A DNA stretch of 30,000 nucleotides. Origin: a virus. The stretch covers positions 1-30,000 of the IMG/VR virus record IMGVR_UViG_3300045999_008007. One strand, 5' to 3'. Positions 1-30,000 of the stretch are shown here, piece by piece. The notes under the pieces were generated by a model that was not told the DNA's origin, did not search any database, and saw nothing but the letters and a program-made list of their open reading frames with translations. Positions within the stretch are counted from its first letter, which is position 1, and every line of letters starts with the position of its first letter. A program made the position numbers and the translations under genes.

Positions 1-590
1 GAGATCCATCTTTTAAGATTTTTGATATGATTACTCACGATGAATTTTATAGCAAGAAGGGCGAGAAGAATCGTCCATATTCTATTCGCTATAATAATCT
101 AAGAGAAGTTATGAGAGACAATTCTTGTCCATGTCTTAGTGTTCTTGGTCAAGAACTTATTAAAGATGACGATCATTTTGCCGAATGGACTAAACGAGGT
201 AATGATTATTCTTGGGAGGGTCTAATGCTGCGTGCTGATGAAGCATATAAAGGTAAGCGTAGTAAAGACTTGCTCAAAGTTAAGAAGTTTTTTGATGATG
301 AGTATGAAGTCATTGATACTGAAATGGGGCCATTTAGATATGTGTTGAATGGTAGAGAGCATGAAGAAACTATGCTTAGTTGTGTTATGATCAAACATAA
401 GGATAATATTGTACGAGTTGGTAGTGGTTTCACTATTGATCAACGTCAGGAGTTTTATCAGAATCCTAAAAAGATTCTTGGAAAGATTATTACGGTTCAG
501 TATTTTAGTGAGAGCGAAAACCAAGATGGTGGAATTAGTTTGCGTTTTCCAACATTTAAAATTCTACATGGTGCTACGAGAGCCGTTTAA
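1..590 (+). CDS. ATP-dependent DNA ligase, C-terminal part (5' truncated by window edge)
   Basis: This reading frame is open from the first complete codon at base 3, so the gene begins upstream of the window; the ATG at 27 is internal. The visible part carries the ligase nucleotidyltransferase motif IV (EGLMLR) and motif V (LLKVKKF, the KxK lysines), then an OB-fold-like C-terminal region ending in SLRFPTFKIL. The adenylated-lysine motif KxDG must lie upstream and is not visible. The family seals nicks in double-stranded DNA during replication and repair using ATP. The stop codon sits inside a small hairpin (583-598), directly before a promoter for the next gene. The match to phage ATP-dependent DNA ligases is good; an RNA ligase is less likely given the EGLMLR/KVKKF pattern. 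Confidence 0.85.
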   Translation, partial: DPSFKIFDMITHDEFYSKKGEKNRPYSIRYNNLREVMRDNSCPCLSVLGQELIKDDDHFAEWTKRGNDYSWEGLMLRADEAYKGKRSKDLLKVKKFFDDEYEVIDTEMGPFRYVLNGREHEETMLSCVMIKHKDNIVRVGSGFTIDQRQEFYQNPKKILGKIITVQYFSESENQDGGISLRFPTFKILHGATRAV

Positions 591-598
591 AGAAACGG
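583..598 (+). other. Small perfect hairpin across the ligase stop codon
   Basis: CCGTTT (583-588) and AAACGG (593-598) form a perfect 6-bp stem with a 4-nt loop, overlapping the TAA stop of the ligase gene. No T-run follows, so it is not a standard intrinsic terminator. It lies only 4 nt upstream of the -35 element at 602 and could mark the transcript boundary or protect a 3' end. Confidence 0.4.
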
Positions 599-601
599 GT
601 C

Positions 602-630
602 TTGACAAACCGATACCAGTAGTGTAGAAT
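602..630 (+). promoter_or_regulatory. Sigma70-like promoter P1
   Basis: TTGACA (602-607) and TAGAAT (625-630) are separated by 17 nt. The gene at 656 follows with a GGAG ribosome site. The sequence right after the -35 (AACCGATACC) is shared with the promoters at 1885 and 4455, so the three look like one family. Confidence 0.75.
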
Positions 631-655
631 CACAGCATACCCATTGGAGACTAAA

Positions 656-1360
656 ATGATTGTTGAGAACACAGTGATTCCAGTTCAGTATAATACGATG
701 GACAAGAGCAAGGCAGATATTTTCTTTGAGAATTTTCCCAAGGACAAGGTTGTTGCATACAAGGAATATTGGGAGAGTGTGCGACCACAAAATGTTGATG
801 ATATTTTTCGTCGCTATCTGTTTGCTTATTGCTCTGTGCATACTACTTGGAAAGGTAATTGTGCAGGATATAACGCTATTAAGAATTTTAGTGAGTGGGT
901 TGATGACGAGAATATACTGAGAGAAAAACTCCACAAAAGCGGTGTGGGTCTACACAATAATCGTACAAAATATATTTGGGATTTTGCCACAAAGTTTTGG
1001 GCCAATCCTAAAGACTTTTATTTTACTACTAAGAAAGGTCACGTTAAGAAGCGTGATAGTATTCTTGGAAAGATTAGTGGTATTGGGTTGGCTAAAATTA
1101 GTTTTGCCCTGGAAATGATCCATCCTAATGAGGCTAGAGTATTGTGTGGCGATGTTCATCAACTTCGCCTTTACGACATGGAACATCTTAAATATAATAA
1201 AAGTAAGAGTGGCACTGATACCTATAAAAAGATGGAGCGTCATTGGATGGTAAATTGTGGCAAGCATAAAGTACCATCTTATATTGCACGATCTATTTAT
1301 TGGGATGCTCTGCAAAAGAAAGATGATTCTCGTTATTGGAGTTTTGTTCTGGAGGATTAA
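656..1360 (+). CDS. Probable HhH-GPD-type DNA glycosylase
   Basis: The protein is 234 aa. An in-frame TTG exists at 644, but ATG 656 is chosen because TTGGAG sits 6 nt upstream of it. Residues 137-150 (LGKISGIGLAKISF) look like the helix-hairpin-helix of HhH-GPD base-excision glycosylases, followed by GDVHQLRLY with an aspartate near residue 166, where the family has its catalytic Asp. A lysine is present in the hairpin, but one position later than in OGG1 or EndoIII, so bifunctional lyase activity is uncertain. No C-terminal Fe-S cysteine cluster is visible. The family removes damaged bases such as 8-oxoguanine. The neighbouring ligase fits a repair role. It could instead be a phage-specific HhH DNA-binding protein. 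Confidence 0.55.
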   Translation: MIVENTVIPVQYNTMDKSKADIFFENFPKDKVVAYKEYWESVRPQNVDDIFRRYLFAYCSVHTTWKGNCAGYNAIKNFSEWVDDENILREKLHKSGVGLHNNRTKYIWDFATKFWANPKDFYFTTKKGHVKKRDSILGKISGIGLAKISFALEMIHPNEARVLCGDVHQLRLYDMEHLKYNKSKSGTDTYKKMERHWMVNCGKHKVPSYIARSIYWDALQKKDDSRYWSFVLED

Positions 1361-1471
1361 ATGAGTCAAAATGGAAAAGGGTCTAAACGTAGACCAAAAA
1401 ATATTGACCAAAAAACTTGGGATAAAAATTGGGATAGAATCTTTAAGAAGAAAAAGAAAAAGTGTAATTAA
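1361..1471 (+). CDS. Small basic phage protein, 36 aa
   Basis: ATG 1361 directly follows the TAA of the previous gene, with GGAGG (1351-1355) inside that gene's end as ribosome site. The 36-aa product starts MSQNGKGSKRRP and ends in a run of lysines followed by Cys-Asn. The layout (GKGSKRRP, a central W/D-rich segment with DRIF, basic tail) resembles a kind of tiny conserved protein often found in phages; no function is known to me. The very basic composition suggests nucleic-acid contact, which is inference. It is probably cotranscribed from P1 with the glycosylase-like gene. Confidence 0.65.
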   Translation: MSQNGKGSKRRPKNIDQKTWDKNWDRIFKKKKKKCN

Positions 1472-1501
1472 TAGTGTCTCTCAATATATCTGGAGGCTAT
1501 A

Positions 1502-1687
1502 ATGATAATGAAAAATTATGTGGCAGATGAGTTGGCTAATAAAGTTCATCATCTAACCTTAGCATTACAGCAGGCCAATAAAATTATTGAGAAGTTAGAT
1601 GAACAAAATGAAAATCTCAAAGTAATTCTATCTAATCTTGGCGTAGAAACAGAAGAAAATAATCATCAAGAATTTTATTTAGTATGA
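1502..1687 (+). CDS. Small coiled-coil protein of unknown function
   Basis: The product is 61 aa. GGAGG at 1492-1496 is 5 nt from ATG 1502, which supports this start over the second ATG at 1508. The middle (residues about 10-45) is a heptad-like Leu/Ile/Asn-rich helix (ANKVHHLTLALQQANKIIEKL), consistent with a short coiled coil. The tail is acidic. Its stop overlaps the start of the PspC-domain gene in an ATGA (1684-1687), so the two are likely translationally coupled. I recognise no family. Confidence 0.6.
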   Translation: MIMKNYVADELANKVHHLTLALQQANKIIEKLDEQNENLKVILSNLGVETEENNHQEFYLV

Positions 1688-1869
1688 AAACATTAACTAG
1701 ATCATCATCTGATAGAATGTTTTTTGGTGTTTGTGGAGGACTAGGAGAATATCTAGGAATAGATTCTAGAATCATTAGAATACTAGCAGTATTTGGTACT
1801 CTGGCTAGTTTTAGTGCTATATTCTGGATTTATCTACTTTTAGCAATCGCACTACCCAACGAAAAATAA
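1684..1869 (+). CDS. PspC-domain small membrane protein
   Basis: The 61-aa protein is essentially one PspC domain: a basic start, then MFFGVCGGLGEYLGID (the family's GVCGGLAEYFGID-like signature), RIIRILAVFG, and one hydrophobic segment (about residues 30-57, ending LLLAIALPNEK). PspC proteins are inner-membrane partners of the phage-shock response, sensing or damping envelope stress. A stand-alone phage copy may tune the host envelope response during infection, which is inference. It overlaps the upstream coiled-coil gene by 4 nt. The short length is normal for a PspC domain alone. Confidence 0.85.
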   Translation: MKTLTRSSSDRMFFGVCGGLGEYLGIDSRIIRILAVFGTLASFSAIFWIYLLLAIALPNEK

Positions 1870-1884
1870 TTCAAGGTCTGGCTG

Positions 1885-1912
1885 TTGACAAGCCGATAAC
1901 CTATGGTAGAAT
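1885..1912 (+). promoter_or_regulatory. Sigma70-like promoter P2
   Basis: TTGACA (1885-1890) and TAGAAT (1907-1912) with a 16-nt spacer. The spacer starts AGCCGATAAC, close to P1 (AACCGATACC). A hairpin-forming leader (1923-1957) follows before the gene at 1988. Confidence 0.75.
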
Positions 1913-1922
1913 GAGGATACAA

Positions 1923-1957
1923 CACGGGAATCAATCAGTCGCGTGACTGAAACCGTG
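1923..1957 (+). promoter_or_regulatory. Structured 5' leader (two stacked stems)
   Basis: Downstream of P2 the leader can fold as an outer stem CACGG (1923-1927) with CCGTG (1953-1957) and an inner stem TCAGTC (1935-1940) with GACTGA (1945-1950), closed by a GCGT tetraloop. The structure would lie almost at the mRNA 5' end, about 20 nt ahead of the GGAGG site at 1977-1981. Likely roles are 5' stabilisation of the mRNA or translation control. Confidence 0.55.
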
Positions 1958-1987
1958 AAGTAAGTTTGGATTTTTTGGAGGTTGATT

Positions 1988-2269
1988 ATGGCTGAAGTTA
2001 CTACGGTTGAGAAGCAGAAGCGTGTTCGTTGTAGTGATGAGCAATTCCTAGAGGCTGTTTATTCTTCTAGAACTTATGCTGAAATTGCAACAAAGACTGG
2101 GCAGAAGATTGCTAGTACGATGGCTCGTTATGCTCGTACAAAGGCTGCTCTTTCTAAGAAGGGTATTGAATTGCCTTCTATGGAGCGTCAAAAGCCCACA
2201 AAGAATGTGGATCGTGATGAGGCTATGGCGGATATTGTACGTCGCCTCAAGGCTCATACAAACGGTTGA
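1988..2269 (+). CDS. Small HTH-like DNA-binding protein
   Basis: The product is 93 aa. ATG 1988 is preferred over an in-frame TTG at 1982 because GGAGG (1977-1981) lies 6 nt from the ATG. Residues about 15-45 (DEQFLEAVYSSRTYAEIATKTG, then KIASTMARYAR) resemble a helix-turn-helix: a helix, the turn around SRTYAEIA, and a recognition helix, followed by KKGIELPSMER, common after such motifs in small phage proteins. It is basic overall. It has a dedicated promoter, a structured leader, a strong ribosome site and higher GC than the small genes downstream, all suggesting high expression. It may be a phage regulator or DNA-coating protein; the target is unknown. Confidence 0.6.
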   Translation: MAEVTTVEKQKRVRCSDEQFLEAVYSSRTYAEIATKTGQKIASTMARYARTKAALSKKGIELPSMERQKPTKNVDRDEAMADIVRRLKAHTNG

Positions 2270-2282
2270 TTTAAAACAAATG

Positions 2283-2361
2283 GTAGTCGGCTACAACAGT
2301 TTAAATGATTGAGGCACACAAGCATAATCAACCTCAAACTTTGATTGTTGTAGTCGATTAC
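2283..2361 (+). ncRNA. Long structured RNA hairpin upstream of tRNA-Leu
   Basis: GTAGTCGGCTACAACA (2283-2298) pairs with TGTTGTAGTCGATTAC (2346-2361) over all 16 positions, with two G-U wobbles. Inside, TTGAGG (2309-2314) pairs with CCTCAA (2332-2337). An alternative inner pairing also exists, AATCAA (2326-2331) with TTGATT (2341-2346). The stem is followed by CTTTTATT and then the tRNA at 2369. It could be a terminator for the gene ending at 2269, a processing element for the tRNA, or a small RNA. Confidence 0.6.
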
Positions 2362-2368
2362 TTTTATT

Positions 2369-2453
2369 GCCGGGGTGGTGAAATTGGCGAAACACAGGGG
2401 ACTTAAAATCCCCCACATTAGAAACGCTGCGGGTTCGAGTCCCGCTCCCGGCA
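2369..2453 (+). tRNA. tRNA-Leu (anticodon UAA)
   Basis: A full class II cloverleaf can be drawn. The acceptor GCCGGGG (2369-2375) pairs with TCCCGGC (2446-2452), with discriminator A at 2453. The anticodon stem GGGGA/TCCCC closes the loop CTTAAAA with anticodon TAA at 2404-2406. There is a long variable arm, and the T arm is GCGGG-TTCGAGT-CCCGC. CCA is not encoded. It reads UUA, a codon used heavily in the AT-rich glycan genes later in this window, which fits codon supplementation by the phage. Confidence 0.95.
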
Positions 2454-2475
2454 CTAAAGTATCAGAAAGAAAATT

Positions 2476-2781
2476 ATGAATGAACATTCTAACCCACTTG
2501 ATTATATTCTCAGATGCTCTGAACAAGGAATTGTTCCTAAATTGTTTAGTGTGCAAAATGCTAAGGATGAACTTAAAAGATTAAGAGAAGAATTGCATTA
2601 CTATAATAATTTACAAGCGGTAGCATGGGGTAAAATTAATAGTCATGGTCAATTATATGATCTAAGAACTCAAGACAATCCTTATATTAATGATGAGATT
2701 GTTGTTACACTCTATTCTAATAAGGCAGAGTTTAAGGATTTCTACGCTAAATTTAGGAAAAATAATGTCAACTTATCCTAA
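2476..2781 (+). CDS. Hypothetical phage protein
   Basis: The product is 101 aa, starting at ATG 2476, 22 nt after the tRNA-Leu. The ribosome site is weak (AGAAAGAAAA). Residues 28-45 form a charged helix (KDELKRLREELHYYNNLQ). The rest is mixed alpha/beta with LYDLRTQDNPYINDEIVVTLYSN near the C-terminus. I see no signal peptide, membrane segment or catalytic motif and recognise no family. It overlaps the next gene by 17 nt. Confidence 0.6.
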   Translation: MNEHSNPLDYILRCSEQGIVPKLFSVQNAKDELKRLREELHYYNNLQAVAWGKINSHGQLYDLRTQDNPYINDEIVVTLYSNKAEFKDFYAKFRKNNVNLS

Positions 2782-3100
2782 TAGATTTTTTAGAGGATGG
2801 TGTTCTAATGAGGGCAATCCACGTTCTCACATTCTTCATTATCATATATCTACTATTAGGGATTTACCTGATTATGAAGGCGGCCTTATACCAGAAGAAG
2901 TAAAATCTCTGGAAGAATATTTTAATCTGGATGAAGAAGCAGAGGGTGAACCATACTATGCTGTTTATGCTACATTTAGATTTGATATTAAAAGAGGCCC
3001 AATTAAAATTTTTGAGGGCGATGATTTAAAAACTGCTATTTTTATTGTGGAAAATCTAAGTGGTAATAAGGTACAAGAAAATGATCTGCACCGATTTTAA
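2765..3100 (+). CDS. Hypothetical phage protein
   Basis: The 111-aa product starts MSTYPNRFFRGW. ATG 2765 is preferred to an upstream in-frame start at 2690, because the extra 25 residues would be unusual sequence read entirely over the preceding gene, and AGGAAA (2755-2760) precedes 2765. The protein is acidic in the middle (YFNLDEEAEGEPYYAVYATFRFDIKRGPIKIFEGDDLKTA), suggesting a small alpha/beta fold. No motif is recognised. It overlaps the genes on both sides (17 nt upstream, 20 nt downstream), so it belongs to the same transcript and is probably translationally coupled. Confidence 0.55.
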   Translation: MSTYPNRFFRGWCSNEGNPRSHILHYHISTIRDLPDYEGGLIPEEVKSLEEYFNLDEEAEGEPYYAVYATFRFDIKRGPIKIFEGDDLKTAIFIVENLSGNKVQENDLHRF

Positions 3101-3617
3101 GATTGATTATAGTGGATGGTTTGAAGAAGGTGGATATTGTCAAATTTATCCTATTTACGGTCACAAAGATTTGGGATTTAAAGAATTCCATACCAAGAAA
3201 AAAGCAGAGTATGCTCATGCTGTTCAGAAAAAATTGAGCAAGTTTGATCTTGCACCAAAAGTCTACGGCAATCTTTGTAAACTAGAATTTCAGCCAGAAG
3301 AAGATTCTTACCAACCAGACCCTAGCGATTGGGGATATATTACAGAGTTAGCAACAGTTTATAATCCTAATACTGTTGTTAGTATGAGACACATTCAAAA
3401 TCTTGTGACTAAAATTCATGAAAAAACCAAATTAAAATTTTGGGATTGTCATTGGAGTAATGTTGGCGTAATACAAAGAAAAGGTCGTAATAAAGTTGTT
3501 TGTATTGATACAGGAAAAGAAAGTTTTGATGGTTGTGCTAATGCTTGGGGATTTGCCGATCCTGGACCAAAATGCTCTTATTGTTTAAGATACCAATGTA
3601 GATGTAGCGAGTATTAA
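3081..3617 (+). CDS. Small protein-kinase-fold protein with C-terminal Cys cluster
   Basis: The 178-aa product starts at ATG 3081; an earlier GTG at 3060 lies inside the previous gene and is less likely. Residues 122-127 (DCHWSN) match the catalytic-loop pattern DxxxxN of protein kinases and aminoglycoside kinases. CIDTG with D143 sits at the metal-binding DFG position, and a lysine near 34 (GFKEF) could be the ATP lysine. It is far shorter than a usual kinase. The end carries CSYC and CRC (C165, C168, C173, C175), a likely zinc knuckle. It could phosphorylate a host protein or be an inactive kinase-fold adaptor; the fold is a reasonable inference, the substrate unknown. Confidence 0.55.
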   Translation: MICTDFKIDYSGWFEEGGYCQIYPIYGHKDLGFKEFHTKKKAEYAHAVQKKLSKFDLAPKVYGNLCKLEFQPEEDSYQPDPSDWGYITELATVYNPNTVVSMRHIQNLVTKIHEKTKLKFWDCHWSNVGVIQRKGRNKVVCIDTGKESFDGCANAWGFADPGPKCSYCLRYQCRCSEY

Positions 3618-3618
3618 A

Positions 3619-3921
3619 ATGCCATATATTAACGAAAAAGAACGAGAAGAATTAGATGATGCTATTGATAATTTAATTCTGGCTATTCGTAACGATTTTA
3701 TAGAACATAAAAGTTTAAAAGATTGCTTGGGCAGAATAAACTACTGTTTTTCTCGTATAATTTGTGGTGTTATGGGCGATACTAGTTATCCTAAGATTGC
3801 TATGATTACTGGTGTATTAGAGAATATTAAACAAGAATTCTATCGTCGTGTTGCATCTCCTTATGAAGATAAAAAAATATTGGAGAACGGAGATATAAAA
3901 GAATATAAAAGGAGTTTCTAA
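3619..3921 (+). CDS. Conserved phage protein, DUF6899-like
   Basis: The 100-aa product starts MPYINEKEREELDDAIDNL and ends with ENIKQEFYRRVASPYEDKKI followed by ENGD. This layout matches a small conserved phage/bacterial family that I remember as DUF6899 (MPYI start, RINYCFSRII core, EFYRRV-PYED end); the family number should be checked. No function is known. It is predicted largely helical. It begins one base after the previous stop and its stop overlaps the next ATG by one base (TAATG at 3919-3923), so it lies in one operon with the flanking small genes. Confidence 0.65.
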   Translation: MPYINEKEREELDDAIDNLILAIRNDFIEHKSLKDCLGRINYCFSRIICGVMGDTSYPKIAMITGVLENIKQEFYRRVASPYEDKKILENGDIKEYKRSF

Positions 3922-4220
3922 TGTCCAGAGATTTTGATAATATAATGAAAAAGATTAGTGAAAGTAATAAAGATATTCAGGGATTGGATAAAGATTTTAA
4001 TAAAGAAATTACAGATATTAAGAAATCTATCAAGTCACTAACTGCTAAAATAGATAGTGTTGAATCGAAAATTAATGATATATTAGCAGTTTTAAATAGT
4101 TTTACTATTATGCTGGCTGAAGAAGAAGAAGAAGAACTAGATGATAATCCAGAGTGGACTCCATATGATAGTTATGAAATTGATGGAGATGATGATGGGG
4201 AAGATTATTTGAATGGCTAG
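3921..4220 (+). CDS. Coiled-coil protein with acidic tail
   Basis: The product is 99 aa. A strong AAAGGAG lies just ahead of the TAATG overlap with the preceding gene. Residues about 5-65 are a long amphipathic, Lys/Asp/Ser-rich helix with repeated Ile/Leu spacing (ITDIKKSIKSLTAKIDSVES), a clear coiled coil. The C-terminal third is strongly acidic (EEEEEELDD, then DGDDDGEDY). Such a form suits an oligomerising scaffold or a DNA mimic, but no family is recognised. It overlaps the membrane-protein gene by 8 nt, which hints at a shared function. Confidence 0.6.
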   Translation: MSRDFDNIMKKISESNKDIQGLDKDFNKEITDIKKSIKSLTAKIDSVESKINDILAVLNSFTIMLAEEEEEELDDNPEWTPYDSYEIDGDDDGEDYLNG

Positions 4221-4446
4221 TTTAGCACTATTAGTCACTATAATTTTTCTGATAACAATCTTAATAGGTCCGATTACATATCTTTTGGCAAAAATTGGTT
4301 TTCCATCTATTATTATATATATATTAAGTATAATTAATATTATTATTGGTATAAATTTTTGTTTAATAGCAACTCCAGTATGGTATCTAGGTTTATTACC
4401 AATTTATTGTGGCTATATTAGCATACGGGTTGCAAGCAAAAAATAA
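4213..4446 (+). CDS. Small integral membrane protein
   Basis: The product is 77 aa and hydrophobic almost throughout. Segments at about residues 3-25, 29-50 and 53-70 could span the membrane, and the end is basic (RVASKK). No signal-peptide cleavage site or holin-specific feature is clear, although a size of 77 aa with two or three spans would allow a holin-like protein. It overlaps the coiled-coil gene upstream by 8 nt and ends just before the rIIA promoter. Function unknown. Confidence 0.55.
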   Translation: MASLALLVTIIFLITILIGPITYLLAKIGFPSIIIYILSIINIIIGINFCLIATPVWYLGLLPIYCGYISIRVASKK

Positions 4447-4454
4447 AGTGAAGG

Positions 4455-4483
4455 TTGACAAGGCGGTTTGCCGATGGTATACT
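4455..4483 (+). promoter_or_regulatory. Sigma70-like promoter P3 for rIIA-rIIB
   Basis: TTGACA (4455-4460) and TATACT (4478-4483) with a 17-nt spacer, the strongest match of the family. GCCGATGGTA precedes and overlaps the -10. The start region CACAGGAA resembles CACGGGAA downstream of P2. The leader runs about 38 nt to the rIIA ATG at 4528. Confidence 0.8.
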
Positions 4484-4527
4484 TGGGTTATCACAGGAAC
4501 GATTGAAACACTTTTGGAGAACAGGAA

Positions 4528-7170
4528 ATGAAGTTGGCAGATAGGACGATTGAGGTTCACAGTGCTGGTGTTAGAAGTGCATCGCAGTTTAATATTGCAC
4601 AGACCAGCAAAATGTTTAAAATCCTTTCGGATTCTCTGTATTCCGATAAGGTGATGGCAGTCATTCGTGAACTGTCAACAAACGCTAATGATAGTCATAT
4701 TGCATCTGGCAATCCTAATCCTTTTAGGGTTAAGTTGCCTAGTGCTGGTGATCCTAATTTTAGCGTGAGAGATTTTGGTACTGGTCTTAGTCAGACCGAT
4801 ATGGAGAATCTTTATACCACTTATGGTGCAAGCAATAAGAATGATAGTAATGATTTTGTGGGCTGTCTTGGGCTAGGGTCTAAGAGTCCGTTTGCTTATA
4901 CCAAGAGTTTTACGACAACATCTTATTACAATGGTAAGCAGTATACTTATATTGCTGCTATGGATGATAGTGGTGTGCCAACTCTTAATTTGCTCCATAC
5001 TATTGATACTGATGAGCCTAATGGTTTGGAAATTAGTTTTGCTGTTAAGCAACACGATTTTCATGAGTTTAGTCAGAAGGCTATTCGTATTTTCCACTAC
5101 TTTAAGAATAAGCCTATTATTTCTGGTGGAATTGGTACAGATTTCTCCAAGGAATATAGCAATCGTAATATTGTGATTGACGGTGATGGCTGGAGAGTTT
5201 GCAGACTTAATAACAATCTGTTTCCCACCCAATATCATCGTATTGATAGTGGTGTTGTTGCTATCATGGGTAATATTGCTTATCCAGTAGTTACCTCTCA
5301 TCTTATTGGTGAAGATAAGCAGGAAACTCCAGATCATATTGCCAAGTGGAATCGTGCTTTCAATAAGGCAGATATTGCTTCATGGAAGGCTTTTGTGGGA
5401 GAAATCATTGGTCAGGGTCTTTATCTTGAACTTGACTTTGGTATTGGTGATTTGGAGATGGATGTTAGTCGTGAAGGATTACAGTATACCAAAGCAGTAG
5501 TTAAAACTCTGCGTGATAAGACTCAGGATATTTTCCTCCAAATGAAGGAAATGTTCAGCAAAAAGATTGCTGCTGCTAAAACAAAGGTAGAAGCAATTGC
5601 CACATATTATACAATGAATGATCTTGCTGGTGGTTGGGGAGTGGGTGCAACATGGACAGACTCTAATAATAAGACCCACAACATCAACAGTGGTGAGGAC
5701 TTGGAATATAAGATCAAGGCCGGAAAGAGTCTGTACGTTTTTAACTACAGAAGCACTGGCTATCGTTCTCGTCGTTTAGTTTATCAGACAGATAGGATTC
5801 ATCACGAAACTCTGACTGGTAAAGGCTATCAGTATTGGAATAGTCAGAAGAAGAATGGCAAGATGGCTTTCTTCCAGTGTGATATTAAGACAGAAGAAAC
5901 AGCAAAGAAGATTGTTACTCGTTATTGTAACCAGAACGATTGCTTTGCTTATCTGATGATTGATACTAAGGACTACACCAAGAGTGATGAGGGTTTTGAT
6001 GATCTGATTAATGATGTTGGATCAGAAAATATCCTCATGGTTTCTGACTATAAGGATTTGATCAAGAACAATAATCCACGCAAGAATAGCACTAGAAGTA
6101 GTCAGGGTAGTGTTAGTAGTCAGGATGCTTTCCTAATCATTGGAAATCATAAGGATACTACTACTCTTAGTATTGGCTATAACGATGCCTCACACATGAG
6201 AGAGATGAGTGAATCTCGTCTTGATGATATGCTTGAGGAAGATTCTATTGTTTATGTGCCAATTCTTAGATATAAGACCGTGCAGAATCAAGATATTCCA
6301 GAAGTTAGTGCAATCTTTCAGAATTTTACTACTGATAATGCAAAGCAACTTATTGGTAATACAAATATCTATGCAATTAAGCATAACTTTGTGGAAAAAT
6401 TGACCAAGGAAGGCTATAATCTTGTGCCGTTTAATGATTTCATGGTGGATCGTCTAAAGAAAATTAAGACCAAAAGGTTTGATACTGTATCACAATTTAA
6501 TGGTCTTGTTGAATATTGTCGTAAAGAATATTCTAAAGATGAGAAGCGTGATCAGTATAGGTACTATAATCATGGTTTTGTGGATCGTCAGATTCTTTTC
6601 CATATTCTAAATATCTTTGGTCTTGATTACGGTAGTCAGATTAATAATGCTACGCTAGTTAAGGCTATTGATCACTGTATGATTATGGAGTTCTTTAGTG
6701 ATACTGTGCATAGATCAACTTTTGATATTGAGCGATTTAAGGCTAATGATTATTTTGGTCACATGAGTAAACTGCTACATGATCTTGGCATCAATGGTGT
6801 TAATAGTCAGTTGGTCAGAGAGACTAATGTGATGTATAATAGTCTGGTTCAAATGTTGACCAATTTGTACGGTGTTGACAATAAATATACAAAATATATT
6901 AAAACATCAAGTAGCGATAGTGTTAGTCTGCCTTCAATTGAGAATCTTAGAAAAACTCTTAAAGAAGCAGTTGACAGCAACCCGATGTTGAAGTATATTG
7001 TTGGTAGCACCCAAGTAACAGGCAATCTGAGAGAACTAAAGAAGGATACTAATCCTCTTTTGCAGATTGATGATCGTCATGGTTATTATGGTGGCAAAAG
7101 TGGTGATTGGTATAATCAGTTGGATGATGTGGAGTCATTCAAGAAGCAATTGAGTAGTTTGATTAAGTAA
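4528..7170 (+). CDS. rIIA: rIIA-like GHKL ATPase
   Basis: The product is 880 aa. The N-terminal third carries GHKL ATPase motifs: N-box ELSTNANDSH (E48, N52, D55), G1 box DFGTGL (82-87) and G2 box GCLGLGSKSPF (112-122). The remaining 600 residues are a long mixed region typical of phage rIIA relatives. In T4, rIIA with rIIB affects lysis inhibition and protects against RexAB exclusion; the biochemical activity is still unclear, and T4 rIIA is membrane-associated. The identification is supported by the rIIB-like gene directly downstream and by length (T4 rIIA is about 725 aa; relatives vary). GGAG sits about 9 nt before the ATG. It has its own strong promoter P3 and a GC content clearly higher than the glycan island, consistent with heavy expression. 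Confidence 0.85.
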   Translation: MKLADRTIEVHSAGVRSASQFNIAQTSKMFKILSDSLYSDKVMAVIRELSTNANDSHIASGNPNPFRVKLPSAGDPNFSVRDFGTGLSQTDMENLYTTYGASNKNDSNDFVGCLGLGSKSPFAYTKSFTTTSYYNGKQYTYIAAMDDSGVPTLNLLHTIDTDEPNGLEISFAVKQHDFHEFSQKAIRIFHYFKNKPIISGGIGTDFSKEYSNRNIVIDGDGWRVCRLNNNLFPTQYHRIDSGVVAIMGNIAYPVVTSHLIGEDKQETPDHIAKWNRAFNKADIASWKAFVGEIIGQGLYLELDFGIGDLEMDVSREGLQYTKAVVKTLRDKTQDIFLQMKEMFSKKIAAAKTKVEAIATYYTMNDLAGGWGVGATWTDSNNKTHNINSGEDLEYKIKAGKSLYVFNYRSTGYRSRRLVYQTDRIHHETLTGKGYQYWNSQKKNGKMAFFQCDIKTEETAKKIVTRYCNQNDCFAYLMIDTKDYTKSDEGFDDLINDVGSENILMVSDYKDLIKNNNPRKNSTRSSQGSVSSQDAFLIIGNHKDTTTLSIGYNDASHMREMSESRLDDMLEEDSIVYVPILRYKTVQNQDIPEVSAIFQNFTTDNAKQLIGNTNIYAIKHNFVEKLTKEGYNLVPFNDFMVDRLKKIKTKRFDTVSQFNGLVEYCRKEYSKDEKRDQYRYYNHGFVDRQILFHILNIFGLDYGSQINNATLVKAIDHCMIMEFFSDTVHRSTFDIERFKANDYFGHMSKLLHDLGINGVNSQLVRETNVMYNSLVQMLTNLYGVDNKYTKYIKTSSSDSVSLPSIENLRKTLKEAVDSNPMLKYIVGSTQVTGNLRELKKDTNPLLQIDDRHGYYGGKSGDWYNQLDDVESFKKQLSSLIK

Positions 7171-7195
7171 TTTAATTTTCACAGGAGATTAAACA

Positions 7196-8074
7196 ATGAG
7201 CGTTCCGTTTATGTGGGTTGATGGTAATCTGACACTGGTTCTTAATAATAGAACCTATCAGGTTTTGCCGGATCATATTAATTACAAAATGATTCTGGAA
7301 GCGTTGCCAACAGCAACAGCAGATGAACTCTTGGAGATTGTGGATATTGAAAAGGCTGTCTCTACTTTTAGTGATGGTCTGGTGGAGATCAAGAATGGTA
7401 AGGTTTTGTATGAGGGTGAGGAAGTTCATGGTAGTATCAGTAAGCGTATTCTTGAGTTTATGAGCAAGGGTCTACCGTTCTATCCTCTTGTTAACTTTCT
7501 TCATAATCTTATGGAGAATCCTAGTATGCAGAGTCAAAAGGAACTTTATGATTTCCTTGAGCATGAGCATCTGCCAATCACTGAGGATGGTTACTTCCTT
7601 GCTTATAAGGCAGTCAGAAGTGACTACAAGGATAAGTATCGTGGAGTATTCGACAATAGCGTTGGTAATGTCTGTAAGATGACTAGAGCAAAGGTTGATG
7701 ATAATCGTAGTCGTGGTTGTTCTGATGGACTTCACGCTGGTGCATTAAATTATGTTGCTAGTTATGGTAGTCTTGAGGCTGGCGATAAGATTGTTATCGT
7801 TAAGATTAATCCCAAGGATGTTGTGAGCGTACCAACTGATTGTAATTGTGAGAAACTTCGCACATGCGAATATCTTGTAGTTGGTGAATATCAAGGTGAA
7901 CTTCTAAAGCCTCTATATTCTGCCAATTTTGCTGAGGATGATTATACGGATGAGGATGAGGATTATTCCAACGATTATGATTGGAACTGGAATGATGATG
8001 AGGAAGATGTAGACGCTGCTTACTATGAAGATGATGAGGACGAGGATACTGACGGTTACGGTTTCTATAGTTGA
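7196..8074 (+). CDS. rIIB: rIIB-like protein
   Basis: The product is 292 aa, 25 nt after rIIA, with AGGAG before the ATG. The central region is the conserved rIIB block: FLHNLMENPSMQS, then LYDFLEHEHLPITEDGYFLAYKAV, YRGVFDNSVGNVCKM, SDGLHAG and IVKINPKDVVSVPTDCNCEKLRTCEYLVVGEY (quoted in parts). The N-terminal 80 residues are a separate alpha/beta segment; the C-terminal 50 residues are extremely acidic (D/E with Y and W). In T4, rIIB acts with rIIA in lysis inhibition and exclusion resistance. The same transcript from P3 is likely. The acidic tail is longer than I would expect and may bind a basic partner. Confidence 0.88.
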   Translation: MSVPFMWVDGNLTLVLNNRTYQVLPDHINYKMILEALPTATADELLEIVDIEKAVSTFSDGLVEIKNGKVLYEGEEVHGSISKRILEFMSKGLPFYPLVNFLHNLMENPSMQSQKELYDFLEHEHLPITEDGYFLAYKAVRSDYKDKYRGVFDNSVGNVCKMTRAKVDDNRSRGCSDGLHAGALNYVASYGSLEAGDKIVIVKINPKDVVSVPTDCNCEKLRTCEYLVVGEYQGELLKPLYSANFAEDDYTDEDEDYSNDYDWNWNDDEEDVDAAYYEDDEDEDTDGYGFYS

Positions 8075-8080
8075 TCTTTA

Positions 8081-8168
8081 AGTATGGTAGTCTGGTGACT
8101 AAGATCATAGCCTCTGGTATCTTTAGATTCACACGCTATGTGAGGGGGTTCGATTCCCTCGCCATCTT
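8081..8168 (+). tRNA. tRNA-like element with enlarged anticodon loop (possible degenerate or interrupted tRNA)
   Basis: A T arm GGGGG-TTCGATT-CCCTC (8144-8160) and 3' acceptor strand GCCATCT (8161-8167) are clear. The 5' strand AGTATGGT (8081-8088) pairs with it if T8083 bulges. A D-like arm GTCT/AGAT (8090-8093, 8102-8105) and stem ATAGC/GCTAT (8107-8111, 8135-8139) complete a cloverleaf, but the loop is 23 nt instead of 7. Removing 16 nt would leave a Gln(CUG), Glu(CUC) or Val(CAC) loop, depending on the cut. An alternative class II fold uses TCACA/TGTGA (8129-8143) as variable arm. It may be inactive. Confidence 0.45.
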
Positions 8169-8173
8169 TTATT

Positions 8174-8554
8174 ATGAATAAATTTCCAAACGATTCCGAT
8201 GAGCCAGAAGATATTGAAGGAGAGCATATTAAAAAGCACTACTTCAAGATTGATGTGGGTAATCTAAATAACTTTTGGGGATTTAGTGAATGGATCAAAG
8301 ATGTAATTAGTCAAATAGACAATCTTCCTGTTAGTGTTTCGTTTCCTGTGAGTGATTTGATCCCCAATACAGCGGGTGGCTTAAACTCCCCCCTGTATTT
8401 GGGGAACAATCATTTTAATGAGGGCGTATGGAAAATGAAATATTTTGTATATAACCCAATTCAAATGAGTTATATTAAACACTTAGAGAGTCATGCTGTT
8501 CATTTTATTAATCAACCAAACTACTATAGAGGATTATATGATATTCTCAACTAG
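8174..8554 (+). CDS. Hypothetical phage protein with an internal hairpin
   Basis: The product is 126 aa, starting 5 nt after the tRNA-like element; no clear ribosome site is seen. The N-terminus is acidic (SDEPEDIEGEH). The middle has NLNNFWGFSEWIKDVISQIDNLP and the C-terminal part is Tyr/His/Asn-rich. No motif or family is recognised. Its coding sequence contains an unusually strong inverted repeat at 8361-8405, GC-rich compared with its surroundings, encoding LIPNTAGGLNSPLYLG. That stretch may be under nucleic-acid-level selection or be an insertion. Confidence 0.55.
   Translation: MNKFPNDSDEPEDIEGEHIKKHYFKIDVGNLNNFWGFSEWIKDVISQIDNLPVSVSFPVSDLIPNTAGGLNSPLYLGNNHFNEGVWKMKYFVYNPIQMSYIKHLESHAVHFINQPNYYRGLYDILN
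8361..8405 (+). repeat. Strong inverted repeat / hairpin inside a coding sequence
   Basis: TCCCCAATACAG (8361-8372) pairs with CTGTATTTGGGGA (8393-8405) with a single bulged base. Within the 20-nt loop GGG (8374-8376) can pair with CCC (8388-8390), extending the structure and leaving GGCTTAAAC near the apex. This C/G-run-rich hairpin stands out in AT-rich surroundings. Confidence 0.6.
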
Positions 8555-8563
8555 GAAATTAAA

Positions 8564-8995
8564 ATGAGTGCTTGGTATCAAATCAAAGATTTAGAAGGTT
8601 TTATTAATCATGCACGACAATTGGTGTTCCAATCATTTGGATCTATTAATGATGATGCCAATGATGATTTAACATACACACTATCTATATTAGCACCAAA
8701 AGATCAAGAAGAATTAGATAGAATATTGACATATGATGAATGTTTTACTATGGCTAAAAACCATATGAAAGTTAAAATAAATAAAAAAAGTAAAACAGAA
8801 AATTATTATGTTAATGATCTGATACTAAGTGCAATATTAGAATCTTTTAATAGTAGAATGGTCAGTAATATATTATCTAAATTGGTTAGTGATGGACTAT
8901 TAGACAGTGCGTTTGATAGTGAAAAAAATGATTTTGTATTTTGGATAAAAGATAATGAAGAACAAAACGATACACAAAAGCCAGAAACCGATTGA
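8564..8995 (+). CDS. Hypothetical phage protein
   Basis: The product is 143 aa, with AGGAAA ahead of ATG 8564. It is mostly helical and charged. The C-terminal half (NDLILSAILESFNSRMVSNILSKLVSDGLLDSAFDSEKNDFVFWI) looks like a small winged-helix-like unit, with a helix pair followed by DGLLD and a beta strand, as in short phage regulators; this is only a shape argument. It overlaps the zinc-ribbon/RuvA-III-like gene by 41 nt, which in turn overlaps ruvB, so the three are probably cotranscribed. No family is recognised. Confidence 0.55.
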   Translation: MSAWYQIKDLEGFINHARQLVFQSFGSINDDANDDLTYTLSILAPKDQEELDRILTYDECFTMAKNHMKVKINKKSKTENYYVNDLILSAILESFNSRMVSNILSKLVSDGLLDSAFDSEKNDFVFWIKDNEEQNDTQKPETD

Positions 8996-9416
8996 TTACG
9001 AAGCACACTTTAAATATGAGTGTCCAGAAAAGCGTTGTGGATTTACTCATTGGATAAGTGCCAGACAAGCCCAAACAAAAGGCTATAAAATAGTCTGTGA
9101 TTGTGGAGCAGTATTCAGACCTAAAAGAATACGAAATATTAAAATACAATATGTCGCTACGGTAAGAAAAGAATATAAACCCACAACTGCAAAACAGACA
9201 GAACAAAAAATAGTACAAGAAATTAACATTGACTTTCTAAGCCAGTGTGTTAAAGTATTGGTTAACTATGGTTTTACCGATACTGAAGCCAGAGAATATA
9301 TAATCTCTGCTTATCGTATAAATCCAATTAATAATGTTATTGGCCTAATTAAATTTACTTTGGAACAAATTGGAGAAAATAATAATGGCAAACGGAATTC
9401 GACCAACTCAATTTAG
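8955..9416 (+). CDS. Zinc-ribbon-like protein with RuvA domain III-like C-terminus
   Basis: The product is 153 aa. The N-terminal part has C23, C28, C48 and C50 (CPEKRC and CDC), a probable zinc-binding fold that could contact nucleic acid. A basic linker (about 55-90) follows. Residues 93-141 (including LVNYGFTDTEAREYI and LIKFTLEQI) match the pattern of RuvA domain III, a small three-helix unit (LVALGY-EA-LI-AL) that binds RuvB and controls its ATPase. The gene overlaps ruvB by 32 nt. RuvA domains I and II, which bind the four-way junction, are absent, so this may be an alternative adaptor that brings RuvB to DNA through the zinc part. Similarity to a general UBA-like fold is the main alternative. 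Confidence 0.55.
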   Translation: MKNKTIHKSQKPIDYEAHFKYECPEKRCGFTHWISARQAQTKGYKIVCDCGAVFRPKRIRNIKIQYVATVRKEYKPTTAKQTEQKIVQEINIDFLSQCVKVLVNYGFTDTEAREYIISAYRINPINNVIGLIKFTLEQIGENNNGKRNSTNSI

Positions 9417-10278
9417 TGAGATCATTGGTCAGACCGATGTTCTGAATCGTCTGAGCGTCTGTGTGACGGGTTGTAAAAGTTCTGGTGGTGTGATGCCTCA
9501 TGTTTTAATAGACGGGCCTCCTGGCCTCGGTAAAACGACTATAGCGAGTGCCATAGCGTCTGAGATGGGTTCAAATCTGTATACCACCAATGCTGCTAAT
9601 CTCAGAAGCATTAAGAATATTCTCCCTTATCTAATGGGAATGGATCAAGGATCAATCTTATTTATTGATGAAATCCACAGACTACCAAAGATTGTGGAAG
9701 AATTTCTATATCCAGTTATGGAAGATTTTAAACTCCATATAGTTGTTGAAGGAGTTGTTGAAGATATTGACATTCCAGTATTTACTATGGTTGGTGCTAC
9801 TACCAATGGTGGAAGATTAAGTCAACCATTTTATGATCGTTTTCAAATTAAAGAACATCTCTCTTTTTATACCGACGATGAGTTAGCCAAACTAGCAGGA
9901 TTGAATTGTGAGAAACTAGGAATAGTCATAGAAGAATCAGATCTTTTGGAAATTGCACAGAGAAGCAAAGGTACTCCTAGAATTTTAAATGCTAGACTAC
10001 AGTGGTATAAAAATTATAAAGTTTGCAATCCTACAGCAAAATGTGTGAATGATATTTTTAGTGTGCAAGGTATTGATAAATATGGTTTAGATGTGTATGA
10101 TAGAATGTATTTGCAATTACTAGTCAAGTCAAAAGGTAGTCCCCTTGGACTAAAGAGTATTTCTTCAATAACTGGTATCGCTACGGAGACTATAGAGAAT
10201 AGCATTGAGCCATTCTTAGTAAGAAAAGGATTTGTAGTAAGAACCCAAAAGGGTAGAGTAATCGGAGATTACAAATGA
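9385..10278 (+). CDS. ruvB: RuvB-like Holliday junction branch-migration ATPase
   Basis: The product is 297 aa, somewhat shorter than cellular RuvB (about 330-350). ATG 9385 is chosen over TTG 9370 because GGAG (9372-9375) precedes it and RPTQFSEIIGQ aligns with the RuvB start. Walker A GPPGLGKTT (44-52), Walker B ILFIDEIH (91-98), sensor 1 GATTN (137-141), the arginine-finger region FYDRF (149-153) and sensor 2 KGTPRIL are all present. The C-terminal winged helix is typical too (GIDKYGLDVYDRMYL, SPLGLKSIS, EPFLVRKGF, TQKGRV). RuvB motors drive branch migration of recombination junctions. No RuvC or full RuvA is in this window; the overlapping upstream gene offers a RuvA domain III-like partner. 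A clamp-loader subunit is unlikely given the RuvB-specific C-terminal domain. Confidence 0.92.
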   Translation: MANGIRPTQFSEIIGQTDVLNRLSVCVTGCKSSGGVMPHVLIDGPPGLGKTTIASAIASEMGSNLYTTNAANLRSIKNILPYLMGMDQGSILFIDEIHRLPKIVEEFLYPVMEDFKLHIVVEGVVEDIDIPVFTMVGATTNGGRLSQPFYDRFQIKEHLSFYTDDELAKLAGLNCEKLGIVIEESDLLEIAQRSKGTPRILNARLQWYKNYKVCNPTAKCVNDIFSVQGIDKYGLDVYDRMYLQLLVKSKGSPLGLKSISSITGIATETIENSIEPFLVRKGFVVRTQKGRVIGDYK

Positions 10279-10386
10279 AAAAAAGATTTTCTTCAATGGC
10301 TAAGTAAATAGGTCATTTTTTAATATATAGCCCCCCAAAATAGGGATCAAGGTGTATAAGATAAATGCACCACTCTAGAGAAATTT

Positions 10387-11058
10387 ATGGCTATAGATAT
10401 TATTGTATATAATTCTGGAAACAGTATTAAAAATGGCACTATAATAGTCCAGACAGGCGGTATTGTATCAGCAAGCGGTTTTAAAACTAGAGACTCATAT
10501 GTTTTAAACACTCCATCCATTTCTACAATACAATCAGAATATACGAACAGATTTGATGATCCATCCTACTATTATGGGGGTGGTCAACTAGGTCATGGAG
10601 CATTTAGTAATTCTGGTACTATAACAGCCACTAGTGGCAACACAGCCTATGCAATACCATATACTAATACTGATGATATTAATCCTGATGTGGTTCAATT
10701 AGTTAATGATTCTCAAATAAAAGTTTTAGTTGGTGGAGTGTATAGTTTAACATGGAGTATTCAATTTGCTAAAACAGGCGGATCGACTGCTAGTTCCACA
10801 GTTTGGGTCAAGAAAAATGGAGTTAATCTTGATCGTTCAGCAACAGATAAAGGTTTTAGTTCAGGATCATTATCAGCAGAATTATTTACTGTCAATATTG
10901 TTGCCACATTACAGAAAAATGACTATTTAGAAATTTGGTGGTCAACAACAGATACAGCAGTTCAAATGGTAGCAACAGGAGTAAGAACAGAACCAGTAAG
11001 ACCAGCAGTACCCAGCATTATAACTACTATAGTGCAAGTTTCTAACTTTATTGGATAA
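10387..11058 (+). CDS. Probable virion protein with C1q-like beta domain
   Basis: The product is 223 aa, Ser/Thr/Gly-rich and beta-rich with no Cys. Residues about 75-200 have the strand pattern of C1q/TNF-like jelly rolls seen in phage fibre and decoration proteins: GGVYSLTWSIQFAKTG, STVWVKKNGVNL, VNIVATLQKNDYLEIWW and VQMVATG. The C-terminus (RPAVPSIITTIVQVSNF) also resembles the end of many phage structural proteins. It would sit on the virion surface, as trimeric fibre head or capsid decoration. The ribosome site is weak. The 108-nt gap upstream holds no clear sigma70 promoter; a small GGTG/CACC stem (10351-10371) around TATAAGATAAAT is the only feature. Confidence 0.6.
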   Translation: MAIDIIVYNSGNSIKNGTIIVQTGGIVSASGFKTRDSYVLNTPSISTIQSEYTNRFDDPSYYYGGGQLGHGAFSNSGTITATSGNTAYAIPYTNTDDINPDVVQLVNDSQIKVLVGGVYSLTWSIQFAKTGGSTASSTVWVKKNGVNLDRSATDKGFSSGSLSAELFTVNIVATLQKNDYLEIWWSTTDTAVQMVATGVRTEPVRPAVPSIITTIVQVSNFIG

Positions 11059-11064
11059 TATCTT

Positions 11065-11712
11065 ATGAGTAACTATCTTAATTTAGATATACCTACTTTT
11101 ATTGCATATTTAGATACTAATTTTTTCTATAATCAACCTCCAAGCATTGATTCTGAAAGAATTGTTGTAGAAGTTTTTAATCTGACATCCATTCCACAAA
11201 GATGTGCTATGTTTTCTGTGATGACAGAATTTGGGAGTCAACACGCAAGAGTCCCAATACACTATCTGCGATCACATAATAATGGTGGCTCTAATTTCCC
11301 ATTAGATTGGATACAATTATGGGATAGTTTAAGTTATTATGCTTCAGTAAAAATAGATCAGTACACTAAAAATAGAGCGGTAAATATTCTTTTAAAAAAT
11401 AAGAGTCTACATAAAGCTAAATATTTATTTACTATTGATTGGTGTTTTGGTCCACAATATCAAAATGGATATGGAGAAATATCTGCTGGTCATAAGTGTG
11501 GTCATTTTTTTGAAGGGTCTGAGGGTCAGTATTTTTTACAACCAAATAATAGAGTTCTATGGATGGATGGTGGATCTTTCATTAGTAAAAAATTAGATAA
11601 AAAACCAGACTGGAAAGTTTTTGGTTTAGAATTTAGTTGTGAAAATACAGGTAGTAGATGGACAAGTGAAAGTCAAGAAGAATTATTTTTTTATGACTTT
11701 AAAGAGATGTAA
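11065..11712 (+). CDS. Hypothetical protein, possibly virion-associated
   Basis: The product is 215 aa, starting 6 nt after the previous stop. It is rich in aromatic residues (F, Y, W). A central run reads WIQLWDSLSYYASVKIDQYT, and the C-terminal half contains DWCFGPQYQNGYGEISAGHKCGHFFEG with scattered Cys/His and a beta-like end (EELFFYDFKEM). No signal peptide, membrane span or known catalytic pattern is seen, and I recognise no family. Position after the C1q-like gene suggests a structural or accessory role; that is inference only. Its TAA overlaps the next ATG by one base. Confidence 0.55.
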   Translation: MSNYLNLDIPTFIAYLDTNFFYNQPPSIDSERIVVEVFNLTSIPQRCAMFSVMTEFGSQHARVPIHYLRSHNNGGSNFPLDWIQLWDSLSYYASVKIDQYTKNRAVNILLKNKSLHKAKYLFTIDWCFGPQYQNGYGEISAGHKCGHFFEGSEGQYFLQPNNRVLWMDGGSFISKKLDKKPDWKVFGLEFSCENTGSRWTSESQEELFFYDFKEM

Positions 11713-12023
11713 TGATGTTTGGTTTTAATAAGTTACTAAGATATGCTTATAGATCTCCAAAATGGAAAACAGTAAGAAAAGAACATCTAAAAAATAATCC
11801 GTGCTGTGCTGCGTGTGGTAGGAGTAAGAAGGTGGAGGTTCATCATAAAATTCCTGTGCATATTAGTCCTGAAAAAGAATTAGATCCATCAAATCTAGTA
11901 ACATTATGTGACGATCCTTGTCATATAGTTTTTGGCCATTTAATGAACTATAAAAGTTATAATAAAGATGTTAGCAATGATTGTGCGGTGTATCTGAATA
12001 AGGTCAAAAATAAACCCCTCTAA
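11712..12023 (+). CDS. HNH endonuclease
   Basis: The product is 103 aa. The zinc-type HNH pattern is clear: C32-x2-C35 (CAAC), VEVHHKIPVH with H44-H45, N61 in DPSNLVTLC, then C66/C70 and H71 in CDDPCH. The N-terminus RSPKWKTVRKEHLKNNPCC is standard for short HNH nucleases. These cleave DNA; in phages they act as free-standing homing enzymes or in packaging. It is not near a terminase gene here and sits between unrelated genes, which favours a mobile homing-type nuclease. It starts on a TAATGATG junction; the second ATG (11715) is an equally possible start. Confidence 0.88.
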   Translation: MMFGFNKLLRYAYRSPKWKTVRKEHLKNNPCCAACGRSKKVEVHHKIPVHISPEKELDPSNLVTLCDDPCHIVFGHLMNYKSYNKDVSNDCAVYLNKVKNKPL

Positions 12024-12037
12024 TATGGAGGTTAGCC

Positions 12038-12766
12038 TTGGTCAGATACTTATTTATTTTTCTAATATTAATAGGATCCAGTTTAGCAGGAACTATTGAC
12101 CCTAGTACTCCAGACAATCAATATTTGGAGTATGCTAAAGAGTTTAGTTTTATGGGAAAGATTGGTGGTAAAAATCAAAAGGGAATGACTTACTTTGCTT
12201 CTGGAGTTGCCATCAGTTCGCATCGTATTTTGACTGCTGCCCATGTTGTCAAGGATTGTAATAGTTGTTTTTTTTATATCAATAATAAAGAGTATTGTGT
12301 TTATAAAGTCGTTTATAGTAAAAAACATGATACAAGTTTTGGTGTTGGTGATATTGCTTTAGGTTTTATAGAAGAAGATCTGAAATTAGAATCTTATCCA
12401 CAACTATATACTGAATTTGATGAAATCGGAAAACTATGTTCTATATCAGGTTTTGGAATGACAGGAACATTTGAAACTGGACCAAACATTGGAGATACTA
12501 AACATAGAGCAGGATTAAATCGGATAGACTATATTGAAAATGAGTTATTGGTGTGCTCGCCCAGTAAAGGTAAAGATAAAACAAAATTAGAGTTTTTGAT
12601 AGCGAGTGGAGATAGTGGTGGTGGATTATTTATTGATGGTAAATTAGCTGGTATTAATTCTTGTGTTTTTGTAAGTCAAGGCTCACCAAATTCTAAATAT
12701 GGCACAGAAAGCGGACACACCAGAATTAGTAAATATATTGATTGGATTAGAGAGAGTGCAAGATAA
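12038..12766 (+). CDS. Secreted trypsin-like serine protease (S1 family)
   Basis: The product is 242 aa. It starts with TTG at 12038: GGAGG (12027-12031) is 6 nt upstream and no nearby ATG fits. Residues 1-18 are a Sec signal peptide (basic start, FIFLILI core, SSLAG cleavage region). The catalytic triad is visible: H69 in LTAAHVV, D105 in GDIALG and S193 in GDSGGG. Four or more cysteines allow disulfides, fitting an exported enzyme. S1 proteases cut proteins after basic or other side chains. A phage-encoded exported protease is unusual; it could act on envelope or secreted host proteins or mature virion parts. GC is similar to the neighbours, so recent transfer is not obvious. Confidence 0.88.
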   Translation: MVRYLFIFLILIGSSLAGTIDPSTPDNQYLEYAKEFSFMGKIGGKNQKGMTYFASGVAISSHRILTAAHVVKDCNSCFFYINNKEYCVYKVVYSKKHDTSFGVGDIALGFIEEDLKLESYPQLYTEFDEIGKLCSISGFGMTGTFETGPNIGDTKHRAGLNRIDYIENELLVCSPSKGKDKTKLEFLIASGDSGGGLFIDGKLAGINSCVFVSQGSPNSKYGTESGHTRISKYIDWIRESAR

Positions 12767-12788
12767 GTATTATCACCCGCTCTGCATA

Positions 12789-12817
12789 ACTATATGATGT
12801 ATTTTACTAATAGTCAA
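12789..12817 (-). promoter_or_regulatory. Possible divergent promoter, minus strand
   Basis: On the minus strand TTGACT (12812-12817) is followed after 17 nt by TATAGT (12789-12794). It would transcribe antisense to the serine protease gene. No minus-strand gene lies there, so it may be chance or give an antisense RNA. Confidence 0.3.
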
Positions 12818-12848
12818 GCGAAAAAAATTTTAAGAATAGACTTGACTA
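12811..12848. repeat. Inverted repeat over the promoter -35
   Basis: TAGTCAAG (12811-12818) and CTTGACTA (12841-12848) are perfect 8-bp inverted arms separated by 22 nt of AT-rich sequence. The right arm contains the -35 of the + strand promoter, the left arm the -35 of the possible minus-strand promoter. It could be an operator for a dimeric regulator or simply two back-to-back promoters. Confidence 0.5.
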
Positions 12849-12869
12849 CTTCAAAAAATGGGCTATATT
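12842..12869 (+). promoter_or_regulatory. Sigma70-like promoter for the 12903 operon
   Basis: TTGACT (12842-12847) and TATATT (12864-12869) with a 16-nt spacer, 33 nt upstream of ATG 12903 with AGGAG (12881-12885) between. It does not share the CCGAT spacer of P1-P3, so it may belong to another regulatory class. Confidence 0.6.
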
Positions 12870-12902
12870 TAAACTAAACCAGGAGATTACAATTGATCTA
12901 AC

Positions 12903-13082
12903 ATGACAGACGATTACAGAAAAGACCTAAGAAGGCAGAATATTCAAGGAAAGAATTTTAAGAAACAACACATTTCAGAGGAACAAAGATTTTTATCTAA
13001 GTCTAAAAGTCAACTCAAAAAGAAAAGAGAAGACATTATAGAAGAAGAACTTTGGGAAGATTGGGAACAGGATTATAAATGA
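12903..13082 (+). CDS. Small charged protein, 59 aa
   Basis: AGGAG (12881-12885) lies 17 nt before ATG 12903, longer than ideal, but the frame fits well and its TGA overlaps the next gene's ATG (ATGA at 13079-13082). The product begins MTDDYRKDLRRQN, has a very basic centre (SKSKSQLKKKREDI) and an acidic, Trp-containing end (EEELWEDWEQDYK). This charge split resembles small phage nucleic-acid or protein adaptors, but no family is recognised. It is the first gene after the promoter at 12842. Confidence 0.6.
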   Translation: MTDDYRKDLRRQNIQGKNFKKQHISEEQRFLSKSKSQLKKKREDIIEEELWEDWEQDYK

Positions 13083-13315
13083 AATATATTGAAGAAATCC
13101 AGAATGGGGATTGTTTTGAATATCAAGGCAATAAGTTTTTGTTAACATCAGATTTTCGTAAAAACGGAAATAGATTAGCATATAACTTAACTAATGGATT
13201 AGCCAAATGGTTTAATGCTCAAGATATTATTAATATTTGTCCAATCTATACGCTAGACTCCAATAATAATATTGTAGCAGTAAAAGAAACTCCTAAGTCA
13301 AATGTTGAAGTATAG
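13079..13315 (+). CDS. Hypothetical small beta-rich protein
   Basis: The product is 78 aa and begins MKYIEEIQNGDCFEYQGNKFLLTSDF. It then has AYNLTNGLAKWFNAQDIINICPIYTLDSNNNIV. The alternating pattern suggests a small SH3-like or beta-barrel protein of a kind common among phage unknowns (a short protein with GDCF-x-Y-x-x-xKFLLT). No catalytic residues are evident. It overlaps the genes on both sides (4 nt and 14 nt). Confidence 0.6.
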   Translation: MKYIEEIQNGDCFEYQGNKFLLTSDFRKNGNRLAYNLTNGLAKWFNAQDIINICPIYTLDSNNNIVAVKETPKSNVEV

Positions 13316-13550
13316 AATACAAACTTTTCTTAAATCTTTGTTTTGGCATATCTATTCTGGTTTTCCAAAGTCTAGTCAGACTGAGATAAATAGGAGATAT
13401 AATATTTGCTTAACTTGTCCTAGTTATGATAATAAAAATTTGCAATGTCTAGAATGTGGTTGTAATATTAATAATAAGAAGAAATTCTTGAATAAGTTGG
13501 CATGGGCTGATCAGTCTTGTCCACTAAATAAATGGGAAAAATTAGGATAA
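13302..13550 (+). CDS. Small Cys-rich, probably zinc-binding phage protein
   Basis: The product is 82 aa. Cysteines at C36, C39, C49, C52, C54 and C73 form ICLTCPSYD, CLECGC and QSCPLNKW, a layout seen in small phage and bacterial proteins that follow the pattern R-x-x-x-C-x-x-C-x(n)-C-x-x-CGC-x(n)-CP-x-x-KW. The cluster most likely binds zinc. Residues 1-25 are basic and aromatic (FLKSLFWHIYSGF). Function is unknown. In other phages such proteins sit near glycan or surface-modification genes, which would fit here, but I cannot confirm that. Confidence 0.65.
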   Translation: MLKYRIQTFLKSLFWHIYSGFPKSSQTEINRRYNICLTCPSYDNKNLQCLECGCNINNKKKFLNKLAWADQSCPLNKWEKLG

Positions 13551-13554
13551 TAAT

Positions 13555-14088
13555 ATGAATATTGCTCATAAATTACATTCATCTAAGACTCCTATCATTC
13601 ATGGTGATTTATTTACGTTTATCGATGATCATATTCATGGTGGTAATAATGGATGTAGTATTATAATCCCTCATGTATGTAATAATATCAATTCATTCGG
13701 GGCAGGATTTGCAGCAGCAGTTGCTAACAGATTCCCAATAGTCAAAGAAAATTATCACCTTTTAGGATCTAAAATTTTAGGACGCACACAATTTATCGAA
13801 GTATTTAAAGATAAAACTTTTGGTCATTCTCTAATTTTTGCAAATATGATATCTCAAAATGGTACTATATCTTCCAAAAATCCACGGCCTCTAAATTATG
13901 CTAGTCTTTGTCAGTCTATGATTATGGTATCAAAATTTATTCGTGAAAAATTCGATAAAGATCAATCAGTACAAATCCATGCACCAAAATTTGGGTGTGG
14001 TCTTGCTGGAGGTAATTGGAGTTTTGTTTCAGAGTTAATTCGTGATATTTGGTCTAATATTCCAGTTTTTATATACGAGAAAAAATAA
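13555..14088 (+). CDS. Macro-domain protein (ADP-ribose binding/processing)
   Basis: The product is 177 aa, essentially one macro domain. A first ligand loop is seen in IIPHVCNNINSFGAGFAAAVANRFP (in parts, residues 36-61), with an Asn and the glycine-rich turn, and a second in PKFGCGLAGGNWS (144-156). Macro domains bind ADP-ribose and some remove it from proteins or DNA, or hydrolyse ADP-ribose-1''-phosphate. A phage copy could reverse host defence modifications such as those made by DarT-type enzymes; that is inference. AGGA precedes the ATG. The stop overlaps the start of the fucosyltransferase gene by one base, so both are on one transcript. Confidence 0.85.
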   Translation: MNIAHKLHSSKTPIIHGDLFTFIDDHIHGGNNGCSIIIPHVCNNINSFGAGFAAAVANRFPIVKENYHLLGSKILGRTQFIEVFKDKTFGHSLIFANMISQNGTISSKNPRPLNYASLCQSMIMVSKFIREKFDKDQSVQIHAPKFGCGLAGGNWSFVSELIRDIWSNIPVFIYEKK

Positions 14089-14867
14089 TGTCTATTAGTT
14101 TTAATTTTCTTGGCCAGCAAGGTAGACTAGGTAATCAGATTTTTCAGTTTGCTGCTACTAAAGGATTGGCAAGTCATCATAAATATCATTATATAATACC
14201 GAAAGAAAATCATCAGTTGATAGAGTGTTTTACTCTACAATCATTAGACGAGTCTAATTTTGGCTTTAATCAAGTTTCTCAAAGAATAAATGAAAGATTT
14301 TTTAATTGGGATAAATTATTATTTGATCAATGCCCAGACAACATAGATTTATTTGGATACTTCCAGTCTGAAAAATATTTTAAACATATTGCCAATGAAT
14401 TAAGATTTGATCTTACATTCAAAAAAGATATATTAAAAACTGCATTTGTATTTTTAGAAAATTTAAGTAAAGAACCTATAATATCTTTACATATAAGAAG
14501 AGGTGATTATGTAAATCATCCTAGGCACGGTGGATGCTGTACTAATGAATATTACTCAAATGCTCTAGACCTATTTGATAAACATATTCCAGTAGTCATA
14601 GTTAGTGATGACCCCTCATGGATAAAAACACAAGATTTATTTAAGTCAGATAGATTTATAGTATCAAATAATAATCAATTCGTCGACCTTTGCATAATGA
14701 GCTTATGTGACTATCATATAATTGCTAATTCTTCATTTTCATGGTGGGGTTCATGGTTATCTTGTAGTGAAAAAACAATCGCTCCTAAACAATGGTTTAC
14801 TTCCGCTGCTGGTATTGAAAACTGGAATGATATTTATTGTTGTAATAGAAATTGGATTTTAATATGA
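14088..14867 (+). CDS. GT11-family glycosyltransferase (alpha-1,2-fucosyltransferase-like)
   Basis: The product is 259 aa. GRLGNQIFQFA (12-22), SLHIRRGDYV (133-142) and IIANSSFSWWGSWL (211-224) are the hallmark motifs of GT11; the HxRRGDY stretch binds GDP-fucose. These enzymes transfer fucose in alpha-1,2 linkage to galactose or similar residues on lipopolysaccharide, capsule or protein glycans. There is no signal peptide, so it should act in the cytoplasm. Length is close to bacterial relatives (about 280 aa). It is the first enzyme of the island; no GDP-fucose synthesis genes (gmd, fcl) are visible in this window, so the donor may come from the host or from genes further downstream. Confidence 0.9.
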   Translation: MSISFNFLGQQGRLGNQIFQFAATKGLASHHKYHYIIPKENHQLIECFTLQSLDESNFGFNQVSQRINERFFNWDKLLFDQCPDNIDLFGYFQSEKYFKHIANELRFDLTFKKDILKTAFVFLENLSKEPIISLHIRRGDYVNHPRHGGCCTNEYYSNALDLFDKHIPVVIVSDDPSWIKTQDLFKSDRFIVSNNNQFVDLCIMSLCDYHIIANSSFSWWGSWLSCSEKTIAPKQWFTSAAGIENWNDIYCCNRNWILI

Positions 14868-15661
14868 ATTTTAGCGTTTTTTATACTTGTTATACAGAAA
14901 CTGAGGCGGTCAGTTATTCCATAGATACGTTAAAGGTAATATATCCTGATTGTCCAGTATATCTAGTATCAGATGGTGGTAGTGATTATACTTTTTTAGA
15001 AACTAAATATAGTAATATAAAAACTAATTTAGAGTTTGATTCTAGAGGATTTGTTCCACAGATTAATGATAATTTTAAAAATCCAGATCAACAATTATTA
15101 ATTAAACAATCTATATTAACTTTTTTAGATAGAACTAAAAGAGCAATAGAATATGGTCAACAAGACTATCTATTAGTTATGGAGCCAGACGTATTAGTCA
15201 GAGGTAAACTATCCAATCCAAATAATAATTATTTATTAGGAACAAGAATTAATAGTGGACTGTCAGATACACTAAAACAAACTTTACAATTATACCCACA
15301 AGGTATATCTATTGATAATTGGGGAGCAACACCAGCAATCTTTAATAGTCAAATATTTTTGAAAGCATATGATAATTTTTTAAAATATCCAGATCTATTA
15401 GATAAATTATGCTTATCAGATAAAAGATTGGCCAATTATGATATTGTATTCCCCGTATTATTTGCAACTATCGGAGTAGTTGAATCTTTTAATCCAGAAA
15501 TTGTAGAGTGTTATAGAAATTCAGAATGGCAAACTAGTAATCATCCATTAGTACATCAATTTAGAGCAAAATATCCAACAGCATCTCAAGGATATACTGG
15601 TAGACATAACGATAATGAATTCGGGAGTAATTGGTTGTGGAACAATCAAGCACAGTCGTAA
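14864..15661 (+). CDS. Putative GT-A-type glycosyltransferase
   Basis: The product is 265 aa from ATG 14864, which overlaps the previous stop as ATGA; an earlier TTG at 14852 is less likely. The start FSVFYTCYTETEAVSYSIDTLKVIYPDCPVYLVSDGG is the usual first beta-alpha unit of GT-A enzymes. Residues around 105-115 (YLLVMEPDVLVRGKL) hold the acidic EPDV where GT-A enzymes carry the DxD metal site. DNWGATPAIFNSQIFLKAYDNF and YDIVFPVLFATIG could form the acceptor side. No family number is assigned. It overlaps the next gene by 25 nt if the GTG at 15637 is that gene's start. Confidence 0.65.
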   Translation: MNFSVFYTCYTETEAVSYSIDTLKVIYPDCPVYLVSDGGSDYTFLETKYSNIKTNLEFDSRGFVPQINDNFKNPDQQLLIKQSILTFLDRTKRAIEYGQQDYLLVMEPDVLVRGKLSNPNNNYLLGTRINSGLSDTLKQTLQLYPQGISIDNWGATPAIFNSQIFLKAYDNFLKYPDLLDKLCLSDKRLANYDIVFPVLFATIGVVESFNPEIVECYRNSEWQTSNHPLVHQFRAKYPTASQGYTGRHNDNEFGSNWLWNNQAQS

Positions 15662-16428
15662 CTGCATTATTTGATATAGGCAGAGACAGCAAAGGTGATG
15701 GAAGAACTATAGACCAGTATTTGGACTGGTTTGACAAAACATTAAAATTAAATGTTCCATTTACTATTTACACAGAAAATCGATTTAAAGATTTTATCTT
15801 ACAACGTAGAGATATTTCCAATACTTCTATAATTATTCAAAATCTAGAAGATGTTCCATATTATAAATATAAAAATAAAATTGAAGATATTTTAAAATCG
15901 CCTAGTTATCGTCAATTAATAAAAGATTCATCTAGAATAGAGTGTAATCTATCGTTATATAATATTATTCAATACTCTAAATTTGAATGGTTGGTAGATG
16001 CAATTGATAGAAATAATCAATACGACTATTATTTTTGGATGGATGCTGGATGTAGTCGGTTTTTTGATGATGTGAATACTTCTATTATATGGCCACAAAA
16101 TTATTCCATATTAAAAAAAGATAGATTGAATATTCAAGGAAATATCAATACTATAAAATATTATCAGTCATGGCCAGGAGACGATATTTATGTTTGGGAT
16201 AATAATTGTTTATTAGTTGGAACATTATTTGGTAGTTCATCAATAGTATGTAAAAATATTGCAACAAAAATGAAATCCTTATTTGAGTTTTATCTCAATC
16301 AAGATATTGTAAATAATGAACAAATATTATTAGCTATATTATTTAAAAATAATCCAGAACTATTTTCAATCCATATAGAATTGAATCATAAACATCTCCC
16401 GTATTTCTCTGCATTATCTCATCAATAA
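15637..16428 (+). CDS. HtrL/YibB-like (WlaTC-type) putative glycosyltransferase
   Basis: The product is about 263 aa. GTG 15637 is chosen over TTG 15631 because GGAG (15624-15627) lies 9 nt from the GTG but only 3 nt from the TTG. STVVTALFDIGRDSKGDGRTIDQYLDWF, FTIYTENRF and YYFWMDAGCSRFF follow the layout of the HtrL/YibB family, found in LPS-core and Campylobacter LOS loci (wlaTC). The WMDAG is the metal-binding region. Members are believed to be glycosyltransferases, with little biochemical proof. The gene overlaps the previous one by 25 nt. Confidence 0.75.
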   Translation: MEQSSTVVTALFDIGRDSKGDGRTIDQYLDWFDKTLKLNVPFTIYTENRFKDFILQRRDISNTSIIIQNLEDVPYYKYKNKIEDILKSPSYRQLIKDSSRIECNLSLYNIIQYSKFEWLVDAIDRNNQYDYYFWMDAGCSRFFDDVNTSIIWPQNYSILKKDRLNIQGNINTIKYYQSWPGDDIYVWDNNCLLVGTLFGSSSIVCKNIATKMKSLFEFYLNQDIVNNEQILLAILFKNNPELFSIHIELNHKHLPYFSALSHQ

Positions 16429-16430
16429 TC

Positions 16431-17183
16431 ATGAGTGAAAAAATTATTAAAACTTTGAAGGGATTTTCTGGAAGCACTGTTTTATTGATGGAAAATGCTG
16501 ATGGAAATAGATTTATTCGTAAAATAAATAATACAGATAGAAACTATGAAAGACTATCTTCTTTATTAAATTATGGATTTAAAGTTCCTATTATCTATCA
16601 AAAAAATAATCATATTCTTGATATGGAATATATAGATGGATTAGATATTAAAACTTACTTAAAAGTACATGGTATTGAATATCTATTAAATTTTTTATTT
16701 TCAATTATTGATAAAATGTCATATATGTCTATAGATAAAAACTATTCTGACATTTATAATTATAAATTATCCATAATTAATTTTGAAGATTTACCATTTA
16801 GTAAAGATGAATTATTATTAAAATTACCAAATATTTTGCCACAATCCATATATCATGGAGATATGACTTTAGAAAATCTTATTTATGCAAAAAATAATCA
16901 ATTCTATTTAATAGATGCTGTGACTATAGAATATGATTCTTGGGTTTTTGATATAGCCAAGATGAGACAAGACTTGCATTGTGGTTGGTTTATCAGAGAT
17001 AGTCAAGATCATAATCTAATGACATATGCAAATATGTTACAAGATAGGTTACTAACACGTTTTAGAATTGCCAATAACGATTATTTACTTATATTAATGT
17101 TATTACGAGTATTTCAACACGCCAAAAAAGATTCGTCAGAATACAATTTTCTTCTTAGTGAAATTCAAAAATTATGGAAATAA
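16431..17183 (+). CDS. Aminoglycoside-phosphotransferase/choline-kinase-like kinase
   Basis: The product is 250 aa. SIYHGDMTLENLIY (139-152) is the catalytic HGDxxxxN loop of the APH/choline-kinase fold, LIDAVTIEYDSWVFDIAKM (from 160) holds the metal-binding Asp (D162) and the typical DxxKM-like end, and RFIRKI around 27-32 offers the ATP lysine. Such kinases phosphorylate small alcohols or sugars. It overlaps the following nucleotidyltransferase-HAD gene by 10 nt; kinase then nucleotidyltransferase is the arrangement of LicA-LicC and of sugar-activation pathways, so the product is probably the substrate of the next enzyme. The actual substrate (choline, ethanolamine, sugar) cannot be read from the sequence. 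Confidence 0.75.
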   Translation: MSEKIIKTLKGFSGSTVLLMENADGNRFIRKINNTDRNYERLSSLLNYGFKVPIIYQKNNHILDMEYIDGLDIKTYLKVHGIEYLLNFLFSIIDKMSYMSIDKNYSDIYNYKLSIINFEDLPFSKDELLLKLPNILPQSIYHGDMTLENLIYAKNNQFYLIDAVTIEYDSWVFDIAKMRQDLHCGWFIRDSQDHNLMTYANMLQDRLLTRFRIANNDYLLILMLLRVFQHAKKDSSEYNFLLSEIQKLWK

Positions 17184-18196
17184 TTATTCCCGCCGCTGGT
17201 TTATCATCTAGATTTCCTAATATGAGACCAAAATATACTCTAGTCGATTATTCTGGACAAATGATGCTCAAAAGAGCGGTTAATCCATTTCTTGGCAAGT
17301 ACAATATTACAATAGGTATATTACAAACTCATAATGAAAAATATGATATAGTGAATTTACTTAAATATTATTTTAATGAAGATATAAATATTGTGGTCCT
17401 TGAACACGAAACCACAGGCCCAGCAGATACTGTCAAACAAATTATAGATAAAGCTAATTTATCTTTAGACTCTGAAATTTTTATTAAGGATTGTGATAGT
17501 TTTTTTGATCATTCTTATCTTGAAGGTAATTATATTTGTATTTCAAAATTATCTAGTAATAAAATAATTAGAAATCCTGGATCTAAAAGTTATATCATAT
17601 CAAACGATCAAGGTATCATACAGAATATAATTGAAAAAAGTATTGTTTCAGATAAGTTTTGCGTTGGCGGATATAAATTTGAAAACTCAAGAATGTTTAT
17701 TGATGCTTTTGACAGAATTAATAAAAATAATAAAGAAATTTATGTATCAGATATTATACAATATTGTTTAAGCAATAATCGTACTTTTCTTGAAAATATT
17801 GTTACAGATTATACTGATGTTGGCACAGCAGAAGATTGGTTTACTTACAATGATAAGGCGGTTATTTTTTGTGATATAGATGGCACCCTGATTCAAGCAC
17901 AGTCTAAACATCATTACCATCAACCCACTATACCATTACCAGAAAATGTTACAAAATTACAGCAATTACTTGCTGATGGTAATCAAATAATTTTTGTCAC
18001 AGCAAGACCACGATCTGCTGAAGAATATACTAGAAAAATGTTAAATGATTTGGGTTTTAATAATTGTCAATTAATAATGAATTTATTAAATTGTAAAAGA
18101 ATATTAATTAATGATTTTAATACAGCCAATCCATACCCAAGAGCCATAGGTATAAATATTCAAAGAAATAGTGACACACTTAAGGAGTTTATATGA
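17174..18196 (+). CDS. Nucleotidyltransferase fused to HAD-family phosphatase
   Basis: The product is 340 aa with two domains. Residues 1-225 are a nucleotidyltransferase: IIPAAGLSSRFPNMRPKYTL (3-22) is the NTP-binding start, DCD at 106-108 the metal site, and YTDVGTAEDW (213-222) the typical end. Residues 229-340 are a HAD phosphatase: FCDIDGTLI (232-240), FVTARPRS and the ILINDFN acidic motif. The transferase half would activate a phospho-compound as NDP derivative and the HAD half could hydrolyse a phosphate in the same pathway. It follows the APH-like kinase with a 10-nt overlap. AAGGAG near its 3' end serves the next gene. The fusion order resembles bacterial capsule-locus proteins; the exact donor is unknown. 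Confidence 0.8.
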   Translation: MEIIIPAAGLSSRFPNMRPKYTLVDYSGQMMLKRAVNPFLGKYNITIGILQTHNEKYDIVNLLKYYFNEDINIVVLEHETTGPADTVKQIIDKANLSLDSEIFIKDCDSFFDHSYLEGNYICISKLSSNKIIRNPGSKSYIISNDQGIIQNIIEKSIVSDKFCVGGYKFENSRMFIDAFDRINKNNKEIYVSDIIQYCLSNNRTFLENIVTDYTDVGTAEDWFTYNDKAVIFCDIDGTLIQAQSKHHYHQPTIPLPENVTKLQQLLADGNQIIFVTARPRSAEEYTRKMLNDLGFNNCQLIMNLLNCKRILINDFNTANPYPRAIGINIQRNSDTLKEFI

Positions 18197-18816
18197 TAAC
18201 ATCAACAGACATTTCCAATTTTCTAAATACTCAACAATATAATCAATCAACTGAATTATGTGAACTTATGGAAAAACATAAATCAGATAAGAGTCTATTA
18301 AAAGGTTGGCATAATTATACCACCATTTATAACCTCTTATTCAAGCATCTTCAAAATGAACCAATAAATCTTTTTGAGGTTGGTATTTTTCATGGATATT
18401 CCTTGTGGGCATGGAAAGAATATTTTCCTAATGGAAATATCTATGCTGGTGATATTAGAACAGAAACATTTATAAATGAAGAAAGAATTAGTTCTTTTTA
18501 TTGTGATCAAAGAAATCCTTCAGTATTATCTGAAATGTGGAATAATGATCAATTGAAAGATGTGATGTTCGATATTATTATTGATGATGGAGATCACACT
18601 TTTGAATCTAATTTTAGTTTCTTAGTAAATTCTATTCATAAACTTAAAATCGGTGGTATATTTGTTATTGAAGATATTTTGAATCATGATGTTGAAAGAT
18701 TTTTACCAATACTTGAAAATATCAAACAAGAATTTTCTTTGCAGCATATCGAATTAATCAGGCTGCCCTTTGAACCAAATCAAATAGATAATAATATTAT
18801 TGTAATTATTAAATGA
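18193..18816 (+). CDS. Class I SAM-dependent methyltransferase
   Basis: The product is 207 aa. AAGGAG (18182-18187) lies 5 nt before ATG 18193. LFEVGIFHGYSLWAWKEYFPN (60-80) is the SAM-binding motif I, YAGDIRTE (84-91) carries the acidic residue at the end of strand 2, and FDIIIDDGDHTFESN (126-140) plus LKIGGIFVIEDI are the later motifs. This pattern resembles the small sugar O-methyltransferases of natural-product and cell-surface clusters (the cephalosporin-hydroxylase/macrocin group). In this island it probably methylates a sugar of the glycan or a nucleotide sugar. It overlaps both neighbours by 4 nt. Confidence 0.8.
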   Translation: MITSTDISNFLNTQQYNQSTELCELMEKHKSDKSLLKGWHNYTTIYNLLFKHLQNEPINLFEVGIFHGYSLWAWKEYFPNGNIYAGDIRTETFINEERISSFYCDQRNPSVLSEMWNNDQLKDVMFDIIIDDGDHTFESNFSFLVNSIHKLKIGGIFVIEDILNHDVERFLPILENIKQEFSLQHIELIRLPFEPNQIDNNIIVIIK

Positions 18817-19685
18817 ATAATATTTATCTTTTAACTTTTTATACAGAAGGTGGTAAAATAGACAAAGGGTATGAATTAAAAAACATAACCTCTGCTATCA
18901 AAGAAAAACTATCTCCATATTTTACTAACATATTTACTTTTAATAAACAACAATTAAAAGAATTGCCAAACAGTCAAGATGTTTGTAATGAATATGATGA
19001 AGCACTGGATATGAATCCAAATGCTAATTATATTGGCTATTTTGATTTTAAAGGTTTTTTAATTAGTCATATTTTAAAACAGATTCCTGAGAATTCTATT
19101 TTAATTTATCATGATAGTAATTTTGAAAAAAATGCCCAGTATTGGGAATCTGATTGGCCTAATATTAACAATTTATGTGAAACAGTTTTACAGCATAATG
19201 AAAGTGATATTTTTTGTCAATTTGAGAGAGATAACGTTTTAGTTAAAGAATATGTTAAAACACATACAATTGATGCCCTTATAACAGATCCAACAGAGAA
19301 TGGTTTAATTAAAAATTGTTACCTGATCAATGCCGCAAGAATTATTTTGAGAAATACTCCATTTAGCCGTCAGTTTATCAAAGAGTATTCTGATCTGTGT
19401 GCTGATAAGACTTTGCTCTCAAAGAATCCCAACGCTAATCCTGACCCATCATTTAAATGGTCATGCGGCGATCAAGATGTTTTAAACTGTCTCATATATA
19501 AATATATTTTGGACGATAAACTAAAACCAACTTTTCCTATCTTTTCATTCTTATATAGAGTATTGAGATTTGAAAATAGACCTTTCAATTGGATTGGTCA
19601 AAATTGGAATCCTCATCCAACAGGTGCAAGCGCTTTAACTAATTCAGCATTAATAGATTATTTAAAAAGGAAATTCTCATGTTAA
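18813..19685 (+). CDS. Putative glycosyltransferase-like protein
   Basis: The product is 290 aa, starting by ATGA overlap. NIYLLTFYTEGG and IGYFDFKGFLISHILKQIP lead to ILIYHDSNFEKNAQYW, where HDSN could hold the metal-binding acidic residue. Further on, NAARIILRNTPFSRQFIKEYSDLC and FKWSCGDQDVLNCLIYKYIL resemble the acceptor-side GDQD helix of GT-A enzymes that transfer sugars in surface loci. There is no signal peptide or membrane span. Family assignment is uncertain, and the glycosyltransferase call rests on these motifs and on the context between a methyltransferase and another transferase. It overlaps the next gene by 7 nt. Confidence 0.55.
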   Translation: MNNIYLLTFYTEGGKIDKGYELKNITSAIKEKLSPYFTNIFTFNKQQLKELPNSQDVCNEYDEALDMNPNANYIGYFDFKGFLISHILKQIPENSILIYHDSNFEKNAQYWESDWPNINNLCETVLQHNESDIFCQFERDNVLVKEYVKTHTIDALITDPTENGLIKNCYLINAARIILRNTPFSRQFIKEYSDLCADKTLLSKNPNANPDPSFKWSCGDQDVLNCLIYKYILDDKLKPTFPIFSFLYRVLRFENRPFNWIGQNWNPHPTGASALTNSALIDYLKRKFSC

Positions 19686-20713
19686 TAGGAAGTGATCATA
19701 TTTTTCCACAAAGTCAAACAGAGGTCATGGACATCTCGGACCCCTTGAATCTTCATAAAATTTATATACAAAATGTTCAGACTCAAAGTAAACACCTATC
19801 TGATTGCTACCTCAGCTTCGATCCTGTATCAAAAAATCTCAGATTTGTTTCTTCTTATTTTTGTGAAGGTATTAAGAAAGGTTTAATCCCACGTATTTCT
19901 CAAAACTGTAGGGGTGGCGAAGATGGGTGGTGGAGAGAAAGAACTGGGGAGAGTTGGTATCCTTGGTTATGGACAAGATATTTTTCAAATAATTCATGTA
20001 ATGAACAATCTTGGAACAATTTATTTAAAGATATTAAAGATATTATTGATGATTTACCATCTGATATTAAACAAGCAGAAGGACAGTTGTCTGAATTCTA
20101 TCTTTATTTGGCATGTTTAGATCATACTTTTAGACTCAATGAAGAATTTGAGACAAAACTTAATGCTACACTATTAAATTATATATGGCCATCTAATCCT
20201 GTTTGTGGATTACAAATTAGAAGAGGTGAAATGGTTCCTCAAGATGGTAGTGTTAATAAATCATGGAATGGCCGACCAATTTTTACTATAGATGATTATA
20301 TCCATGGACTCGATATAGTCTGCGAAAAACTTGGGACCAATGATGTTTTTGTTTCTACAGATTCTTTAGAGACAATAAACTATTTAAAAAATAATTATTC
20401 TAAATATAATTTTATTTCTAATTTATATGATAGAAATTTATTTATTAGATATGATGGAGATGCGTCTACTGTTCATTTATCAATTGATTTACAATCTAAT
20501 CAGCATTTAATTCAGCATTATACAGAATCTTGTGTTGCTGATCTTGTGTGTTTAGCAAAATGTCAGGGGTATGTTGGTGGTATGAAACATTCTGAATATG
20601 GAGTTACTGGTTGGTTTTTACAAATGACAAAGCAAAAACAAATTACTCCTTATTATAATGTTGAAGGTAATTTTAATTTACAAGATAAACCTGTAGGATT
20701 ATTTTTACTATGA
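19679..20713 (+). CDS. Putative fucosyltransferase-type GT (GT23/O-FucT-like)
   Basis: The product is 344 aa. PVCGLQIRRGEMV (174-186) matches the HxRRxD-type GDP-sugar loop of alpha-1,6-fucosyltransferases and NodZ, with glutamine in place of histidine and GE in place of GD or TD. IHGLDIVCEKLGTNDVFVSTDSLETI is the following Rossmann unit, and ESCVADLVCLAKCQGYVGG with SEYGVTGW forms the C-terminal loop of the same fold. The N-terminal 130 residues are Trp-rich (GGEDGWWRERTGESWYPWLW). It would use a GDP-sugar, likely GDP-fucose like the GT11 enzyme in the same island. Family membership is an informed guess. Confidence 0.6.
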   Translation: MLIGSDHIFPQSQTEVMDISDPLNLHKIYIQNVQTQSKHLSDCYLSFDPVSKNLRFVSSYFCEGIKKGLIPRISQNCRGGEDGWWRERTGESWYPWLWTRYFSNNSCNEQSWNNLFKDIKDIIDDLPSDIKQAEGQLSEFYLYLACLDHTFRLNEEFETKLNATLLNYIWPSNPVCGLQIRRGEMVPQDGSVNKSWNGRPIFTIDDYIHGLDIVCEKLGTNDVFVSTDSLETINYLKNNYSKYNFISNLYDRNLFIRYDGDASTVHLSIDLQSNQHLIQHYTESCVADLVCLAKCQGYVGGMKHSEYGVTGWFLQMTKQKQITPYYNVEGNFNLQDKPVGLFLL

Positions 20714-21438
20714 AAACTGCTGTTTGTTTATATGGTCAACCTAGAAATTTTCATAATAATTGGCTATATCTTAAAAATCATATTATAGATAATAATTCTG
20801 CAGATGTATTCTTTCATTCATGGTTTCATGAAAATGATTTGATAGTCAGCGGTTCCACAATGGCTGGTAAATTTTTACATCCTAATTTAAGAACTGATTT
20901 ACCTAATATTATTAATCCAAAAGATTTTATTATTGAATCTCAAAAACCATTCCATGAAAAAATAGTTACATTAACCGATAATCAAATAGATGCTTGTTGG
21001 CCTAATTTATATGGAAATCCAGATAAAACAGCATTTATTAAGAATATGACTAAAACACAATATAGTATGATGTATAGTATTCATCAGTCTGTGATGTTAA
21101 AAGAATTATATGCTCAAAAAAATCAATTTGAATATGATTGTGTTATTATTTCAAGATTTGATACCTCTCCTAAATTACCAGTAAATCTATTAGACATCAA
21201 TCTGAATAATATCACGACTTGCTATGGTCCATTGCCTAGAGGAGAAATTAATGATTGGTTTATTATATGTAATAATAAACATAGTAATATACTAGGTAGT
21301 TTATTTTTTTTATTAGACTATCACAGAGACAATATTATTGCAAATGATAGCATGTGGACACCAGAAGCATATATAAGAGAACAAGTAAAATTATTTAATA
21401 TTAATGTAGACTTTAAAAATTATAATATTACTTTCTAA
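20710..21438 (+). CDS. Putative glycosyltransferase, YGQPR type (paralog 1)
   Basis: The product is 242 aa, ATGA-coupled to the previous gene. It begins AVCLYGQPRNF (4-14), and ADVFFHSWFHENDL follows at 31-44; this GQxR then DxFxHxW pattern occurs in putative transferases of phages, giant viruses and capsule loci. CVIISRFDTSPKLP (about 141-154) holds RFD, the likely metal- or nucleotide-binding acidic motif, and NDWFIICNNKHSNILG is a conserved later block. The adjacent gene shares the same start and block order, so the two arose by duplication or pair functionally. No enzyme of this type is characterised to my knowledge. Confidence 0.6.
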   Translation: MKTAVCLYGQPRNFHNNWLYLKNHIIDNNSADVFFHSWFHENDLIVSGSTMAGKFLHPNLRTDLPNIINPKDFIIESQKPFHEKIVTLTDNQIDACWPNLYGNPDKTAFIKNMTKTQYSMMYSIHQSVMLKELYAQKNQFEYDCVIISRFDTSPKLPVNLLDINLNNITTCYGPLPRGEINDWFIICNNKHSNILGSLFFLLDYHRDNIIANDSMWTPEAYIREQVKLFNINVDFKNYNITF

Positions 21439-22301
21439 TGAAAATTGCATTCTCACTATCTGGTCAACCATATTCAACACCAGAATGTTTATCCACATTC
21501 ATAGATAATGTATATTCATCAACACGCTGTGATATTTTTTGTCATTTTTGGTATGATGAGTCTTATCTAAATAGATGCTATAAAATGCACTATAATATGA
21601 AATTGCAACAAAATAATATATCACAAAAATTTCAAAGCATATTTACTATTCTTGAAAAAAATCATAGTTATGATTTATCTTTTACACAAAGATTTGATAC
21701 TAACACATGGCAAAATATGCCATTAAATTATCATAGGATGATGACTCCTATTTTTTTGTATGGATATTTATCTCAAACAGAATCTATTAATAAGTCATGT
21801 TATAATATTTCAAATGATTATGATATAATAATTAAAAGTAGACCAGATCTTATTTATACTAAAAATATTGGTCAAATTATCTCACAGTTAGATTTTACTG
21901 AAGATACTATCTATTTTCAAGATTCTATGTACGGAGGTCATTTGTATGCTGGTGAATTTAGTCATAATATTTGTGATTGGTTTTATGTTGGTCGTAGTGA
22001 TATAATTAAACGCTTTACATTTCAATTACATAATCAAGTGTCTCATAAGTTTAGAAATGGTATCAAACATATGAGAGATTACAATCATCAGTTGTGTGAG
22101 GAAAATAATATCAAAGTTCAGTTAGTGGATTTCGGCTCTCTTATACACAAACAGACTCCACTTTTTGACACTAAATACAAAAATGATATTAGTCTTTATT
22201 TGAATGATTTTGATTTTGATAAGAGTTATCCAAGAACACCAGAACTTTGGCCATACTGGATAGAATATGTGGATTTTGTTCACTTTAAAAATATTACATA
22301 A
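21438..22301 (+). CDS. Putative glycosyltransferase, SGQPY type (paralog 2)
   Basis: The product is 287 aa. Its ATG overlaps the previous TAA by one base. AFSLSGQPYSTPE (4-16), CDIFCHFWYDESYL, DIIIKSRPDLIY and CDWFYVGRSDIIKRF parallel the blocks of the preceding protein (YGQPR, DVFFHSW, CVIISRFD, NDWFIICNN), so it is a diverged paralog. RPD in place of RFD keeps the acidic residue. It has an additional middle segment (TQRFDTNTWQNMPLNYHRMM). The same GT-A-like inference applies. It is the last gene before the only clear gap (73 nt) in the early part of the island. Confidence 0.6.
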   Translation: MKIAFSLSGQPYSTPECLSTFIDNVYSSTRCDIFCHFWYDESYLNRCYKMHYNMKLQQNNISQKFQSIFTILEKNHSYDLSFTQRFDTNTWQNMPLNYHRMMTPIFLYGYLSQTESINKSCYNISNDYDIIIKSRPDLIYTKNIGQIISQLDFTEDTIYFQDSMYGGHLYAGEFSHNICDWFYVGRSDIIKRFTFQLHNQVSHKFRNGIKHMRDYNHQLCEENNIKVQLVDFGSLIHKQTPLFDTKYKNDISLYLNDFDFDKSYPRTPELWPYWIEYVDFVHFKNIT

Positions 22302-22374
22302 TCGCTAGTTGGTGGTATGAAATTTTCCATCCTCAACTATTATACTTTAGAGTTCAATATAAAAAGGGAGAATC

Positions 22375-23628
22375 ATGTCTTATAATATAGGTTTCGTCGG
22401 TCTTGGTAAATTAGGTCTGCCAGTTGCTCTTGCAATAGAGTCTAAGGGCCATAATGTTTGCGGATATGATATTAATCCAGCAGTTAAGACATATATTGAT
22501 AACAAATCTATCCCTTACAAAGAACTTTATGTAGATGAACTATTACCACAATCTCAAATTAAATTTACTGAGATAGATGATGTGGTCCAACAAAGTGATA
22601 TCATATTCGTGCCTGTGCAAACTCCTCATGATCCTCTTTATGAAGGATGTACTCCGCTACCAGCTACTCGCGTAGATTTTAACTATGATGCTCTGGTCAA
22701 TGCTATAAAAAATCTTTCAGAGTCTGTTGATAGAAATGGTCAAGAAAAAATAGTTGTTATAATATCAACAGTTCTTCCGGGAACTATTGAAAAATATATC
22801 AAACCAGTTTTATCAAATAAGATTAAATTATGTTATAATCCATTCTTTATTGCTATGGGAACAACTATTAAAGATTTTCTTAATCCAGAGTTTGTATTAT
22901 TTGGAGTAGACGATCCTGACGCTGCAAATTATGTTGAGAATTTTTATTCAACACTACATTCTAAAAAAGTTTTCAGAACAACTATTAAAAATGCTGAATT
23001 AATTAAAGTGGCATACAACACATTTATTGGTATGAAAATAGTTTATGCTAATACTATTATGGAAATTTGTCATAAAATAGGTGCAGACTGTGATGCTGTT
23101 ATTGATGCTATTAGTTTAGCAGATGAGCGACTGATTTCTCCCAAGTATCTGCGTGGTGGTATGGGTGATGGTGGTGGTTGTCATCCAAGAGATAATATTG
23201 CTATGTCATGGCTAGCAAAAATGTTAAATTTAAGTCATGACTATTTTGAAGATTTGATGCTTGCAAGAGAACATCAAACAGAATGGCTGGCATTTTTATG
23301 TGCTGAACCACAACGACCAATTTATATCCTCGGCAAGTCATTTAAACCAGAGACTAATATTCAAACTGGTAGTCCATCGATTCTATTATTTAACATATTA
23401 TATAGTCGCGGTTTTAATGTAGATATTTTTGATCCTCATACAGATGGATTAGAAAAATTCAATGAAAAATTTTCTAAGATAGAAGGTAATTCTGTAATTT
23501 TTTTAGGTACTATGCACGAATATTTCAAAGATTTGACATATCCAAATGGTAGTATTGTGATAGATCCATTCAGATATATCCCTGATAAAGAAAATATTAA
23601 ATTAATGCAAATAGGAAGAAATTTATAA
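22375..23628 (+). CDS. UDP-glucose/GDP-mannose dehydrogenase family protein
   Basis: The product is 417 aa, standard length. GFVGLGKLGLPVA (6-18) binds NAD, VPVQTPHDP (79-87) and STVLPGT (131-137) are family blocks, K211 with AYNTF (213-217) and the catalytic cysteine in GDGGGCHPRD (C269) are present, and GKSFKPETN begins the C-terminal UDP-binding domain. The enzyme oxidises C6 of a nucleotide sugar twice to give a uronic acid donor. GGCHPRD deviates slightly from the usual GGSCFPKD. GGGAG (22366-22370) lies 4 nt before the ATG, the strongest ribosome site in the island, and a 73-nt gap precedes it, so it may start a new transcript; TATACT (22341-22346) is present but no good -35 is seen. 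Confidence 0.88.
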   Translation: MSYNIGFVGLGKLGLPVALAIESKGHNVCGYDINPAVKTYIDNKSIPYKELYVDELLPQSQIKFTEIDDVVQQSDIIFVPVQTPHDPLYEGCTPLPATRVDFNYDALVNAIKNLSESVDRNGQEKIVVIISTVLPGTIEKYIKPVLSNKIKLCYNPFFIAMGTTIKDFLNPEFVLFGVDDPDAANYVENFYSTLHSKKVFRTTIKNAELIKVAYNTFIGMKIVYANTIMEICHKIGADCDAVIDAISLADERLISPKYLRGGMGDGGGCHPRDNIAMSWLAKMLNLSHDYFEDLMLAREHQTEWLAFLCAEPQRPIYILGKSFKPETNIQTGSPSILLFNILYSRGFNVDIFDPHTDGLEKFNEKFSKIEGNSVIFLGTMHEYFKDLTYPNGSIVIDPFRYIPDKENIKLMQIGRNL

Positions 23629-24411
23629 ATGAGTAATATAGCAAAAAAATTAAAATCTAAAAATTTAGATATCTCTATATCTCATTTAAATTTTTCTTAT
23701 GATAGGGCTATTGATGTATGGAAAGCAGCATATAGTGATACTCTTAAACGAATGGCACAATCTGAAACTATACATACTTTTTTAGATCTTGGAGCTAACG
23801 TTGGAGCCACAATAAATTTCTTTTGTGAAACTTTTCCAAGTATAAATACTGTGTATGGTTTTGAACCTATGCCATTCAACTATGACTATTTAATGTATAA
23901 AATTGCACCTCTTTTATCTGAAAATAAAAAAATACAAATTTTCCAAAAAGCAGTTTATTATGGTATACAAAAAGCATCATTTTGTGGTTTAGGAGACAAT
24001 AATACTGGTGGTATGCATCTTTCAGAAATAGTTGAAAGTAATAATGCTGAATTTGGGTGGGGAGAAGCCTTTCTCATTGGTTATGATGCTGAATGTGTAA
24101 CATTAGAAGATACTTTACCATCATCAACTATAATAGATCTGTGTAAAATAGATATTGAAGGTAGTGAATGGAATGTTTTATCTAATAGTCAATTTATTAA
24201 AAACAATATCAAAAATATTTTATTAGAATATCATTTTGTTTCAAACGATGGAATAGTTAGGCGCAGAAATCCACTTTCCGGTCCTTGTTTAAGATATAAT
24301 AATGCTGAAGCATATGCTATTAAATTTATTAATGATCATCTACCTAATTTTTCTATTGTAGAAACAATACTTAGTAGTGAAGGTATTTGGATTAGGAATA
24401 ATAATTTATGA
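23629..24411 (+). CDS. FkbM-family methyltransferase
   Basis: The product is 260 aa. HTFLDLGANVGATINFFCETF (in parts, 49-69) is SAM motif I of the FkbM group, VYGFEPMPFNYDYL is its typical strand-2 block, and CVTLEDTL with IDLCKIDIEGSEWNVL is the FkbM signature in which DIEG(S/A)E follows the acidic strand. These enzymes O-methylate sugars or other small groups in surface-glycan and secondary-metabolite clusters. It starts directly after the dehydrogenase stop, with AGGAAG as ribosome site, and overlaps the next gene by 4 nt (ATGA). Likely role: methylation of a sugar in the glycan; its position next to the uronic-acid-making enzyme suggests they act on the same residue. Confidence 0.88.
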   Translation: MSNIAKKLKSKNLDISISHLNFSYDRAIDVWKAAYSDTLKRMAQSETIHTFLDLGANVGATINFFCETFPSINTVYGFEPMPFNYDYLMYKIAPLLSENKKIQIFQKAVYYGIQKASFCGLGDNNTGGMHLSEIVESNNAEFGWGEAFLIGYDAECVTLEDTLPSSTIIDLCKIDIEGSEWNVLSNSQFIKNNIKNILLEYHFVSNDGIVRRRNPLSGPCLRYNNAEAYAIKFINDHLPNFSIVETILSSEGIWIRNNNL

Positions 24412-25379
24412 AAATTTGTTTAATAGGTCCAGGTATTATGTCTATTCCCCCAGATAATTGGGGTGCTGTAGAAAGTTTAATTTGGGATTATTATCAATAT
24501 CTTAATCAGATGGGTATCGAGACAGATATAATTAATAACCCTAATCTTGTACAAGTTGCCGATCAAGTTAATAATACAAACTATGATTTTATACATCTTC
24601 ATTATGATGATCATGCAGAAACTCTAAGTAAACTAATTAAGAAGCCATTTTGTACTACCACACACTATGGATATGTTAAAGAACATTATCCTAATTATGG
24701 TGGGTGGGGTCATATTTTTAATGGTGTACTAAAAAGTCCATCAATGATAGCATTATCAAATGAAATTGCACAAGTATTCAAAAATGCAGGCTATAATAAA
24801 TCTATTAAAGTTTTAAGGAATGGAGCAAGAACATCGGAGTTCTCTTTTAATACCAATCCTTCCAAATTTGGAATCTGTCTTGGTAAAATCGAACCACGCA
24901 AAAGACAAAGAGATTTAGCAAATGTTTGTGGTGATATGTGCAATATAGATTTCTTTGGTCCTGTTATAGATCCAACATTTAGGAATAATGGTAATTGTAT
25001 TTATAGAGGTATATGGTCTAAAAAAGATCTCTATGAAAATTTAAGCCATTACAAATGTTTAGTATTATTAAGTGATGGTGAAGCTGCACCGTTAGTTGTT
25101 CCAGAAGCATTATCAGCAGGATTAAGTTTAGTGGTTTCTGAAACAGCATCGGCAAATCTAGATCCTAGTTTACCGTTCATTCATGTAATACCTAATGGAA
25201 AATTTGATCATGATCTTATTTCTAGTATTAATTATGCTATTGGTAATAACTTTAAATATAGAAATCAAATTAGACAATATGCGTTTGACCACTTCGATTG
25301 GTCTGTTATCTGCAAAGACTATATTAAAATTATAGAAGAGTTAATAGATGAGAATAGCATTTCTAACAATAGCAACTAA
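24408..25379 (+). CDS. GT4-family glycosyltransferase
   Basis: The product is 323 aa, GT-B type. KICLIGPGIMSIPPDNWGAVE (2-22, in parts) is the typical first loop of GT4 enzymes (the xxPPxxWGGxE pattern), FCTTTHYGY is the strand with a His, KFGICLGKIEPRKRQRDL (about 157-174) is the phosphate-binding region with ExRK, and EAAPLVVPEALSAG (225-238) is the C-terminal nucleotide-sugar-binding block ExxxLVxxEAxA. It transfers a sugar from a nucleotide donor with retention. It is cytoplasmic or peripheral to the membrane. It overlaps the following GT6 gene by 32 nt. Confidence 0.88.
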   Translation: MKICLIGPGIMSIPPDNWGAVESLIWDYYQYLNQMGIETDIINNPNLVQVADQVNNTNYDFIHLHYDDHAETLSKLIKKPFCTTTHYGYVKEHYPNYGGWGHIFNGVLKSPSMIALSNEIAQVFKNAGYNKSIKVLRNGARTSEFSFNTNPSKFGICLGKIEPRKRQRDLANVCGDMCNIDFFGPVIDPTFRNNGNCIYRGIWSKKDLYENLSHYKCLVLLSDGEAAPLVVPEALSAGLSLVVSETASANLDPSLPFIHVIPNGKFDHDLISSINYAIGNNFKYRNQIRQYAFDHFDWSVICKDYIKIIEELIDENSISNNSN

Positions 25380-26046
25380 TAAATATACTCATTTTGCCCA
25401 AGATTTGTATAATAGTATCAATATTTATAGAAACAACTATCCTATAGATTTGATTTGTTTTACCAATAAAGCAGATTCATTTAGTCAATCTGGGCCTACT
25501 AAATTACAGACGATAGACACTAATCATATTCCATTTCCAATGATTTCTTTATTAAGATATCATTATTATGCATCTCAAGAAAAATTATTATCTTGGTATG
25601 ATTATATCTATCACATAGATTGCGATATGCTTTTAAAAGATGATTTATCAGATGAGTTTTTGGGCGAAAGGGTTTGTGTGATTCATCCAGCCTATACTCA
25701 TCCACAACATCCTCCAGAACAATTTCCCTATGACAGAAATGAAAAAAGTGGTGCTTTTATCCCTTATGGCTATGGTCAAAGATATTATCAAAATTGTTTT
25801 CAGGGTGGATCGTCCAAAGAATTTCTTAACATGTGTAGAACATTACAAGTAAGAATAGAGCAAGATTTGAGAAAAAATTATATTGCTCTTTGGCATGATG
25901 AGAGTTATATGAATAGGTATATGGCTGAAAATCCACCAACAAAAGAATTGCCGCCCACATATGCTCAACCTGAAAACTGGCCTAGTTTTGGATTAACTAA
26001 AATTTTACATAGAGAGAAAAATCATACAGAGATCAGAAGTATATGA
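25348..26046 (+). CDS. GT6-family glycosyltransferase (ABO/alpha-Gal type)
   Basis: The product is 232 aa, matching the short bacterial/phage GT6 form without stem or transmembrane segment. FLTIATNKYTHFAQDLYNSI (5-24), YIYHIDCDMLL (86-96), FPYDRNEKSGAFIPYG (126-141), YYQNCFQGG and ALWHDESYMNRYM (180-192) reproduce the GT6 pattern of blood-group A/B and alpha-1,3-galactosyl enzymes: TIAT-KY, DxD, YPYERRP-S-AYIP, YY-GAFFGG, WHDESHLNRY. The metal motif is DCD (91-93). Such enzymes add Gal or GalNAc in alpha-1,3 linkage, often to a fucosylated acceptor, which fits the GT11 enzyme in the same island. It overlaps the GT4 gene by 32 nt and the next by 4. Confidence 0.9.
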   Translation: MRIAFLTIATNKYTHFAQDLYNSINIYRNNYPIDLICFTNKADSFSQSGPTKLQTIDTNHIPFPMISLLRYHYYASQEKLLSWYDYIYHIDCDMLLKDDLSDEFLGERVCVIHPAYTHPQHPPEQFPYDRNEKSGAFIPYGYGQRYYQNCFQGGSSKEFLNMCRTLQVRIEQDLRKNYIALWHDESYMNRYMAENPPTKELPPTYAQPENWPSFGLTKILHREKNHTEIRSI

Positions 26047-26837
26047 TTAATAAAATGAGTTTTTGCATAGCTACTAATGGAAAAAAAGAACTTATTACGC
26101 AAATAAGTATTGGCAGTATTGCAATTGCATGTAAAAATGCTAATATAAATTTTGAAATTATAATTTGTGGAGTTTGTGGGCCGTTCATTGGTTTGTCTAA
26201 GATATTATCTTTTATAAAATGTGTAGAACATAATGAAGAAGCTAATACTGGACAACTAGCAAAGTTAAGAAATCTAGCTGCTAAACATACAGATGGAGAT
26301 ATATTGATTTTTTTAGATGATGATATCATCTTTAATGACGATTGGGCTATAAAATTATTAGAATACTCCAAAAATTACTCATGGGATATCTTAGGTAATA
26401 AAATACTCATGCCTAATTATGACAGATATTGGGATAGAGCAGTAATGAGGAGGAATGGACTTCATCATATGGTATCATATGATTATCCAGATACCGATCC
26501 AGAACTATATCAAACTGGATGTTTCTGGATAGTATCTAGACAATTATTTAATCAACATGGATGGGATAGTAATATTGGTTATTATGCATCTCATACTGGT
26601 GGTATTAATGAAGATATTGAATATTCACAAAGACTAGCTTCTTATGGTTATAAATTTATGTTTAATAAAAACGGGCTTGTTTGGCATTGGGACGAATCTT
26701 ATAGAGAGATCAAATATCCTAATGATGTTAGTGTATGTGAAAAATTTAAAAATCCAGAACGAATGATTTATAGTAATGAATTTTTATCATTACTAACAAG
26801 ACTTGGTGTTGAGTATATAGTAGAACAACCATCTTGA
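26043..26837 (+). CDS. GT2-family glycosyltransferase
   Basis: The product is 264 aa, ATGA-coupled to the GT6 gene. SFCIATNGKKELITQISI begins the GT-A fold, GQLAKLRNLAAKHTDGDILIFLDDDIIF (70-97, in parts) carries the metal-binding DDD (92-94) and GGINEDIEYSQRLASYGYKF the catalytic ED and acceptor helix typical of GT2. A WHWDESYREIKYPND block ends the core. It would invert the sugar linkage from a nucleotide donor. The substrate is unknown. Its stop codon lies inside the -35 region of a strong promoter (26834-26862) that drives the following genes. Confidence 0.85.
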   Translation: MINKMSFCIATNGKKELITQISIGSIAIACKNANINFEIIICGVCGPFIGLSKILSFIKCVEHNEEANTGQLAKLRNLAAKHTDGDILIFLDDDIIFNDDWAIKLLEYSKNYSWDILGNKILMPNYDRYWDRAVMRRNGLHHMVSYDYPDTDPELYQTGCFWIVSRQLFNQHGWDSNIGYYASHTGGINEDIEYSQRLASYGYKFMFNKNGLVWHWDESYREIKYPNDVSVCEKFKNPERMIYSNEFLSLLTRLGVEYIVEQPS

Positions 26838-26862
26838 CGCGGGCCATCGCTCTGGTTATAAT
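26834..26862 (+). promoter_or_regulatory. Strong sigma70-like promoter inside the glycan island
   Basis: TTGACG (26834-26839) and a perfect TATAAT (26857-26862) with a 17-nt spacer that is GC-rich (CGGGCCATCGCTCTGGT), unlike its AT-rich surroundings. GGT precedes the -10 as in P2 and P3. The expected start near 26868-26870 is only about 6 nt before ATG 26875, so the message would be nearly leaderless. Confidence 0.7.
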
Positions 26863-26874
26863 AAACAAGATAAA

Positions 26875-27018
26875 ATGCTTAAATTCTGCTTTATTATTGC
26901 AATGATATCTGGTTGTTTTAGCGGATTACATAAGATGTATTCTGTTAAAAATAATCCATCTTTAGGCGTTAAGCCTTCTAAAAATTTATTTACATTTCTT
27001 TTTATAGATAATTATTGA
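26875..27018 (+). CDS. Small putative lipoprotein, 47 aa
   Basis: The product begins MLKFCFIIAMISGC: a basic residue, a hydrophobic stretch and ISGC, a plausible lipobox with C14 as the lipidated residue. The remaining 33 residues (FSGLHKMYSVKNN, then PSLGVKPSKNLF) are polar and basic. No ribosome site is visible upstream, but the strong promoter at 26834 would give a start point about 6 nt before the ATG, so leaderless translation is possible. Small phage lipoproteins often block superinfection or act in lysis, so either role is possible here; this is inference. The frame could also be a chance reading frame. Confidence 0.45.
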   Translation: MLKFCFIIAMISGCFSGLHKMYSVKNNPSLGVKPSKNLFTFLFIDNY

Positions 27019-27027
27019 ATTTCGACT

Positions 27028-27558
27028 ATGAATAGGTTAAAAAATCAAAGAGTGTATTTGGCTGGCGCTATGGATCGAGTAGCAGATAGAGGTGCTACTT
27101 GGAGAGATAATATTACACCATTTTTAGAAGGTTTAGGAGTGATTGTTTTCAATCCCATTAGCAAGCCTTCTGAAACTGGCCTAGAAGATCAGGATGCTCA
27201 TTCTATAAAAAAGAAACTTAAAGAAAAATGTCAATATGATGAACTATCTTTAATGATGAAAAATATTAGAGCTGTTGATCTTAGATTAGTAGATATCAGT
27301 GATTTTGTCATAGTCAATCTTGATTTAAATGTTCATCCATGTGGAACATTAGAAGAAATTTTTTGGGCAAATCGTCAAAAAAAACCTATTATAATTCATA
27401 TGGTACAAGGTAAGCAGCAAACACCAGATTGGTTATTCGGCACTATCCCACATCAAATGATTTTTTCAAATTGGGATGAAATTAAATCCTATTTATCTTA
27501 TATTAATCTATCAGAAAATATAGATAATCATAAAAGATGGTATTTTTTTGACATATGA
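27028..27558 (+). CDS. Nucleoside 2-deoxyribosyltransferase-like protein
   Basis: The product is 176 aa. VYLAGAMDR (9-17), VADRGATWRDNITPFLEGLGVIVFNPISKP and IRAVDLRLVDISDFVIVNLD form the fold of the nucleoside 2-deoxyribosyltransferase group, and HPCGTLEEIFWANRQKKPIIIH carries the TxEE with the catalytic-type Glu. The family exchanges bases on deoxynucleosides or hydrolyses nucleotides. In phages it may serve nucleotide salvage or make modified nucleotides or signalling molecules. No ribosome site is clear. Its stop overlaps the next start (ATGA). Placement in a glycan island next to GMP reductase suggests a common nucleotide theme. Confidence 0.75.
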   Translation: MNRLKNQRVYLAGAMDRVADRGATWRDNITPFLEGLGVIVFNPISKPSETGLEDQDAHSIKKKLKEKCQYDELSLMMKNIRAVDLRLVDISDFVIVNLDLNVHPCGTLEEIFWANRQKKPIIIHMVQGKQQTPDWLFGTIPHQMIFSNWDEIKSYLSYINLSENIDNHKRWYFFDI

Positions 27559-28358
27559 GATTTCGCATTGACGATGAATTCATTGATGTTTATACAGAAA
27601 AAATTAATGAAGGATCAACTTTCATTAAAGATAAAAATATTTGTATCACTGGATTAGCTAGAAATATAGAATCTACTATTGATAATAGTCTTGAATATTT
27701 GAGTGCCATATGCTCATTATTCAATAGTTGTAATAGTGTAATTTTTGAAAATGATTCTACAGATAATACAAAAAATATTTTAACATCTTGGCAGAATAAA
27801 CATAATCATCTAATTTCCTATAGTCTTAATGCTACCCATCCAACTGGGAGTTCTAAATCTAGATTAAGAACAGAAGCTTTAGCAAAATATAGAAATATTT
27901 GCAAACAATTTATTGCTGATAAATTTACTAATTTAGATTATATTATGGTAATCGATTTAGATTTTCGTGGAATTGATATAAATGGCATATTAAATAGTTT
28001 TGGCTGGCTATCATCTTCTGAAATAGATGCCATTGTTGGATCATGCTATATGATTTTACAAGATGAACATAATAATAGAACAGCTTTAAATTATGACTCC
28101 TGGGCTTTTAGACAAAATTGGTGGAATGATAATCAAGAAAAAATGCCGTGGTTTTCTAGATGGTTTCCATTTATAGGATCTCCACCTATGAAAGTTAATA
28201 GTGCTTTTGGTGGTATTGGTATCTATAAAGCAGATCAGTATTTATCGTGTGATTATGAGGGTTATGATTGTGAACACGTATGTTTTCACAAAAATCTATA
28301 TAATAAATATATAAATTTTAATCTATGTCTTAATCCATCTCAACTTTTTATTATTTAA
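27555..28358 (+). CDS. GT-A glycosyltransferase, CMT1/GT69-like
   Basis: The product is 267 aa. NICITGLARNIESTIDNSLEYL (28-49, in parts) is followed by VIFENDSTDNT (62-72), then RTEALAKYRNICKQFI (105-120) and YIMVIDLDFRGI (129-140). This order (aRN, ExxSxDxT, R-LA-RN, D-D) resembles the CMT1 family of alpha-1,3-mannosyltransferases (GT69) more than GT2. DLDF is the metal motif. NSAFGGIGIYK and YDCEHVCFHKNLY form the C-terminal catalytic block with a His. If correct it would use GDP-mannose. It overlaps the upstream gene by 4 nt and is followed closely by GMP reductase. Confidence 0.7.
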   Translation: MRFRIDDEFIDVYTEKINEGSTFIKDKNICITGLARNIESTIDNSLEYLSAICSLFNSCNSVIFENDSTDNTKNILTSWQNKHNHLISYSLNATHPTGSSKSRLRTEALAKYRNICKQFIADKFTNLDYIMVIDLDFRGIDINGILNSFGWLSSSEIDAIVGSCYMILQDEHNNRTALNYDSWAFRQNWWNDNQEKMPWFSRWFPFIGSPPMKVNSAFGGIGIYKADQYLSCDYEGYDCEHVCFHKNLYNKYINFNLCLNPSQLFII

Positions 28359-28360
28359 TT

Positions 28361-29506
28361 ATGCAAAAAATTATAAATGAAATAAAACTAGATTTTGATG
28401 ATGTCCTTATTAGGCCCAAACGATCAACTCTTAAAAGTAGAGCAGAAGTTTGTGTATCCAGAACATTTAATTTTAAATATTCTCCCAGAGAATTAGCATG
28501 CATACCAATAATAGTGGCCAATATGGATACTGTTGGTACCTTAGAAATGGGTAAAGTATTATCCAAAAATCAAGCAATCACTTGCCTGCATAAGCATTAT
28601 GATCCTTCTGATTATATTAGTTTATATACTGATCCTAATATAGTAAATAAAAATTTAATATTTTATTCTGTTGGAACTGGTCATAAAGATATTGAAAAGA
28701 TGACAGAGGTATTTAATCAGATCAGACAAGTAAATGGACAATTGCCAAATATTTGTGTCGATGTGGCTAATGGTTATACAGAACAATTTGTAAAAACAGT
28801 AAGTCATATTCGTAAATTATATGAAGAAGTGATTATTATGGCTGGTAATGTGGTAACACCTGAAATGACAGAAGAATTGATTATTCATGGTAAAGTTGAT
28901 ATAGTCAAGGTTGGTATAGGGTCAGGCAGTGTTTGTACAACGCGTTTAAAAACTGGCGTAGGATACCCACAATTGAGCGCTGTAATGGAATGTGCTGATG
29001 CTGCTCATGGTCTTGGTGGTCATATTTGTTCTGATGGTGGCTGCAAAGTAGTTGGTGATGTTTGTAAAGCATTTGGCGCTAATGCTGATTTTGTAATGTT
29101 AGGTAGTATGTTTGCTGGATGTGATGAGTGTGAAGGAGAATGGGAATATGAATATAAATGCGTCATTAAACAGTCCAATCAAATTGATAAATATAAACAA
29201 ATTAATTGGTGGCAACCTAATGATCCAGGAACCTCTACTGAAAAACGCAAAATTGCACTTAAATATTATGGTATGAGTAGCAAAGACGCTATGGATAAAC
29301 ATCATAATGGAATCGCAAAATATAGAACAGCAGAAGGAAAATCTGTTATTGTTCCATATAAAGGTCCAGCAGAAAATACTTTATTAGATATTTATGGTGG
29401 TATTCGTAGTTCATGCACTTATATTGGTGCTAATAAAATTAAAGATTTTGGTAAAAAAACAACATTTATTCAAGTTAATAATACTCATAATAGGAAATAC
29501 GAATGA
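28361..29506 (+). CDS. guaC: GMP reductase
   Basis: The product is 381 aa, a little longer than E. coli GuaC (about 347). LDFDDVLIRPKRSTL (10-24), VANMDTVGT (52-60), YSVGTG (102-107), the catalytic-cysteine loop GIGSGSVCTTRLKTGVGYP (C192), SDGGC, FVMLGSMFAG, YYGMSS and VPYKGP with GGIRSSCTYIGA are all present; the VGYPQ after the cysteine and the absence of CBS domains favour GMP reductase over IMP dehydrogenase. It deaminates GMP to IMP with NADPH. A phage copy in a GDP-sugar-using gene set could recycle GMP or shift purines. A stretch near 258-288 (ECEGEWEYEYKCVIKQSNQ, in part) is an insertion compared with the core. It overlaps the next gene by 4 nt. Confidence 0.9.
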   Translation: MQKIINEIKLDFDDVLIRPKRSTLKSRAEVCVSRTFNFKYSPRELACIPIIVANMDTVGTLEMGKVLSKNQAITCLHKHYDPSDYISLYTDPNIVNKNLIFYSVGTGHKDIEKMTEVFNQIRQVNGQLPNICVDVANGYTEQFVKTVSHIRKLYEEVIIMAGNVVTPEMTEELIIHGKVDIVKVGIGSGSVCTTRLKTGVGYPQLSAVMECADAAHGLGGHICSDGGCKVVGDVCKAFGANADFVMLGSMFAGCDECEGEWEYEYKCVIKQSNQIDKYKQINWWQPNDPGTSTEKRKIALKYYGMSSKDAMDKHHNGIAKYRTAEGKSVIVPYKGPAENTLLDIYGGIRSSCTYIGANKIKDFGKKTTFIQVNNTHNRKYE

Positions 29507-30000
29507 AAAATCTTAATCTTAATTGTCCAATAGGTGGTACTGGCTATGGTATTACCTCATTAAATATTTTTAAATCATTAACTAATTTAGGATTAAATGT
29601 TTCTCTATTTCCTATTGGAAATAATATAGAATTAAATTATGAACAAGAGAAGATAATAGTTGAAAATGCTTTAAAGAATGCTGCATTTTTTGACCACAAT
29701 GCACCATGCTTAAAGATTTGGCATCAAAATGATCTTGCTAATAGAATTGGAAATGGGCATTTTTATGCGTTTCCATTTTTTGAAGTTGATAAATTAAATG
29801 ATAGAGAAAAACATCATTTAAATTATTGTGATTATATATTTGTCGCTTCAGAATGGGGTAAAAAAGTATTATTAAATAATGATATAAATAAAAAGATTTA
29901 TGTTGCACCTTTAGCAGTGGATCTTAATATTTTTAATATTCCTCCTAGAATTAAAATTAAAAATCGTAATTATGTATTTTTTCATATTGGTAAATGGTTG
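29503..30000 (+). CDS. GT4-like glycosyltransferase, N-terminal part (cut by window end)
   Basis: The frame starts at ATG 29503 (ATGA overlap with GMP reductase) and remains open to the end of the window, 166 codons. LNCPIGGTGYGITSLNIFKSL (6-26, in parts) is the N-terminal glycine-rich loop of GT4 enzymes (xxGxGYGxxxxN). YAFPFFEVDKLN and YIFVASEWGKKVLLNN (from about 110) match the strand-helix with SxWxxxxL, and IYVAPLAVDLNIF is the VxPxGVDxxxF linker of this group. The C-terminal nucleotide-sugar domain lies beyond the window. The glycan island therefore continues past base 30000. Confidence 0.75.
   Translation, partial: MKNLNLNCPIGGTGYGITSLNIFKSLTNLGLNVSLFPIGNNIELNYEQEKIIVENALKNAAFFDHNAPCLKIWHQNDLANRIGNGHFYAFPFFEVDKLNDREKHHLNYCDYIFVASEWGKKVLLNNDINKKIYVAPLAVDLNIFNIPPRIKIKNRNYVFFHIGKWL

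Follow-up and report, generated by a model that had tools for sequence, protein, structure and literature searches.

We have found that the phage RuvB encoded in the window (the whole stretch of 30,000 nucleotides that was analysed, an IMG/VR virus record complete at 30 kb) is preceded by a gene whose product fails as a RuvA by membership, with domains I and II tested for and absent, yet bears a genuine RuvA domain III. The C-terminal 50 residues of this partner are homologous to RuvA domain III as judged from sequence profiles and predicted models, and four partly independent tests agree on this. RuvAB is the textbook branch-migration machine, in which domain III of RuvA regulates the ATP turnover of RuvB. 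Our results suggest that a DNA-targeting subunit of a wholly different kind can guide this classic recombination motor. We argue that the partner is probably a minimal RuvA surrogate, which would dock on the phage RuvB and activate it, and whose zinc ribbon would target the motor, most likely to branched DNA. No description of such a RuvB/partner arrangement was found in the literature searched. The locus is organised as follows.

8564 to 8995, plus strand: conserved upstream gene, function unknown (no Pfam or PHROG match)
8955 to 9416, plus strand: partner ("adaptor") gene, 153 aa (ORF; 97 distinct homologous pairs; AlphaFold pLDDT 86)
8982 to 9149, plus strand: zinc-ribbon domain of the partner, residues 10-65 (72-member alignment; pLDDT; no similarity to RuvA domains I/II)
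9150 to 9227, plus strand: linker, residues 66-91, variable and of low confidence (AlphaFold, alignment)
9228 to 9383, plus strand: RuvA domain III homologue, residues 92-143 (profile, hhalign, AlphaFold, Foldseek, alignment)
9372 to 9375, plus strand: GGAG Shine-Dalgarno for ruvB, within the 3' end of the partner gene (sequence)
9385 to 10278, plus strand: phage RuvB, 297 aa counted from ATG, with AAA+ core, lid and winged-helix head (ORF, Pfam, PDB match, alignment); an alternative start is the TTG at 9370
9514 to 9537, plus strand: RuvB Walker A, GPPGLGKT (sequence, alignment)
9733 to 9777, plus strand: RuvB presensor-1 beta-hairpin, residues 117-131, LHIVVEGVVEDIDIP, the docking element for RuvA domain III (alignments)

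The partner therefore consists of a basic N-terminus with a zinc ribbon, a flexible linker and a RuvA domain III-like unit. In the window, the partner and ruvB ORFs share 32 nt. This overlap had been taken in the sequence-only reading as a sign of matched production; the coordinates of the ORFs confirm it for the window, but it does not hold as a general feature, as 32 nt is specific to the window's clade and the overlap ranges from -7 to +32 nt across the family, with 8 the commonest. The gene at 8564-8995 is found directly upstream of the partner, or of RuvB in phages without the partner. Its product looks winged-helix-like (NDRMVSNILNSLVNKGLIETAYD...NDFVFWI in relatives), and the gene may be part of the same system.

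That the downstream gene encodes a RuvB had been called with confidence, and rightly so. The window protein matches the Pfam domains RuvB_N (9e-46), RuvB_C (1.5e-19) and the RuvB lid (9e-8), and its closest PDB match is Campylobacter RuvB (2e-63). When 44 phage RuvBs were aligned with E. coli RuvB, the ATPase motifs (Walker A/B), the arginine finger (R174 in E. coli) and the sensor 2 GTPR were found to be intact, and the basic hairpin of the head domain, with the residues used for branch migration, is kept. Phage RuvB, at about 36-40% identity to cellular RuvB, thus resembles the bacterial protein in having Walker A/B, sensors, arginine finger, lid and a winged-helix head with basic residues. 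It differs in lacking about 18-20 N-terminal residues and in the presensor-1 hairpin, which corresponds to L135-L152 of E. coli RuvB (PMC2628435). This hairpin is present in phage RuvBs, and is two-stranded in an AlphaFold tandem model described below, but comparison with 18 cellular RuvBs shows that most phage RuvBs have lost 4 aa from it; in one clade, by contrast, an insertion makes the hairpin longer.

The C-terminal unit of the partner had been suspected of resembling RuvA domain III, and profile search, hhalign and AlphaFold with Foldseek concur that it does. In a search of a profile of 33 partner homologues against 177,635 PDB sequences, the top match was the RuvA domain III of 1ixs (E=0.0034), the T. 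thermophilus RuvA-III/RuvB complex; the RuvA domain III chains 7pbl and 7pbp were listed too, with weak E-values near 1. Alignment of the unit with RuvA domain III by hhalign gave 95% probability and a score of 37.2, while none of 200 column-shuffled versions scored above 18.5. AlphaFold (72 homologues) predicted the partner with a mean pLDDT of 86, rising to about 95 in the three-helix unit (residues 92-104, 109-122 and 128-143), and the unit of this model folds as RuvA domain III: when the model was compared with the whole PDB by Foldseek, the first 17 matches were all RuvA chains, led by 1ixs_A with a TM(target) of 0.76, ahead of every UBA/CUE domain. With a unit of only about 50 aa, the Foldseek E-values are no better than 0.14, which is modest, but the ranking is unambiguous. 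In the reciprocal test, made on 4 ruvAB loci of bacteria, the phage partner profile picked out the C-terminal part of the cellular RuvA. Chance similarity was considered and ruled out by the column shuffles, the PDB-wide profile search and Foldseek. Like RuvA (PF07499; 1ixs, 7pbl), the partner carries its three-helix unit at the C-terminus on a flexible linker, and its gene is directly upstream of ruvB.

The N-terminal part is of a different kind. The sequence-only reading had pointed to a CX4C...CXC cluster and to the loss of RuvA domains I and II, and both observations stand. Across 72 non-redundant homologues, neither the four cysteines (C23-X4-C28...C48-X-C50) nor W33 ever change; only the spacing of the first pair differs, being CX4C in 43 and CX2C in 29. 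This part is basic, with a mean net charge of about +7 over residues 1-65 (family mean), and the C-terminal unit is neutral to acidic across the 72 members; the linker between them varies from 12 to 62 aa in the family. AlphaFold predicts, with pLDDT of 95-98 across most of the ribbon domain, a small beta/Cys4 domain in place of the tandem HhH. The partner has no Pfam match to the OB fold of RuvA domain I (RuvA_N), hhalign finds no resemblance between its N-terminal part and RuvA domains I/II (0.55%), and the tandem HhH of domain II is absent by hhalign and AlphaFold. Unlike RuvA, the partner has a basic Cys4 zinc ribbon instead of domain I (OB) or II (HhH), which leaves it without a known junction-binding core or tetramer. 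The zinc ribbon had no significant structural match in the PDB by Foldseek, and a viral Foldseek library gave nothing.

Docking of the partner on RuvB is inferred, as no interface was computed, but it is favoured by indirect, sequence-based evidence: conserved contact positions, strict gene adjacency and the presence of the presensor-1 hairpin. Partner residues L102, Y105, F107 and L136 align with L167, L170, Y172 and L199 of E. coli RuvA. Alanine mutants of L167 and L170 abolished RuvB activity in vivo and left junction binding by RuvA unaffected (PMC2628435). The equivalent positions are hydrophobic in 72/72 partners (L/M and Y/L/F), a likeness to RuvA at the residues critical for RuvB. On the motor side, the hydrophobic residues that match E. 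coli I137 and I139 (I119 and V121 in the window) are lost in 9/25 partner-less RuvBs vs 4/97 partnered ones (Fisher p=7e-5, uncorrected). Such relaxation of the hairpin is what docking predicts, but the comparison is phylogenetically underpowered: with correction, only about 3 supported independent contrasts remain, which go in the expected direction 1.0 time on average vs 0.1, so that the correlation cannot be significant once corrected. For the tandem model, partner and RuvB were read as one chain across an in-frame stop that occurs naturally in L299; the model carries no interface or PAE information. Both parts fold, and the top 47 Foldseek matches are RuvB, with low TM and high rmsd; the placement of the domains is therefore not trusted, and the model is no evidence for docking.

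The same pair is found in many other phages. The sequence-only reading named the parts correctly, and most of its idea holds; that the pair forms a widespread phage family, about a fifth of which has no partner, lay beyond its reach. A scan of viral contigs with RuvB found 292 relatives (the best 80 of 292 were kept), and three more scans were seeded from other clades; 122 distinct phage RuvBs were left after removal of duplicates. The partner gene is immediately upstream in 97 of these, giving 97 distinct pairs, and is missing there in 25. A scan with the partner alignment, in which RuvB was not used, gave 80 loci, 79 of them with enough sequence, and ruvB is directly downstream in 79/79; the partner was never alone in the loci examined. 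Six large phage records of 113-230 kb (L060, L075, L268, L273, L031 and L046) have RuvB with neither the partner nor a RuvA domain III-like unit anywhere, a RuvA-free RuvB, and a hidden partner elsewhere in partner-less phages was not found with profiles of the whole partner or of the unit, so phage RuvB can be retained without the partner. On the tree, the partner switches between present and absent as many as 14 times, with 3 of these switches forced by supported branches, so that its loss has probably been recurrent. The partner by itself has no Pfam match and only one, insignificant, PHROG match, and no relative was found among 50,697 public phage records, none in isolated phages; the pair belongs to a large, uncultured phage group. 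In a bacterial genome collection, relatives (67-72% RuvB identity) are confined to short contigs that were assigned to Bacteroidota MAGs, namely L372 (Flavobacteriales MAG, 8.9 kb, with the partner too) and L389 (Chitinophagia MAG). They are possibly phage contigs hinting at Bacteroidota hosts.

The recombination genes of related phages were surveyed in 18 records including that of the window, of up to 238 kb (14 of the 18 are 149-238 kb), all linear and possibly incomplete. A complete RuvA encoded elsewhere in the same phage would have told against the sequence-only reading. None was detected: RuvA_N was found in 0/18 records, and the control rang in 10/14 cellular genomes. The absence of RuvA rests on the RuvA_N search alone, since a single PF07499 search lacked the power to detect even the partner. 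Since the window is only 30 kb and the records may be incomplete, that the window's own phage lacks RuvA is an inference from the other 17. RuvC was likewise found above the cut-off in 0/18 records. With no phage RuvA or RuvC detected, these phages yet carry RecA/UvsX (15/16 records) and endonuclease VII (13/18), which sets them apart from the RuvABC system. A published survey of jumbo phages reported that their RuvC resolvases are not linked with any RuvB-like ATPase (PMC7824862). There, as here, phages have recruited the Ruv pathway, but here it is RuvB without RuvC, with endonuclease VII instead. A single-sequence search with T4 UvsW, which distant relatives can escape, gave no match outside T4 in 16 related records; Pfam searches for UvsW and gp23 are uninformative, as no control rang. 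The T4 UvsW and T5 D10 helicases are alike in a presumed phage-encoded branch-migration function, but belong to another helicase superfamily than RuvB. Of the RuvAs present in the phage collection, most look like contaminating cellular ruvAB, and one has ribosomal-protein genes nearby.

The analysis shows that the partner shares homology and predicted fold with domain III but has lost RuvA domains I/II, that the motor is intact, that the two genes are strictly paired, and that relatives carry RecA-like and endonuclease VII genes and no phage RuvA or RuvC that could be detected. On these results we build the following proposal. Co-translation, from the GGAG site inside the partner gene and overlapping or adjoining genes, would supply both proteins. 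The domain III-like unit may then dock on phage RuvB and activate its ATPase, while the basic zinc ribbon, whose DNA targeting and binding target we infer, would stand in for RuvA domains I/II and bring the motor to its target. Support for the first half of this scheme is strong; the targeting step is inferred. Because relatives carry UvsX/RecA and endonuclease VII, this target could be recombination intermediates or replication forks produced by the phage UvsX/RecA, and endonuclease VII would later cut the branched DNA; branch migration as the outcome, and a role in recombination or replication restart, remain inferences. Some findings sit uneasily with a surrogate: the partner gene is missing upstream of 25/122 RuvBs, and the hairpin on which it would dock has 4 aa fewer than its cellular counterpart. 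Moreover, the RuvA tetramer normally spaces the domain III tails around the junction, and it has no obvious substitute in the phage system.

It is conceivable that the partner docks on RuvB but its ribbon leads the motor to a non-Holliday target (replisome, transcription apparatus or packaging DNA), RuvB then being a general dsDNA translocase. The junction-binding domains are wholly absent, zinc ribbons often bind proteins, the relatives encode a resolvase themselves and the partner-less ones keep RuvB; set against the retention by RuvB of the head-domain residues for branch migration and the recombination gene set of the relatives, these points leave the idea unlikely, though not to be dismissed. 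We are more doubtful still that phage RuvB works with host RuvA, the partner being a mere modulator competing for the hairpin. The cell normally contains host RuvA, which is available in trans, and RuvB is alone in some phages. Cross-species RuvA/RuvB pairs do function (PMC9477746). However, hairpin length is altered in these phages, and partner-less RuvBs tend to lose the hairpin hydrophobics, whereas the reverse would be expected if they went on using host RuvA. By inference from the Foldseek assignment of its fold, an isolated domain III could occupy host RuvB hairpins, and the partner might be a decoy poisoning host RuvAB; its constant position directly before phage RuvB, never alone in the loci examined, and a conserved zinc ribbon that a decoy would not need make this very improbable.

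The reading to which we give least credence is that the C-terminal unit is an unrelated three-helix or UBA-like bundle, like RuvA domain III by chance or convergence. RuvA domain III does belong to the wide UBA-like fold group, and single-sequence Pfam matches to it are weak (4/33 partners, best 0.007), but sequence, profile and fold tests all put RuvA first, above every UBA/CUE domain, and the neighbouring gene is RuvB. A bolder thought, which we hold possible but would not rely on, is that RuvA domain III serves as a portable "RuvB-docking plug" in a modular RuvB system built by phages, with the zinc-ribbon adaptor directing the motor to a target other than the Holliday junction and some lineages being adaptor-free with a decaying docking hairpin.

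If the partner is a RuvA surrogate, as we prefer, keeping domain III and discarding the junction-holding core separates motor docking and activation from junction holding. Direct tests of whether RuvB needs the RuvA tetramer therefore become possible, for which the partner-less relatives offer a natural comparison. Phages with endonuclease VII also gain a candidate branch-migration motor other than UvsW.

Other genes of the window deserve mention. An 8-oxoguanine DNA glycosylase-like gene at 644-1360 (Ogg-HhH, Pfam 6.8e-7) lies beside an ATP-dependent DNA ligase (3-590), forming a DNA-repair neighbourhood. A trypsin-like serine protease at 12038-12766 (Pfam Trypsin 7.8e-13) has an apparent N-terminal signal peptide and is unusual for a phage. 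From 14088 to 28358, judged from translations only, glycosyltransferase/sugar and methyltransferase-like genes are densely packed.
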